Part shown: one piece after another, positions 1 to 64,000 of the stretch
How positions within the stretch are numbered: position 1 is the first letter of the stretch
How the letters are laid out: every line of letters starts with the position of its first letter
Assembly: GCA_020048985.1 (NCBI GenBank)
Contig: JAIFLR010000020.1
Span: 1 to 64,000 of the forward strand
DNA: 64,000 nt
Direction: 5' to 3'
Source of the DNA: Halobacteriovorax sp.
GTDB lineage: Bacteria; Bdellovibrionota; Bacteriovoracia; Bacteriovoracales; Bacteriovoracaceae
Notes under the pieces: generated by a model
Told to the model about the DNA's origin: nothing
Database searches by the model: none
What the model saw: the letters and a program-made list of their open reading frames with translations, nothing else
Position numbers and translations under genes: made by a program

Positions 1-1
1 A

Positions 2-295
2 GAGATCACTGCTGACGGAAAAATCATGATGGTGGTTGTGGGTGAGAGTGGAGACAGAAAGGTTGTGGAAGTTCCAGTACCTTCTCCAGTGAAGCTGGAA
101 ATTGGTGCACTTCCACCAGTGGGTGGAACCGTTGGGCTCTTGCCGCCAAAAGATGGGGCATTCTTATCACCTAACGATCCGGCCAATAAGAACATCTCTG
201 GTGGAGTGAATAATATTTTTGATGCTAATCAACAGCTCAATAATGGTCCCAAAGAGAGAACCATTAATATTTGTACCGGGTCAACTTGCCCATAG
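2..295 (+). CDS. C-terminal fragment of an uncharacterised protein (truncated by window start)
   Basis: Frame is open from base 2 (EITADGKIMMVVVGESGDRK...) to the stop at 295; Pro-rich tail; no family recognised. Confidence 0.5.
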   Translation, partial: EITADGKIMMVVVGESGDRKVVEVPVPSPVKLEIGALPPVGGTVGLLPPKDGAFLSPNDPANKNISGGVNNIFDANQQLNNGPKERTINICTGSTCP

Positions 296-347
296 TTTTT
301 TGTATTCGTAGGTAAACTTAAAGATTTGTTAAATATAGTTCTTAAGG

Positions 348-1973
348 ATGAGAATGAAGTTGTTGATGTGGATACTGTTGTTTTCCATTTGCCTCTCGGC
401 GTTTGGAGAGGAACCCAGTTCAGAAATAGGCGATGCCTCTAAAAATGCTTTATTTAAAGGCGCTTCTGAAGCATTTGCTGGTGGTAAATATCAATCAACA
501 ATTACAGAACTAAGTGCCATCGAGCAAAAATTCAAAGCAACGCAAAAACCAAACCGTTCCCTGCTAGGACTCACCATTTATTGGAAAGGGATTTGTTATA
601 ATCGACTTCAGGAATTCCCTGAGGCCATTGCAAGTTTCGATCAGGCCCTGGGGTTGGATTTTACCGCCCAGGACATTAACTACGAATATGGGCAGGCGCT
701 CTTTGCTGCAGAAAAACTATCTGAGGCCAGAATCCAGTTTAGAGAATCCCTCAAGAAAAAATTTAAACGCGCAGTCTCGCTTTATTATATTGCTTTCATC
801 TCAAAGGAATTAGGCGAGAAGAAAAAAGCTGTAACTTTTTATAAAGCGATTGAAAAACTTGATGCCGCTGAAGCCATGGAAGTGAGGCAAGCTGCAGAGA
901 TGCAAATTGGTGATATTTACCTCGAGCAAGTCGAAAAACACCCCGACGCATTCAGGGCCGTGGAAAGTTATGTGATTCCGCAATACCAACTGGCCTATGA
1001 TCTTGATAAAAGTTCTGGTCTCGCTCCAGAAATTCAGGGAAAAATCGTCTCCCTTCAAAGAAAATATGATCTCGTCCTGTTTAAACTTAGAAACGGGCGG
1101 CCAACTTTAACTCCTCCCTATTTCGCGCGAATCGCCCTGGAGTATGGCCAGGATTCAAACGTCGTATTTTCTCCCACTGAACAGTCAGTTTCTGAATCAA
1201 AGAAAAGGTCTGGCTTTGCCAAGACCGATCTCATGGGCCGTTATACTTTTTATCACAGAGATTATTTGAGTATTTCTCCTGAACTCAGATTTAACTACAC
1301 TCGCTACCTTAACCGAGTCCCTGAAATTTACCGAAACGATAACTATCTCATCGCTCCCGCCCTTCGCACCGCCTACGAGCACCATCTGTGGGACAAACCT
1401 GCTTCTGTGTTGTTTGATTACGATTACGGTGATGGGAAAAGAGATGTGAATGCCGAAGAAAAACTCGAGTTTTCGTTTCGTTCTCACACGCTAATGCTGG
1501 GAGAGCGGTTCAATTTCTTCACTTGGGGAGAGTCCATAGTAAGACTTAGAAGAAGAATCTTTGATAGTTATGTTGATACTTCAGACTCAAATACAACGAG
1601 TCTTGTGTATGAACAGGTCCGAAACTTTACTACCCACACGGTCTTGGTCTATGCCAGTTACGATATGAGTCGGGTGGAGTCTGATGTATATGATACAAAT
1701 TCATTTACACTCAGAGGAGACGTGATCATGGGCCGCTATAAAGATTGGTTTTCTCCCAGCTTTGGATTGGGAATCACTCGAACCAAACCTCTGAATAATG
1801 ATGATCGGGGAGTTGAATATCTTTTTAATCCCAGTGCAAGGCTTGCTAAAAACTTCAAAAAGAATTGGCGCGGAAGTTTGAAGTTCGATTATCAGGATTA
1901 TAAGTCTGATGATGAAGAGAACTTTGCTTACAAAAAATATGTCTACAGCTTTGAATTAGAATACGTCTTCTAG
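348..1973 (+). CDS. Secreted TPR-containing protein with C-terminal outer-membrane beta-barrel
   Basis: Signal peptide MRMKLLMWILLFSICLSAFG; TPR-like N-terminal half; alternating aromatic/polar strands; C-terminal ...YSFELEYVF. Confidence 0.7.
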   Translation: MRMKLLMWILLFSICLSAFGEEPSSEIGDASKNALFKGASEAFAGGKYQSTITELSAIEQKFKATQKPNRSLLGLTIYWKGICYNRLQEFPEAIASFDQALGLDFTAQDINYEYGQALFAAEKLSEARIQFRESLKKKFKRAVSLYYIAFISKELGEKKKAVTFYKAIEKLDAAEAMEVRQAAEMQIGDIYLEQVEKHPDAFRAVESYVIPQYQLAYDLDKSSGLAPEIQGKIVSLQRKYDLVLFKLRNGRPTLTPPYFARIALEYGQDSNVVFSPTEQSVSESKKRSGFAKTDLMGRYTFYHRDYLSISPELRFNYTRYLNRVPEIYRNDNYLIAPALRTAYEHHLWDKPASVLFDYDYGDGKRDVNAEEKLEFSFRSHTLMLGERFNFFTWGESIVRLRRRIFDSYVDTSDSNTTSLVYEQVRNFTTHTVLVYASYDMSRVESDVYDTNSFTLRGDVIMGRYKDWFSPSFGLGITRTKPLNNDDRGVEYLFNPSARLAKNFKKNWRGSLKFDYQDYKSDDEENFAYKKYVYSFELEYVF

Positions 1974-3727
1974 GTCAGTGGCAATTCAATAATAAATTTT
2001 GTGCCGCCGTTTTCTACACTCTCGGCCCAGATTCTGCCACCGTGTTTGGAGATGATGTGTTTAACGATAGAAAGTCCCAGGCCCGTTCCACGCGAAGTCT
2101 CGCGCGATGAATCGACTCGGTAAAAACGCTCAAAAATTCTTTGAATATGCTCTTTAGGAATTCCCGGTCCATCATCTTCAACGGCGATGTAGCCCTTATC
2201 ATTTTTTGCGAAAGTCTCAATCTTGATAGCGATATGTTCACCAGAGTATTTGCAGGCATTATCAATCAAGTTGGATAATACTTGTTCCATCAGGCGAGCA
2301 TCACCTTTGATGGTCGTAAGTTGGATATCTTTGGAAATATTTACTTTCTTGCTAGGGTAATTAGTTCTTATGTTGCTAGCAATTGTGTGTATGAGTTCTT
2401 TTAGGTCAAGTTCCTCAAACTTCATGATGTTCTTAGATTCAATGACTGAAAGATTGAGCAGATCATTAAAAAGGGCAATCATTCTTTCAGTGTTTGTGAT
2501 GATTTTCTGAAGAAATACGTGCAGCTCCGGATCGACTTTTGATTTCTGCGCCTCAAGTAGCTGGCTGTATCCTTTGATGGAAGTTAAGGGAGTTCTGATT
2601 TCATGGGAGACATTGGCCACAAAATCAACTCGCATTTGCTCGGTAAGTTTGAACTCAGTAACATCATAGAATACACCCAGAGCACCGCTTATCTTGCCCT
2701 CGGCATTTTTAAGGGAAGTAATCGTTAAATCAAAGTAGCGTTCAGGATTTTGAGAAGAAAGAAACTTGAGTCCTTTGAGAGAAACAGTCTCGCCATTTTT
2801 TAGCACTGATCTAAAAGCTTCAAGGACTGGCTCATCGCTAAGAGTATGCCAAAGTTTGGGCATTATATCTTTGTAGCTTTTTTCCCGCATAAAATTGCGT
2901 TTAAAGTTTGAATTATAAAAAAGAACGGTCTCGTAGGGGTCGATGGCAATAATATCATCGTAGATGGATTCAAGAATTGCGGCGATCTTTTCGTTTTCAT
3001 TTCTGACATTGGTAATTTGAGTCTTAAGCTGGTGATCGGCTTCATTGAGCGCTTCATTGATGCGTGACCACTCGTCTTTTTTATAGAGCAGCTGAAGGTT
3101 CTTATTGAAGGGTATGTCGATTTTAAATTGTTCTACTTTATTGAGTATTCCGCCAAGAGGTTTCGTCGCTTGGTAAAATAAAATAAGAAAGACAATGTAA
3201 CTTAAAAAGGCAAAGGGAACGATGCGAAGGAAGATAACACGGTCAAAGCGGTTCATATCATCTTTCAATGAGCTAATTGGGATAATTTTTCGAATGATGG
3301 CATCGTCAGAAAATTTCAGGCTGGCAAACAATGACTGAGTCTTAAAAAAATCACTGTGTCTGACCTGCGAGAAAAAACCGTTCTCAAAACTGCCTTCGAC
3401 CTCGGACATGTCATTGATCTTTTTGCCCACTTTATCTGTATCGGTATCACAAAGAATTTTTCCTTCTTTGTTGATGATGGAATACCTGGCTTCCCGAGGG
3501 TGCAGATTTTGGCACCACTCGGTCAGAGTAATGTTCGCTTTTTGAAGCGTCTCCTGTGTGGTCCTTAGACTCTCTTCAACCTGAATAGTCATTTGTGAAA
3601 TCAAACCTTCCTTGTAGGAAGATCTATAAAAAAACAGAATCATGAAAATTGTGGGTAAAAAAACCAGAAACGATAGGCGAGCTATTCGGTAAAAGAAAAA
3701 CCAAGGATAAGTAATTTCAGATGACAT
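1970..3727 (-). CDS. PAS-domain sensor histidine kinase (PhoR-like)
   Basis: TM segments, PAS-like region, H-box FVANVSHEIRTPLTSIKGY, N-box NLIDNACKYSG, G-boxes VEDDGPGIP and GTGLGLSIV; start chosen at MSSEITYPW, overlapping the response-regulator stop. Confidence 0.93.
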   Translation of the reverse strand: MSSEITYPWFFFYRIARLSFLVFLPTIFMILFFYRSSYKEGLISQMTIQVEESLRTTQETLQKANITLTEWCQNLHPREARYSIINKEGKILCDTDTDKVGKKINDMSEVEGSFENGFFSQVRHSDFFKTQSLFASLKFSDDAIIRKIIPISSLKDDMNRFDRVIFLRIVPFAFLSYIVFLILFYQATKPLGGILNKVEQFKIDIPFNKNLQLLYKKDEWSRINEALNEADHQLKTQITNVRNENEKIAAILESIYDDIIAIDPYETVLFYNSNFKRNFMREKSYKDIMPKLWHTLSDEPVLEAFRSVLKNGETVSLKGLKFLSSQNPERYFDLTITSLKNAEGKISGALGVFYDVTEFKLTEQMRVDFVANVSHEIRTPLTSIKGYSQLLEAQKSKVDPELHVFLQKIITNTERMIALFNDLLNLSVIESKNIMKFEELDLKELIHTIASNIRTNYPSKKVNISKDIQLTTIKGDARLMEQVLSNLIDNACKYSGEHIAIKIETFAKNDKGYIAVEDDGPGIPKEHIQRIFERFYRVDSSRETSRGTGLGLSIVKHIISKHGGRIWAESVENGGTKFIIELPLT

Positions 3728-4415
3728 CTTTGAATCTATAGCCGATGCCCCGGATTGTTTCAATCATATTGGAAGCCTCGCCCAGCTTTTTTCTGAGTCC
3801 CGCTATATGGGTGTCGATAGTTCGACCAGTTACGAAGATGTTCTCGCCCTGAATATTGTTTATAAACTGCTCCCGCGTATAAACGTGACCAGGTTTTTGG
3901 GCCAAAAGGAGAAGAATTTTGAATTCAGTCGATGTCAGTGTAATTTCTTCATTCTGAATGAACACTCGGCACTTATTCGTTTCAATTTTTAATAAGCCAA
4001 AATCCAGCATGTCTTTCGCTACAGATTTGGCGTCCGTTGCCCCTCTCAGCTGAACTCTGACTCTGGCCTGGAGAACATTAAGATCAAAGGGCTTGGTAAT
4101 GTAATCATCTGCCCCCGCGTCAAGGCCGGAAACGATATTTTCGGCCTGAGTGAGTGCCGTAATCATAATCACTGGAAGGTCTTTATAATTTTTGTGGGAT
4201 TTGAGTTTTTTCGTGAAATCCAGACCATTCATTGAGCCTGGTAGCATCCAGTCGATGATAAATAGGTCGATTTTTTCACCACGCTCTATGATGGATACTG
4301 CCTTGTCTGCGCTCTCCACCGCCAACACCGTGTGCCCTTCTGATTTAAGTTGAAAAGAGATTAAGTCACGAATGTCGTGCTCGTCTTCAATAACTAAAAT
4401 AGTGGCGTTTTTCAT
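3717..4415 (-). CDS. OmpR/PhoB-family response regulator
   Basis: Receiver domain (VIEDEHDIRD, IIDWMLPG, KPFD) and winged-helix C-terminus (EFKILLLLAQKPGHVYTREQ...TIDTHIAGLRKKLG); start at MKNATILVIEDE. Confidence 0.94.
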   Translation of the reverse strand: MKNATILVIEDEHDIRDLISFQLKSEGHTVLAVESADKAVSIIERGEKIDLFIIDWMLPGSMNGLDFTKKLKSHKNYKDLPVIMITALTQAENIVSGLDAGADDYITKPFDLNVLQARVRVQLRGATDAKSVAKDMLDFGLLKIETNKCRVFIQNEEITLTSTEFKILLLLAQKPGHVYTREQFINNIQGENIFVTGRTIDTHIAGLRKKLGEASNMIETIRGIGYRFKDVI

Positions 4416-4446
4416 GGGCCTTTTATACCAGATAAGTAGCATTGAT

Positions 4447-4470
4447 AAAGGTTAAGTTTCTGTTAAGAGG
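4447..4470 (-). promoter_or_regulatory. Candidate PhoB/PhoP-box direct repeat upstream of the response regulator
   Basis: Plus strand GTTAAG-N5-GTTAAG (4451-4456 and 4462-4467), i.e. CTTAACAGAAACTTAAC on the coding strand, 11-bp period; TATAAAA at 4421-4427. Confidence 0.45.
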
Positions 4471-4546
4471 ATCAGAAAAACGGTGCCTGGCGTTAATTGT
4501 CGTGATTATTTGACTTTAAAGCCCCCTCGGTTCAAAATTTTTGCAA

Positions 4547-5503
4547 ATGAATTACCTCCTCTTATTAGTGCTATTAAGCAGCTGTTCGCACTTTAAAAAA
4601 GAACCATCTTTAACCGAGAGTGTTCCTGAAGTCCCTGCCTGGCTTTATTCTCCCTATGATGGCTGTTCAGAGGCCTTGGAATTGTGTGCCACCGGGGAGG
4701 GGAAAACCCTGTCCCAGGCAGATGCTGAGGCACGGGCCAATTTAGGTAGCATTTTTGAAATTAAAGTTCAGTCAGAATTGAATGTCACAACAAGTGGTTC
4801 TCAAACCTTTCCTTGGCAAGCAGACGTTAAAGAAGAAGTCCAAAAATCAATTAAAGAATCTGTTGAACAGATTCTAGAAACTGTTCAAATAAAGAACCAT
4901 TTCAAAAAAGATGGCCTTACCCATTCCCTTGCTTCTCTTGATAGACAGAAAGCGAGCGAACTTATTGGAGGCCGACTCACTAAAGTTGACGGAGAGCTGG
5001 AGACGTTGTGGTCAAATCATCAACGAACTAATCTTCGCCGGATCGTGAAGCTCTACCTCGAACGTGAAAGACTCAATGAGCGTTACTCGATTGTCTCGGG
5101 TTCTGCTCGACCTTCTAAAGTAACTTGGCAGAACATTGTTCAGTGGAGAGAGTCTAAACCTAAAACAGAGCCTCTTCACCTTAAAATTGGCCAGGCACCA
5201 GATTGGATGCGGGAGAAAATAGCCGAGCTTCTGACTGAGGCAGGTTTTAAATTGGTTAAGGGAGACGCTGGGAAAATAGTTATTGTTCAGGTGGACTCAA
5301 TTAAAGAATTTATGAATGTAGAAGGTTTTGAAAAACATACTTTCACTCTCAGCATGACGAGCATTGTAAATGGTGACAAAAAAAGAACCATTTCTGCTTC
5401 GGAAACAGTTACTGGCCGAACTCAAGGCGACGCTCTTTTAAAAGTAAAAAACTACTTTAATGACTACATAGAAAACCATTTATCTGATTTGCGTTTAGAT
5501 TAA
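4547..5503 (+). CDS. LPP20-family-like lipoprotein
   Basis: Lipobox LLSSCSH; PAWLYSPYDGCSEALELCATGEGKTLSQADAEARANLGSIFEIKVQSEL is typical of LPP20-like domains. Confidence 0.7.
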   Translation: MNYLLLLVLLSSCSHFKKEPSLTESVPEVPAWLYSPYDGCSEALELCATGEGKTLSQADAEARANLGSIFEIKVQSELNVTTSGSQTFPWQADVKEEVQKSIKESVEQILETVQIKNHFKKDGLTHSLASLDRQKASELIGGRLTKVDGELETLWSNHQRTNLRRIVKLYLERERLNERYSIVSGSARPSKVTWQNIVQWRESKPKTEPLHLKIGQAPDWMREKIAELLTEAGFKLVKGDAGKIVIVQVDSIKEFMNVEGFEKHTFTLSMTSIVNGDKKRTISASETVTGRTQGDALLKVKNYFNDYIENHLSDLRLD

Positions 5504-5518
5504 AATAAAGGAGCTTAT

Positions 5519-6202
5519 ATGAAGCTAATGCCTCTGTTGATTGCACTCTCATTATTGGGTGCTGCTTGTTCCAGCAAAAAGACTGTTAAGGATGTGGATA
5601 ATTCTGAAACAATCTCTCGTGACTATGAAGTGAAGGATGGTTCATCAACAACTCGTCCAGGTTGGATTGAAGATGCTTCAGTTTGGGTTGAGCAGGAAAA
5701 TATGGATGTGGCTAAATACCGCTATTTTTCTTTCGAAACGGAGCCAAAGGTAAACCGCGAAATAGCTTGTAATCTTGCCAAGGCAAATGTTCGTGCAGAC
5801 ATCGCTTCTGAAATTACGACTTTTATTCAGAAATCTTTAGCAGCTTCTGAAGAAGGTTCACCGGCGATTGATCCTAACAATCCTAAGACTCAGCCAATGA
5901 GAGAATTTGTTTCTAACACTCTTGCTGAAAGAGTTCAGTCGATGATCCACGGTGCAGCTGTGATCAAGACATACTGGGAAAAACGCAGCTATCTTCAAAA
6001 AATGGGTGCTAAAAAAGATTATATCGGTTTCACTTGCGCCACTCTTGTAAGAATGGACAGCGCTCGTCTTAAAGCTGCTATTGAAAAAGCATCTGAAGAC
6101 ATAGTGAATAAAGCTGATGATGCTGAAACAAAAGAAAATGTAAAAAAAGCTCTTGATCAAGTTGATGAAGACTTCGTTAAGGCCCGTAAAGGTGAAGTAT
6201 AA
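5519..6202 (+). CDS. LPP20-like lipoprotein
   Basis: Lipobox LLGAACSSKK; RPGWIEDASV...CNLAKANVRADIASEI; SD aaggagc upstream. Confidence 0.65.
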   Translation: MKLMPLLIALSLLGAACSSKKTVKDVDNSETISRDYEVKDGSSTTRPGWIEDASVWVEQENMDVAKYRYFSFETEPKVNREIACNLAKANVRADIASEITTFIQKSLAASEEGSPAIDPNNPKTQPMREFVSNTLAERVQSMIHGAAVIKTYWEKRSYLQKMGAKKDYIGFTCATLVRMDSARLKAAIEKASEDIVNKADDAETKENVKKALDQVDEDFVKARKGEV

Positions 6203-6211
6203 GGAGTATCT

Positions 6212-6817
6212 ATGAAATTTTTAATTGCTGTCCTTTCAATCTCTATCCTTGCAACTTCTTGTGGAAGTTTTAAGGCAAAAAGAGTTGATGCAAATGAATC
6301 AGATGAAAAAGGTCTAGGGATCACTGATAACTGGATGAGTGCAGATACGACTCAGGCCGTGACTGATATTGTTAAACAAATGAAGGCCCACCCTGGCTTT
6401 AATAAAATGAAAGCTCGTCACCAGACACCAAAAGTCTTTATCGCTGAAGTTCAGAACCAAACTTCTGAAGCCTATTTCCCAATTGGCGACCTCAATGATG
6501 AACTCTTAAATGAGCTTTCTCTTTCTGGAGAATTTGAGTTGGTAGATCAAGCCGCTCGTGAAAAAATTCTTGGCGAGATCACTTACCAAAACGATGGGAT
6601 GGTAGATCCAGCAACTGTTAAGAAAATTGGTAAACAGACTGGTGCTGACGTCATGATTTTTGGAAATGTTTATATGAAGCCAGAGAAGCGCGAAGGCAAA
6701 ACGATCAAAGAATACTCAGTCAACATGCGTATGACAGATATTGAGAAAGCCACTGAGCTTCTTCGTACACGTACAAAAGTCTTTAAGTACTCTGAGAAGA
6801 ACGCTTCTGGATGGTAA
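6212..6817 (+). CDS. LpoB-like lipoprotein (penicillin-binding protein activator family)
   Basis: Lipobox ILATSCGSF; VFIAEVQNQTSEAYFPIGDLNDELLNELSLSGEFELVDQAAREKI...GADVMIFGNV. Confidence 0.75.
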   Translation: MKFLIAVLSISILATSCGSFKAKRVDANESDEKGLGITDNWMSADTTQAVTDIVKQMKAHPGFNKMKARHQTPKVFIAEVQNQTSEAYFPIGDLNDELLNELSLSGEFELVDQAAREKILGEITYQNDGMVDPATVKKIGKQTGADVMIFGNVYMKPEKREGKTIKEYSVNMRMTDIEKATELLRTRTKVFKYSEKNASGW

Positions 6818-8469
6818 AATCCTCCTTTCATCTTTTATTCTTATCTTGTCTTTTGATCTTAGGGGCCTGTGCCTCTAAGTCAAAAGATCAGATGCGTGCC
6901 TTTCGCGAAGCCTACGGTGCAGGGGAATTAGATAAAGCAGCTGAAATTTTAAAAACGAGTGAACTTAAGAAAGATCCTAAAAGTGCATTGTTGGCCAACC
7001 TGGAAGAGGGCACTCTTGCTCTGGCCCAGGGAAATGAAGATGGCGCCATTAAGTTTTTTCAGAATGCTATCGATCTAATTGATCAGCTCTATACCAAAAA
7101 ACTTTCTGCGAAAGCTGCTTCTTTTTTAATTAATGATGCCTCTGATGTTTTTTATGGCGCTAGTTACGAGCGATCTTATGCGCATTATTTTCTCTCCAAG
7201 GCTTATTATTCCCGTTATCTGAAAACTCAAAAAAAGTTAGACCTTCAGGGAGCAAGGGGAACGATCCTAGCGTGGGATTCTTATTTTGCCCAACTCCAGA
7301 GAAGTGCTGAGCCTAAAACCATCTACCAAACAGATTTGATGCTGAAGGTATTTGGTGCCCAAGTGCATGAAGTGAGCGAAATTCGCACAGACAAACAAAT
7401 TGCCTTGCAACTTTATAAAGATGCTTTGAACATTCTTGATGTCATGGGCGGAGCTTTTGAGGTCTACAATTCAAAAAGCGTCGACTACATCAAGGAATAT
7501 GAAACTGCCTTAGGTCAGGGGAAGAATCCTTCGACCAAGTCTTATATTGCAACTCCCGCTCAACAACACCTGAAGAATTTTATTCATTACAAAATCCTTG
7601 CTTTGACTCGCGAGATTCGCAACACCGATTATAGTCTGCAGTTAAAGGCACTCAAGCCAGCAGCAGAAGTATTGAAGAAAATCAGTGAGCCTAAAGGCAA
7701 CGTTGTGATTGTGCTTGAAGAAGGATTGATTCCGCAAAAAGTTGGAAAACCTTTTAATTTTGGTTTGAAAGGCGCCATTGATTCCGTTGAGAGTCCAGCG
7801 GCCAAAGCCTTTATTGCCACTGTCGGTGGGGCCGTCCTTACTGGTTTTGCTATGAATACACTTGGTATGCGGCCATCAGCTCTAGAGGGGCCTGGAAGTT
7901 TTGTTTTTGCTTACGATGCAACTCGCTTGGGAGTTAATGAGGCAGCTATTTCGTTTGAGCTACCCATGATTGAAAAATCACCCAAACTAAAAGATTTTCA
8001 AATTCTTATTTTGGATGAAGCAGGAAAAGTGCTTAAGCAGGAGCCTTTAGCGATTATTTCCGAAAATGGTGAGATCGCAAAACTCGTTTTAGAGGAAGAC
8101 GTCGTCAGTCGTTATGTAAAAACAGGTTCTCGAGTCGCAGTTAAACATATTCTGGCGATTGTGGCCGCCATGCAGGTTCATAACAATTTGAAAAAGAATG
8201 GTGCCTTCATAGCTGGGGCCGCTGCCATGGCGACATATGTAGGTGCTTCAAAAGGGATTGCGGCCCTGGAGAAAGCTGATACCAGACATTGGACGACGCT
8301 CCCTCAAGCCTTCAGGATGGTGGAGCTCAATTTGGCCCCCGGAAATTACCAAGTAGCGATCGCGCCGCTGGCCTCGGGGAGCGAAGAGGTTAGTAAGAAG
8401 ATCGTTGGCAATATCAAAGTGTCTGAGTCAGGTAAGGCCATCCACACCTTCAAATTTAACGCACTCTGA
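6811..8469 (+). CDS. COG3014-like TPR lipoprotein
   Basis: Lipobox LILGACASK; TPR-like repeats; position right after the LpoB-like gene. Confidence 0.6.
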   Translation: MVKSSFHLLFLSCLLILGACASKSKDQMRAFREAYGAGELDKAAEILKTSELKKDPKSALLANLEEGTLALAQGNEDGAIKFFQNAIDLIDQLYTKKLSAKAASFLINDASDVFYGASYERSYAHYFLSKAYYSRYLKTQKKLDLQGARGTILAWDSYFAQLQRSAEPKTIYQTDLMLKVFGAQVHEVSEIRTDKQIALQLYKDALNILDVMGGAFEVYNSKSVDYIKEYETALGQGKNPSTKSYIATPAQQHLKNFIHYKILALTREIRNTDYSLQLKALKPAAEVLKKISEPKGNVVIVLEEGLIPQKVGKPFNFGLKGAIDSVESPAAKAFIATVGGAVLTGFAMNTLGMRPSALEGPGSFVFAYDATRLGVNEAAISFELPMIEKSPKLKDFQILILDEAGKVLKQEPLAIISENGEIAKLVLEEDVVSRYVKTGSRVAVKHILAIVAAMQVHNNLKKNGAFIAGAAAMATYVGASKGIAALEKADTRHWTTLPQAFRMVELNLAPGNYQVAIAPLASGSEEVSKKIVGNIKVSESGKAIHTFKFNAL

Positions 8470-8516
8470 TTCAATTTTTGCTCTAGAATCCATTAAGTCT
8501 GCCGAAGAGCAGATTA

Positions 8517-9437
8517 ATGAAGTATTTTGTACTGCTTATCCTTCTATTTTCAGCTCACCATCAACTCCACGCGGTTGAGGAAAAAACGATTCATGTGGAA
8601 GGCCAATTGTCTCGCGGCAGCTGGATGGACTTCACTTCTTCTCCCGAGCTTAATCTTAAAAAACTTTTTGAACTTCTTGGTCACTCTCGCACTGGTGAGA
8701 AGCTGATCAAGGAAGCCCAGTACAAGGCCAGTCGTTCGGGTCAAACCCTCCATGATGTGGTGAAGGCCGGGGAGTCTTCGTTAACTGATACGACTCTGGT
8801 TCGAAAGTTTTCTCCCCATTCGCCAGAGCACGTTATCTACGAGTCACGATCGATGGTTTTTATTAGTCGACATTTAGGTTGGGATGACGCTCTGCTTGAT
8901 CTGGCCCATGAGCTGACCCATTTTGTTTACCGAGAAAGTTTTAATCCCTATTCAGATAGTTTTAATGCCAAAGACTTTATTAAGAGCACCATCGAAGGCC
9001 ACGGGGGAGAAGTTCAAGCCTTCTTGACCGAATGCCGTGTTTTGAAAGAATTGTTTTCGACTAAAGTTCAGTCCCGCTCTCATTGCCAGAAAATTGAAGG
9101 TGATCGAGGTGAGTTGTCTTTTAGTAAAGCAGTTGAGCTATTTTATCATGTAGGTGATTATTATCCGAGTTTCAATAAACAGCTTGAAGGCAGATCCATC
9201 GCTAGCTCATTTTCAGACCTAAAAGGTGAAAAAATAAATTTTATTTCTTCCGCTTACGGCGTGCCCTATCCGATTGCTGCGCTTATGGAGTACGATTTAG
9301 TCCTAAACAAGGTTTGTGAAAACGATAAAAAGCGTCTTGCCTACATGCAGCAAGGTCCTCAACGTGGTCCTGCATCTACTCTAGTCGGTAAAGAAAAATT
9401 CCAAGAAACCTACTCCGAGCGCTGCCCGCAAAAATAA
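8517..9437 (+). CDS. Secreted protein with HExxH motif, putative metallopeptidase-like
   Basis: Signal peptide; LLDLAHELTHFVYRESF followed by STIEGHGGEVQAF. Confidence 0.5.
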   Translation: MKYFVLLILLFSAHHQLHAVEEKTIHVEGQLSRGSWMDFTSSPELNLKKLFELLGHSRTGEKLIKEAQYKASRSGQTLHDVVKAGESSLTDTTLVRKFSPHSPEHVIYESRSMVFISRHLGWDDALLDLAHELTHFVYRESFNPYSDSFNAKDFIKSTIEGHGGEVQAFLTECRVLKELFSTKVQSRSHCQKIEGDRGELSFSKAVELFYHVGDYYPSFNKQLEGRSIASSFSDLKGEKINFISSAYGVPYPIAALMEYDLVLNKVCENDKKRLAYMQQGPQRGPASTLVGKEKFQETYSERCPQK

Positions 9438-9536
9438 TTTCGACAACTCTTGAATTCCTTCGGAAATGATTGAAATTTCTGGCCCTAAAAGGTAAAACTA
9501 AGGCTAGTTAATTTTTAGTTGAACCGGAGTTAATCC

Positions 9537-10019
9537 ATGCAAGATGGTGTTGTTCTTACGACCCTTGATGATTTTTTGAACTGGGGTCGAAAAAATTCTT
9601 TATGGCCAATGACCTTTGGTCTTGCTTGTTGTGCGATCGAAATGATGGCAACAGGTGCATCTAAATACGATTTAGAAAGATTTGGTTGTGGAGCCTTCAT
9701 GGCCACTCCTCGTCGATCTGATCTCATGATTGTTGCAGGCACAGTAACTTTGAAAATGGCAACTCGTGTGAAAGTTCTCTACGAGCAAATGGCCGAGCCA
9801 AAATACGTAATCTCAATGGGCTCTTGTGCGAACAAGGGTGGACCATACTGGCAGTACGGTTATCACGTTCTTAAAGGCGTTGATGAAGTGGTTCCTGTTG
9901 ACGTGTATGTTCCAGGCTGTCCTCCTCGTCCTGAAGCTCTTATCGAAGGTGTAATGACTCTTCAGAAGAAAATTGCAAACGAGCGTCTTCTTCGTAATAA
10001 GTGGGTAAAACATGCATAA
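9537..10019 (+). CDS. nuoB: NADH-quinone oxidoreductase subunit B
   Basis: [51 protein letters not shown]. Confidence 0.95.
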
Positions 10020-10584
10020 GGAATTATCAGACCTGATTAACAGAAATGTCTCAGGTGCAAACGCTGTGGCCTACTTAACTGCTGATTCAAAGAAGTTTGA
10101 TTCAAGTATTACGGTTGATGCTAGTCATATCCTAAAAGTTATCGAGTTTCTTAAATCAAATAAAGAAACATCATTCAACTCTCTTCACTGCATCAGCGGT
10201 GTTGATTATATGGATCATATGGAAGTTTGTTACATGCTGACTAACTATGACCCAACAGCTGTGAGAGACGTGACAGTGAAAGTTAAAGTCACTGACCGTG
10301 TAAGTCCTGCAGTTGATTCAATTGTTAACGTATTTGCTGCTGCTAACTTTTTGGAGCGCGAAGTTTTCGACATGTTTGGAATTAAATTTAATAACCATCC
10401 GGATCTGAGAAGAATTCTTTGTCCTGATGATTGGCAAGGATTCCCGCTTCGTAAAGATTACGTAGCTCAGAAAGATTATAACGGCATGACTGTCTATCCA
10501 GACAATAAGATGAATATGGAAGACCGTGAGTTCATCGTTCGTCAGGATATGATTAAAAAAGCGCAAGCTGCGAAAGCTCAATAA
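10012..10584 (+). CDS. nuoC: NADH-quinone oxidoreductase subunit C
   Basis: [38 protein letters not shown]. Confidence 0.94.
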
Positions 10585-10594
10585 GAGGTAAAAT

Positions 10595-11773
10595 ATGCAA
10601 ACCCGTTGGGATGTTGGCGAACCAATAAAGCCGACTCTAAATACTGAAACAGAACAGCTTAAATCAGAACTTCTGACTCTGAATATGGGCCCGCAGCATC
10701 CTGCCACCCACGGAGTTTTGAGAATTGAAATCTGGACTGATTCTGAAATTGTGGCCCACGCTATTCCGCACATTGGTTACCTTCACCGCTGCATGGAAAA
10801 ACATTCAGAAAATATCGACTTTCGTGGTGTGATTCCTTTTGTTGATCGCTTGGATTACCTGGCTTCAATGAACATGGAATGGACCTATGCCATGACGATT
10901 GAAAAGATGTTAGGAACAGAAGTTCCTCGTCGTGCTGAGCTTCTTCGTATTATGACTTGCGAGCTTCAGCGTATTGCCTCTCACTTAATGGCCTTCGGAA
11001 CATACGCCATCGATTTAGGAGCTTTCTCTCCTTTCTTATATGCTTTTGATTACCGTGAAAAAATTCTTCGTTTCTTCGAAGAAGTTTCTGGTGCTCGTCT
11101 TCTTTACAACTACATTTGGATTGGTGGTTTATGGAATGACTGGAATGATGATCAAATCGCAAGAGTTTCAGCTTTCTGTAATGACATGGAAGAAGAAACG
11201 AAGAAATATCACGAGCTTCTTTCAATGAACAAAATCTTCATCGCTCGTACCGCTAATGTTGGTGTGATGAGTGTTCAAGACTGTCTCGATTTTGGTGCTA
11301 CGGGCCCTATCCTTCGTGGAGCAGGGATGAAGTGGGATCTTCGTAAGAATGCTCCTTACTCACTTTATAATGAATTTGATTTTGATGTCCCAGTTGGTGG
11401 GGTTGATGGTGTTGGTCAAGCAGGTGACTGCTGGAACCGTTATATCGTTCGTATGAAAGAAGTTGTTGAGTCGATCAAAATAATCCGTCAGGTAATTGAG
11501 AAACTTGAGCCAGGCTCAATCATGGGCAAAGTGCCTAAGGTCATGAAGCTTCCTGAAGGTGAGGTCTATGTTCGTGCTGAGTGCCCTCGTGGAGAGCTTG
11601 CTTTCCATTTGGTAACTAAAGCCGATGAGAAAATGCCTTATCGTTTAAAAGTTAAGTCTCCCTGTTTTGCACACACATCTATGCTTCCAAGAGTAGCACC
11701 TGGTCAGATGATTGCTGACTTTGTGGCCACTGTAGGATCAATTGATATCGTATTAGGAGAAATAGACAGATGA
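10595..11773 (+). CDS. nuoD: NADH-quinone oxidoreductase subunit D
   Basis: LNMGPQHPATHGVLRIEIWTDSE, GYLHRCMEKHSE, ends GSIDIVLGEIDR. Confidence 0.96.
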   Translation: MQTRWDVGEPIKPTLNTETEQLKSELLTLNMGPQHPATHGVLRIEIWTDSEIVAHAIPHIGYLHRCMEKHSENIDFRGVIPFVDRLDYLASMNMEWTYAMTIEKMLGTEVPRRAELLRIMTCELQRIASHLMAFGTYAIDLGAFSPFLYAFDYREKILRFFEEVSGARLLYNYIWIGGLWNDWNDDQIARVSAFCNDMEEETKKYHELLSMNKIFIARTANVGVMSVQDCLDFGATGPILRGAGMKWDLRKNAPYSLYNEFDFDVPVGGVDGVGQAGDCWNRYIVRMKEVVESIKIIRQVIEKLEPGSIMGKVPKVMKLPEGEVYVRAECPRGELAFHLVTKADEKMPYRLKVKSPCFAHTSMLPRVAPGQMIADFVATVGSIDIVLGEIDR

Positions 11774-12279
11774 GTACACAAGTTCACCATCCATCTTCTG
11801 TTAAAGAATATTTCGGTGGTCTATGGGACGGTATCACGTCGAGTCTTAAAGGTATGTGGATTACGTTCCGCTACGTTTGGGCCGTTAAGCCAGTTTCAAT
11901 TGAATACCCTGAAGTTCGAGAAGTCCTTCCTGAGCGCGCTCGTATGCGTCTCTTTAACGATTCTCTTAACTGCATCAGCTGTACTCAATGTGCTATGGCA
12001 TGTCCGGTAGATTGCATCTACATCGCTTCAGAGAAACTTCCTGAAGGATCAGAGATTAAAAAAACCAGCAATGGGCAAGCGATACGTCTGAAGCTCACTC
12101 AATTTACAATTGATACAGCACTTTGCTGTTACTGCGGGCTTTGCACGACAGTGTGTCCTACTGAGTGTCTGACTCACTCTCATGATTATGAATTCTCGGC
12201 CTACACAATTGATCAGATGAAATATGATTATTTGGCGCCGGATATTACGGCCTGGAGAGATCGTATTGTTAAAGCTTAA
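11770..12279 (+). CDS. nuoI: NADH-quinone oxidoreductase subunit I (2x[4Fe-4S] ferredoxin)
   Basis: CISCTQCAMACPVDC and CCYCGLCTTVCPTEC motifs; overlaps the nuoD stop. Confidence 0.93.
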   Translation: MSTQVHHPSSVKEYFGGLWDGITSSLKGMWITFRYVWAVKPVSIEYPEVREVLPERARMRLFNDSLNCISCTQCAMACPVDCIYIASEKLPEGSEIKKTSNGQAIRLKLTQFTIDTALCCYCGLCTTVCPTECLTHSHDYEFSAYTIDQMKYDYLAPDITAWRDRIVKA

Positions 12280-12296
12280 AAGAAATTAAAAAGCGA

Positions 12297-12322
12297 AGGC
12301 CCCTTTATGGGGCCTTTTTTTT
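12297..12322 (+). terminator. Rho-independent terminator after nuoI
   Basis: AGGCCCC-TTTAT-GGGGCCT followed by a T-run. Confidence 0.9.
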
Positions 12323-12323
12323 A

Positions 12324-13444
12324 TTATTGAGGAGCTGTTAAGTCATCAGTCCGTAAAAGTCTATATAGTGAGTATGAGCAAGCCTCGCCAGGATAACAGC
12401 TGCCATGAACCCCTACCATATGACCCTTGCTTGATATTAAGCCCGAAGGGATCAAGTAGTTTAAATTAGCTCTCGGGACGGAGTATATGAGCTCGCCTGT
12501 CTTACTGTGGAAGGCACTAAAAATTGGTGACGAAAGATTTCTCGGAGAAAAAGAACCATAAATAATATTCTTCTGATTATCAATTGCGCAAATAAAACCA
12601 CTGTCTAAAAATTCTGGGTAGTATTTAAATTCGTCTAGCCTCGGCTTTATTCTTTTGTTGCCGGGAATTCACATAGTTTATATCTATCATCATAATCAAT
12701 AGAGGTTATTGAAGTAGGACGTGAAGTTCCCCTTAAATGTCCTTGGACTTTCAAGTTTTCTTTAATTCTTTCGGGTGTATTGTAGAAATGCGCTCTGTTT
12801 AATTTGTTAATTTCTATTGAATCTTGTCCTTTAATCCACCAAAGGCATGTTATCGCTTCAAGATCTTTATCAGAGGCGTGAATAGCAGCACTTTTATTGT
12901 TTGAGTTTAAAATCATTAGTTGCATTTTTTTGGTACTTTGCTTTAATGCTTTGTTCGTGCTCGGAGTGTTGGCGATTGGATATCTTTCATTTATCCATCT
13001 TTGGACATCATCCCGTACACCACTGTTATCAGAGTCGATCCCGGCCAGAGTTTTCTTACCTTCATCACCAGGGTCAGCAACCTCCAAAGAATTATCAATG
13101 GTGAAAGTGATGAAAGCTACCAAAGCAGTCTCATCCTTTGAAGAATTTCCTGAGGTTGTTTGGACTTTGACTCTATACTCGTAATTACCTGGTTTAAGTG
13201 CGCTGCCTTTAAATTTTCCGATTGTATGATTCCCTTCCTTGTAGACCTCACCTTTAAATTCAGATGCGCCATTCTTTGGCTTAAAGAAGGCTTCAGATAT
13301 AAATGCAAAGCCTTCCAGCTTAACTTTTACATATGCCTCTTTGACGGGTGAATTTATGGGGGTCGCTATCAGTTTCTCTTTTGCCTGCACCAGATTTGGT
13401 TGGAAAATAATCACGCTAAATAATGCCAAATGAAGAAATCTCAC
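12324..13444 (-). pseudogene. Secreted protein gene, apparently frameshifted near 12650-12668
   Basis: 265-aa ORF (12647-13444, signal peptide) runs out of frame just before a 100+ codon open frame with coding-like sequence (..PGNKRIKPRLDEFKYYPEFLDSGFICAIDNQKNIIYGSF...LLRTDDLTAPQ*) ending at 12324; the second frame has no usual start codon at its beginning. Confidence 0.65.
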
Positions 13445-13595
13445 GCAAAAACTCCAGAAAACAATTCACGGTAAAAATTAGATATTCTGTAGTTTCGGTT
13501 GAATTAAAAGATTGCTAGACTTAATTTTTCTAAATAATTGGCGGAATTCAATATTCCAGTTGCTTAGCTTGTTGACAATATTCTCTTCGAAAAAA

Positions 13596-13606
13596 GGGGG
13601 GGGGGG
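13596..13606. repeat. Homopolymer tract of 11 G
   Basis: aaaaaaGGGGGGGGGGGtta, immediately adjacent to the stop codon of the 13607-13927 minus-strand gene. Confidence 0.95.
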
Positions 13607-13927
13607 TTATTTTGCGACAATATATTCCATGACCATCTCATTCTTTTTCATCTTACCCCTGAATTTAATGGGGGTTTGACTGTTAAGTGGTCGAACAGCA
13701 ATAAATTCGAGAGAAGCATAAGAGCTATAGATACTTACTTTGGAGGCCACTCCGCTGACGATGACAAAATCGGGAGTGCCTCTTTTGAGGATTCCTTCCT
13801 GGTTTGTGGCAGTCGAATTTCCATCTGAGAGACTTGATTTGCTCTCAAGTTCTCTGGTGGAAATACTGACGTCTTTTCCACATCCTGAAACAATGAATAA
13901 AACAATGATTAAAAGTTTATTAACCAT
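13607..13927 (-). CDS. Small lipoprotein
   Basis: MVNKLLIIVLFIVSGCGKDVS lipobox; start overlaps the upstream gene stop. Confidence 0.55.
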   Translation of the reverse strand: MVNKLLIIVLFIVSGCGKDVSISTRELESKSSLSDGNSTATNQEGILKRGTPDFVIVSGVASKVSIYSSYASLEFIAVRPLNSQTPIKFRGKMKKNEMVMEYIVAK

Positions 13928-14318
13928 CACTGATTGTTCCATCGATTTTTAGTTTTCCAGCTTCTTCTTTAATGATGAATTCTGTACGAGAGGAGTGTTC
14001 GTCTTCACCATCACCATCTCTCTTTGCCGAGAAGAATTCTCCCATTTTGCTTTTTTTCCATTTATTCAATAATAGACCCAGTCCCTTTTTCTTTTTCTCT
14101 TTGGGGACTGATTTTACTTTCGAGATAAATTTTTCTTTCCCACCATTTTGAGCAAGGAAGTTTTCAGTGAAAACGTCCTCAACTAATTCTACATTGTGGT
14201 ATTTGGTAACCTCATCATATTTTTCAAATAGCTCCTGCATTTCCTTATCACTTCTGGCAAATGCACTTACTGAGAGAAAGCATATTAATAACGTTTTGAT
14301 AATAATTTGAAATCGCAT
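13920..14318 (-). CDS. Secreted hypothetical protein
   Basis: Signal peptide MRFQIIIKTLLICFLSVSAFA; flanking gene overlaps suggest an operon. Confidence 0.6.
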   Translation of the reverse strand: MRFQIIIKTLLICFLSVSAFARSDKEMQELFEKYDEVTKYHNVELVEDVFTENFLAQNGGKEKFISKVKSVPKEKKKKGLGLLLNKWKKSKMGEFFSAKRDGDGEDEHSSRTEFIIKEEAGKLKIDGTISDG

Positions 14319-15136
14319 CCGTACTCCTTAGCTTTCTGCTGAATGGTGTCCATGTAGTTAGTGAAATTTCCGGGACAAGTGGTTCTGTGATATTGATTGT
14401 GATAGGCCAGTGATTTAATACGTGGATACTTTTTTTGTAGCTGACAAGAAAGTCGCGCCACCATATCAATGGTATCGGCAGTGGGATTTCTCGTCTCAAC
14501 CGTGGGATCATATCCGCCGGGATTAATGCTCCCATTATAAGCAGCATAGTTGCCATTGATTACAACACCAATGGTTGTCACATTGGCCTTAATCTTTTTA
14601 TTTTTCACTAGGGTAGAGTCAAATTTAGGGACTTGATTTTCTTTGCCGCACAGGATTTTTTTAGCGGCCCATAATTTTGATTGAACGGCATCCATTGGAA
14701 CAAAAATATTGCTTCCAGCGTGGGCGCCAACAATTTCAAACGGCCTTCCCACCGATGCTTTAGGAAGGGGCAATGCCATTCCTTCATAGGGGGAATTAAT
14801 CACAAAGCTATAGGCGATCATATACCAGGGATCACTTGAGCTGCCACGGTTCAAGTGATAAGCGTTGATGTCTTCAGGCGTATAGGTGGCAGGTGTTTCT
14901 GAGTGGTGAATCACGATTGTATCCACCATTTCTGTTGGACGCATACAAAATGAAGCTTTCTTGTTCCTAAGATAACTGACTTCCTGAACGTCGATCAGAT
15001 CATCTTCTGGCAACTCTGCTTTCAGAGCTTCACCTTCATAGAGCAGTTGACTCATGTCGGGGATGCTGACAAAACCCGAATCCTCTGCGAAAGCAGTGGA
15101 ATGTAGAAGTATTAGGAGCGGTAATAGTCTCTTCAC
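14285..15136 (-). CDS. Secreted N-acetylmuramoyl-L-alanine amidase (Amidase_2/PGRP fold)
   Basis: Signal peptide; TIVIHHSETPATYTPEDINAYHLNRG; LAYHNQYHRTTCPGNF. Confidence 0.85.
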   Translation of the reverse strand: MKRLLPLLILLHSTAFAEDSGFVSIPDMSQLLYEGEALKAELPEDDLIDVQEVSYLRNKKASFCMRPTEMVDTIVIHHSETPATYTPEDINAYHLNRGSSSDPWYMIAYSFVINSPYEGMALPLPKASVGRPFEIVGAHAGSNIFVPMDAVQSKLWAAKKILCGKENQVPKFDSTLVKNKKIKANVTTIGVVINGNYAAYNGSINPGGYDPTVETRNPTADTIDMVARLSCQLQKKYPRIKSLAYHNQYHRTTCPGNFTNYMDTIQQKAKEYGCDFKLLSKRY

Positions 15137-15265
15137 AGTTGACCCTTTTTATTCCTTATCGGAATGGTCGGGTAAAACTTAATAAGCCCATTTTCTCCCT
15201 AATTAAAAATTCTTGAGATATCGTGGACTTGCGTTGTAAGATAAGAGTAAGAGTAAGAGGAAGCA

Positions 15266-15490
15266 ATGGAATTCAAAAACTTTTCTGATTTCTACCAATT
15301 TTACCTTCGAGAGCACTCGAATATTATGTGCAGAAAGCTCCATTTTCTGGGCACTTGTGGTGTTATTGCCCTTCTTCATTTTGTCTTTGAAAAAAATCGA
15401 CCGGCCACTTTTAAGCACCCGTATTACAGCCTTCTAGGTGATTTCAGAATGTTCTGGGATATCCTTGCCGGTAGAGTCAGGGCCTTCTAA
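15266..15490 (+). CDS. Short Mpo1-like (DUF962) protein
   Basis: YLREHSNIMCRKLHFLGT ... HFVFEKNRPATFKHPYYSLLGDFRMFWDILAGR matches the DUF962 ends but lacks the usual middle segment. Confidence 0.7.
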   Translation: MEFKNFSDFYQFYLREHSNIMCRKLHFLGTCGVIALLHFVFEKNRPATFKHPYYSLLGDFRMFWDILAGRVRAF

Positions 15491-16275
15491 GAACTCGCAC
15501 TCGAATAAGTTCTCAAACCTCTTCTCCAGAAATAAAGCATGATTATCCAAAGACTAACACTCACTGCTGTGAGGTGGAAAAATGTCGGCCAGTGAAAGGC
15601 TTCTATAAAAAGACGAACTGGAAAAGACGCTATCAGTGCAAACGGTAAGAAAATTGTAAAAACAATCCTCAGCCATCCCTTAAAAATTTTGTCGGGTCTC
15701 TCCATGGCAATACCCATGCTGTAAAATAGATCCATAAAGCCCTTAGTACTTTGAGTCCAGAAAACCGGCAGGATCATGAGCATCTGGCAGCAATAATAGA
15801 TAAGTGTGCCGTTAATTAATAACAAAATAAGCAGCAATACATTCCAGGCAGATATGTCCTGAGAGTAGGACAAAAGACTATAGGCAAAAATCCCTATCGC
15901 AATCAGAAGATTCATAAATGAGCTTGCGGAGAATTCCCGCAATGACAAAAAGAACAAAGGAGAAACAGGCCTGATTAAATGATAATCCAGATCCCCTCGA
16001 TTTATGTGAAAAGGAAGCCACCACAAATTGCTGGAAAGAACTGTCATGCTGATGGCATCGACTAAAATATAACTAGAAACAAAAATCATCATTTGTTCTT
16101 CAGTCCATCCAGCAAGCAAAGGCGTATGAAGGAAGAGGACTTTAAAAAACAGAATATTGACCGTGTAGTAGAGAATATCCATCACAATCTTAAAAGTGAA
16201 ATCGACACGAAATTCCATCGCCTTAGAGAACGAAAAACGCAGGAAATAAACATAGAGTTTTAGGTAGCGTTTCAT
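15487..16275 (-). CDS. ABC-2 type transporter permease (COG3694-like)
   Basis: Multi-TM; NLWWLPFHINRGDLDYHLIRPVSPLF; downstream of paired permease and ATPase. Confidence 0.85.
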   Translation of the reverse strand: MKRYLKLYVYFLRFSFSKAMEFRVDFTFKIVMDILYYTVNILFFKVLFLHTPLLAGWTEEQMMIFVSSYILVDAISMTVLSSNLWWLPFHINRGDLDYHLIRPVSPLFFLSLREFSASSFMNLLIAIGIFAYSLLSYSQDISAWNVLLLILLLINGTLIYYCCQMLMILPVFWTQSTKGFMDLFYSMGIAMERPDKIFKGWLRIVFTIFLPFALIASFPVRLFIEAFHWPTFFHLTAVSVSLWIIMLYFWRRGLRTYSSASS

Positions 16276-17074
16276 ATTCCAACACCCGTATATCTATGCT
16301 GCCCTTTTTCAACATCATTTTCACGACTCCCCAAAAGAATAAAATCCAGATGAAAAGGATAAGGACACCCTTTGATACTTCAGCAAAGTTCGAAAGACCC
16401 ATAATGGTACGGACTGGTAAACTAATTAAATAGGGGAATGGCGTCCAAAGGAGAGTTTCCTGGGCCCAGGCCGGCAGGAAAGTGAGGGGGATAAATCCTC
16501 CACCAAAAAATGAAACAAAGAATCTGAGCATCACAGCGAGTGACCAAATATTGTCGGCCCAAAGTGAAATCATTTCAATTAAAATCGCCATCATCCCATA
16601 CACCGCTGCAGCCACGAAAAAGAACAATACTCCAGAAATTAAGTTCCCAACGTCGGCAAGCATAAATGGAGAACTTGAAATAAACGTTCTGAACAGGCAG
16701 TAAATCAGAATGAGTTGGAAAACATAAAACATACTGTAGGTCAGATAAGTAATGGTCTTGTACTGAAAAACGGAGAGAGGATACAGGAGATATCTGGTGA
16801 AGGTTCCGTCATAAACTTCACGAGCCAAAAAACCAATATTCTCGCCTGTCAGAATCCTCGTTCCGATGGGGATAATAAGGTAGTTCAGATTCATCATCTC
16901 AAGAGTGTAGCCTTTCATGGTGGTGACACCTTGCGAGTCGTAGATCATTTGCCAAAATGCCCGTGCTACCAGAATTTGAATCAGGATTTGTCCCAGGAAA
17001 GTAACCCAGAAGTCAGATCGATAGGCCAGGATTTTACGTAGCTCTAAGGCAGCGACGTGTTTCCACCATTTCAT
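16223..17074 (-). CDS. ABC-2 type transporter permease (COG4587-like)
   Basis: Multi-TM; REVYDGTFTRYLLYPLSVFQY; operon context. Confidence 0.85.
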   Translation of the reverse strand: MKWWKHVAALELRKILAYRSDFWVTFLGQILIQILVARAFWQMIYDSQGVTTMKGYTLEMMNLNYLIIPIGTRILTGENIGFLAREVYDGTFTRYLLYPLSVFQYKTITYLTYSMFYVFQLILIYCLFRTFISSSPFMLADVGNLISGVLFFFVAAAVYGMMAILIEMISLWADNIWSLAVMLRFFVSFFGGGFIPLTFLPAWAQETLLWTPFPYLISLPVRTIMGLSNFAEVSKGVLILFIWILFFWGVVKMMLKKGSIDIRVLEYETLPKTLCLFPAFFVL

Positions 17075-17997
17075 GTTGGTGTGACTCCACTTCGCATGAT
17101 CGATTCAATAATATCTTCAATGGAGGGATCGTGAATGTTTAAATCCAGTACTTCATTTTCTTCAAATATCTGATGAGTCTTTTTGGCGAGTTCCATTCTT
17201 GGCACATTCACTTTGAAAGTTTTTTCTTGAGTCGTTACACTCAGTACTTTCTCGTCCCCCATCATGCGCTGAACATTCTTAAGTGAGCCGTCATAAACGA
17301 ACTCACCTTCTTTGATGATCACAATGCGCGGACATAATTCTTTAATGTCTTCCATGTAATGGGAAGTCAAAATCGTGATTGGTTTAAATTCTTTTTGGTA
17401 CTGACGTAAAAACACTCGTACGGCTTTCTGGGCCGAAATATCGAGACCAATAGTTGGTTCATCTAAAAAGATAACTTTTGGGTTATGAAGAAGAGCGGCC
17501 ATTAATTCGATTTTCATTCTTTCGCCGAGAGAGAGTTTTCTCACCTGCGTTTTTAACTGATCTTTAACCATTAATGTTTCGGCCAAAAACTCGACATTGT
17601 ATTTATATTGGGCATCCGGAATCTGATAGATTTCTTTTAAAAGGATGAAGCTATCAAGAGCTGGCAAGTCCCACCACACCTGGTTTTTTTGTCCCATAAT
17701 GAGTGCCATCTGGCGCCTGTACTCATTGGAGCGCTCCCAAGGAACAAACCCCATCACACTGGCCTCACCGGAGGTTGGATGAACAATGCCGGCAAGTATT
17801 TTAATCAGCGTTGTTTTACCGGCCCCATTGGCCCCAATTAAGCCGATAATTTCACCTTGCTGAATTTCAAGATTCACTGATTTGAGAGCTTCTTTAGTGC
17901 GAGTTTCACGGGAGAAGAGAGACTTGATGGAACCTTTAAGACCTGGTTCTTTAACATGGGAGGTGAAGTTTTTCTTTAGATCTTTAACCTGGATCAT
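17071..17997 (-). CDS. ABC transporter ATP-binding protein (COG4586-like)
   Basis: Walker A GANGAGKTTLIK, signature LSLGERMKIELMAALLHNPKVIFLDEPTIGLD. Confidence 0.95.
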   Translation of the reverse strand: MIQVKDLKKNFTSHVKEPGLKGSIKSLFSRETRTKEALKSVNLEIQQGEIIGLIGANGAGKTTLIKILAGIVHPTSGEASVMGFVPWERSNEYRRQMALIMGQKNQVWWDLPALDSFILLKEIYQIPDAQYKYNVEFLAETLMVKDQLKTQVRKLSLGERMKIELMAALLHNPKVIFLDEPTIGLDISAQKAVRVFLRQYQKEFKPITILTSHYMEDIKELCPRIVIIKEGEFVYDGSLKNVQRMMGDEKVLSVTTQEKTFKVNVPRMELAKKTHQIFEENEVLDLNIHDPSIEDIIESIMRSGVTPT

Positions 17998-19205
17998 AAT
18001 TTCTCCAAGACTAAACCTTTAAGATAGTTTCCTTCTGGGAAGCCCTTAATCGTTGGACAGTCTTGACCCAGGGATAAACGCATGCCCAATTTGTAATTGA
18101 GTTTAAGTTCACCAAGGATCTCTTGAATTGTTTTTTCAAACTTTTGATTGGTCACCTGGTGGGTATTCAAGAAAATGACCATGTGGCCTTTTGGATTGAG
18201 TACCTTGTCTATTTTTGAAATCAAATCTTTATAGCTTTTTATCGCCGAGGTTCTTTTTTCTCCATCTGACGAAGATGAAGGTGGGTCACAAATAATGAAA
18301 TCAAATTTTCTTTCTTCTTGGCGCAGCTTCACTAACGCTTCTTCGGCACTCATGGTAAGGGCTTCGTGTTGGGCCGAATTTAGTTCCGGATTAAGTCCCA
18401 AGTTCTGCTGAAGCCATTCAATATATTTAGGTGATAGATCCACGGATGTGACTTGTTTGGCACCGAGTTTCATCGCCCAAAGAGAGAAGGCACCTGTATA
18501 GCAATAAAGATTAAGAACTGCAGTTTCAGCCGTGATGTATTTCTTCAGGGCATGTCTGACGGAGCTCATATCAGTATAGAGTCCATGATCGTAGGAGCTG
18601 CCAAGACGAATTAAATATTGAAGTCCAAATTCCTGAATATGGAATTCGTCTCTTCTTCCAGATTCACTCGCATTTACGGGAAGCTTTTGCAGTTCGCGCG
18701 TTTCGCCTCTGGTTTGAAACCATATATTGTCGTCTTTTATCTCAGGGAAGATTTCCTGAATGGTCGTTTGAATGATGGATTTATAACGATTCCAAAAACC
18801 TGTGAAAAATTGAATCAGGATGCGGTCTTTTAGTCTTAGAACGAATAATCCTGGTAGTTGATCGGCTTCACCAAAAACTAAATAATAATTTTCACGCTCT
18901 TTAAGGGCAGCCTCTTGCAGTCTTTTTTCCATCGCGAGGTCTAATCTTGCCTGGATACTCGCCGTAAAGTGCTGGGCTTCGCGCTCAAAGGGAAACTTTG
19001 TACTCCAAACTCTGGCCTTAACGTTTTTATGGTTTGGATCATGGAGAAGAAGTGCCATGGGCCGCTTGCGATCATCAGTGGCGATGATGAACTCGCTTTG
19101 TCTTGGGAACCTATTAGAGAAATTATCCGCTGTAATCCACGGATGGCCGGACCGAATCAACTTAATTGAAATCGGATGGATAAGGCATTCAGGAATTTTA
19201 TTCAT
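17994..19205 (-). CDS. Class I SAM-dependent rRNA (cytosine-C5) methyltransferase, RlmI-like
   Basis: PUA-like N-terminus (RSGHPWITADNFSN), VLNLYCYTGAFSLWAMKLGA, DFIICDPPSSSS. Confidence 0.88.
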   Translation of the reverse strand: MNKIPECLIHPISIKLIRSGHPWITADNFSNRFPRQSEFIIATDDRKRPMALLLHDPNHKNVKARVWSTKFPFEREAQHFTASIQARLDLAMEKRLQEAALKERENYYLVFGEADQLPGLFVLRLKDRILIQFFTGFWNRYKSIIQTTIQEIFPEIKDDNIWFQTRGETRELQKLPVNASESGRRDEFHIQEFGLQYLIRLGSSYDHGLYTDMSSVRHALKKYITAETAVLNLYCYTGAFSLWAMKLGAKQVTSVDLSPKYIEWLQQNLGLNPELNSAQHEALTMSAEEALVKLRQEERKFDFIICDPPSSSSDGEKRTSAIKSYKDLISKIDKVLNPKGHMVIFLNTHQVTNQKFEKTIQEILGELKLNYKLGMRLSLGQDCPTIKGFPEGNYLKGLVLEKL

Positions 19206-19206
19206 T

Positions 19207-19506
19207 TTACTGCTTTAAGTTATTAACTCGTTCTTCTGTTTTATCTAAAAGGCGCAAAAGGATATTGGTCGCAAGGTAAGGATTCTTTAAATGCTCAGTA
19301 AGCCCAAGATTCTCCATGATCTGCTGGCACTCAGAAGTCACTTCGTTGTGGAAGGGATCAAAATTTAATCCGAGATACTTGAGTTTAGTCATGGTCAGTT
19401 CAGCTTCGATGAGACCCTTGGCCATAAGATTTTTTTCAAATTCCAAGACGAAATTTTCAGGAGTTTCCGTGGCCGCAGCTGGAGTGTTTTTCAGAAGTGA
19501 ATTCAT
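19207..19506 (-). CDS. Hypothetical protein
   Basis: Coding-like 99-aa ORF directly upstream of the methyltransferase. Confidence 0.5.
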   Translation of the reverse strand: MNSLLKNTPAAATETPENFVLEFEKNLMAKGLIEAELTMTKLKYLGLNFDPFHNEVTSECQQIMENLGLTEHLKNPYLATNILLRLLDKTEERVNNLKQ

Positions 19507-19584
19507 GCGTTTGAAATTATGACAAGGAGTTGCATGCTGTCAATTAAAGGGGCAAGATCTGCAGTACTTTTCTAAGGAATAACC

Positions 19585-20457
19585 ATGCTTTCGATCATAA
19601 TTTACTCACTGCTCATCTTTGGTCTTGTTTACTGGGTAGAGACCCAAACAGTTCTCCTTAATAACCCCTTGATTCTTAAGAAAAATGCGGCGGAAGAATT
19701 AGAGGATTGGCTCAAGAAATTTAATTGGGGTAATCGTCAGGAACTTCAGTCCACGGGCCGGTTGCCGCTATATAAGTTCTATAGCGAAGTCGTTGAAATT
19801 CTCCTGGCCCTGGCTCGAAAAATGGGAGGAAGTTATCAGGATTCAATTTTATTTTTAAGAGAAGGGCTGCAGTCAGACCGGCAATTTGAAAAAAAATTAA
19901 AAGAAATTATCCTCGGAACCTGGCTTCAAATGGCGATGATGGTGGTGCTTACTTGGGGCTTTATTTTTGGTGCGCTTTTTTTAGTAGAGGTAAAAGTCAG
20001 TGTCCTCAAATTGATCCTGATTGCCTGCTGGCAGTGCATTGGTTTATCCCTTTTACCTTTTGTCATTTCATTTTTCAGGAAGAGATTTTTTGCGGATATC
20101 GGAAAACTTTGGAAAATGCTCTACGTTCTTAGGGCGCTGATAAAAGTACCATTGTCCAGGACAGAAATTCTCACGATTGCAGGTGTCTCAGAGATAAAAA
20201 CGATCCAGCAGAAATCCCTGATTCATATTGTTGATAAATTAAAAGAAACCTGCCAGAAAGCTCTACAAATGGGAGGCAGTTATGAGGAGGAGGTGATAAC
20301 CCTTATGAGTGAGCTTAGATTCCAGGAGAAGTGGCATTTTGAGTTATTTGAGAAGCGACTCATGGTGATAAAACTAGGATTAATGTCGATTTTCTTTCTC
20401 CCTTCATATTTGGCCTTCATGTTTTTGCTTTTAGGGGACCTTTTGACTCTAATGTAG
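19585..20457 (+). CDS. Membrane protein, possible type II secretion F/TadB-TadC-like
   Basis: N-terminal TM, internal TM pair, C-terminal TM pair; two similar cytoplasmic segments (ARKMGGSYQDSILFLREGL / ALQMGGSYEEEVITLMSEL). Confidence 0.45.
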   Translation: MLSIIIYSLLIFGLVYWVETQTVLLNNPLILKKNAAEELEDWLKKFNWGNRQELQSTGRLPLYKFYSEVVEILLALARKMGGSYQDSILFLREGLQSDRQFEKKLKEIILGTWLQMAMMVVLTWGFIFGALFLVEVKVSVLKLILIACWQCIGLSLLPFVISFFRKRFFADIGKLWKMLYVLRALIKVPLSRTEILTIAGVSEIKTIQQKSLIHIVDKLKETCQKALQMGGSYEEEVITLMSELRFQEKWHFELFEKRLMVIKLGLMSIFFLPSYLAFMFLLLGDLLTLM

Positions 20458-20528
20458 AGCAACAATCTTTTACAGATTGAATCCGTTCTGGTTTAATGGG
20501 GCTTCTTAAAATTCAAAGGAAAGCTCCC

Positions 20529-22217
20529 ATGGCCGTCGATGACAAAAAAGTTATTTTTGGTATGCATAAAGTTGGAAAGATTTATCCACCTAAGAGAGAA
20601 GTTCTTAAAAATATCTCCCTTTCATTTTACCTCGGTGCCAAGATTGGTGTTCTCGGTTTAAACGGTTCGGGTAAATCATCGCTCCTGAAAATTATTGCTG
20701 GAGTTGATAAAGATTTTCTTGGGACTGTGAATTCAAATAAAGGTATTACCTTTGGTTACCTTGAGCAGGATCCAAAACTAGCTGACGATAAAACAGTTCG
20801 TCAGGTGGTTGAAGAAGGTCTTCAAGAGCAAGTTAATGTTGTTAAAGAATACGAAGAAGTGAATAACAAATTCGGCGAAGAGATGTCTGATGCTGAAATG
20901 GATAAGCTCGTTGCAAAGCAAGCTGAACTCCAAGATAAAATGGATCACCAGAATTTATGGGATCTTGATTCGCGCTTAGAACTCGCTATGGAAGCTCTTC
21001 GTTGTCCACCTTCTGATCAGCTTTGTGGAATTCTCTCAGGTGGTGAAAAACGCCGTGTAGCTTTATGTCGTCTTCTTCTTTCTGAACCAGATGTTCTTCT
21101 TTTGGATGAGCCTACCAACCATTTGGATGCTGAAACTGTATTCTGGCTTGAGCGTCACCTTCATGCATATAAAGGCACAGTCATTGCGATTACCCATGAT
21201 AGATATTTCTTAGATAACGTTGCTGGCTGGATTCTTGAACTTGACCGTGGTCACGGAATTCCATGGGAAGGAAATTACTCTTCATGGCTTGAACAGAAAT
21301 CAAACCGCCTAGCACAGGAAGAAAAAACTGAATCTAAACGTCAAAAGAAAATGAAAGAAGAGCTTGAGTGGATTCGCATGTCGCCAAAAGCTCGTCAGGC
21401 CAAATCTAAAGCACGTATTTCTAATTACGAGCAAATGCAAAACGACTCTGCTTCTGAAGCACGTAATGAAACCAATGAACTCTTTATTCCACCAGGACCT
21501 AGACTTGGTGACATTGTAATCGATGCTAACGGAATTTCGAAAGCTTTCGGTGATAAACTCCTCTATGAAAACCTCACGTTCAAACTTCCTCCGGGGGGAA
21601 TCGTGGGAATCATCGGGCCCAACGGTGCAGGTAAAACAACTCTCTTTAAAATGATCACAAAACAGCTTGAGCCAGATGCCGGATCTTTTAAAGTTGGGGA
21701 AACAGTTAAGCTTTCTTATATTGATCAATCTCGTGAGATGGACCCTGAGACAACTGTACTTCAAGAAATTTCTGGAGGGCTTGAGCTTCTCAAACTTGGT
21801 GGAAAGGAGACGAATGCTCGCGCTTATATTTCGAGATTCAATCTTACAGGTGATGATCAATCAAAACGCATTAAAGAATTATCTGGTGGTGAGAAAAACC
21901 GTGTTCACTTAGCAAAAATGCTTAAGGAAGAAGGAAACGTTCTCCTGTTAGATGAACCTACCAATGATTTGGATGTGAATACTCTGCAAGCTCTTGAGCG
22001 AGCTCTTTTAGACTTTGCCGGTTGTGCTGTGGTTATTTCCCATGATCGTTACTTCCTGGATAGAATTTGTACACATATGCTGGCTTTTGAAGGGGATTCA
22101 AAAGTGGTTTGGTTCGAAGGAAATTTCCAGGATTACCACGAAGATCTTCGCCGCCGCCTTGGTGACAAAGCTGATGTTCCTCAGCGCCTGACTTATAAAA
22201 AACTTAAACGCGATTAA
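20529..22217 (+). CDS. ettA: Energy-dependent translational throttle protein EttA (ABC-F)
   Basis: Two ABC domains (GLNGSGKSSLLK, GPNGAGKTTLFK, LSGGEKRRVALCRLLL, LSGGEKNRVHLAKML), RMSPKARQAKSKARISNYE linker; start taken at MAVDDKKVIFGMHKVGK. Confidence 0.95.
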   Translation: MAVDDKKVIFGMHKVGKIYPPKREVLKNISLSFYLGAKIGVLGLNGSGKSSLLKIIAGVDKDFLGTVNSNKGITFGYLEQDPKLADDKTVRQVVEEGLQEQVNVVKEYEEVNNKFGEEMSDAEMDKLVAKQAELQDKMDHQNLWDLDSRLELAMEALRCPPSDQLCGILSGGEKRRVALCRLLLSEPDVLLLDEPTNHLDAETVFWLERHLHAYKGTVIAITHDRYFLDNVAGWILELDRGHGIPWEGNYSSWLEQKSNRLAQEEKTESKRQKKMKEELEWIRMSPKARQAKSKARISNYEQMQNDSASEARNETNELFIPPGPRLGDIVIDANGISKAFGDKLLYENLTFKLPPGGIVGIIGPNGAGKTTLFKMITKQLEPDAGSFKVGETVKLSYIDQSREMDPETTVLQEISGGLELLKLGGKETNARAYISRFNLTGDDQSKRIKELSGGEKNRVHLAKMLKEEGNVLLLDEPTNDLDVNTLQALERALLDFAGCAVVISHDRYFLDRICTHMLAFEGDSKVVWFEGNFQDYHEDLRRRLGDKADVPQRLTYKKLKRD

Positions 22218-22222
22218 ATTTA

Positions 22223-22262
22223 AATCGGTCTGGTCCTTATTGGAATACAGACCAGACCGATT
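22223..22262 (+). terminator. Perfect 13-bp inverted repeat after ettA (terminator or attenuator)
   Basis: AATCGGTCTGGTC-N14-GACCAGACCGATT, followed by a T-rich stretch; overlaps the predicted start of the next ORF. Confidence 0.7.
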
Positions 22263-23232
22263 ACTTTTCATCTCCTTTTTTCTCCTTGGCTTTTTCCCCA
22301 TTTTAGCTTGGGGACAAACGACTTTATGTGACATCATTGATTTGAATACCTGCTCAGGCGTGACCAAACAAATCCGAAGATCTAGTTCCGCTTCGCTTCC
22401 GTCTCCCGCAAGTGCAGCGAATTTGAATCCGGCCAACGTTAGCTACGATAAAGGCTTCGGTATTGAGGCCATTTATCAGGACCATAATTCGCTTAATTTA
22501 AATCTTGCCACCGGAACGGGCAGGCTTGGCGGTGCCCTCATCAGCCAAAGTTTAGAGAATAGTTTTTTTGGTAACCGAGTGCTTGAACTCGATGACGTTA
22601 TTTTGAAAAGATATAAAGAACGCAAACAATATCAATCACAAAAGCTGAGTCTCGCTTTGGGCGGAAAGTTGTTTCGAAAGAAACATGCGGCGCTTGATGT
22701 GGGATTTTTATTCAAACGTCATAATTCAGTCAAACGGATAAACCCTGGTGCTGGCCTGTCGGGTCGTTTAGGCCCATTACATTTCGGTGCCTCCGTTTAT
22801 CAGGACGATTTTTATATTGATTTGCAAGGGCATAATGATCCCGCAACAGGTGTACCTTATTCAGTATTTTTGGGATCAGATGTTATTTCTGAAAAATTTA
22901 TTGTCCAATCATATACCGCCGGCACAAAGATTAAAAACTTGGCCTTAGACTTTGGCTACATAAGCTCCAAGTACGAATTCACAGATGAGGTTTACCTCGT
23001 GCGTTTGTACTCCGCCGCTTTCTACTATGATCGATTCCTCTTTAATTTTGCCATTCGTAATGAAGTTAATTCGGCCAACAAGATAATTGATGGCGAACTA
23101 AGTGACGAGAAAAGCCAGGATGAATACTTCGGCGGGGTCCAGTATTCATTTGGTAGGCATTTCATTTTTGGCGTAAATTATAATTTTTTTCTTTTGAGAG
23201 AGATTTCTCTTTCTGGCTCCGTATTTTTTTAA
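22240..23232 (+). CDS. Secreted/outer-membrane hypothetical protein
   Basis: Signal-like LLFISFFLLGFFPILAWG; beta-rich sequence; TTG start lies inside the hairpin loop, so true start uncertain. Confidence 0.6.
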   Translation: MEYRPDRLLFISFFLLGFFPILAWGQTTLCDIIDLNTCSGVTKQIRRSSSASLPSPASAANLNPANVSYDKGFGIEAIYQDHNSLNLNLATGTGRLGGALISQSLENSFFGNRVLELDDVILKRYKERKQYQSQKLSLALGGKLFRKKHAALDVGFLFKRHNSVKRINPGAGLSGRLGPLHFGASVYQDDFYIDLQGHNDPATGVPYSVFLGSDVISEKFIVQSYTAGTKIKNLALDFGYISSKYEFTDEVYLVRLYSAAFYYDRFLFNFAIRNEVNSANKIIDGELSDEKSQDEYFGGVQYSFGRHFIFGVNYNFFLLREISLSGSVFF

Positions 23233-23237
23233 AATAA

Positions 23238-23915
23238 TCAAGCAATCAGACTCATTAACGCCAATTTTATTGCATCATTTTCAAGTTTTATTGCTTCGTT
23301 CTTAGTTCCATATTCGCCCTCTTGATCATGTTTAGGGTAGCTCATTAAAATGGAGGCATAGTTAAGTTGATAATATTTCCCCAGAAGGTATAAGGCACCT
23401 GTTTCCATATCAGAGGTACCTTGAATTCCTTGGCAAGCATCTGCATGTTCATTTGAAACCAAGCTAAGTTTAATCCCAAGTTTGTGTGCTTTGAGAGAGA
23501 GTGAAAAACGGAGATAGTCATCGACTTTAATGTGTCCTATATTATCTACCTGATATTCTTTTTTTAAACCTAAAGGGATAGTTGTTTCCTGTACAAGGTT
23601 TATACTGTACTTCGTAAAAGAAGAATCATTTGAACCAACTCGAATTATCCTTTTTGCCCCAGAGGCCACAAGCTCTTCAAGCAGAAACGCTGCTGATGGT
23701 GCACCGATCCCCGTGTTTGCTACAAAGATTCTCTTGCCGTTATATTCACCAATGTAAATTTGATATCCAAGGTAATCGGTATGTGTAATGGCATTTTTCA
23801 AAAAGATTTCCATTATCTTTTTTGCTATTGCCGGGTGGGCACAAATTATACCGTATGAGGGAATTGGCAGGGACTTATTTAGAACGATAGTGTCCTTAAT
23901 GCATAAAGTAGTCAT
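23238..23915 (-). CDS. Nucleoside phosphorylase (PNP/UDP family)
   Basis: FVANTGIGAPSAAFLLEELVASGAKRIIRVGS; QGTSDMETGALYLLG. Confidence 0.85.
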   Translation of the reverse strand: MTTLCIKDTIVLNKSLPIPSYGIICAHPAIAKKIMEIFLKNAITHTDYLGYQIYIGEYNGKRIFVANTGIGAPSAAFLLEELVASGAKRIIRVGSNDSSFTKYSINLVQETTIPLGLKKEYQVDNIGHIKVDDYLRFSLSLKAHKLGIKLSLVSNEHADACQGIQGTSDMETGALYLLGKYYQLNYASILMSYPKHDQEGEYGTKNEAIKLENDAIKLALMSLIA

Positions 23916-24084
23916 AACAAAGCCTTATGAGAAATATGAGATCGAAATTTTAGGAAACAGTAAATGAATCGGGCTTAGCGCCAGCAGATGGAGAATTGAT
24001 GCAGAGATTTTTGATATAGGTTTTTCACTCAGTTTAATTATCAAAGGAATGAACGTATTACAAGGTCTGTAAGGAAATGATATA

Positions 24085-25191
24085 TCAAAATAAACTATCC
24101 GTTCCTTTATACTTAACAACGTCCTCATAAAAGGGGACTCCTTTATCTGACCCCAGAATTTTAATCACTTCCTTTACCTTCTTGTTTTCCATAAATACTA
24201 CGTATTCTAAGTTGCGGCAGATTAATTCCATCACCTTTTCAAAGGCGAGATTCGCTTCTCCTGCATAAAGCGTAAAGAGAAGGGCCACACGATTAAGTGC
24301 ATCTGCTGCACTTGATGCATGTAGAGTACCCATCAAGCCTTTGTGACCAGTGTTCATGGCCATGAGAAACGGTACCACTTCATGGGAGCGCATTTCACCC
24401 AGAACAATTCTATCTGGACTCAAACGTAGACTGTATGCCAGATAGGATCTTAGCGAAGTCTGGGTAGTCTCTCCGGAGAGAAAACGTGTTTGGTGTGGGT
24501 GGTCCGTGATGATTTCATACGTATCTTCGAGGACTACCAGGTGCTCATCAGGTGCCGAGTAATCGAGAAGGCTGGTCAATAGGGAGGTTTTTCCTGATCC
24601 GGTAGACCCTGCAATAAGAATGTTCTTTTTGTTTTTAATGAGATCAATCAGCAATTCACTTTCACCAAACGAAGCAATGGGGTGTGGACGTTTAGATAAA
24701 CTGCGGAGGATTATTTTTGAAACCCCGTTCGGAGATGTTGACCCATGAATCATACTGAAGCGATAGTTCTTCCCATATAACTCGCCAAAAAAACTGCAGA
24801 ATGGATTCTCTACATTCCAGTTTTGTTTGTATTTAATGGAAATAATTTCAAGCCAAAGTTGCCAGTCCTCCTGACGAAGAGGTACCACCAGAGGTCTTTT
24901 TTCTCCTGAGTAGCTAAGCAGCTGAGACTTATCAACAGAGTGAAAGAAAAACTCGGTTGCTTCAAGACTTAGGATTTCTTCAAGAAATGGCCAATCAGTT
25001 AAGCGTATGAAATTGTCTTTAATCGCCTCTAAAACTTCCGCAGTATTTAATACGGGTAGTTCCTGAAAGAATTGATCCCAAGAAGGAATCATACCTTTGT
25101 TCAGTGAGGAGACAAGAAGTCTTCTCGCGTGGGCCAGGGCTTGGTCGTGCTCCAGCGGACTTTCTGCATCTTTAAATAAACTCAGCATCAT
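24085..25191 (-). CDS. Tad/CpaF-type pilus or secretion ATPase (VirB11/TadA family)
   Basis: AGSTGSGKTSLLTSLL (Walker A), LVVLEDTYEI, LSPDRIVLGEMRSHEVVPFLMAMNTGHKGLMGTLHASSA. Confidence 0.92.
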   Translation of the reverse strand: MMLSLFKDAESPLEHDQALAHARRLLVSSLNKGMIPSWDQFFQELPVLNTAEVLEAIKDNFIRLTDWPFLEEILSLEATEFFFHSVDKSQLLSYSGEKRPLVVPLRQEDWQLWLEIISIKYKQNWNVENPFCSFFGELYGKNYRFSMIHGSTSPNGVSKIILRSLSKRPHPIASFGESELLIDLIKNKKNILIAGSTGSGKTSLLTSLLDYSAPDEHLVVLEDTYEIITDHPHQTRFLSGETTQTSLRSYLAYSLRLSPDRIVLGEMRSHEVVPFLMAMNTGHKGLMGTLHASSAADALNRVALLFTLYAGEANLAFEKVMELICRNLEYVVFMENKKVKEVIKILGSDKGVPFYEDVVKYKGTDSLF

Positions 25192-26468
25192 TCCACCGCC
25201 TCTAGAACTACGTAGCCATAAATTTGTTTATAAGTTTTTGTATCTGACTTCGATTCAAATAAGTGCTTCAGAATTGGTATCTCTGAGAGAAGTGGAATAC
25301 CTAACCGGTTCTTGCCAGTAGTTTGAAAACCAATTTGAAAGATTTTCATCGGGACACCAATTTCTAAAAGTGCCGATGATATTTCTTTGCTGCCGCTGAT
25401 CGCTTGGTCAACAGGGCGGGAAAACTCTGTTTCATAGTCGAGTAGCATCTTACCGTATGATTCGGTTAGCTTGGTTTTAATTTTTAGTCCGGCAAATCTC
25501 CAGTCAATCGGGGCGATGACCGTTGCTCCCTGGACACCAATATTCTGGTAGGGGATTTGTGAGCCGATCTCAATCAGTTGTGGTGTATTAAGATTTACCA
25601 CCAACTCAGGTTCTGCAAGTGATGATAGGTCCATTTGAGATTTTTGAAGGAAAACCGCATTTTTGTCTATTAGACTTCTGATTCCATCCGTAAAGAGATC
25701 CGATACCGTCGCTTGAAGTTTGTCTAATCCCAAATGAATCTCTCTTCCGTCCATCCTTTCAAGTTGCACTAGCTTTAACTTTAAGCGGTAGTTTTTGTGA
25801 CGGAGTCTGGAGTCTTGCTGAATAAATGAAACTCTGTAAAAGGTTGCAATATGCTTGAGAAAGTCCGCATTGGTTGTGCCTTCGTAAAAACACAGAATAT
25901 CTAACCAATCTGCCTGACATGTGACCGATGAAAACCCGTTGGCATAAAGTTTTTTATAGACCTGCCCAATGATGTGATTTCTTAGCTTGGGGTCGAGTGT
26001 AATTTTAAAAAATACCTGGTCTTGGAATTGTCCTTTTATTTTTTGTAGATAGAGATAATCCGAAAAATCAGCTAACACACCAGAGGCCGTCATGATCGGG
26101 CCTTTAATATCAATCGTGAGATTTAAATTCTTTAGGGCGTCGGCGAGCTGGAAGGTTTTAAGAAATTTTTGTTTCGACAGAACGTAGATGCTCACCACTT
26201 CTTTACCGGTCTTGGTCCACACGACTAGATCTGTGAAGCCAACTTTTTTGCCTTTAAGAAGTAGTTTTCCGGTTTTTGGAATGAATTTATAGGAAATCAC
26301 CTCGGGATTACCCACCGAGAAGTTCTTCAGGGACGAAAAACTGAGTTCTTTCTGTTCCCCTTTGGCCAAAATCACGTCAGAAGGGGAGACTTGTGCAAAT
26401 GACGCGCCAGGCAGTAGGAAGAACACTTTGACAATAAAGAAGCATCTGGTTAGATTGAGGAGCTTCAA
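25188..26468 (-). CDS. Tad-type secretin (CpaC/RcpA-like)
   Basis: Pilus N-terminal domain (ILAKGEQKELSFSSLKNFSVGNPEVISYKF) and secretin-like end (GIPLLSEIPILKHLFESK); TTG start gives signal peptide MKLLNLTRCFFIVKVFFLLPGASFA. Confidence 0.8.
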   Translation of the reverse strand: MKLLNLTRCFFIVKVFFLLPGASFAQVSPSDVILAKGEQKELSFSSLKNFSVGNPEVISYKFIPKTGKLLLKGKKVGFTDLVVWTKTGKEVVSIYVLSKQKFLKTFQLADALKNLNLTIDIKGPIMTASGVLADFSDYLYLQKIKGQFQDQVFFKITLDPKLRNHIIGQVYKKLYANGFSSVTCQADWLDILCFYEGTTNADFLKHIATFYRVSFIQQDSRLRHKNYRLKLKLVQLERMDGREIHLGLDKLQATVSDLFTDGIRSLIDKNAVFLQKSQMDLSSLAEPELVVNLNTPQLIEIGSQIPYQNIGVQGATVIAPIDWRFAGLKIKTKLTESYGKMLLDYETEFSRPVDQAISGSKEISSALLEIGVPMKIFQIGFQTTGKNRLGIPLLSEIPILKHLFESKSDTKTYKQIYGYVVLEAVE

Positions 26469-26505
26469 ATTTGAAATATTAAGATTATTCCTTGAGGAGA
26501 TATTT

Positions 26506-26733
26506 ATGGCTTCTAGAACCGCAGTAACTGAAAACCGTCGTAAAGCACACCACAGAGCTATGGGAGCAAAAAGAAAAGCTGCTAACCGTAACAAGGGAAC
26601 AACTCCTAAGTTTGCTATCCATGAAGATGGAGCTCCTAAAGCAAAAGCTGCTGCTGCACCTAAAGCTGTTAAAGCTCCTAAGGTTGCAAAAACTGCTGCC
26701 CCTAAAACGACTAAAGCTAAAGCCACTAAGTAA
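26506..26733 (+). CDS. Small, highly basic Lys/Ala/Pro-rich protein (histone H1-like tail)
   Basis: SD ttgaggaga 5-6 bp before ATG; MASRTAVTENRRKAHHRAMGAKRKAANRNKGTTPKFAIHEDGAPKAKAAAAPKAVKAPKVAKTAAPKTTKAKATK. Confidence 0.85.
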   Translation: MASRTAVTENRRKAHHRAMGAKRKAANRNKGTTPKFAIHEDGAPKAKAAAAPKAVKAPKVAKTAAPKTTKAKATK

Positions 26734-26746
26734 TTCATAATCGCTC

Positions 26747-27043
26747 CTATGGGGCCTGAAATATTTTTAGTGATTCAGAAATAAATACACGATCAACGGA
26801 GACTATTAAAAGGTCTCCGTTGTTGTTTAAGCACAGATCTAATTTTCCTTTTTCCTTTAACTCATCACAATTCGTAATCCGCTTTAAATCAATAAGGTCC
26901 TCAGGTATTTGATAACTCTCGATGAAGATGTCTTTTACTATTTGAGCTCGTGAAGGCTCCTCCTCATAATAGACCTGAATGGGTGCGGCCATCGCCGCAG
27001 ATGTCCAGCAAGCGAGTGCTATAAAGTTAATAACGAATTTCAT
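26747..27043 (-). CDS. Small secreted protein in pilus locus
   Basis: Signal peptide MKFVINFIALACWTSAAMAA; overlaps upstream ORF. Confidence 0.55.
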   Translation of the reverse strand: MKFVINFIALACWTSAAMAAPIQVYYEEEPSRAQIVKDIFIESYQIPEDLIDLKRITNCDELKEKGKLDLCLNNNGDLLIVSVDRVFISESLKIFQAP

Positions 27044-27455
27044 GTTCTACTCCTCTGGAGAATGGGGCAAATGTGAGCGTTTTTAGAAACGGTACAATTT
27101 CCCAAGTCTCATATTTTAAGAGGGCCTCAGCTTCAGTCTCTTTAACTAAAACCGTAAAGCGCCCCTCAGGTTCTTGTGGAGATGTTTCTAACATTGCCTC
27201 AACCCGCTTTCTTCCATCTCGGTGCAAAAGTAGAACCTTTTTTCCAGATTGAAATGGAGTGAGTAATTCTGCACGTACCTGTATTTCGACCCATCCTTCA
27301 GGTACGGAGGAGGTTGTCCCTTCCTTTATTTCACTTCCGGAAAAAAGGACAAAAAAGAAGATATTTGAAAGGACAATGGCAACGCCAAGTTTCATCCACC
27401 AGAGCTTAGTCTTGGTATCTTTTTTCAAGATAGTGCCAGCGATTTTGGAAATCAT
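27027..27455 (-). CDS. Single-TM protein in pilus locus (possible CpaB-like role)
   Basis: TM VAIVLSNIFFFVLFSG; operon overlaps; CpaB assignment is positional only. Confidence 0.5.
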   Translation of the reverse strand: MISKIAGTILKKDTKTKLWWMKLGVAIVLSNIFFFVLFSGSEIKEGTTSSVPEGWVEIQVRAELLTPFQSGKKVLLLHRDGRKRVEAMLETSPQEPEGRFTVLVKETEAEALLKYETWEIVPFLKTLTFAPFSRGVEHEIRY

Positions 27456-27672
27456 TTAAGTGGTCCTTAGTTTTGTGGTCGTAAAGTTTATTTAGTAAAA
27501 AAAGTCCGAAAAATAGTGAGCTTGCGGCCATCAGCGTGATGATAAATGGGAGGATAACGTCGCCCCTTTCTCCTCTGCCTGGAAAATTATCTTGGGTGAA
27601 ATCCTTTCGAATTGTGAGGCATCTACCTTGAGAGTTAATAAGTAGGGTTTTTCCAAGTAGAAATAAGTCCAT
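27406..27672 (-). CDS. Small membrane protein in pilus locus
   Basis: TM ILPFIITLMAASSLFFGLFLL; overlaps neighbours on both sides. Confidence 0.45.
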   Translation of the reverse strand: MDLFLLGKTLLINSQGRCLTIRKDFTQDNFPGRGERGDVILPFIITLMAASSLFFGLFLLNKLYDHKTKDHLNDFQNRWHYLEKRYQD

Positions 27673-28130
27673 GTGCTTTTCCTTAAGAGGGCAACGTCAT
27701 CGATGCCTCTTTTGTATTGGGCTCCTTTGAGCTCAAAGGGTGTTAGGGCCATCTGGGGATCCAGGGGGCATGCCTTCTTTCTAAGCTCAAATATTTTTGT
27801 CATGTAGGTCATTAGACTTACTTGCTGAATGGTTTTCAGTGCTCTTTTTAATTTATCGGCCTCTAAAGCGGCTCCTTGAAGACCAGGGATGAAAGCTGCT
27901 ACGACCTGTGCTTTAGAGATATTTTTAAGGGCCCAATTGGTACGGCCCATGAGCTTCATATAGTTGTTTAACTCGCCCTTGCTCTCTTTTACGCACAAAA
28001 AGAGATTGGTGCGTTTTTTCATAGATAAAAAGTTTCGCTGAAGTTCCAGCCCAGAAAGGGTTAAGAGACCGCTCAATACAACCAGGATCAAAACGCAGAA
28101 CAAAATCGCTTCACCTCTTTGATTGTTCAT
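27531..28130 (-). CDS. TadE/TadG-like pseudopilin
   Basis: MNNQRGEAILFCVLILVVLSGLLTLSGLE: short basic leader plus hydrophobic helix. Confidence 0.6.
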   Translation of the reverse strand: MNNQRGEAILFCVLILVVLSGLLTLSGLELQRNFLSMKKRTNLFLCVKESKGELNNYMKLMGRTNWALKNISKAQVVAAFIPGLQGAALEADKLKRALKTIQQVSLMTYMTKIFELRKKACPLDPQMALTPFELKGAQYKRGIDDVALLRKSTWTYFYLEKPYLLTLKVDASQFERISPKIIFQAEEKGATLSSHLSSR

Positions 28131-28405
28131 AATTTGCCTTGGAGTGGGAGAACAAATTTATGTGTCTTTAAATTCGGTAGTCGTTTCCAGCTAATTCTTT
28201 TGTGTTTGCGAACCACGTATAATTTGCACCCAGCGTCCACTCCAAGTGAGTGCTCCTTTGGGTGGTGGAGTAGAGCGCCAGTCTGCAGCTCCACTCCTTT
28301 GAGCCAGGCCTTTTGGCGGCAAACAGTGGCCTGATGAAAGGCCACTGCTTCGATCATTACGGTCACCATTAAAGTGAGGGCCATGACCCAGGCAATAAAG
28401 TTCAC
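28127..28405 (-). CDS. Pseudopilin-like/TadE-like small membrane protein
   Basis: N-terminal hydrophobic helix MNFIAWVMALTLMVTVMIEAVAF; operon overlaps. Confidence 0.5.
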   Translation of the reverse strand: MNFIAWVMALTLMVTVMIEAVAFHQATVCRQKAWLKGVELQTGALLHHPKEHSLGVDAGCKLYVVRKHKRISWKRLPNLKTHKFVLPLQGKL

Positions 28406-28584
28406 CGTTTGCTGGAAGTAACTTTGATTTCTTCGGTCACTCTTTGTTTCATTTCTGAAATACGTTCTTTGATAACCCCACCAAATTGATTAACCACCGT
28501 TAAGCAACATATGCCGATGAGGCTCGAGATGATGACGTACTCCATGATTCCCTGGCCTTTTTGGTTCCTGACTAGCTTTTTCAT
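28402..28584 (-). CDS. Flp/Fap-type (type IVb) pilin
   Basis: MKKLVRNQKGQGIMEYVIISSLIGICCLTVVNQFGGVIKERI: G/xxxxEY processing site and hydrophobic helix. Confidence 0.85.
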   Translation of the reverse strand: MKKLVRNQKGQGIMEYVIISSLIGICCLTVVNQFGGVIKERISEMKQRVTEEIKVTSSKR

Positions 28585-28718
28585 TTGTGCCTCCTTGTGG
28601 CTGATCAGGGTTTTAGGCTTGGGAAGAGGAATTTTCACTAAAAAGGGAGAGTAGCCGAGTGATTTGTTCAGGATTGAAATGTTTTGCTCAAAATGACGTA
28701 AGACCCTAAAATAATGAC

Positions 28719-29318
28719 ATGGAAGAAAATAATAAAGTCATCGTTTTTGAAAAAAAAGAAATTATCCTCATTCTTATCTTTGTGGTTGTTCTGATCATCA
28801 CAAGTTTCACGCTGGGGATTCGTTTAGGGAAAAAGCTCACGCTTGATGAAGCCGGGATTAAAGATGTTGATCAAAAAACAGTGGAGCTAAAGTCTGGCTT
28901 GGAAGAAGATGTTGAAAAAACAGTCGAGGAAGATTCTAAACTTACTGATGAAGAAAAATTAAAAACGTTGATGGATGAATCAAAGACTCGTTTGTCTAAT
29001 GAGCTTGAGAAATTTTCGACAGAAGATAAGACTGAGGCCAACCAGAGTGTTGCTCCACAGACTACGAGTGCTATGAGTGGTAAATACACTATCCAGTTAG
29101 GTTCTTACCCAACTGTGGAAGAGGCCAAGCAGTTTGCTGAAGGTTTTACAGTGAGAGGTTATAGCCCGATCATTAATGAAACAAAGCTTGAAGGCAAAGG
29201 AAACTGGTACCGGGTAAGTCTAGGACTATTTGGAACAGTAGAGGAAGCTAAAGCGTATATCAAAAATGAGCAAAGTTTATTTTCAGGTCAAGACTACGTC
29301 ATCACAGAGCTGAAATAA
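28719..29318 (+). CDS. Membrane-anchored SPOR-domain protein
   Basis: N-terminal TM; SPOR domain YTIQLGSYPTVEEAKQFAEGFTVRGYSPIINETKLEGKGNWYRVSLGLFGTVEEAKAYI. Confidence 0.88.
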   Translation: MEENNKVIVFEKKEIILILIFVVVLIITSFTLGIRLGKKLTLDEAGIKDVDQKTVELKSGLEEDVEKTVEEDSKLTDEEKLKTLMDESKTRLSNELEKFSTEDKTEANQSVAPQTTSAMSGKYTIQLGSYPTVEEAKQFAEGFTVRGYSPIINETKLEGKGNWYRVSLGLFGTVEEAKAYIKNEQSLFSGQDYVITELK

Positions 29319-29319
29319 T

Positions 29320-30090
29320 TTAAAAGAATACGCCCATCTCAAACGCCAGTGAAAGCCAGCCAATCGCAAACGATCTATCACCCTTGCTTTCAGTTCCAAC
29401 TGCATCGCGAGTCACGGTTGCAAGATTGTAGGAAAGTTTACCACCGTAAAAGTATTTAGAGCCATTTCGTTTATGGATGCCGTAGTTTGTCGTAAGCCCG
29501 TAACCCATGTACTTCTGTTTTGTATAAGTCTCATCCATCGTGAGATAATTGGCAAACACGTCCACGCTCTCAAAGACATCTTCAGTGGGATAGAAATCCA
29601 TCAATAACTTAAAACGGTAGCCAACACCAATTCCTCCCGCGAGAATATTGGTTTTTACGTTGTTTGGTCGTTGAGTTTGAGACTCATCGTTGGCGTTATC
29701 ACCAGCTTCCGGAGTCTGATTCTGTGTGATTGAATCAAAGAAAGTTCTGTGCTGGAAGAACTGGGCCCCGTACCAGATGCGGTTGTATTTGGTGGACCGG
29801 TGCATGTAATTAAATTCAACGCCTAAGATATCATTGAAATGTTCGTAGTCTGAAGAAACGTGGCCCGCAAGTGCAAACCTGTCGCTGTCTGTTCCTGTGT
29901 ATTTTCTTTGATCTTTAATGCCGAGATCGCTATTAAAATCATAGATCATACTCTCGTCACGTAGATATTTTTCAGGCTTTTTTATTAGAACTTCTTGAGT
30001 CTCAGGATTCTTCTCTTCCTCGCTTAGCTCCAGTGGATGAAGTGCGAAAACATTTTGTGAGAACAAAAGTATAAGTAATAAGTATTTCAT
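29320..30090 (-). CDS. Outer-membrane beta-barrel-like protein
   Basis: Signal peptide; alternating strand pattern; C-terminal F. Confidence 0.65.
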   Translation of the reverse strand: MKYLLLILLFSQNVFALHPLELSEEEKNPETQEVLIKKPEKYLRDESMIYDFNSDLGIKDQRKYTGTDSDRFALAGHVSSDYEHFNDILGVEFNYMHRSTKYNRIWYGAQFFQHRTFFDSITQNQTPEAGDNANDESQTQRPNNVKTNILAGGIGVGYRFKLLMDFYPTEDVFESVDVFANYLTMDETYTKQKYMGYGLTTNYGIHKRNGSKYFYGGKLSYNLATVTRDAVGTESKGDRSFAIGWLSLAFEMGVFF

Positions 30091-30093
30091 AAA

Positions 30094-31596
30094 TTACCTT
30101 GTCGCCAATGATTCGAAGTTTTCGCCAGGCAAATCTTCCAATCCCATAAAGTCAGCTAACTCTAGTTTTTTCACTAAATGATCAAATTTTACGTTCTCGG
30201 AATTAACCTGAGAATTAACGAGGTTATCGATTGCAAGCTTTATATCGGCGTAGGTCGTTCTACCAGCGATATAGTTGTCTAGTGCCGAATCATAGTTACT
30301 CTGGGCGTTTTTGCTCTGAAATTGAGCAATTTCAACTTTTTGTTCCTGATAGCGAGCAGTTTTATAAATAGTTCGAACTTTCACTTCCAGTTCACGGCGC
30401 GTATTAAAGAAATTAATCTCGGTGATTCTTTTTGAAAGATAGCTCTGTTGATTTACGCGCGTGTTGAAAAAACCGCCCTCACCAATAAGAGTCCAACGCA
30501 TATTGATTGAGGCAACTAACTCAACGTTACGGTTACCATCTGTCGTTTCAAAATTCCAGGTTGTCCCCGCAGGATCAAAACCTGTCTGATAGGTTCCGAG
30601 ATTAAAAGCAAACTTAGGAAGGGGAAGGTTATCTTTGAGGGTCTTTTCGTAGGTTCTTGAGGCGACGTCATAAGCCACTTTCGCATCTCTGAAGGGTTGA
30701 CTGGATTCCTGAGCAGACTTAAGAGCTTCATCCATGGATGTGCTAATCGTTACATATTTAAGTTGTTCGTAGGATCTATATGAAGTCTGGTACTCATCTC
30801 CCAGGAGGTTTGCAATTTTCTCTTCTTCGAGACCAACTTCAAATTGCGCCTGTTGGTATTCAGTTTGAGAGCGAAGGTATTCTGAGCGAGTTTGGTAATA
30901 TTCTTGGGTCTTAATTTTTCTAAGTTGGAGCTTCTCTCTGGCCAAACGGTGGATGAAAGAGGTTTGGCGAAGCTGCTCTTGTTTGATACGAAGAATTTCT
31001 TTAAAACGAATAAGATTAAAATATTGGTTAATAAGTGAAAACTTTAAACGTCTGTGGGACTCAGTTAATTGCTGAGTACCGCGATTAAGCACTTGTTTAT
31101 CATTTAAATATTGAAGATAGTCTCGGCCCCAGTTAAAAAGTGTGTACTCATCAAAAACCACTCCCAAACTTCCGGTGGGTGCTTTTTGTGCGCCCATTCC
31201 TGGAAAGTCCTGAGAAGACTCATGAAAGCGATCGATTCGGTGATTAGAAGTTTGCAGCTCCAAACCAACTGTAGGAAACCAGAACTTCTGAAAGATATCA
31301 GTTTTTGATAGGTCTAATTGTTCACGTTGTTGCGCTCTGATTTGTTCTAAGGGGTTTCTTCTGAAGCCTTCTTCAATCACAGATCTCAGGTCCAGGACAC
31401 GGCCCTGCTTATCTTGATCTTTGTCATTACCGGCCTGGGGACGTGAAACACTCCAACGGGACTTTTTAACAGTGGTTGAAGACTCAGTGCTCGAACTTGC
31501 ATCAGTACTTATGGATGATTCTAGAAAATTTAAATCCTCATCTTGGGCATAGGCCCCAGTGGCCAATATAAATGAGATTAAAACGGCTTTAAGCAA
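30094..31596 (-). CDS. TolC-family outer-membrane protein
   Basis: Signal peptide; paired long coiled segments with NYDSALDNYIAGRTTYADIKLAIDNLVNSQ. Confidence 0.85.
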   Translation of the reverse strand: MLKAVLISFILATGAYAQDEDLNFLESSISTDASSSTESSTTVKKSRWSVSRPQAGNDKDQDKQGRVLDLRSVIEEGFRRNPLEQIRAQQREQLDLSKTDIFQKFWFPTVGLELQTSNHRIDRFHESSQDFPGMGAQKAPTGSLGVVFDEYTLFNWGRDYLQYLNDKQVLNRGTQQLTESHRRLKFSLINQYFNLIRFKEILRIKQEQLRQTSFIHRLAREKLQLRKIKTQEYYQTRSEYLRSQTEYQQAQFEVGLEEEKIANLLGDEYQTSYRSYEQLKYVTISTSMDEALKSAQESSQPFRDAKVAYDVASRTYEKTLKDNLPLPKFAFNLGTYQTGFDPAGTTWNFETTDGNRNVELVASINMRWTLIGEGGFFNTRVNQQSYLSKRITEINFFNTRRELEVKVRTIYKTARYQEQKVEIAQFQSKNAQSNYDSALDNYIAGRTTYADIKLAIDNLVNSQVNSENVKFDHLVKKLELADFMGLEDLPGENFESLATR

Positions 31597-31671
31597 AGCT
31601 CATCTCCCGCAAAATTATGTGTGTGCGGGAAAAAGTGTAACATTATTAAAACTGAGAAGTAAAATCAGTTA

Positions 31672-32016
31672 TTAGAGAGAAATGCCTGGGCAGCCCGAGC
31701 GGACAATATTTTCTTCGGTGGTTTCTATGTTTAAATTCGTCAGATGAAGTTCGTTTTTGACCTTTACCTGATTGGAAAGCAGTCGATTATGGACACTCAT
31801 TTGCGCCTTAGGGCTTTTCTTGATGAGGTCACGATTTCGCTGGAGAAGGGCGTTCAGTCGTTGCTGTATTTTAACTTTATCTGATCTTTCTCTAAGCATT
31901 TCCTTGCAACGTAAGCTAAGAGACGGTTTTGTGATGGCATCTTGCATCAGATACTCATCCTGAGCATGACTTACATTTACTAGCGCCAAAAGAATGACAG
32001 TTATAATAAGTTTCAT
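31672..32016 (-). CDS. Small secreted hypothetical protein
   Basis: Signal peptide MKLIITVILLALVNVSHAQ. Confidence 0.6.
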   Translation of the reverse strand: MKLIITVILLALVNVSHAQDEYLMQDAITKPSLSLRCKEMLRERSDKVKIQQRLNALLQRNRDLIKKSPKAQMSVHNRLLSNQVKVKNELHLTNLNIETTEENIVRSGCPGISL

Positions 32017-32134
32017 TTAGAAAGTTTAGCATGAGGCCCGGTTAACGCAAAGTTGAAATACACTCAAATGGTTGTCGTAGCTGGAGTTTTTGTGTAATTT
32101 GAGGGGTCATTTAAATTCTTCAGGCTAAATATCT

Positions 32135-32872
32135 ATGGCATCAGTCGTTGTCCTTATTCCGGCACGTTTTGGATCTTCAAGATTCCCAGGTAAACCACTC
32201 GCTAAAATCGCTGGTCGCTCCATGATCGAGCGGGTTTATACAAATTGCAAGGCGGCTGGTTTTAAAACTGCCGTCGTCACAGATAACGATGAAATTGAGG
32301 CCCATGTAAAATCTTTCGCTGGAGTTGTTCTTCGGGTTGATGATGATGTGCCTTCAGGCTCAGAAAGAATTGCTCTGGCCTACCAAAGATTTTTTCAAGA
32401 CGCGAAAGCTGATCTTGTGATCAACGTTCAAGGCGATGAGCCCTTGCTTAAGGGTGACGTTTTGAAAGAACTCGCGGCTTTTCATTTAAAAAGCTCTTAC
32501 GCCATTGCCACACTTTTACGTGAACGAAAGTCCGGTGAAGAGGATTTCAAAAATCCCAACGTTGTTAAAGCAATATGGGCCGAGAAAACCAAGCAGTGTT
32601 TATACTTTTCGCGCCAGTCGCTTCCTTACGACCGTGATGGAGGAAAGGATTATAGCTGGTATCAGCACATTGGTGTTTATAGCTATCGTCCAGAGGCACT
32701 TCTGTCATTTGTGAAGTTACCGATGTCCAAGCTTGAAGATCTTGAGAAATTAGAGCAGCTGCGAGCACTTGAGAATGGTTACTCCTTGGGAGCAGTTCTC
32801 ACGACTCAGAAATTGATAGGAGTTGATGTGCCAGAAGATATTATTAAAGTTGAAGGAGCCCTAGGTGAGTAA
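32135..32872 (+). CDS. kdsB: 3-deoxy-manno-octulosonate cytidylyltransferase
   Basis: VVLIPARFGSSRFPGKPLAKIAGRSMIERVY; VINVQGDEPLL; HIGVYSYR. Confidence 0.95.
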   Translation: MASVVVLIPARFGSSRFPGKPLAKIAGRSMIERVYTNCKAAGFKTAVVTDNDEIEAHVKSFAGVVLRVDDDVPSGSERIALAYQRFFQDAKADLVINVQGDEPLLKGDVLKELAAFHLKSSYAIATLLRERKSGEEDFKNPNVVKAIWAEKTKQCLYFSRQSLPYDRDGGKDYSWYQHIGVYSYRPEALLSFVKLPMSKLEDLEKLEQLRALENGYSLGAVLTTQKLIGVDVPEDIIKVEGALGE

Positions 32873-34457
32873 GAAGAAATATATATTTATTACCGGTGGC
32901 GTGACGAGTTCACTTGGTAAAGGTCTTGCCGCTGCAAGTATCGGCTGCTTACTTGAGAAGCGTGGAATTAAAATCAACATGCTGAAAATGGATCCATATA
33001 TTAACGTTGATCCAGGCACTATGAGTCCGACTCAGCACGGAGAAGTGTTCGTTACTGATGACGGTGCAGAGACTGATCTTGATTTAGGTCATTATGAGAG
33101 ATTCACGACACTAACTCTTTCTCGTTCAAATAATTTTACTACTGGGAAAGTTTACCTTCAGGTCATTGAAAATGAGCGTGAAGGAAAATATCTGGGGAAA
33201 ACCGTTCAGGTTGTTCCTCATATTACAGATGAAATCAAACGACGAATTCATGTCGCAGCTGAGAAATGTGATCTTCTGATCGGTGAGATTGGTGGAACAG
33301 TTGGTGATATTGAGTCCCTTCCTTTTATGGAGGCCATCCGTCAATTTGCTGGTGATGTAGGAACAGAGAACGTTTTGTTTGTGCATTTGGTTTTAGTTCC
33401 GTATATCGCCGCGGCCGGAGAGTTAAAATCTAAACCTGCTCAACACTCAGTTAAAGAATTAAGAAGTATTGGTTTGTTCCCGCAGGTCATTATCTGCCGA
33501 GCAGACAGAGAGATTGATAATTCAATCATCGATAAAATTTCTCTTTTTTGTAATGTCCCCAAACAAAACGTTTTTCAGTCGATTGATCTGGATCTCATCT
33601 ATAAAGTGCCTCGCTCTTTCCATGACCAAGGTCTGGATAAACGAATCACTGAACTCTTGGGGATGTGGGCGACTGAACCGCGCATGGATGAAATTAATAA
33701 AGTCATTTACAACGCTGAGAATCCACTCAAAGTGGTTAATATCGGAGTGGTAGGTAAATATACTGAGCTGATAGAATCTTATAAGTCTTTGGACGAAGCT
33801 CTTAGGCACGCGGCGATTCAGAATCAGGTGAAGTTAAATCTGACTTACATCGATGCTGAAGATTTGGAGAAAGGGGCCAACCTTGATCTCTTAAAGTCAG
33901 TGGAAGGAATACTTGTTCCTGGCGGATTTGGCTCTCGTGGAACAGAAGGCAAGATTAAGGCGATTCAATACGCGCGCGAAAATAAAAAAACCTTCTTTGG
34001 GATTTGTCTTGGGCTACAGTTAGCAATTATTGAATTTGCCCGCAACGTGGTGGGAATAAAGAATGCTACCTCGATGGAGTTCGCTGACAAAGGTGATCTG
34101 CTTATTCATTATATGGCCGGTCAAACAAAAGATGGCGCCAAAGGTGGCAGCATGAGACTTGGGGCCTATGACTGCGAACTCAAGGAGGGAACACTTGCTC
34201 ACCAAATTTATGGAACATCAACCATCTCCGAGAGACATCGTCACCGCCTTGAAGTAAATAATGAATACCTCCCTCAATTAACAGAAAAAGGCTTAACTAT
34301 TTCTGGGCTAAATCCAAAGTTGAACCTGGTAGAAGTGATAGAGATGAAGGATCACCCTTTCTTCATTGCTTGCCAGTATCACCCGGAATTTAAGTCGAAA
34401 CCATTTCACCCTCATCCACTCTTTGCCTCATTCGTGAAGGCCAGTGGAAAACTTTAA
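32865..34457 (+). CDS. pyrG: CTP synthase
   Basis: KYIFITGGVTSSLGKGLAAASIG; LKMDPYINVDPGTMSPTQHGEVFVTDDGAETDLDLGHYERF; glutaminase FFGICLGLQ. Confidence 0.98.
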   Translation: MSKKKYIFITGGVTSSLGKGLAAASIGCLLEKRGIKINMLKMDPYINVDPGTMSPTQHGEVFVTDDGAETDLDLGHYERFTTLTLSRSNNFTTGKVYLQVIENEREGKYLGKTVQVVPHITDEIKRRIHVAAEKCDLLIGEIGGTVGDIESLPFMEAIRQFAGDVGTENVLFVHLVLVPYIAAAGELKSKPAQHSVKELRSIGLFPQVIICRADREIDNSIIDKISLFCNVPKQNVFQSIDLDLIYKVPRSFHDQGLDKRITELLGMWATEPRMDEINKVIYNAENPLKVVNIGVVGKYTELIESYKSLDEALRHAAIQNQVKLNLTYIDAEDLEKGANLDLLKSVEGILVPGGFGSRGTEGKIKAIQYARENKKTFFGICLGLQLAIIEFARNVVGIKNATSMEFADKGDLLIHYMAGQTKDGAKGGSMRLGAYDCELKEGTLAHQIYGTSTISERHRHRLEVNNEYLPQLTEKGLTISGLNPKLNLVEVIEMKDHPFFIACQYHPEFKSKPFHPHPLFASFVKASGKL

Positions 34458-34466
34458 AGGAAACAA

Positions 34467-35267
34467 ATGAAAAAAATGGATTTTTATATCGGTCCTTGCG
34501 TTATTGAAAGCGCTGACCTAGCAGTGCAAATTGCTGAAACACTCTTAAAGGATCTTGAGCCGTTTAAGAGTGAAATCAATCTTCATTTCAAGGGTAGTTT
34601 TGATAAGGCCAACCGATCTTCTTTCACGTCTTATCGAGGTCCAGGAATTGATGAAGGCCTTAAAATTTTATCCATGATTAATAAGAATTATGGTCTTCCA
34701 ACGTTGACCGATTTTCATACTCCTGAGCAGGCAGAAATTGTTGCAAAAGACGTGAGTGTGCTTCAGGTGCCGGCCTTTCTTTGCAGACAAACAGATATGA
34801 TCTTTTCAGGCGCAGAGGCTTGTAAGAAATACAACCGTGAATTGAAAATTAAAAAAGGACAATTTTTATCTCCAGAGGAGACTAAAAATATTGTCGATAA
34901 GGCTTCGCACTTTTTGCCTAAAGACAAAATACTTTTGACTGAGCGTGGATCATCATTTGGTTATAATAACCTCGTTGTTGATATGGCCTCTTTTCAAATA
35001 ATGAAGTCGTTTGGAGTGAGAGCGATTCACGATGCCACTCACTGTGTTCAGCGTCCTGGTGGACTAGGAACTGCAACTGGCGGAAAACGCGAGCAGATTT
35101 TGGTTCTGGCCAAAGCAGCAGTTGCGGCGGGTGCGGATGGAATATTTATGGAGTGTCACCCGAATCCAGACAAGGCACTTTCAGATGCGGCTACAGCACT
35201 TCCTCTGAATCAAGTGAAATCAATTGTTGAGAAATTGTTAAAAATTAGAAGAGCGGTGGAAGAATGA
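34467..35267 (+). CDS. kdsA: 3-deoxy-8-phosphooctulonate synthase
   Basis: FIGPCVIES-like start, FKGSFDKANRSSFTSYRGPGIDEGL, DATHCVQRPGG. Confidence 0.95.
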   Translation: MKKMDFYIGPCVIESADLAVQIAETLLKDLEPFKSEINLHFKGSFDKANRSSFTSYRGPGIDEGLKILSMINKNYGLPTLTDFHTPEQAEIVAKDVSVLQVPAFLCRQTDMIFSGAEACKKYNRELKIKKGQFLSPEETKNIVDKASHFLPKDKILLTERGSSFGYNNLVVDMASFQIMKSFGVRAIHDATHCVQRPGGLGTATGGKREQILVLAKAAVAAGADGIFMECHPNPDKALSDAATALPLNQVKSIVEKLLKIRRAVEE

Positions 35268-35800
35268 GTTTAAGAGCTACGGCAAAACGTTTCGAAGAAA
35301 AACTAAAGAAAATAAAAGTGGTCTGCTTTGACCTGGATGGGATTTTAACTAATTCCCACGTCTGGTGGGCGAGTGAGGAAGTGGGATTTAATCGAACCTT
35401 CTGCATTTATGATGGTTATGGAATGAAGTTACTCATGAAAGCTGGCCTTAAAGTAGGAGTCATTACAGGCGGAAACAGTGTTTCGGTTAAAAAACGTACT
35501 GATCAGCTGGGGCTTGATTTTTGTTATGCCGGCAATGAGGATAAGCGTTCTGCATTTTTGGATCTTTTAAAAAAATACGACGTTGCAGCCGAAGAAGTAC
35601 TTTATATGGGAGATGAACTGTTTGACATGCCTCTTTTAAGAAAGGCCGGCTTTTCCGCCACAGTTCCAAATTGCTCTGATGAAGTTAAAGAGATTGTTGA
35701 TTATGTCACGATCAAGGAAAGCGGACAGGGATGTGCTCGCGAGGTTATCGATTTGGTTAGATACGCTCAAGGTATTGAACCCGTTAGCGAGGATTTCTAA
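35264..35800 (+). CDS. kdsC: KDO-8-phosphate phosphatase (HAD family)
   Basis: VVCFDLDGILTNSHVWW; GVITGGNS; LYMGDELFDMPLLRKAG; downstream of kdsA. Confidence 0.85.
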   Translation: MSLRATAKRFEEKLKKIKVVCFDLDGILTNSHVWWASEEVGFNRTFCIYDGYGMKLLMKAGLKVGVITGGNSVSVKKRTDQLGLDFCYAGNEDKRSAFLDLLKKYDVAAEEVLYMGDELFDMPLLRKAGFSATVPNCSDEVKEIVDYVTIKESGQGCAREVIDLVRYAQGIEPVSEDF

Positions 35801-36366
35801 TGCTTGGTAAGAAACTCTACAAAACTTCAATGCTTAATATTTTCAAACTGGGAATCTTTGCCATTTTGATATTTTTCTTTAATGACTTTTATCTTGAAAC
35901 ATTTACGTATGAAAAATTCCAGGCCGACGGCCGTTTCAAGATTCTTGATGTCATCGACTATCACTACCGTTATCCCCACGAATTTATCACGTTCTTTTGT
36001 CTCATTTTAACTCCTGCTATCTATTACGGTATTATTAGGGGAGTGCGCTTTTACGAGAAAGGATTTGTCTACAACAGAGGGATTCCTTTCTTTAACAAAG
36101 CCGTCCTTTATACTGAGATTAAGACATACAAACTTCTTCATCCGAAAAAAGCCATTTCTATTCATTCAATAAGTGGAGATATTTTTGTCATTGCTGACAA
36201 CACAGTGGAGAGAGTCATTGCTATTTTAGACCAGCATAATATCCAAGGTGATCTCGCTCAGGATGATTACGTTCGTCTTATCTCAAATTACAAAAAGTTT
36301 TTGATGATGGTGATTGGATTCACGGTATTTGTTTTTGTGCTCAAAAGACTTGGGGTCTTCCAGTAG
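35800..36366 (+). CDS. Membrane protein, PH-domain-like
   Basis: TM segments flanking a strand-rich segment (FYEKGFVYNRGIPFFNKAVLYTEIKTYKLL). Confidence 0.55.
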   Translation: MLGKKLYKTSMLNIFKLGIFAILIFFFNDFYLETFTYEKFQADGRFKILDVIDYHYRYPHEFITFFCLILTPAIYYGIIRGVRFYEKGFVYNRGIPFFNKAVLYTEIKTYKLLHPKKAISIHSISGDIFVIADNTVERVIAILDQHNIQGDLAQDDYVRLISNYKKFLMMVIGFTVFVFVLKRLGVFQ

Positions 36367-36367
36367 T

Positions 36368-38953
36368 TTATTCTCTTAAGGTGTCACAGCTTTTTTGAAA
36401 TAATTTATTTCCTGGACCAACAAAAACCGAAATCAACTGATCCGTTGAATTAAGGATGGCGGAAACGCCATACCCTGCTACGGCCATATTGTGAGCAGCG
36501 GTGGTACTGAGGCCTGAGGAAAGAGAGTTGTAAAAAGCGGCAGTAGACAGGACAGATCCCTGGTCATCAAATTTCATTCTTTCTAAATTCCCTGAATTGC
36601 CAGGGCCTTTTGGATAAAAAATCTCATATGAGCCATCATTTTTATAGATTATGGCCGTTGCCATGAGTCCCTCTGTTGCTGATGTCGAATTAGTTAAGTT
36701 CGAAAGGCCTGTTGCAAAATCGAGAACTCCAGTCGCCCAACCTGTCGTTTGGCATCCCGCTGCAGTGTCTGAGCAAATGCTTTGGTAGAGTCGGTTCGTG
36801 GCCCTATCATGGTACAAAATCATCGGTGAAGAGGTTACGGGGTTAAGGCTAACACGGATACCCTGGCCAGCACCTGCCACTGTTCCAACAATCGATGGTG
36901 TTCCCCACGAGACAGCACCGTTGGTTGAGCTGGTATATTTAACAAAGTTAGTGGCGCCAGCAGTGCGGTCCAAATAAGCGACGATTAAATCACCAGATTC
37001 ATTAAAGGCCGAACTCAGTCCGGAAGCAGTTCCTGCACCGAGGTTGTCGATGGTTTGAAGATTTGACCATGAAGAAGTTGATGAGTTGAAAAACGCCGCT
37101 TTCACACCTTTACTGGCAGCGTTTACGTTATCCAGAACAACCATGACTGGCATCTTTGTTCCATTATCTTCATACATCATTAAGCTCGTATCCGGAGTGG
37201 AGGGAAGTACTGCTGCGCCAGTGGGAGTTGCAGGGAATACAAAAAATTGCCAAACTGCTGATCCATTGGTTTGGGTGTTGGTAGCGAGATAAAATTTGGC
37301 AGAGACGTCATCATAAAAAGAAATCCATGGACGGTCTAGATGATCAAACTTTAGAGAAGGGGACATGGCACCCGCAGTTCCATTGATCGTTACCACTTCC
37401 CAAGTAGAGTTTAGCTCATTACCATTTCGATAAGAATACTTCAAAACCCCTGTGGCTCTTGCACCGGCCGAAAAATCAACGTAAGCCACGGCAACAGTGC
37501 CAGAAGAGGCTTCTGCCAGAGAAATATTGGCGGTGTTTGATGCTATTAGTTCAATGTGGCCTTCATTATTTACAAAACTATTTTGACTCGATGTAACTGC
37601 GGAACTGAGAGAAGTATCGGCAACTAAATTCATAACCAGATTGAATTTAGTGGCAGCGATATTCAAAAAATGTGTTGAGTAAAGGTCGTTGGTACTTGTA
37701 AGGGCCGCCCCCCCTTGGCGAGCAAGCGCCGTGCCTGCTGAGGTGTTCATCGTATGAACGGCGTTCCAAGAAGCAGCTCCATCCATGGCCGAAAGAAGAG
37801 TGCTGGCAGAATTATAATAATTCACTGCTGTGGCAGCTGAATTTGTTGTGAGATGGAATTTTCCGGTTGAGTCTCTTAAGAAATTAAACCAGATATCACC
37901 CGTTGTGGCAGATCCAACAGTTTGTGTTGATTCATCAAAAGTGGTAGCGGTTGCAAATGCCTGGCAGCCAATCGGTGTAGCATAATTTCCTGAGACATAA
38001 GTTTTAATGCCTATGGGTGCGGTCGGTCTGAGACCCGCAATTTTAATGGAGTCATTGGCAGTGGCCGAATCTATCTGAACTGAAGAATTGAGAATGCTCT
38101 GGTTTACGTATTGGGCATTCGCCGTCCAGTTGGCCCCAGTTAAACAGTTTGATAAGGTTGCGTTGGGGCAAGAGGTGACTCGGGCCGAAGACGTTCTGGC
38201 ATAAGTGACTACGGGATAATAGGCATCAACAGCTGAATCACCTGCTGTATCAGCGGCACACCAGGCAAACCCCAATCTGGTTTGAGCGGCGAGTATATTC
38301 GTTGATTCATTCCCAACGTTGTTGGTAATCGACATCGTTTGATAATTACTGAGATCGTGACAGTTAGTCTGGCAAAGGATCAGGCGAGGTTTACCAGTGA
38401 CAGCGGTATCAGTGAGATAAGCTCCACCCACGATTCCCGTTGGTGTTGTATCAATTCTAATCGCTCTAGAGGCAACTGCATTGTTCACTAGAGTTCTGGT
38501 ATTCCATGTCGCTGATGACACTGAAAGTGCGCTTGAGCGTGAAGCGAGAAAAACGTTTACTCCGCCATTGGTCCAGGCCAAAACTGGAATTCCAGTCGGA
38601 AGAATTTTAATAGAGATGTTATTAACGGCCGGTGCACCAGCTATTGTCTCATGTATGTAATTTTGTCCATTCCAGTAACTCAATTTTATCGAAAGAGCAG
38701 AGTTGTCAAAATAGGCCGTAACTGGGTAATCAGAAATAGGGTTGACGGCTACGTCAGATATTGTGCCTCTGATACTGGCAGACCCCTTAATTCCCGCATC
38801 GATCACGGAATCAGAGCAGATGGCTCCGTCTTGAGATGGTTCTGTGGTTACATTCGGCTCTTGAGCAATTCCACTTGAAGTGCCGGCATTGTTACATCCC
38901 GCCAATGTTGCCAAAGATAATAAAAGGAGAAATGGTCGAAATTTAAAATTCAT
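36368..38953 (-). CDS. Large lipoprotein, possible beta-propeller-like repeats
   Basis: MNFKFRPFLLLLSLATLAGCNNAG lipobox; repeated (S/A)SxxFDHLDRPWISFYDD / FNESGDLIVAYLDR / LNPVTSSPMILYHDR segments. Confidence 0.65.
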   Translation of the reverse strand: MNFKFRPFLLLLSLATLAGCNNAGTSSGIAQEPNVTTEPSQDGAICSDSVIDAGIKGSASIRGTISDVAVNPISDYPVTAYFDNSALSIKLSYWNGQNYIHETIAGAPAVNNISIKILPTGIPVLAWTNGGVNVFLASRSSALSVSSATWNTRTLVNNAVASRAIRIDTTPTGIVGGAYLTDTAVTGKPRLILCQTNCHDLSNYQTMSITNNVGNESTNILAAQTRLGFAWCAADTAGDSAVDAYYPVVTYARTSSARVTSCPNATLSNCLTGANWTANAQYVNQSILNSSVQIDSATANDSIKIAGLRPTAPIGIKTYVSGNYATPIGCQAFATATTFDESTQTVGSATTGDIWFNFLRDSTGKFHLTTNSAATAVNYYNSASTLLSAMDGAASWNAVHTMNTSAGTALARQGGAALTSTNDLYSTHFLNIAATKFNLVMNLVADTSLSSAVTSSQNSFVNNEGHIELIASNTANISLAEASSGTVAVAYVDFSAGARATGVLKYSYRNGNELNSTWEVVTINGTAGAMSPSLKFDHLDRPWISFYDDVSAKFYLATNTQTNGSAVWQFFVFPATPTGAAVLPSTPDTSLMMYEDNGTKMPVMVVLDNVNAASKGVKAAFFNSSTSSWSNLQTIDNLGAGTASGLSSAFNESGDLIVAYLDRTAGATNFVKYTSSTNGAVSWGTPSIVGTVAGAGQGIRVSLNPVTSSPMILYHDRATNRLYQSICSDTAAGCQTTGWATGVLDFATGLSNLTNSTSATEGLMATAIIYKNDGSYEIFYPKGPGNSGNLERMKFDDQGSVLSTAAFYNSLSSGLSTTAAHNMAVAGYGVSAILNSTDQLISVFVGPGNKLFQKSCDTLRE

Positions 38954-39770
38954 AAACAACTCCCATAGGGATGCTAACGCTGGCAAAGGAATTGGTTGCA
39001 TCTTTTACGCCTCTTTCTCCATCACCCTTAAAACTTCGTTTCTGATTTTCCGACATTAGACCAACACTTGCCGTCAGCGATTGAGAAATTGAGTAATTCA
39101 AAAAAAGCCCAGACAGAAAGTGCAGACCATTTTTGTAGTAACCCGTTTCCTTACCATATTCCTGCATATAAAGTGGCACCGTTAAAAGTGCATGGGCAGT
39201 GACTGAAAAATTTCTAACGATCTGATAGACCCATTTGGTCATTAAAGATGGACCGATTGATAGATTCTTGGTCAAAAGTTTATTATCGTTTGAAAAGCTG
39301 TCAGAGTTTTCATTTTGTATGGTGGCGCCAGGACCGACGTAAAAAAGATGATTTCCAGCAGAATAAATCCAGTTGTAGCTGGTGTTGAAGAACAGTCTGG
39401 AAGTTTGAATTGTTGCCCCACCTATATTGGTCGGTTCTTTGAATTGTGACTGCTGAAACATGAATCGAAAATCAAGTTGGTTCTGAAACTCACGAATTTC
39501 ATTTGTAAAACCAAGAAGGACTCCATTACTGCTTGAATTTTCGGTAGAGTAGTTCTGTCCCTCACCTTCTTGCTCAAATGAAATGGTCGCTGGTACGTAA
39601 AAAGATGAAAAGGTATGTTCTTTTTTAAATAGAGCGTTGGTAGAGACGGATTTTTTGACCGAAATATTAGTCTTCGGTTCTAATTCCTCTAGTTCATCTC
39701 TAACAACCTGAGCTTGGGCCGAAGGCATTGTTGAAAATAAGGACAGAATGAAAAAGGAGTATTTTTTCAT
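38943..39770 (-). CDS. Outer-membrane beta-barrel-like protein
   Basis: Signal peptide ending AQAQ; strand pattern; ends ...SIPMGVVYEF. Confidence 0.65.
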   Translation of the reverse strand: MKKYSFFILSLFSTMPSAQAQVVRDELEELEPKTNISVKKSVSTNALFKKEHTFSSFYVPATISFEQEGEGQNYSTENSSSNGVLLGFTNEIREFQNQLDFRFMFQQSQFKEPTNIGGATIQTSRLFFNTSYNWIYSAGNHLFYVGPGATIQNENSDSFSNDNKLLTKNLSIGPSLMTKWVYQIVRNFSVTAHALLTVPLYMQEYGKETGYYKNGLHFLSGLFLNYSISQSLTASVGLMSENQKRSFKGDGERGVKDATNSFASVSIPMGVVYEF

Positions 39771-39771
39771 A

Positions 39772-40872
39772 TTATTCTGGCAACTTGAGTTCTAGGCCGA
39801 CAGGCAGAACATTAGAATTAGAAATTTCACTTTTATTCAAACGATAAATTTCTTCCCACCGATTCTTTGTTCCAAAGTAATTGAGGGATATCAAACGTAG
39901 AGTGTCTCCCTTTTGAACAAGATGGGCCTTAGAGGCGGGACTACGTTCTGTGGTTACTGGTGGGGTCTGCCCTTTAGTCAATGCCGCTGAGTATACTTGG
40001 TTCAACCATGGACCCGGATTTTGAATCTGTTTTTGATTCGCAATATACTCAATTGCTTCTTTGCCTTGACCTCTCTCATTCAGTGTTGCCACTATTTCGT
40101 TTTTGACCCAGGTATCTGAAAAGGTACGATCGTAAAGATAGAGAACGGATAGTTTATCGAAAGAGCTCTCTTTCAGAATTAAACGGTAAAACATCTTCTC
40201 TGCAACATTGTTTTGTTTGTTGATCTCGAGAAGAGAGGAGAGCGACTTCTTTGATGCCTCAAAATCGTTTAATGAATAATTGAGAAAAGTGAGATACTCT
40301 GCGGATCTTTCTTTTTCAAAGTTTTTTTCAAAACTGGCCAAGAAATTTTCTCTTGCTGCTTGGTAATCTCTCTTCTTGTAGAAAGCTTGGCCAAGGAGAA
40401 ATTGAATTTCTGGTGTTTTTTCAATCGTTAATCGATTGAGTTTAACTAGTTGCTCCCAGTTTGATTCGTAAAAGTAGGAACGTGCGACAAGCGTCCAGGC
40501 CGATTTTAGATCTGCTGATTGATTTTGTATAATTTCAAAAAGAATCACTCGCGACTCTTCGTACTTCGTTTGATCACAATAGGATTGGGCAAGGACAAGA
40601 TTAATAGGAGCTGAAAGTGGATTGAGTTTCCGAAATGACTCAAGTTCTTTATTACCAGCTTCAATTTGGTCGAGTTTATAATAACTATTTGCTGCCAAAA
40701 TTGATAAATCTGATGTGTAGTTGTTAGATTTTTTTAAATGAGAAACTTCGCTTAGAGTTTGTTCGTAGTCTTGAGAATTGTAAAAATGATGGGCGCGGGA
40801 GACACGAAGGTCCCTGTCCAATGGCATTTGGGCGCAAGAAGCGATGATTAGGGTCAGGATGACAAATTTCAT
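39772..40872 (-). CDS. TPR lipoprotein with C-terminal LysM domain
   Basis: Lipobox LTLIIASCAQ; TPR repeats; LysM HLVQKGDTLRLISLNYFGTKNRWEEIYRLNKSEISNSNVLPVGLELKLPE. Confidence 0.8.
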   Translation of the reverse strand: MKFVILTLIIASCAQMPLDRDLRVSRAHHFYNSQDYEQTLSEVSHLKKSNNYTSDLSILAANSYYKLDQIEAGNKELESFRKLNPLSAPINLVLAQSYCDQTKYEESRVILFEIIQNQSADLKSAWTLVARSYFYESNWEQLVKLNRLTIEKTPEIQFLLGQAFYKKRDYQAARENFLASFEKNFEKERSAEYLTFLNYSLNDFEASKKSLSSLLEINKQNNVAEKMFYRLILKESSFDKLSVLYLYDRTFSDTWVKNEIVATLNERGQGKEAIEYIANQKQIQNPGPWLNQVYSAALTKGQTPPVTTERSPASKAHLVQKGDTLRLISLNYFGTKNRWEEIYRLNKSEISNSNVLPVGLELKLPE

Positions 40873-40985
40873 ATCAATAAACACCTCAATTTAATGTTAT
40901 CACCCTTGCTTCTAATCTCTTAAGCAGGCGAAAAGTGCCTAGATTTGGAAAATGCTTAGTGAAATGGTCGGGATTTTTTGATTGC

Positions 40986-41816
40986 TTAATCTTTAAGAAG
41001 TTTCAAGGCCATAGCGCTGAATTGATGAGATTGGATCAGGACGGAAGAGGCGGCTGCCAGTTTTCCTTCCGAGCGAATTTTTTCGGATGTTTCATACGCC
41101 ATATCAGCATCCATGGTGCGGGACATAGCATCACTCTCGTTCACATTCTTTTGCTCAAGATTGTTAATCGCCGATTGAATACGATTCTGATACGACCCGG
41201 CCTTGGCCCTTTTTTCTGAGAGGGTCTCAATGGCCTTATCAAGATGCTCAATATTGATCTGACCTTCTTCTGCGCTCACGATGGATGAGTCAACCAGACC
41301 TAAGTTAAATTCACTAACAGAAAGTTCTTTGCCAGAAAAACTAAGCTTCGAGTTCTCATCATCATTAATGCCTATCATGAAATCACGAATATTGCCGGAT
41401 TTATCCTGAAGAAGATTAGTGTTCATATAGCTTGAAGCTTTTGCCACACGTTCAACTTCTCTTCTGATTTGCATGTATTCACTGTTAAGCATGCCGCGAT
41501 CTGAGTCTTGTAAATGTCCACTTGCGGCCTGAATTGAGAGTTCTTTTAATCTTATGAGCATATTACTAATTTCGCTCATTGAACCTTCTGCAACTTGGAA
41601 TTGCCCAATAGCATCGTTAGCATTTCGGATGGCTTGATATTGTGATCTGATACTTGTTTTCTGTTTGTTACCAATAGAAAGTGAAGCTGCATCATCTGAA
41701 GCATTTCGCACACGACTGCCTGAGGAAATTTTTCCTGAAGCATTTTCGATTTGTTTTGTGTGTTCACTCATCGAGCGTTGTGCGCGAAGAGCAGACACGT
41801 TGGTGTTTATCCGCAT
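40986..41816 (-). CDS. Flagellin
   Basis: MRINTNVSALRAQRSMSEHTKQIENASGKISSGSRVRNASDDAASLSIG...; D0/D1 C-terminus SDAMSRTMDADMAYETSEKIRSEGKLAAASSVLIQSHQ. Confidence 0.95.
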   Translation of the reverse strand: MRINTNVSALRAQRSMSEHTKQIENASGKISSGSRVRNASDDAASLSIGNKQKTSIRSQYQAIRNANDAIGQFQVAEGSMSEISNMLIRLKELSIQAASGHLQDSDRGMLNSEYMQIRREVERVAKASSYMNTNLLQDKSGNIRDFMIGINDDENSKLSFSGKELSVSEFNLGLVDSSIVSAEEGQINIEHLDKAIETLSEKRAKAGSYQNRIQSAINNLEQKNVNESDAMSRTMDADMAYETSEKIRSEGKLAAASSVLIQSHQFSAMALKLLKD

Positions 41817-41981
41817 CAGCCAAACATAATTGTCTTCCTTGAAATAATTAATCCTCCATCAACCATGATAGAGAACGATGGTAACTTATCGGAATAATGA
41901 GGAAGTTAAGTGAGGCTTAATTTTTAGAAAAACTTGAGTGTTTTGTTTGTGAAAAAGTGCCACAAATTTTGGGCAGGCAGG

Positions 41982-44900
41982 TTAGAAATTTTCGGCAGAT
42001 CCATAAGTTACATTACTTTCAGTACCAAACTTATATTCGGCTTTAATTCTGGCATCTGTTTCAATGCCCACTTTTAAGCGAATACCATCCATAGAACCAT
42101 TGAAGTATTGAGGGGCCCCACCGGTGTCACCAATGGCCCCAAATTGACTGAAAGGAGTTGTTTTAGCACCTGTCTCACTGGTTCCAGATCCATTTAAAAC
42201 TCCGTTGACGTAGAATTTCACCGCGCCGGTTGTTTCATTCCTACTCATGGTGATATGTCTCCATGAATTATCATTCACAATAAAGTTTGAAGTAGCATTG
42301 GCACCATTACCCGTACTGATTCGGATTGTTCCACTAGCGCTAATCCAGCCAAAGAAAATATCATTCCCACCACCTGCCTGCTCAACACCGGTGATTCCTG
42401 GCGCCTGCCAAACCGTGTTACTTCCTGACTGCGCTGTTTTCATCCAAAAAGAGAGAGTGGAAGTTTTTCCGATGATTTGTGCGAGGTTATAGCTGACATC
42501 TAAGCTGGATGCTCCATTGACTGAAATGGCATTGGCACTTGGACCTGTAAGATCTGTCACAGTACCTTGCGCTACTCCGGTTTTACCTGAACCTGTTGAG
42601 TCAATGTAGTTGACCCCAGATTTTTTCATGTTCCATACACCTGAAAATCCTGTCCAGGTATTGGTTGCGTCTTGCCCATCAACAGCAGAAGAATTGTTGT
42701 AATACATGTAAATAATTTTATCTACACTTGCGGCCATGGAAGGAACCTTGACCCAGATAAAACTTTCCCCAGACGAATTCCATGATTCAATTTCATATTT
42801 TAAAGCAGTTGTGTGATCGTCCAGCGTGAAACGAATATCGGCTCCACCAGCAAGGATGTCTGCATAACTGATTCTTGAAGCATTCAGCTTGATCATGACG
42901 GGTAAGTCAGTAAAGGCAGTTGCCTGATCTTTATTGTTCAGAATAATAGGAATTCGTTTTAAATAACTATTATTCCACCATACCAGCGCATTTACGAAAT
43001 TAATGTTGGCATTCTTGGCGGTCAAAAGTGCAGCATTGTCGGTGAAATTAATATTGACTGTCTGCTGAGTAGCATCTTTTACATAAATGGTTTTGGTGGC
43101 TTCAAACGCTGCATAGGTGAGTGATGTCGCTACACCCAGACAGTTTGAATCACTATAAAATGTCGCCGCACCATTTTGAGCAAGGTTGACTTGAACGGCA
43201 GTCGATTTTCCTACTGCTGTTCCATTGGCATCCACTAAGTTGACAACAATTGGATTGCAATCGTTGGTTTGCATCTCCACAGGAGTCGTAAAAGCAATTG
43301 CCGTTGGAGTACTTGCAGTTGTCACGTTCAACGTTGATGATACTAAGGAAGTTGGGTTGAAGATCAATGTTAAGCTTTGTGCAGTTGTCGTTGATTTAAA
43401 ATAGACAATTTTAGAACTTGTTCCAGCAGTAACGATAGTACTAGTGGCGGTTGTGGCGCACGTGTTGTTGGAGTAAAAGGTACCTGTTCCGTTGTTAACT
43501 ACAAGGTTAATTGTTTGGTTTGCTGAAACATTTCCATTCACGCCTGCCGCCGTAACGGTATTAATGGTGTAGGGGATACATTGATTAATCATGATACCCG
43601 TTGGACCCGAGATACTGGTGTGAGTAGGAACAATCACTACACCTGTCCCGGTCAGATTTCTTGAAACTGATTGTAAGATTGCTCCATTGTTGTATTGAAT
43701 TTGAACAGCATCATTATGAACAGCAGCCGCCGTTGGAGTATAGAGTAAAACGATTGAGCAGGTACCAGTAATGGTTGTGGTACATGTTCCACCTGTTCCA
43801 GGATATGCCCCGCCTTTAAAAGTGAAAGGAGCTGCGAGACCTATTTCCGAAATACTTGTCGCATTGGCCATACCTGATTTATTTAAGATGATAGTTACCT
43901 CGGCCGTACCACCGACGTTGACTGAACCGAAATCATGGGTTGAAGTCACTGCGTATGTTAAGACTGCAGGAGTCACATGGGTTCGAGACAGTTGAGTGGC
44001 GGCCGTGTTGCCGTTACCGGCAGCATCAGTCGCCGAATTTGATGCTAAATTGACTGTCACAGAACCGGCACCAGCTGGAGTCACAGTAATGTCGTATAAT
44101 GTTGTAGAAACCGCAGTGAAACCCGAAGCCGATCCATTTCCAATGACAAAATCAGTAATTGCCATTCCCGTTACGGCCTCATTGAAGGTTGCCCTCACAA
44201 CCCATGAGGCAGCACTGGTTGTTGCAGGTTCCGCTGAGCTTAGAGCAACTGTTGGAAAGGCAGAGTCTTTAGCAACCGTGGTAGAGGCTTGAGTGGCACT
44301 ATTTCCATTTGCATCTGTATGGTTAGCAGTGATGGATACGGTTGCCGAGTCAGCCACTGAACTGACATTAAGTGCACCAGTTGTCCAGGTGAGAGACGTA
44401 CATGTTGGAGTGGCAGCTACCCCTCCAACGTTAACAGATACAGTTCTCGCGTTTTCACTACAGGTCCCGCTAACAGTGTAGGCGGTTTTATTTGAGTCAT
44501 TAATTCCAGGAGATGAAGTGATGGCCACTGTTGGATTAGATGTATCCTTAATTACTGTTGTTGATGCCTGAGTCGCAGCATTACCAGCAGAGTCTGTATG
44601 GTTTGCGGTAATCGCAAGGGTAAGAGAATCAGCTGCTGCAGTGACATTGATGGCTCCAGTAGTCCAAGTAAGTGAAGAACAGGTCGGAGTTGCTGCTATT
44701 CCACCAACGTTGACTGAAACGGCACGGGTATTTTCTGAACAAGTCCCACTGACTGTGTAGGCAGCTTTGTTTGCATTATTTATAATTGGTGCTGAGGTAA
44801 TGGCGACTGTTGGAACCGCAGTATCCTTGGTAACAGTGATTCCTGCCTGAACAGCAGTATTTCCGTTCACATCGCTATGGTCTGCAGTAATAAGTAAAGT

Positions 44901-47900
44901 TGAAGAATCTGGATTTCCTGAAACGTCAACCGTTGCAGTCCAAGTGAGAAGTGTACATGTATCAGATGTATTAACACTTCCGACATTAATCACAACCGTT
45001 TGGCCAGTTTCAGAACAAGTCCCACTTACGGTGTAAGCTGTTTTATTTGAATTACTAATAACGGGCGAAGATGTTATTGCAACCGTTGGGTTCGATGCAT
45101 CTTTAACCACAGTCGTTGAGGCTTGAGTGGCAGCGTTGCCGGCAGCATCTGTGTGATTGGCACTGATCGCTATTGCTGCACCATCGGCAACGCCTGAGAC
45201 GTTGAGAGTTGCAGACCAGGCGAGCGCTGTACAGGTCGGAGTAGCGGCTACACCTCCAACATTCACAGATACAGTTCTGGTGTTTTCAGAGCAAGTTCCG
45301 CTGACAGGGTAGGCATTCTTATTCGCATTATTAATCGCAGGTGATGAAGTAATAGCGACTGTCGGGATAACAGTATCTTTGACAATTGTTATTGAAGCTT
45401 GAGTCGCTGCATTTCCAAAAGTATCTGTGTGGTTTGCAATGGCAGAAACGGAAGCACTATCTGCTACTGCTGTCAGGTTCAGAGTACTGGACCATGCAAG
45501 AGTTGTACAAGTTGGAGTTGCTGTCACTCCACCAACATCAATTGATACGATTCTGGAATTCTCAGAGCAGGTACCACTAATTGTATAAGCTGCTTTGTTG
45601 GCATTATTAATTAATGGTGATGATGTAATCGCTACAGTTGGAGGAGTGGCATCTTTGATAACACTGGTTGAAGCTTGAGTGGCAGCATTTGCGGCCGCAT
45701 CAGAATGGTTGGCGGTAATTGAAACAGAAGCCCCATCAGCAACAGCGGTGACGTTAAGGGTTGCAGACCAAGTTAGCGTCGTACAAACAGGAGTTGAGTT
45801 CACGCCACCAACACTTACGGATACTGCTCTGGTATTTTCAGAACACGTCCCGCTGACAGGGTAGGCGGCTTTATTCGCATTAGAGATGGCGGGAGAAGAA
45901 GTGATGGCCACTGTTGGGACAACTGTATCTTTTAACACACTGGTTGATGATTGAGTGGCAGCATTTCCTACGGAATCACTGTGGTTGGCGGTAATGGAAA
46001 CAGAAGCGCCATCGGCAACAGCAGTCACATTTACAGCTGTCGTCCAAGCGAGTGCAGTACAGGTAGGAGTTGCAGTTACGCCACCAACACTTACAGATAC
46101 TGCTCTGGTATTTTCTGAACATGTCCCACTTACTGGATAAGCTGCTTTATTGGAATTATTAATTACGGTCGATGATGTGACTGCCACCGTTGGAGCAGTG
46201 GTGTCTTTAAGAACAGTGTTTGAAGCTTGAGTGGCGTTGTTTCCAGCGGCATCGCTATGGTTGGCCGTGATACTGACTGATGCTCCATCAGCGACTGAAG
46301 CAACATCAAGAGTTGTCGACCATGCAAGTGTTGTACAAGTCGGAGTTGCTGTGACTCCACCAACACTGATTGATACCGTTCTCGTATTTTCAGAGCAAGT
46401 CCCGCTGACTGCATACGCCGCTTGATTGGCGGTGTTAATGAGTGGGGCAGAGGTAATGGCCACAGTTGGAGCAGAGGTATCTTTGAGAACCGTCGTTGAT
46501 GCCTGTGTGGCAGCATTTCCAGAAACATCTGAATGATTTGCTGTAACTGTGACGGAAGCTCCATCAGTCACACCGGTTACATTTAAAGTGGCTGACCAAG
46601 CGAGCGCGGTACAAACAGGAGTTGCGGTGGCGCTTCCTACAGTGATTGAAACAGATCTGGTCTCTTCAGAACAAGTTCCGCTAATTGTGTATGCGGCCTT
46701 GTTGGCATTATTAATCACAGGACTAGAAGTGATTGCGACAGTAGGAAGGGCAGTATCTTTAGAAATGGTTGAAGTTGCTTGAAGGGCATTGTTACCAGCA
46801 GCATCTGTATGATCCGCCAAAACTGAGATGGAGGCTCCATCAGCGACACCACTGACATCAAGAGTTGTTGACCATGCAAGGGTGGAGCAAGTCGCAGTCG
46901 CCGCTACACCACCAACACTGACAGATACGCTCCTTGTATTTTCAGAACAAGTCCCGCTGACTGGGTAGGCAGACTTATTGGAGTTATTAATCGACGCAGA
47001 TGAGGTGACAGCGACAGTCGGAATGACTGAGTCCTTAAGAACTGTGGTTGAAGCTTGAGTGGCAGAGTTTCCGGAAACATCGGAATGGTTTGCTGTAATT
47101 GCAATGGAGGCCCCGTCGGAAACAGCTGTGACATCCAAAGTTGCAGTCCATGCAAGAGTTGTACAAGTTGGAGTAGCCGAAACACCGCCGACACTTACTG
47201 AAACGGACCTCGTGTTTTCAGAACAAGTCCCGCTGACTGTATATGCTGCTTTATTGGCATTATTGATGGCGGAAGATGACGTAATTGTGACTGTTGGTAG
47301 CGCAGTGTCTTTGACTACAGTGCTTGAAGCCTGAGTGGCATTATTTGCGCCGGCATCAGTATGATTGGCAGTGACTGAAACTGAAGCCCCGTCAGAAACG
47401 GCCGTGACGTTAAGTGATGTCGACCAAGTGAGTGTTGTACAAGTAGGATTGGCAGTCACTCCACCAACATTCACTGAGACCGTTCTGGTGTTCTCAGAAC
47501 ATGTACCAGCAACAGGGTAAGCCGCTTTATTAGTGTTGTTAATCGCCGGAGATGAAGTAATTGCTACGGTAGGAGCAACTGTATCTTTAAGAACTGTGGT
47601 TGAGGCCATCGTTGCTGAATTCCCAGCAGCATCATCATGATTGGCGGTGATCGCAACAGAAGCTCCATCAGCAACAGCTGTGACGTTTAGAGTTGCCGAC
47701 CAAGTAAGACCTGAACAAGTTGGAGTGGAGGTTACTCCCCCGACATTGATGAGAACAGTTTGTGTGTTTTCAGAACATGTCCCACTGATTGCATAGGCTG
47801 CCTTGTTGGCAATATTAACTGTTGGAGATGATGTTATGGCAACAGTTGGTAGGGCAGCATCTTTGACTACAGAGGTGGTGGCCTGGGTCGCCGAGTTTCC

Positions 47901-50900
47901 TGCTGCATCTGTATGGTTGGCGGTAATCGAAACTGAGGCTCCGTCGGCAACAGCAGTTACGTTGAGTGTTGCTGACCAGGTAAGCGTGGTACAGGTAGGA
48001 GTTGAAGTTACACCACCCACGTTTACAGAAATCGTCCTCGTATTATCAGAGCAAGTTCCGCTGACCACATAAGCCGCTTTATTAGCACTGTTGATGAGGG
48101 GAGAAGAAGTAATAGCGACAGTTGGAATTGATGTGTCTTTTAGAACTGTTGTCGCCGCTTGGGTGGCATTGCCCCCAACTGAATTATCATGATCAGCAGT
48201 GATACTAATTGATGCCCCATCTGCAACTGCAGTTACATTCAGAGTGGCTGACCATGTAAGCGTTGTACAGATCGGACTTGCGGTGACGCCACCTACGTTG
48301 ATTGATACGATTCTGGTATTTTCAGAACAGGTACCACTGATCACGTATGCCGCTTTGTTGGTATTATTGACGGCCGGAGATGAAGTGATTGCAACAGTTG
48401 GAAGACCTGTGTTTTTAACTACGGTTGTGGAGGCTTGAGTGGCAGAGTTTGCGGCCGCATCTGTGTGATTGGCAGTGATGGCGATGGAAGCTGCATCAGC
48501 GACTCCGGAAACATTCAGCGTGGCTGACCAGGCAAGAGTTGTACAAGTTGGAGTTGCGGTAACTCCGCCGACACTTACAGAAACTGTTCTTGTATTTTCA
48601 GAACAAGTACCACTTATTGGATAAGCAGTATTATTGGAATTATTAATACCAGGTGAAGAGGTGATCGCAATTGTTGGGATCACGGTATCTTTCACAACAC
48701 TTGTTGAAGATTGTGTTGCCGAGTTTGCGGCCGCGTCTGAGTGATCAGCAGTTATTGCGACAGAGGCACCGTCCCCAACAGCGGTGACATTTAGGGTCGC
48801 AGACCATGTCAGAGTTGTACAAGAGGGAGAGGCCGAAACTCCACCAACATTTATTGAAACAGTTCTGGTATTTTCAGAACATGTTCCGCTCACGACGTAA
48901 GCAGCTTTATTGGTATTATTAATCACTGGTGAAGAAGTGATCGACACAGTTGGAAGTGCAGTGTCTTTCAGAACAGTGTTAGAAGCCTGGGTCGCACTAT
49001 TGCCGGAAACATCACTATGATTGGCCGTGATCGTGACTGAAGCACTATCTGAGACAATTGTTACGTCGAGAGTGGTTGACCAAGCAAGGGCCGTACAAGT
49101 AGGAGTCGCCGCTACACCGCCCACATTAATTGATACCACCATGGAATTTTCAGAGCATGTTCCGCTTACTACATAAGAAGTTTTATTGGCATTATTAATC
49201 ACAGGAGAAGAAGTGATGGCCACAGTTGGATTTGAGGTGTCTTTGACAACAGTCGCAGAAGCCTGAGTCGCTGTATTCCCGGCAGCATCTGAATGGTTAG
49301 CGGTAATTGAAACAGACGCTCCATCAGCGACAGCGGTCACGTTAAGAGTTGCGGACCATGCGAGAGTCGTACAAACAGGAGTTGAGGTCACGCCACCAAC
49401 ACTTACAGAAACTGTTCTAGTATTTTCAGAACAAGTTCCGCTAATTACATAGGCTGCCTTATTGACGTTATTAATAAGAGGAGAGGAGGTAATGGCAACT
49501 GTCGGGTTAGAGGTATCTTTTAATACAGTTGTTGTTGCTTGGGTGGCGGTGTTTCCGCTGGCATCTGAATGATCTGCTGAGATAGTGACTGAAGCACTGT
49601 CGCTCACAGCTGTTACGTCGAGTGTTGCGGACCACGCAAGAGTTGTACATGTCGGAGTTGCGGTCACTCCACCTACGTTCACTGAAACTGATCTCGCATT
49701 TTCGGAACAAGTCCCACTGACTGTGTAGGCAGCTTTATTGCTATTATTAATAATCGGTGAGGCAGTGATGGCAACAGTTGGCAGAGATGTATCTTTCAAT
49801 ACAGTGGTGGAAGCCTGGATCGCAGAGTTGCCAACGGCATCTGAATGATTGGCCGAGATGGAAACAGAGGCACTATCGGCCACAGCGGTTACGTTAAGGG
49901 TTGCAGACCACGCTAGAGTCGTACAAGTTGGGGTTGAGGTCACGCCACCCACGTTCACTGATACTGATCTAGTGTTTTCAGAACAAGTTCCGCTGACTGT
50001 ATAGGCTGATTTGTTGGCAGCATTAATCATGCCAGATGAGGTAATGGCGACTGTCGGAAGGGCCGTGTCTTTTAGAACCGTGGTTCCGGCCTGAACTACA
50101 GTATTTCCGGCAGCGTCAGTATGATCGGCAGTAATAAGTAAAGAAGCAGAATCAGGGTTTCCCGAAACATTGACTGTCACCGACCATGTGAGGAGTGTAC
50201 ATGTATTGGTGGCATTCACACTTCCAATATTAATTGTGACAGTCTGCCCTGTTTCCGAGCAAGTACCGCTGACGGTATAGGCATTTTTATTTGCGTTATT
50301 AATCAGTGGAGATGAAGTAATTGAAACGGTTGGATTCGAGGTATCTTTAGCCACTGTGGTCGAGGCCTGAGTTGCAGAGTTTCCGGCCGCATCTGTATGA
50401 TTGGCAGTAATTGAAATTGAAGCGCTATCGGCCAGAACTGAAACATCTAAAGATGCAGACCAAGTTAAGGTCGTACAAGTTGGAGTCGCCGTAACACCAC
50501 CTACGCTTACAGATACCGTTCTGGTATTTTCATTACATGTTCCGCTGATGGGATAGGCGGTTTTGTTATTATTATTAATTGCCGGAGCAGATGTAATGGC
50601 TACTGCTGGATTGATTGTATCTTTAACAACTGCGGCAGTGGCTTGAGTGGCCGAGTTCCCAGCTGTATCTGTGTGGTTAGCAGTTATCGAGACGGAAGCG
50701 CCATCAGCAAGGGCCGAAACGTTTAGTGTTGCAGACCAAGTAAGCGCTGAGCACAGAGGCGTAGCCGTCACTCCAGCAACACTTACAGAAACTGTCCTGG
50801 TGTTTTCAGAACAAGCACCACTCACTGGGTAAGCTGTTTTATTTAAATTATTGATGGATGGGGAAGATAAAATCGAAACAGTTGGAATCAGGATATCTTT

Positions 50901-53900
50901 TACTACTGAAGTCGTTGCTTGGATTGCCGCGTTTCCAATGGCATCGATGTGATCAGCAGAAATGGATACTGAAGCACCATCGGCAAGACCAGAGACATTG
51001 AGAGTTGCGGACCAGGCAAGAGCGCTACATGTAGGGGTGGCAGTTACGCCCCCTATGTTGATAGAAACTATTCTGGTATTTTCAGAACAAGTACCAGCAA
51101 CTGGGTAAGCTGCTTTGTTTGAGTTATTAATCGAAGGAGCAGATGAAATCGTCACTGTCGGAAGAGCTGAACTCTTAACAACTGTGGTTGACGCTTGAGT
51201 GGCGGAATTTCCGGCAGCATCAGTGTGGTTGGCGGTTATAGGGATGGACCCCCCATCAGCGAGTGCTGTCACGTCTAAGGTTGCCGACCAGGTAAGAGTT
51301 GTACAAATTGGAGATGCTGTTACGCCGCCAACGCTTACTGAAACAGTTCTAGTATTTTCTGAGCATGTCCCGCTTACCGGATAAACAGCTTTGTTGGCAT
51401 TACTAATCACCGGCGAGGATGTAATGGCTACTGTCGGGTTGGTTGTGTCTTTAAGGACTGTTATTCCCGCCTGGACCGCAGTATTTCCAACTGCATCAGT
51501 ATGATCAGCAGTAACAAGCAAAGTTGCCGAATCAGGATTGCCGGAAACGTTTAGTGTCGCTGACCAAGTTAACAAACTACAAAGAGTTGAAGTGTTAGTA
51601 CTTCCCACATTGACCGTGACATTTCTTCCTGTCTCTGAGCAGGTACCGCTGACAGTGTAGGCAGTTTTATTGGCATTATTTACCAGCGGTGAAGAAGAAA
51701 TCGCAACGCTCGGGTTGGAGGTATCTTTAACAATAGTGGCCGTTGCTTGAGTGGCAGAGTTCCCTGCGGCATCACTTAGGTCGGCCGTGACTGCTACTGA
51801 AAGGCTGTCTGAGAGTGCGGAGACGTTGAGAGTCGCGGTCCAGGCGGAGCTAGTGCAAGTTGGCGTAGCGGTGATTCCTCCAACAATAACTGAAACAATC
51901 CTGGTATTTTCGTTACACGTTCCACTGACTACATAAGCCGCTTTGTTGGCATTATTAATTGCAGGCGAGGAAGTAATCGCCACGATTGGATTTGTGGCAT
52001 CTTTAACAACTGTTCTTGAAGCATTCGAGCTATTGCCACCAGAATTGGTATGAGTCGCAGTAATCGAAACTGTAGCGCTATCTGCTACTGCCGATACGTT
52101 GAGAGTCGCAGTCCACGCAAGAGCGCTACAAGTGGGAGTAGAAGTCACTCCACCAACGTTTACTGTTACGGTCCTCGTGTTCTCGCTACAGGCCCCACTT
52201 ACGGTATAAGCAGTTTTGTTTGAGCTATCAATCGCAGGGTAAGAGAGAATGGATATAGTTGGAAACTGAGTGGTTGTAGTGAGTGACATTTCATTACTGA
52301 GTACACTCGTGCCAGTTCCAATTGTGTTGTTGGCACGAACTGCAATGTAGTATGTCGTAGAGGCTGACAGACCAGTTAGTACAAATGGAGACGATCTGTT
52401 AAGAGATGTATTTGTGTAAATTCCTGGAGAGATACCATATCTAATATCGTAGGTAGTTGCACCGGTGGCACTTCCCCAAGTAAGGTTGGCGGAACTAAAT
52501 GTCGCGACCGTTGCGCCGGTTAAGCTGAATGAACTTATTGGACGAATAGAAACTGGCGAAGAATCTGCTGAATCGAGACCATTGAAGCTTCTCACGGCAT
52601 AGAAGTAAGTTGTTCCGTTGGAAACAGTTGGATCAACGTAGCTATTGGTTGCGACATTTGCATCAAGGAGTGAAAGAGGGCTCGCGCTCAAGCCCCGGTA
52701 AACTTTGTAGTTCGTTGCGCCCGCAACAGCACTCCAGGTTAAAGTAACCGATGATGGTGAGGCAGCCGCAATTAATCCAGTGGGAGCAGCTATCGCCGCA
52801 ATGGGTGTGGCCGAAAGCTGATTGGATGAATACTGATTGCTCCCATTTCCAATCGCATTTTTTGCGACGACTTTAAAGTAATAAGGAACTCCACCTGTGA
52901 GGCCGCTCATAACTAAAGGGGATGACACATTCGTTGAAGTAAGATTCAAAGAACCAGAATTTGTGCCGTAACTAATATCGTAAGTTGTAGCACCTGTAGT
53001 TGCCGGCCAGTTAAGAGTCACTTGGGTTGGTGCTGGTCCAGCGACTACCGTCGTGAGATTAAAAGCGGAAATGGAGCGAGCAGATTGTGCTGATGACAAG
53101 ATTGAATCAAAGCCATTGAAAGCTTTTAAAGCATAAAAGTAAGTCGTACCGTCAGTAGTTGTTGAGTCAGTGTAGTTACTTGAAGTGATTCCACTCGCCA
53201 ATTCTGTGAGAGAACCCGCTGTTGTTCCTCGGAACACTTTATAAGAAGTTGCTCCACTTAAATCATTCCAATCTAAAGCGATTTGTCCGGGAGCTGCAGT
53301 GAGGGCAAGACCAGTTGGCGCAGCGAGGGGCCCGAAGGGTTGATGATTGATCTCGTTGTTACTTGTGGCACTTCCACTATTGCTGTTAACGGCAACGATT
53401 CTAACGTAATACCTTAATCCGTTGGTTAGGCCTGATAGGACATAGGGAGAAGTCACATTACTTATGGTGCTAGGGTAGTAGCCCGAACTCGTTCCGTACA
53501 TCAAGTTGTAGGAAGTTGCATTATTAGAATTGTCCCAGCTAAGAGTAATAGTTTTGTCGCCTACGCTGGATGAAGTGATGTTAAAGGATCCCACGGATAA
53601 AACTGATCTAATGCTCGTTACTTTTTTAGAGCCAGCAGCGTTTGTTGCTTTGATGTCGAGGTAATAAATTGTATCAGGATCAAGACCCGTAATTTGACAG
53701 CTTTCCTGATTTCCAGAGCAACTAGGCACCGGAGTTGTAATTTCAGAGCTTGAAGTTCCGATGAAGAATTCATAGTTGTCGGCACGTGTTGAGGCCTGCC
53801 AAACTATTTCAACATTTCCGTTTGAAGCTTTGACTTGAGTGAACTGAAAAGCTGCAGGGGGGTCTAAAAGTGGAGTATGGTTATAGGCAACGACAGATCC

Positions 53901-53972
53901 ACCGCTCGGATTAGTACAACCAGAGCTGATTACCATCAGCAGCATTGAAAAAATAAATAAAATCTTCGTCAC
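41982..53972 (-). CDS. Giant multidomain lipoprotein (~3996 aa): FN3-like, ~29 Ig-like repeats, choice-of-anchor-like, DUF2341, LamG-like
   Basis: Single open frame of ~12 kb; signal/lipobox FSMLLMVISSGCTNPSGG; repeated GATSYKVFRG / GATTYDISYG FN3 signatures; tandem INNANKAAYxVSGTCSENTRxVSVxVGGVTATPTCTTLxWSATLNVTAVADGASVSITANHSDAAGNxATQASTTVLKD; C-terminal WWNNSYLKRIPIILNNKDQ... Confidence 0.93.
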   Translation of the reverse strand: MTKILFIFSMLLMVISSGCTNPSGGSVVAYNHTPLLDPPAAFQFTQVKASNGNVEIVWQASTRADNYEFFIGTSSSEITTPVPSCSGNQESCQITGLDPDTIYYLDIKATNAAGSKKVTSIRSVLSVGSFNITSSSVGDKTITLSWDNSNNATSYNLMYGTSSGYYPSTISNVTSPYVLSGLTNGLRYYVRIVAVNSNSGSATSNNEINHQPFGPLAAPTGLALTAAPGQIALDWNDLSGATSYKVFRGTTAGSLTELASGITSSNYTDSTTTDGTTYFYALKAFNGFDSILSSAQSARSISAFNLTTVVAGPAPTQVTLNWPATTGATTYDISYGTNSGSLNLTSTNVSSPLVMSGLTGGVPYYFKVVAKNAIGNGSNQYSSNQLSATPIAAIAAPTGLIAAASPSSVTLTWSAVAGATNYKVYRGLSASPLSLLDANVATNSYVDPTVSNGTTYFYAVRSFNGLDSADSSPVSIRPISSFSLTGATVATFSSANLTWGSATGATTYDIRYGISPGIYTNTSLNRSSPFVLTGLSASTTYYIAVRANNTIGTGTSVLSNEMSLTTTTQFPTISILSYPAIDSSNKTAYTVSGACSENTRTVTVNVGGVTSTPTCSALAWTATLNVSAVADSATVSITATHTNSGGNSSNASRTVVKDATNPIVAITSSPAINNANKAAYVVSGTCNENTRIVSVIVGGITATPTCTSSAWTATLNVSALSDSLSVAVTADLSDAAGNSATQATATIVKDTSNPSVAISSSPLVNNANKTAYTVSGTCSETGRNVTVNVGSTNTSTLCSLLTWSATLNVSGNPDSATLLVTADHTDAVGNTAVQAGITVLKDTTNPTVAITSSPVISNANKAVYPVSGTCSENTRTVSVSVGGVTASPICTTLTWSATLDVTALADGGSIPITANHTDAAGNSATQASTTVVKSSALPTVTISSAPSINNSNKAAYPVAGTCSENTRIVSINIGGVTATPTCSALAWSATLNVSGLADGASVSISADHIDAIGNAAIQATTSVVKDILIPTVSILSSPSINNLNKTAYPVSGACSENTRTVSVSVAGVTATPLCSALTWSATLNVSALADGASVSITANHTDTAGNSATQATAAVVKDTINPAVAITSAPAINNNNKTAYPISGTCNENTRTVSVSVGGVTATPTCTTLTWSASLDVSVLADSASISITANHTDAAGNSATQASTTVAKDTSNPTVSITSSPLINNANKNAYTVSGTCSETGQTVTINIGSVNATNTCTLLTWSVTVNVSGNPDSASLLITADHTDAAGNTVVQAGTTVLKDTALPTVAITSSGMINAANKSAYTVSGTCSENTRSVSVNVGGVTSTPTCTTLAWSATLNVTAVADSASVSISANHSDAVGNSAIQASTTVLKDTSLPTVAITASPIINNSNKAAYTVSGTCSENARSVSVNVGGVTATPTCTTLAWSATLDVTAVSDSASVTISADHSDASGNTATQATTTVLKDTSNPTVAITSSPLINNVNKAAYVISGTCSENTRTVSVSVGGVTSTPVCTTLAWSATLNVTAVADGASVSITANHSDAAGNTATQASATVVKDTSNPTVAITSSPVINNANKTSYVVSGTCSENSMVVSINVGGVAATPTCTALAWSTTLDVTIVSDSASVTITANHSDVSGNSATQASNTVLKDTALPTVSITSSPVINNTNKAAYVVSGTCSENTRTVSINVGGVSASPSCTTLTWSATLNVTAVGDGASVAITADHSDAAANSATQSSTSVVKDTVIPTIAITSSPGINNSNNTAYPISGTCSENTRTVSVSVGGVTATPTCTTLAWSATLNVSGVADAASIAITANHTDAAANSATQASTTVVKNTGLPTVAITSSPAVNNTNKAAYVISGTCSENTRIVSINVGGVTASPICTTLTWSATLNVTAVADGASISITADHDNSVGGNATQAATTVLKDTSIPTVAITSSPLINSANKAAYVVSGTCSDNTRTISVNVGGVTSTPTCTTLTWSATLNVTAVADGASVSITANHTDAAGNSATQATTSVVKDAALPTVAITSSPTVNIANKAAYAISGTCSENTQTVLINVGGVTSTPTCSGLTWSATLNVTAVADGASVAITANHDDAAGNSATMASTTVLKDTVAPTVAITSSPAINNTNKAAYPVAGTCSENTRTVSVNVGGVTANPTCTTLTWSTSLNVTAVSDGASVSVTANHTDAGANNATQASSTVVKDTALPTVTITSSSAINNANKAAYTVSGTCSENTRSVSVSVGGVSATPTCTTLAWTATLDVTAVSDGASIAITANHSDVSGNSATQASTTVLKDSVIPTVAVTSSASINNSNKSAYPVSGTCSENTRSVSVSVGGVAATATCSTLAWSTTLDVSGVADGASISVLADHTDAAGNNALQATSTISKDTALPTVAITSSPVINNANKAAYTISGTCSEETRSVSITVGSATATPVCTALAWSATLNVTGVTDGASVTVTANHSDVSGNAATQASTTVLKDTSAPTVAITSAPLINTANQAAYAVSGTCSENTRTVSISVGGVTATPTCTTLAWSTTLDVASVADGASVSITANHSDAAGNNATQASNTVLKDTTAPTVAVTSSTVINNSNKAAYPVSGTCSENTRAVSVSVGGVTATPTCTALAWTTAVNVTAVADGASVSITANHSDSVGNAATQSSTSVLKDTVVPTVAITSSPAISNANKAAYPVSGTCSENTRAVSVSVGGVNSTPVCTTLTWSATLNVTAVADGASVSITANHSDAAANAATQASTSVIKDATPPTVAITSSPLINNANKAAYTISGTCSENSRIVSIDVGGVTATPTCTTLAWSSTLNLTAVADSASVSAIANHTDTFGNAATQASITIVKDTVIPTVAITSSPAINNANKNAYPVSGTCSENTRTVSVNVGGVAATPTCTALAWSATLNVSGVADGAAIAISANHTDAAGNAATQASTTVVKDASNPTVAITSSPVISNSNKTAYTVSGTCSETGQTVVINVGSVNTSDTCTLLTWTATVDVSGNPDSSTLLITADHSDVNGNTAVQAGITVTKDTAVPTVAITSAPIINNANKAAYTVSGTCSENTRAVSVNVGGIAATPTCSSLTWTTGAINVTAAADSLTLAITANHTDSAGNAATQASTTVIKDTSNPTVAITSSPGINDSNKTAYTVSGTCSENARTVSVNVGGVAATPTCTSLTWTTGALNVSSVADSATVSITANHTDANGNSATQASTTVAKDSAFPTVALSSAEPATTSAASWVVRATFNEAVTGMAITDFVIGNGSASGFTAVSTTLYDITVTPAGAGSVTVNLASNSATDAAGNGNTAATQLSRTHVTPAVLTYAVTSTHDFGSVNVGGTAEVTIILNKSGMANATSISEIGLAAPFTFKGGAYPGTGGTCTTTITGTCSIVLLYTPTAAAVHNDAVQIQYNNGAILQSVSRNLTGTGVVIVPTHTSISGPTGIMINQCIPYTINTVTAAGVNGNVSANQTINLVVNNGTGTFYSNNTCATTATSTIVTAGTSSKIVYFKSTTTAQSLTLIFNPTSLVSSTLNVTTASTPTAIAFTTPVEMQTNDCNPIVVNLVDANGTAVGKSTAVQVNLAQNGAATFYSDSNCLGVATSLTYAAFEATKTIYVKDATQQTVNINFTDNAALLTAKNANINFVNALVWWNNSYLKRIPIILNNKDQATAFTDLPVMIKLNASRISYADILAGGADIRFTLDDHTTALKYEIESWNSSGESFIWVKVPSMAASVDKIIYMYYNNSSAVDGQDATNTWTGFSGVWNMKKSGVNYIDSTGSGKTGVAQGTVTDLTGPSANAISVNGASSLDVSYNLAQIIGKTSTLSFWMKTAQSGSNTVWQAPGITGVEQAGGGNDIFFGWISASGTIRISTGNGANATSNFIVNDNSWRHITMSRNETTGAVKFYVNGVLNGSGTSETGAKTTPFSQFGAIGDTGGAPQYFNGSMDGIRLKVGIETDARIKAEYKFGTESNVTYGSAENF
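44262..52266 (-). repeat. ~29 tandem in-frame repeats, ~276 bp (92 aa) each
   Basis: Counted by eye in the translated ORF from FPTISILSYPAIDSSNK to the last ...ASTTVAKD; antisense spurious ORFs recur at multiples of 276 bp. Confidence 0.92.
52290..53880 (-). repeat. Six fibronectin-III-like domains encoded at the N-terminal end
   Basis: Alternating APTGL...GATSYKVFRG...TYFYAxxxFNG and FxLT...GATTYDIxYG...SPxVxSGLxxxxxYY units. Confidence 0.75.
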
Positions 53973-54056
53973 AACTTAGCCCACCTTAAGGACAGCTTCA
54001 TCGTTAATTTTATCTTAATACTTTCTCTATCGGCTTAATATTTAAGGATTTTTAAT

Positions 54057-54761
54057 TCAAAATGAGTGACTGACCAGAAAACAATAACCTAGGAAATCGT
54101 GGGTAAACTCAACGTCGGAATTGGGGGCAGTTGTTGCCTGATAAATGCCTTTAATTTGGTAGAGGGCTCCGAAGGGACCAACCCACCCGAGGCGAGCATA
54201 GGCTTCACCGCCCACCCCAGCTTCAGTCGCAACATCCCCACCTTTGGCCGGAAAAATAGTGTAGGCCTTGGCGCCAAGTCCCCACAAAAGACCAATTCTT
54301 CTTCTTTGACCGAAGGAGAGATGAGCTCCAGATTGAATGAAACCTTTCTTCACGACTTCGAATTCTGTCGAAGTTTTTGCAAAGTAGAGTGGATGATCCT
54401 GTTGCATGAGAAAAAATCCCAATTTTCCAATTGGTGAAAATTTATTTATGAGTTCTAGTCCAAATTGGTTAAGGACTTGATCTTCGTTTGTGAGAGTTCC
54501 ATAAGCTGGTTCATCAAAGCGAACAAAATGGACGCCGCCAAAAGCCTTTAGGGCGAATTTTGAACCTAATCTCAGAGTGTAAGCGCCAAGCCAGTAGGGA
54601 TTTTGGGAACTGGTTAATTTTCCTTTTGAATTATTTGCTTTCTGAACACCTTTTAAAGTGTGAAATCCCAACCCGTATTCAAAAGAAAAATCATGACTTT
54701 CCAGATTGATATCTGCGATCGCTGAAAAAGAATAGAGGAGAAAAAATACCAACGCTTTCAC
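54057..54761 (-). CDS. Outer-membrane beta-barrel-like protein
   Basis: Signal peptide MKALVFFLLYSFSAIA; strand pattern; ends FLVSHSF. Confidence 0.65.
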   Translation of the reverse strand: MKALVFFLLYSFSAIADINLESHDFSFEYGLGFHTLKGVQKANNSKGKLTSSQNPYWLGAYTLRLGSKFALKAFGGVHFVRFDEPAYGTLTNEDQVLNQFGLELINKFSPIGKLGFFLMQQDHPLYFAKTSTEFEVVKKGFIQSGAHLSFGQRRRIGLLWGLGAKAYTIFPAKGGDVATEAGVGGEAYARLGWVGPFGALYQIKGIYQATTAPNSDVEFTHDFLGYCFLVSHSF

Positions 54762-54806
54762 TTGAAGATTGTAGCCCGGATCGTCTTAAGAATTATTAAA
54801 GGAAAA

Positions 54807-55787
54807 TTATTCCAACAAAGTAAGCGAGTCAGATATTTCAAAAGTCTTGGCTTTGTTGAGTCTGTTCCAGATGCCAAGCCATTCATCAGTATTTTGGGAT
54901 GAAACCCTCTTAATTAGTATCAAATCATGGCCATGCTGAGAAAAGCGTCTGAGATCCTGGTAGAGTTCTCGGCTAGCGATTCTCGGATCAGTGGAAATTT
55001 TCCACATGATGGGGGTCTTAATTGTTTGACTCAATTTGTTTTCAATGAGCGAGCGGGATTGATCCCAATTAAAATTTTCTCCCACAATAACCAGGGGAAT
55101 ATTCGGCATGTAGTGGTGTTTGAGTTGCCCAGGCGCCACGGGGCTTTCTGCGTATTCGACTGAGGCCTTAATGTTGTTATCGTCCAAAATCTTTTGCAGC
55201 GTCTGGGCAGTGTAGTGACCTGGCCGATAAATGAGAACTTTCCACTGGTCCTGATTTTTTTCAATGCCAACAACCGTTGATTCAATTCCAACTTCGCAGG
55301 CACCACCATCAAGAATGGAAACATCGTCGCCAAACTCTTCAAAGACGTGATCCGCCTGACTTGGGGATGTTTTCCCAAACTTGTTAGCACTTGGTGCTGC
55401 CAGGCCTCCATCAATGCTTGCGAGGAGTTTGAGTGTCATCTCATGCCTTGGACAGCGAAGGCCTACAGAGTCAAGGCCTGCAGTTATTAGTGAGTTAATG
55501 GATTCATGTTTTTTTGCAATGAGAGTCAAAGGGCCAGGCCAACAGGCACTGGCAAGTACGTTGTGAACAATGGTCCAGTCGGTGGTTAGATTTTTGGCCT
55601 TCTCAATTGAGTCTATGTGAACAATAAGTGGGTCAAAGAAGGGTCGCTCTTTAGTTGAGAAAATTTTTCGAAGTCCCTCTTCGGAGTAGATCCATCCTGC
55701 CAGACCATAGACTGTTTCTGTGGGAATCGCTACCACTTCACCCTTTAAAAGGAGTTCTCTCGCCTGATTGATGTTTACAGTTTTCAA
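54807..55787 (-). CDS. sua5: Threonylcarbamoyl-AMP synthase (Sua5/YciO/YrdC)
   Basis: GEVVAIPTETVYGLAG, STKERPFFDPLIVHI, WPGPLTLI, APSANKFGKTSPSQA, ESTVVGIE, SPVAPGQLKHHYMP. Confidence 0.94.
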   Translation of the reverse strand: MKTVNINQARELLLKGEVVAIPTETVYGLAGWIYSEEGLRKIFSTKERPFFDPLIVHIDSIEKAKNLTTDWTIVHNVLASACWPGPLTLIAKKHESINSLITAGLDSVGLRCPRHEMTLKLLASIDGGLAAPSANKFGKTSPSQADHVFEEFGDDVSILDGGACEVGIESTVVGIEKNQDQWKVLIYRPGHYTAQTLQKILDDNNIKASVEYAESPVAPGQLKHHYMPNIPLVIVGENFNWDQSRSLIENKLSQTIKTPIMWKISTDPRIASRELYQDLRRFSQHGHDLILIKRVSSQNTDEWLGIWNRLNKAKTFEISDSLTLLE

Positions 55788-55789
55788 TT

Positions 55790-57901
55790 CTACTCACTTA
55801 CAATGCTGGCCGGCTGTCTTGATCCTACCGAACGTTTGTAGTTATCAATAACCCCCAGACCTCGGAATTGTCCAGAAGAAAAGCTGGTTAGGAACTGACC
55901 ATTTTGAGGAGTTGTCGCCCTGATCTGACCATGAATGAAAGTATTTTCCTCTCCAAAAAGTACCGTTAGGTCGGACAGACTTTCTGAGCGCTTATAATAC
56001 TTAGTCAGGAAGCTTTTGAATTTTGCCAGCGATGGCTTAAGCGCATTTTGAAAATAATCGATTTTAAATGCCAGAAAAGGGGCGCCAATATTTTTGACAC
56101 ACAATTCTGAGCCTACCTGCATTCGCTCAAGGAATTTATTGCGTTTACTTACGTTCTTCCAGTCATTGATGCGATTTGATCCGCACACTCGGGCAATGTT
56201 TTCAAAAATTGTATCGTCTGAGAGTTTGAGTAAATATTCAAATCCAGCTTTTTCGACACGAAGATTTGATTCAACCAACATCGGGCCTTTTAGTTGGTCC
56301 TGACGAATGATGGTTTTATAATCCTTGGGGAGAGTCGTAAAAGAATCCACAAACCAAATCATGTCGTTCTTAAACTTCTTATCAATCCAGCGGTCTGTTC
56401 TGGCAGCTTCATAACTTTGGTTCATCACAAAAGAAAATTGCTCGCTGCTTTCAACCCTTGAGATGTTGAGGTCAGCCGCCTGAGGGTGAGTGGCCTCATA
56501 CTCCATATTCACCTGACGGTTGTAGAGTGCCGCATTTTTAGTTCCCATAGGAAGTTTAAAAATCTTATAGATAACGGCAGAAAAAAGGCGACTGAAAATA
56601 TTTTGCACCACTCGCATGTTCTGGGCGTAGCTTTTAAAGAACACCTTCACCGTATTGTCTTTAATTACTCGAACTTGTTCTGTCTTACTTTTAGCGAGAC
56701 GCCCCCAGACGAGGAGGCTTCCTCTTTGTGCAAGAGCCGAAGATTCATTTTCATCCAGTTCCACTACGTAAGGCTCAAGAGATCCAACCTGACCGTAGCC
56801 GTGAATAATACTTTTGAGTTCGCGGCCTTTGGTAGGGTCCTGCACCACATGCTGCCACTCGGGTGCACTCATTCCAAGAGTAAATTCTTTGGCCGATGCA
56901 TATTCATATGAAAGGTCATAGCTCATGATGGTGAGTTTCAGAATTTTTAAAAATTCGGCCTGCAAGGTCACGTTGACTTGGACACTGGCAGATTTCTTGG
57001 CCTTGGCCGTAAGGCGAATTTTTTCAGCGGTGGCGTCCTCAACATTTGCGTTTTGAATGGAGACCATATTTTGGTATGAGAATTGGGCCAGCACCCCGCC
57101 TGCAACCGAGAACCCGTAATAGGGTGGACTTGAAATCATCCCTCCAGCACTGGCCGTCCAGTTATCTTCGCGCTTAATAATTTCTTCATGCCCCATACCG
57201 CCGATGCCGGTGGTATTAAATTTTAAAAAAGGAAGGAACAATTTTGAAAAGTCTGCACGCAGACCTTCGTTGTAAGAATTAGCGTAATGGTAATATGTAT
57301 AAACGCGTTTAAAAGTGATTCCTGCAAAGGCACCAATCTCCATATCTGTCATAGCTGTGAGGCCAGCAGCGTTGGAGCGCTCCAGAAAAGTCGTAGCTTC
57401 AATATCAAAAGTGAAAGTATCCTGAATAAGCCAGTTGCTTCCGAATAAATTTGGTGTCACTTGACGGTCGGCCCATACGTGCACAACACCGTAAGGTTTT
57501 TGCCAGCTGAATCCCGAAAAATTCTCAGTCCCCATGTTGAACTGACGATTGAGAAAATCAAGATTGGTGACTTCCCTGACTCCTATTTCACGGTGAGAAG
57601 CTTCAAGGTGGGCACGGATCTGTTCGTAAAGCAGGGACTCTTCTCCATCAGTAGGAAAAGGATTATTAAAATCACCAGCACCTGAATTTGCACCTAAAAG
57701 GTTCACTCGGATTTTTTGCGTAAATTCGTCGTTCCTCGAGTCTGAGGGAGCACTCATCGATTTGCTCGCTCGCTGGACACTTTTCAATTTGGGCTGATTA
57801 AGATATTGTTCAAACTGAGGATTTAATTTGATGTAGGTGAAGTCTGAAGCCTGAGCTTCAAACACAAATACACTAAGAATAAGCATCCATACTTGGATCA
57901 T
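55790..57901 (-). CDS. Large secreted protein of unknown function
   Basis: Signal peptide MIQVWMLILSVFVFEAQASD; 703-aa coding-like ORF; no family recognised. Confidence 0.7.
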   Translation of the reverse strand: MIQVWMLILSVFVFEAQASDFTYIKLNPQFEQYLNQPKLKSVQRASKSMSAPSDSRNDEFTQKIRVNLLGANSGAGDFNNPFPTDGEESLLYEQIRAHLEASHREIGVREVTNLDFLNRQFNMGTENFSGFSWQKPYGVVHVWADRQVTPNLFGSNWLIQDTFTFDIEATTFLERSNAAGLTAMTDMEIGAFAGITFKRVYTYYHYANSYNEGLRADFSKLFLPFLKFNTTGIGGMGHEEIIKREDNWTASAGGMISSPPYYGFSVAGGVLAQFSYQNMVSIQNANVEDATAEKIRLTAKAKKSASVQVNVTLQAEFLKILKLTIMSYDLSYEYASAKEFTLGMSAPEWQHVVQDPTKGRELKSIIHGYGQVGSLEPYVVELDENESSALAQRGSLLVWGRLAKSKTEQVRVIKDNTVKVFFKSYAQNMRVVQNIFSRLFSAVIYKIFKLPMGTKNAALYNRQVNMEYEATHPQAADLNISRVESSEQFSFVMNQSYEAARTDRWIDKKFKNDMIWFVDSFTTLPKDYKTIIRQDQLKGPMLVESNLRVEKAGFEYLLKLSDDTIFENIARVCGSNRINDWKNVSKRNKFLERMQVGSELCVKNIGAPFLAFKIDYFQNALKPSLAKFKSFLTKYYKRSESLSDLTVLFGEENTFIHGQIRATTPQNGQFLTSFSSGQFRGLGVIDNYKRSVGSRQPASIVSE

Positions 57902-57907
57902 AAGGGA

Positions 57908-57930
57908 CTCCCGTAGCCTTCATTGGCGGG
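57908..57930 (-). promoter_or_regulatory. Hairpin overlapping the Shine-Dalgarno of the 703-aa gene
   Basis: Minus strand CCCGCC-AATGAA-GGCTACGGGAG; CCCG can pair with the CGGG of the CGGGAG SD, ~9 bp before the ATG. Confidence 0.45.
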
Positions 57931-58066
57931 TTGCCTTTACTGGATCGGCTGCTCTCCTCGGAAAACTTAATCTCGCCCCTTGGGCTTAACTCTTTGATAT
58001 CTCTTCTGATGGCTCTTATTACAGGGAGTTATTCAGGGAGAGAAAATTATGGAAAATTGAAAAAGT

Positions 58067-58330
58067 ATGGATAATCAGCAGCTTCAAAAATTTATCGATT
58101 TACTGGACCAAAGCTATCAGTGGCCTGATTACTATGAATTCAAATTCATCGTCAGCCTGGACGTGAGGTTGGAGGCGCTGGATAAGCTCCACGGCTTTAC
58201 CATCACAGAGACACCGTCTAAAAAAGGCAATTATATTTCAATTAATGCGCGTAAGTTGATTAAAACCTCTCAAGAAGTTTTAGATGTTTACGAACTGATG
58301 AGTACTACTAAAGGTATTATCAGTCTCTAA
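58067..58330 (+). CDS. DUF493 (YbeD-like) protein
   Basis: YYEFKFIVSLDVRLEALDKLHGFTITETPSKKGNYISINARKLIKTSQEVLDVYELMSTTKGIISL. Confidence 0.75.
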   Translation: MDNQQLQKFIDLLDQSYQWPDYYEFKFIVSLDVRLEALDKLHGFTITETPSKKGNYISINARKLIKTSQEVLDVYELMSTTKGIISL

Positions 58331-58339
58331 GGGTATCAA

Positions 58340-59368
58340 ATGAAGTACAAGACAGCTCTGGTATTGGCCGGTGGGGCCTTCGGGACCTCAATCGGATTTG
58401 TTCTGACTCAAAATTTCCAGAAAGTTATCATCAAAGTTAGATCTCAAGAGATTTGTGATGAAATCAACCGTGGAGAGAATACCACTTATCTTCCAGGCCA
58501 GAAGCTTCCTTCTTCACTTAAAGCCGCCATGACTTGGGATGAAGTAGAAAAACTGAAGGAAGGGGATATCGAGCTGATGGTTTCTGGGCTTCCGATGTCG
58601 GCGATTGACGATTTCTGCCAAACAAATCTTTTAGAATTAAAAAAAATATTAGGTCAGGGAATTCCCATGGTCAGTCTGGCCAAAGGGATTGACCACGAAA
58701 CACTTAAGCTTCCAGATGAAATATACAAAACCTACTTTGAAGAATATAGAAAACAGCTGATGTATTTATCAGGACCCTCATTTGCCAAAGAAATTCTGGA
58801 TAAACAAATTACAATCGTCTCCCTCGGGGGTGAGGACAAAGAATACCTCCTCAATGCTTGTGACATGTTAGGGACTCCTTTTTTTAAAGCACTCCCCACC
58901 ACCGATGTGAAAGGTGTTCTTCTTGGTGGCTCACTTAAAAACGTGATCGCTATTGCGGGCGGAATCATGGAAGGCCTGGGTTATAATCACAACACTCGAG
59001 CCGCTCTTATCACTCGAGGCATTGTTGAGATGTTGCGCTTTGGAAGTTTTTTTGGTGCAAGACCGGGAACATTTTATGGTCCATCTGGAATGGGGGACTT
59101 GATTCTCACCACAACTGGTGAACTTTCAAGAAACAAATCTTTTGGGATTGAGATTGCCAAGGGCAGAAAACCCGAAGACATCATTCGAGCTTCAAAGTCT
59201 GTCGTAGAAGGCTATAAAACAGCTAAAGCCGCTCACCTGTTAGCTGACAGAAAACACATCAGTGCCAGGATTTTTACTGGAATTTATAATGTCCTCTATG
59301 AAGGGCATGATCCTAAGGAAGTCATTCAGGCACTAATGATGCTTCCTCCGAAGTTCGAAGACGACTAA
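58340..59368 (+). CDS. gpsA: NAD(P)H-dependent glycerol-3-phosphate dehydrogenase
   Basis: LVLAGGAFGTSIGFVLTQN; VSLAKGID; SGPSFAKEI; SLKNVIAIAGGIMEGLGYNHNTRAALITRG; GPSGMGDLILTTTGELSRN. Confidence 0.95.
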   Translation: MKYKTALVLAGGAFGTSIGFVLTQNFQKVIIKVRSQEICDEINRGENTTYLPGQKLPSSLKAAMTWDEVEKLKEGDIELMVSGLPMSAIDDFCQTNLLELKKILGQGIPMVSLAKGIDHETLKLPDEIYKTYFEEYRKQLMYLSGPSFAKEILDKQITIVSLGGEDKEYLLNACDMLGTPFFKALPTTDVKGVLLGGSLKNVIAIAGGIMEGLGYNHNTRAALITRGIVEMLRFGSFFGARPGTFYGPSGMGDLILTTTGELSRNKSFGIEIAKGRKPEDIIRASKSVVEGYKTAKAAHLLADRKHISARIFTGIYNVLYEGHDPKEVIQALMMLPPKFEDD

Positions 59369-59372
59369 GTCT

Positions 59373-61490
59373 TTACTCCAGGAACTTTTTAATTTCACCT
59401 ACGCTAATGGTTTCACCCAGAAAGACCACCTCTCCGTTCATTTTTTGAACAAAGTAAGCCGGAACACCTACGGCCCCATAACGTTTTAGGTATTGAGTGA
59501 TATTATCGTCGCGTTTGGTCCAGTCGGCCCTGAGTAAAGTCACGCTGTGTTTCTTGGCCAGATCCTCAAAGGCATCAGTTTCTAAAACTAATTTTTTATT
59601 CACTTTGCAAGTAAGACACCATTCTGCAGTAAAATCCATGAAAACGAGTTTGCCTTTTTCATCTGCAAGTCTCGCTTCTGACCACTTTTTCCAAGGACCT
59701 TCTTTAGGAGTGACGGTTGCTGTCTCTGGTTTTAGTTCAATATTCGTTAAGAAGAAAACAGTTTGAGTTAGTGGGACAAGAAAAACGGCGGCAAGAATAA
59801 TTTTATTCTTTGAGATCTTCTTCATAAAGAAAAAAGCGAAGAACCACATGGCGAAAATCAGATTGATTCTCCAACTGAGGACATCAAAATTCACCAGTCC
59901 TACAAAAACGTCATAGAGCCAAATCACTGTTGCGAGGAGCGAGAGGCCTAGAAAATATTTAAGTTTCTCCATCCACGCGCCTGGCTTGGGAAAAAGATGA
60001 AGGCTTTTTGGAATAATCGCAGTCAATAAGAATGGGAAGGCCAGCCCTAGACCGATAAAAAAGAATACAAGGAAAATGGTGGAGGTGTTAGTGGTGAAGG
60101 CAAAAGTCAGAGCTGTTCCTAAAAATGGTGCCGAACACGGTGTCGAGAGAACAGTTGTGAGAACTCCGCCAAAAAAATCGCCAACGATACCATCTTCAGT
60201 TTTGGCGTTGCCCAGTTTTGAGCCACCAGGGGTAACGAATTCAAATAACCCAAAAAGATTCAGGCTTAGTACGAAGAGTATAAGCATCATGGAAAAAATG
60301 AAAACCGGTGATTGAAGCTGAAATCCCCATCCAACTTCTTCTCCAGTTGCTTTAAGGACTACGATGATACCGGCAAATGCCATAAAAGTAGCAATCACTC
60401 CTGCAGTGTAACTGAGGTTGTGTCTCAGTAGCTGTTTCTTCGAGTAATTTTGATGACTGATAAGACCGAAGAGCTTCAGGGATATCACGGGCAGCACACA
60501 TGGCATGAGATTCAAAATCAATCCACCCAGGAAGGCAAACAGGAGATACTGAAAGAGATTCATGTCTTGGGCCGCGGATTCAGTCGAAACGGAAGAGTTT
60601 TTTTTTCCGTCTAATGGAGAAAGATTTTTATAAAACTGATCCAGAGATGGAGTGGCCAGAGAAAAATCTTTGATCTTGAGTATGACCTTTTGGATTTTGG
60701 TTGATCCAGGTGCATTTAGTAAAAAAGGAAGTTCATAGGTTTGGGGGAAACTTCCACTGGCCGGAAGTGGAACTACAGGTTCTTGGTATTCCCCGTCCCA
60801 CTCAATTTCAGTTTTGCCGTACAGAGTATCCCCATCTTTAAAAAGGGATTCCCTTTTATACCCAAATGGAGCATGTGGAAAAGCTGTCATGAGATATAGT
60901 TTTCTGGGAAGCTCAGTATTTTTGATGCCTTTGATTGAGTAGTGGAGAGTGAGAAGGTTTTGGTCTTTCACACGCGTCAGGTAATACTCAAAGTTCGAAG
61001 GAAGGGCCGCATCCAATGGAAGCGCATCAAACGCAGCTGAAAGTTCACTCTCTGGGAAGGGCTTAGTATTTCGATTTGCAACAAAACTCTGGTCGCTATT
61101 TAATTGAAGTTTTGCTTCACCTGGAATGCAGATATCCTTACAGATGAGGACAGTAATATGGGCATCAATCTGTCCTTTCACATCTTCAAAGAAAAAATGC
61201 TGAATGCCTTCATAACCAATGGTCAGAATATCTCCAGCTTCAAGATGTTTTTCCGGAGCAGGCCATTCATAAGATTTTAGTGTCAGTGGCTTTTTGTCTG
61301 CCGATGAAAATTTAAATAATGAAGCGATCCCAGCATCTCCCGGATTTTTCCAGTACGTATGCCACCCTTTATCATGGTTAATTGAGACAACTAATTTATT
61401 ATTAAAACGCTGAAGGGAAACAGTGGCATTTTCCTCAGCGGCAAATAGAGAAAATGAGGTTAACATGAGACAGAACAACAACTTCAGCAT
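59373..61490 (-). CDS. dsbD: Thiol:disulfide interchange protein DsbD
   Basis: Signal peptide; N-terminal disulfide-corrector-like domain (ITVLICKDICIPGEAKL); multi-TM with GGLILNLMPCVLPVISLKLFG; thioredoxin-like FMDFTAEWCLTCKVNKKLVL. Confidence 0.93.
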   Translation of the reverse strand: MLKLLFCLMLTSFSLFAAEENATVSLQRFNNKLVVSINHDKGWHTYWKNPGDAGIASLFKFSSADKKPLTLKSYEWPAPEKHLEAGDILTIGYEGIQHFFFEDVKGQIDAHITVLICKDICIPGEAKLQLNSDQSFVANRNTKPFPESELSAAFDALPLDAALPSNFEYYLTRVKDQNLLTLHYSIKGIKNTELPRKLYLMTAFPHAPFGYKRESLFKDGDTLYGKTEIEWDGEYQEPVVPLPASGSFPQTYELPFLLNAPGSTKIQKVILKIKDFSLATPSLDQFYKNLSPLDGKKNSSVSTESAAQDMNLFQYLLFAFLGGLILNLMPCVLPVISLKLFGLISHQNYSKKQLLRHNLSYTAGVIATFMAFAGIIVVLKATGEEVGWGFQLQSPVFIFSMMLILFVLSLNLFGLFEFVTPGGSKLGNAKTEDGIVGDFFGGVLTTVLSTPCSAPFLGTALTFAFTTNTSTIFLVFFFIGLGLAFPFLLTAIIPKSLHLFPKPGAWMEKLKYFLGLSLLATVIWLYDVFVGLVNFDVLSWRINLIFAMWFFAFFFMKKISKNKIILAAVFLVPLTQTVFFLTNIELKPETATVTPKEGPWKKWSEARLADEKGKLVFMDFTAEWCLTCKVNKKLVLETDAFEDLAKKHSVTLLRADWTKRDDNITQYLKRYGAVGVPAYFVQKMNGEVVFLGETISVGEIKKFLE

Positions 61491-61514
61491 ACTGATCCTT
61501 ACGGGGGAGTGAAA

Positions 61515-62306
61515 ATGAGTTTTCCGTCTAAAATTATATGCCTGACAGAGGAAACCGTCGAGACTCTCTATCTACTAGGTCGATCTGACCTAATCCAGGG
61601 AGTCAGTAAGTATGTTGAGCGCCCTCCGGAGGCCAAATCGAATCACCCCATAGTCAGTCAATTCGTTCGCTCGGATATTGAACAGATCGTTGGGATGAAG
61701 CCTGATCTAGTCATCGGGTTCTCGGACATTCAGAAAGATATCGCCCGGGAGCTCGTGGGAAGAGGTCTCAATGTTTACATCAGCAATCAGCGCTCTCTAC
61801 AGGAGATTTTGGACCAGATACTTTTATTGGGGCGCTTGATTGGGGAAGAATCCAAAGCAACTGAGCTAGTGCATAATTTCTCACAGAAACTTGAAAGCTT
61901 CAGGGTGAAAGTGCAGTCTAGACCGAGAGTGAAAGTGTATTTTGAAGAGTGGGATCAGCCGCGGCTAAGTGCCATCCAGTGGGTATCGGAATTAATCGAG
62001 GCTTCTGGTGGGGAGAATATTTTTAAACACAAAACAGGTAGTCTGGCGTCCGACAGGGCGGTGACTGATGAAGAAATTGTGGCCCTGAATCCAGACCTAA
62101 TTATCGGCTGCTGGTGTGGAAAAAAAGTAAACGTAGAGTCATTCAAGCTTAGAGCGAATTACCATCAAATAAAGGCAATCCAAAACAATCAAGTCATTGA
62201 GGTCGATCCCGCCGTTTTCCTGCAGCCGGGGCCGGCACTGTTTATTGACGGTTTGAGTCAGATGTTTGGGCTCATAGAAAAAATCTCAGTCAGCCTTGAC
62301 GAGTAA
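61515..62306 (+). CDS. BtuF/FhuD-like (cobalamin-binding family) protein without signal peptide
   Basis: IICLTEETVETLYLLGRSDLIQGVSKY; SDIEQIVGMKPDLVIGFSD; VTDEEIVALNPDLIIGCWCG; start chosen at ATG after GGGGGAG. Confidence 0.8.
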   Translation: MSFPSKIICLTEETVETLYLLGRSDLIQGVSKYVERPPEAKSNHPIVSQFVRSDIEQIVGMKPDLVIGFSDIQKDIARELVGRGLNVYISNQRSLQEILDQILLLGRLIGEESKATELVHNFSQKLESFRVKVQSRPRVKVYFEEWDQPRLSAIQWVSELIEASGGENIFKHKTGSLASDRAVTDEEIVALNPDLIIGCWCGKKVNVESFKLRANYHQIKAIQNNQVIEVDPAVFLQPGPALFIDGLSQMFGLIEKISVSLDE

Positions 62307-62330
62307 AAAAAACAGGTCATATTTGTTCTT

Positions 62331-62906
62331 ATGAAACGAATGTACATCACTCTTTCGGTCATTTTTATTGCCATTGTTTGGGCCTTTGGGGCCCTTAGCC
62401 AAATGACGGACCCGCAGGCCCAGCAACAGCCTTTTGATCGCATGAAGCGGCGGATGGAGCTTAGAGAAGAAATGCATCGAAGGATCCGGGAAAAACTTCT
62501 CACAGGTAGAGGGGACGATCAGAATCTCTTCAAAGATCTTGAACAGGAATTTGAGGACACGATGTCTGATTCGTTTTCAGGGCTTGAGCCAAGCTATAAA
62601 TCAGAATGGATTGAGGATAAAAATGGCAGAACTTTGGTTATTACACCGAAGGATCCTAATCAGAAAATTAATATTGATGTAAACGCTTCAGTCATAACCA
62701 TCAAAGGGGAGAGTCAGGAGAAAACGGCTACCACTTCCATGGTGTCGGCTTTCTCAAATACTTTTCCAGTGCCTGATGATTGTGATGGAACAAAAGTGAA
62801 GATGAACTCCAAAGATGGCAAACTTCTCGTGGAGTTGCCTTATAAGAAACTAAAATCTAATCAACGCACGCCCATCTCACCAATTCCAGGTGAGGTTGAG
62901 ATTTAA
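62331..62906 (+). CDS. Exported/membrane-anchored Hsp20 (alpha-crystallin)-like protein
   Basis: N-terminal signal/TM MKRMYITLSVIFIAIVWAFGALSQ; crystallin-like ...INIDVNASVITIKGESQEK...FSNTFPVPDDCDGTKVKMNSKDGKLLVELPYKK. Confidence 0.75.
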   Translation: MKRMYITLSVIFIAIVWAFGALSQMTDPQAQQQPFDRMKRRMELREEMHRRIREKLLTGRGDDQNLFKDLEQEFEDTMSDSFSGLEPSYKSEWIEDKNGRTLVITPKDPNQKINIDVNASVITIKGESQEKTATTSMVSAFSNTFPVPDDCDGTKVKMNSKDGKLLVELPYKKLKSNQRTPISPIPGEVEI

Positions 62907-63658
62907 TTTCTTTGAAGACTGCGGGCCATTTGCAATATCTGGGAGCGAAGATTACTCATCATCGTTCCTTTTGTTGTTGAGAAAGGTGGAAGGTTAAACA
63001 AGTTATTAGCAGTATTGATATCAAACCCAGCAACAATTCCAGCTACAATCATCGTCTCATTAGGGCCAACTTCCTTGGCGTAAACAACAGAATAATTTCG
63101 ATACATCAGCTGTGAAAAGTTAGTCATATCCAAAATAAGAAACTTTTCTGAACCCGTTCCTTTAAATCCAGCAGACTCGTCTTTAAAATAATTTGAGAGT
63201 TGAGTGCCCAGTGAACTGGCCGTGACTTCTTTTAGCTTAAGTTCAAAACTAACTTTAAATGGAATATTATAGGCCTTCACTTTGTTTGCTACAGACCATG
63301 TGTCTGCTGTCTTTTGCCTGATGCTGACTGAGTTTAGCATGGAGGAAATATAAGCCGCATTATTCATTCTCTCAAAAGAGAAGCTGGCCAATGGTTTTTT
63401 CACAATGAAAGCTATCTTGGAGATAATCATTTGATTGTTATTCGGATGAAGAGCATTGATGCGCGGACTATCCATCAGGCTCAATTCTTTTTTTCTGAAA
63501 TCCTGAGGGGTGATCCACTCAAATCCCACCTGGACAGTTCCGTCTTGGATGACTCCTGGACTAACGGTAAATTCAACATTCTTTTCTTCCGTTTGAGCGT
63601 ACGCCAGAGCGCCGAGCACAAGTGAAAGTAGAAGCACTAGCAGATGAATTGCCTTCAT
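62903..63658 (-). CDS. Secreted hypothetical protein
   Basis: Signal peptide MKAIHLLVLLLSLVLGALAYAQ. Confidence 0.6.
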   Translation of the reverse strand: MKAIHLLVLLLSLVLGALAYAQTEEKNVEFTVSPGVIQDGTVQVGFEWITPQDFRKKELSLMDSPRINALHPNNNQMIISKIAFIVKKPLASFSFERMNNAAYISSMLNSVSIRQKTADTWSVANKVKAYNIPFKVSFELKLKEVTASSLGTQLSNYFKDESAGFKGTGSEKFLILDMTNFSQLMYRNYSVVYAKEVGPNETMIVAGIVAGFDINTANNLFNLPPFSTTKGTMMSNLRSQILQMARSLQRN

Positions 63659-63861
63659 TGGATGTCCTTATATATTAAATCTTTGGCGAATTTACCCCCC
63701 ATTAGAGAATTCTTCATTAGACATTTCCTTAATGTGTAAGAATTTTACTGCGTCTAAGTGATTGAATTCTATTGGGAATAAGTTCCTTTCGTTTTTCCTC
63801 ATGATTCAACCGATAAGTCCGATAGGGATTGTGTGCGTAAAACCCCATTCTGGAGGCCTTT

Positions 63862-64000
63862 ATGGCAAAGACATTAGCGCTTTTCTTCGTTCTTGGTTTA
63901 ATGGTTAGTTGTGCTTCTCACCACAATGAGAGAGGTATTTCTTCTGTTGATCAGGCCGAAAAAGAAGCAGGATATCGTTACGAAAGAGGATCAATGTACC
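63862..64000 (+). CDS. N-terminal fragment of a lipoprotein (truncated by window end)
   Basis: SD ggagg; MAKTLALFFVLGLMVSCASHHNERGISSVDQAEKEAGYRYERGSMY. Confidence 0.75.
   Translation, partial: MAKTLALFFVLGLMVSCASHHNERGISSVDQAEKEAGYRYERGSMY

Follow-up and report, generated by a model that had tools for sequence, protein, structure and literature searches.

The window analysed here is a 64-kb stretch of DNA from a Halobacteriovorax-type bacterium, a little-studied relative of the predatory Bdellovibrio. Its minus strand carries a giant gene (hereafter 'the giant') that lies between a gene for a small secreted protein, OMP_B, and a flagellin gene (Table 1). An SD-like AAGGTGG stands upstream of the GTG start. 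The initial annotation had described a single unbroken frame of ~12 kb, and we confirmed this frame, its strand and its coordinates. The product begins with a signal peptide and a lipobox (Cys19), after which come a short linker with a conserved HTPLL motif, six FN3 domains, the 29 Ig repeats and one Big_12 domain; a C-terminal module of 660 residues completes it. Because exact DNA repeats within the gene are all shorter than 40 nt, and the best-matching pair of repeats is only 78% identical at the DNA level, the gene can be resolved by short reads. Since, in addition, an independent genome from another genus (G160) holds a gene of equal length, the repeat number is credible without long reads, and we ruled out a collapsed or chimeric assembly.

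Table 1 Features of the giant and its neighbours, with positions in the window
Feature	Position	Strand	Evidence
Giant gene	41982-53972	-	GTG start at 53972, stop at 41982; 3996 aa, uninterrupted frame
Signal peptide and lipobox, Cys19 the predicted lipidated residue	53916..53972	-	Sequence; Cys19 position kept in relatives
Constant base: short HTPLL-motif linker and six FN3, aa 20-570	52263..53915	-	Pfam fn3; 46-57% identity to N-terminal base of the genus's other giants
Stalk: 29 Ca_tandemer/Ig repeats of ~92 aa, aa 571-3239, one Cys pair apiece	44256..52262	-	NF033510, AF2, PDB folds
Big_12 Ig domain, aa 3236-3327	43992..44267	-	Pfam PF19078, 40 bits, cut-off 27
Tip, proximal: ASH-type Ig and two Cys-paired beta domains, aa 3338-3664	42982..43961	-	Profile, relatives; AF2 pLDDT about 80-93 over most
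DUF2341, aa 3710-3778	42639..42845	-	Pfam PF10102, 52.2 bits, cut-off 23.4, E=9e-14
LamG/concanavalin-like terminal domain	41985..42600	-	Laminin_G_3 in relatives L022, L023, L025; sub-threshold in the giant alone
OMP_B, 234-aa secreted, probable outer-membrane beta-barrel	54057..54761	-	Aromatic beta-signal at end
Cassette flagellin, separate subfamily found with the giant	40986..41816	-	Pfam Flagellin_N/C; distribution
Three island genes (877-aa lipobox protein, 275-aa putative outer-membrane protein, TPR-LysM protein)	36368..40884	-	Between flagellin and 188-aa membrane gene

Elsewhere in the window, T2SSE-family ATPase and secretin genes (24085-26738; Pfam T2SSE, Secretin and pilus N-terminal domain) are probably part of a Tad-like pilus locus, and four consecutive genes with lipobox-like signal peptides (4541-8469) look LPP20/LpoB-like.

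Domains of the giant protein

The lipobox proposed in the initial annotation, ...VISSG-C19, fits the pattern, and its Cys is conserved among relatives that share the same base. The residue at -3 is Ser, which the permissive pattern allows and which is not the commonest. Pfam fn3 matches the giant at 8e-16, with four stretches significant individually; the earlier count of six FN3-like domains holds on the basis of spacing and alignment.

The repeats, previously put at about 29, number exactly 29. Nearly all are exactly 92 aa long (some have 91 or 93), and every one contains two Cys residues 20 apart. The NCBIfam model Ca_tandemer (NF033510, 'Ca2+-stabilized repeat-containing adhesin') matched 16 stretches of the giant with 285.4 bits against a cut-off of 50 (E=1e-86), and the Pfam matches above cut-off were fn3, Big_3_3, Big_12 and DUF2341. 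A two-repeat AlphaFold (AF2) model had a pLDDT of 92, and its best PDB folds were stalk repeats of giant adhesins, which upholds the Ig assignment: the nearest was MpAFP RII (4p99; E 4.8e-10, TM 0.54 for the pair), with further matches to Bap, SiiE and an RTX extender, then to GhpA of Aureispira (E about 6e-5 to 3e-4). The PDB entries that support the fold are 4p99, 5irb and 2yn5. Acidic residues are near-invariant at repeat columns 27, 61, 73 and 89. The Big_12 domain is a 30th Ig domain, unlike the 29 stalk repeats.

The giant contains 67 Cys residues, namely the lipobox Cys and 66 others, 58 of which form the 29 regular pairs. Setting the lipobox Cys aside, this pairing favours transit through the periplasm and disfavours direct type 1 secretion. 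Judged from their spacing, the 29 pairs are as expected of a protein oxidised in the periplasm, where each could form a disulfide.

The DUF2341 domain lies where the initial annotation placed it and is the only copy in the genome. The LamG-like end that was also proposed scores below threshold in the giant itself (0.008), but at 1e-17 to 1e-18 (Laminin_G_3) in relatives; four relatives align along the whole tip with 41-46% identity. LamG is the best conserved part of the tip, with invariant NDIFFGWI, NGV and DTGG motifs. The segment first read as choice-of-anchor-like (about aa 3338-3450) proved to be an ASPM/Hydin (ASH, choice-of-anchor D) type Ig domain, sub-threshold in the giant (E=0.003) and reaching 1e-42 (Cep192/HYDIN-type) in relatives. 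AF2 modelled LamG poorly in the whole tip, for which a five-sequence alignment was used; given this, we relied on fold matches for the ASH-like part only. DUF2341 has been reported both from PilY-type pilus-tip adhesins and from large proteins encoded at archaeal pilus loci (PMC4858521).

The tip might act not as an adhesive but as a tethered carbohydrate-active enzyme on prey or environmental glycans. The ConA-like fold is also found in glucanases, and both the LamG/ConA-like assignment and a weak profile match between the tip and the extracellular arabinanase chain 5hon (E 0.016) point in this direction. We nevertheless regard an enzymatic tip as very improbable: Pfam and profile searches of the giant found no glycoside hydrolase family above threshold, and ExbB-type proteins also carry a fused DUF2341-LamG, no enzyme being named there. 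On the Klebsiella plasmid pKqq_SB98_1 (L142), a DUF2341-LamG region is fused to an ExbB/MotA-type protein (2941-4779), and genes for ExbD, TonB and a two-partner pair of the filamentous-haemagglutinin kind stand in the same run.

A profile search of 369 Bdellovibrionota genomes found the tip module (~660 aa) in 14, from four families, and it was C-terminal in every ORF read. Some carriers are stalkless (family f6), one has five ASH domains (G356), others have other Ig-like stalks (G117, G119, G151 and G330), and the giant shares its Ca_tandemer stalk with G022, G160 and G161. A new observation is that, over four Bdellovibrionota families, the tip is combined with stalks of anywhere from 0 to 29 repeats. 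Because one module is found on ORFs spanning 600-4004 aa in length, stalk and tip can be separated, and from this distribution the tip is the shared unit and the stalk the variable spacer. The f6 homologues G212, G213, G215 and G217 have a signal peptide but no visible lipobox, the f6 member L023 being an exception with a lipobox; lipid anchoring is therefore not universal for the tip.

Repeat number, locus and neighbours in related genomes

The homologue in G160, which belongs to another genus of the same family, has 3996 aa from its Met, 29 repeats and 67 Cys residues. Matching Cys positions are 19, 85, 92, the 29 pairs and then six in the tip. Identity to the giant is 55% in the base, 67% in the stalk and 57% in the tip, and the pairwise stalk alignment contains one-residue indels only. 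Repeats at the same position are 63.2% alike, compared with 56.4 +/- 1.1 after permutation, and none of 50,000 permutations was as good. The stalk count of 29 is thus exactly conserved across two genera, which is new, and the colinear match of 29 to 29 rules out a fluid repeat array. The Ig-type giant of G022 has at least 28 repeats up to its contig end. A neutral alternative for the fixed length is that repeats ~60% alike may be too diverged to recombine; against this we set the FN3-stalk giants described below, which differ in length between close species at the same locus (2516 versus 2859 aa).

Within the genus, the site of the giant lies between TsaC and a 188-aa membrane protein adjoining kdsC-kdsA-pyrG. 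The site is empty, with these housekeeping genes directly adjacent, in 13 genomes. A giant of another type occupies the same junction in G007, G024, G021 and G005 and, as read from fragments, also in G020 and G022; it is complete in G007 and G024. The base is homologous in the first four (46-50% over 560 aa), whereas the stalk consists solely of FN3 domains and the tip, in those contigs that include it, bears no relation to the DUF2341-LamG tip. Hence a further new finding is that sister species carry at one junction either a different giant, with a homologous anchor, an FN3 stalk and an unrelated tip, or nothing. The layout of base, stalk and lectin-like tip put forward in the initial annotation is supported by this homologous anchor where stalk and tip differ, by the recurrence of one tip at the C-terminus of stalks differing in length and kind, and by the domain and fold evidence.

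In a tree of the base, the giant groups with G023 (0.999), contrary to the species tree. The G023 gene encodes six FN3 followed by Ig repeats, and G023 and G160 have the same FN3-Ig junction as the giant; together with the grouping of the base, this rules out a fresh chimera of FN3 base and Ig stalk on the giant's branch. Whole-gene replacement fits the sequences better. The simplest reading is that an Ig-type gene replaced an FN3-type gene on the giant's lineage, because the close relative G020 has an FN3-type tip beside the same flagellin.

Several further observations concern giants in the genus. G022 seems to hold both kinds, an FN3-type with a G007-type tip beside the flagellin (L100, G022:C112) and an Ig-type convergent with OMP_B (L027, G022:C9), both ending at contig ends. 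FN3-type giants end in a conserved tip of 700 aa (36-54% identity between species; L044 9061-11160, L043 277-2379) for which Pfam gave no match above threshold, leaving this tip region undescribed. In G006 another insertion, 3.3 kb in size and containing a long open frame, lies at this same TsaC-kdsC junction (L090, G006:C2, 4412-7777), so the junction may be an insertion hotspot. In G009, G016 and G019 (L097, L098 and L099) the junction is empty, and unrelated loci encode other giants, 3150-3758 aa in length, whose N-termini are lipobox-like and whose start resembles FN3. The giant is inverted relative to OMP_B in G022, G160 and G161; we claim no phase-variable switch by inversion, since the strongest inverted repeats around the gene are short and imperfect.

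OMP_B matched no family in Pfam or NCBIfam. It is present in giant-bearing genomes and missing from empty-site ones (the protein matched at 23% in G002 is no orthologue), and it adjoins the giant in both genera where it was found. In G001, a close relative of the source genome that has no giant, only a broken, decayed remnant of OMP_B is left. The flagellin gene on the other side belongs to a distinct subfamily, whose members share at least 59% identity and occur in G000, G020, G017, G007, G024, G022, G023 and G021; other flagellins of the genus reach at most 48%. In G160, OMP_B, the giant and a flagellin (54%) are again neighbours at a different chromosomal site, near what we read as an lgt-like gene, with the giant in the opposite orientation; in G161, as in G022, the giant is convergent with OMP_B. 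That the trio stays together although location and orientation change speaks for a functional link. There is an exception to the linkage: in G023 the giant and the flagellin lie on separate contigs with other neighbours. We conclude that the giant, a small, probable outer-membrane barrel and a private flagellin make up a cassette, which in the other genus occupies a different site and has the giant in a different orientation. This is likewise new; the sequences indicate that the cassette is transferable. The three island genes are missing at this place in G007, G017, G020, G021 and G024.

The private flagellin, distinct from others of the genus and adjoining the giant in a second genus at a second locus, raises the possibility that the giant decorates a sheathed flagellum. 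The cassette flagellin would form or modify a filament whose outer-membrane sheath carries the lipoprotein, making it adhesive or altering its drag; the flagella of Bdellovibrio do have an outer-membrane sheath (PMC7175336). However, linkage to a flagellin does not show targeting to the sheath, the G023 flagellin lies away from the giant, and the source genome contains six other flagellin matches. We consider this reading unlikely.

Proposed function of the giant

In our view the giant probably leaves the cytoplasm by the Sec route and becomes an outer-membrane lipoprotein that stands on the cell surface as a long adhesin, with a stiff stalk of fixed length and a DUF2341-LamG tip. After Sec export, Cys19 would be lipidated and the base held in the outer membrane, with the six FN3 domains forming the base of the appendage. 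Each of the 29 beads, which are of the calcium type and may bind calcium, would be pinned by its own disulfide, made during periplasmic transit. Scaled from 190 A per four 104-aa RII repeats (PMC4083281), the stalk, presumably stiffened by Ca2+, would measure ~120 nm (29 x ~4.1 nm). The DUF2341-LamG module at the tip would do the binding, its target probably being a glycan on another cell or on a surface, and OMP_B is the likely outer-membrane partner. Adhesion to prey would be plausible if this uncultured genus is predatory, by analogy with Bdellovibrio, where a lipobox adhesin is at work at the interface with the prey (PMC11003981).

Alternatively, the giant could be an outer-membrane lipoprotein that faces the periplasm and runs alongside the envelope, serving as scaffold or spacer instead of reaching out from the cell. 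Under default Lol sorting, many lipoproteins of the outer membrane stay on its inner face, and a search for a Slam surface-lipoprotein exporter identified none, although its control gave no match either. Nevertheless, an extended stalk of more than 100 nm is too long for the usual periplasm, the repeats match the stalks of surface adhesins, and species differ in the stalk and tip found at the locus, a turnover to be expected for exposed proteins. An inward-facing giant thus seems to us rather unlikely. A more far-reaching proposal, which we offer as speculation and hold to be improbable, is that OMP_B, the giant and the private flagellin constitute a transferable appendage system. The fixed-length stalk would stand on the sheath of a dedicated flagellum with OMP_B as its partner, species would switch targets by exchanging stalk and tip while keeping the base constant, and the stalk of 29 repeats would act as a molecular ruler dictated by the appendage's geometry.

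With a stalk predicted to be lipid-anchored, a Cys pair per bead and exactly 29 beads across two genera, the outward-projecting adhesin that we favour is a good test case for whether adhesin length is selected. It also poses the question of how so large a lipoprotein (400 kDa) could get across the outer membrane or be displayed there. Natural comparisons are available at the locus within one genus: an Ig stalk, an FN3 stalk with another tip, or none.

Comparison with known systems

Gram-negative giant adhesins are mostly known as type 1 secreted proteins with widely variable repeat numbers. By profile and fold matches, the giant resembles the RTX/LapA-like adhesins (MpAFP/MpIBP, MhLap and SiiE) in having a long stalk of calcium-type Ig repeats that would project a distal binding region. 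It differs from them in its predicted N-terminal lipid anchor, in place of type 1 secretion, RTX and a retention plug, and in its repeats, which have two Cys each, are divergent and are fixed at 29; RTX repeat numbers vary strongly, as in RtxA, with 5-40 by strain (PMC7493085). We rejected a type 1 secreted RTX/LapA-type adhesin, given no RTX family match, a DUF2341-LamG C-terminus and a lipobox at the N-terminus. An inverse autotransporter of the intimin/invasin kind was rejected too, since the N-terminus consists of a lipobox and FN3, with no beta-barrel in the same chain.

Leptospira LigB is a lipoprotein with a C-terminal non-repeat region, and the giant shares its layout of lipobox, tandem Ig domains and C-terminal non-repeat region. 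LigB is a surface protein whose terminal Ig repeats bind ligands (PMC2892007). Unlike the giant, it carries Ig domains of another family, about 12 in number, and lacks both a DUF2341-LamG tip and an FN3 base; Big_2, the LigB repeat family, is not among the giant's Pfam matches, its Ig-type matches being Big_3_3 and Big_12. The grappling hook GhpA of Aureispira, which is predatory, is also a giant surface protein with similar Ig-like repeats by fold. Unlike the giant, it belongs to the Bacteroidota, and the likeness is one of fold at the level of the repeat, a PDB search having found no sequence relation.

In Bdellovibrio, Bd0875 is a lipobox MIDAS adhesin at the predator-prey interface (PMC11003981). 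The giant is likewise a lipobox protein of a Bdellovibrionota member; unlike it, Bd0875 has a MIDAS fold in a small beta-rich domain and no stalk, and a MIDAS adhesin of this type was discarded as the giant has no VWA match. The MAT fibres of Bdellovibrio, with diverse C-terminal tips for prey recognition (PMC10769870), are trimeric beta-prisms of S74 or NS74 types, unlike the giant, in which we found no S74 chaperone or trimeric beta-prism domain; a MAT fibre was thus ruled out. Two proteins with S74 chaperone domains of the MAT-fibre type are encoded elsewhere in the source genome (G000:C19:1820-1993 and 7082-7243).

Finally, type IV pilus-tip proteins also carry DUF2341 in a large protein, with a tip location that is inferred there (PMC4858521); unlike them, the giant has no pilin linkage and bears its DUF2341 on an Ig stalk with a predicted lipid anchor. 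We conclude that the giant combines a predicted lipoprotein anchor, a probably disulfide-rich Ca_tandemer stalk of fixed length, belonging to a class already known, and a DUF2341-LamG tip.
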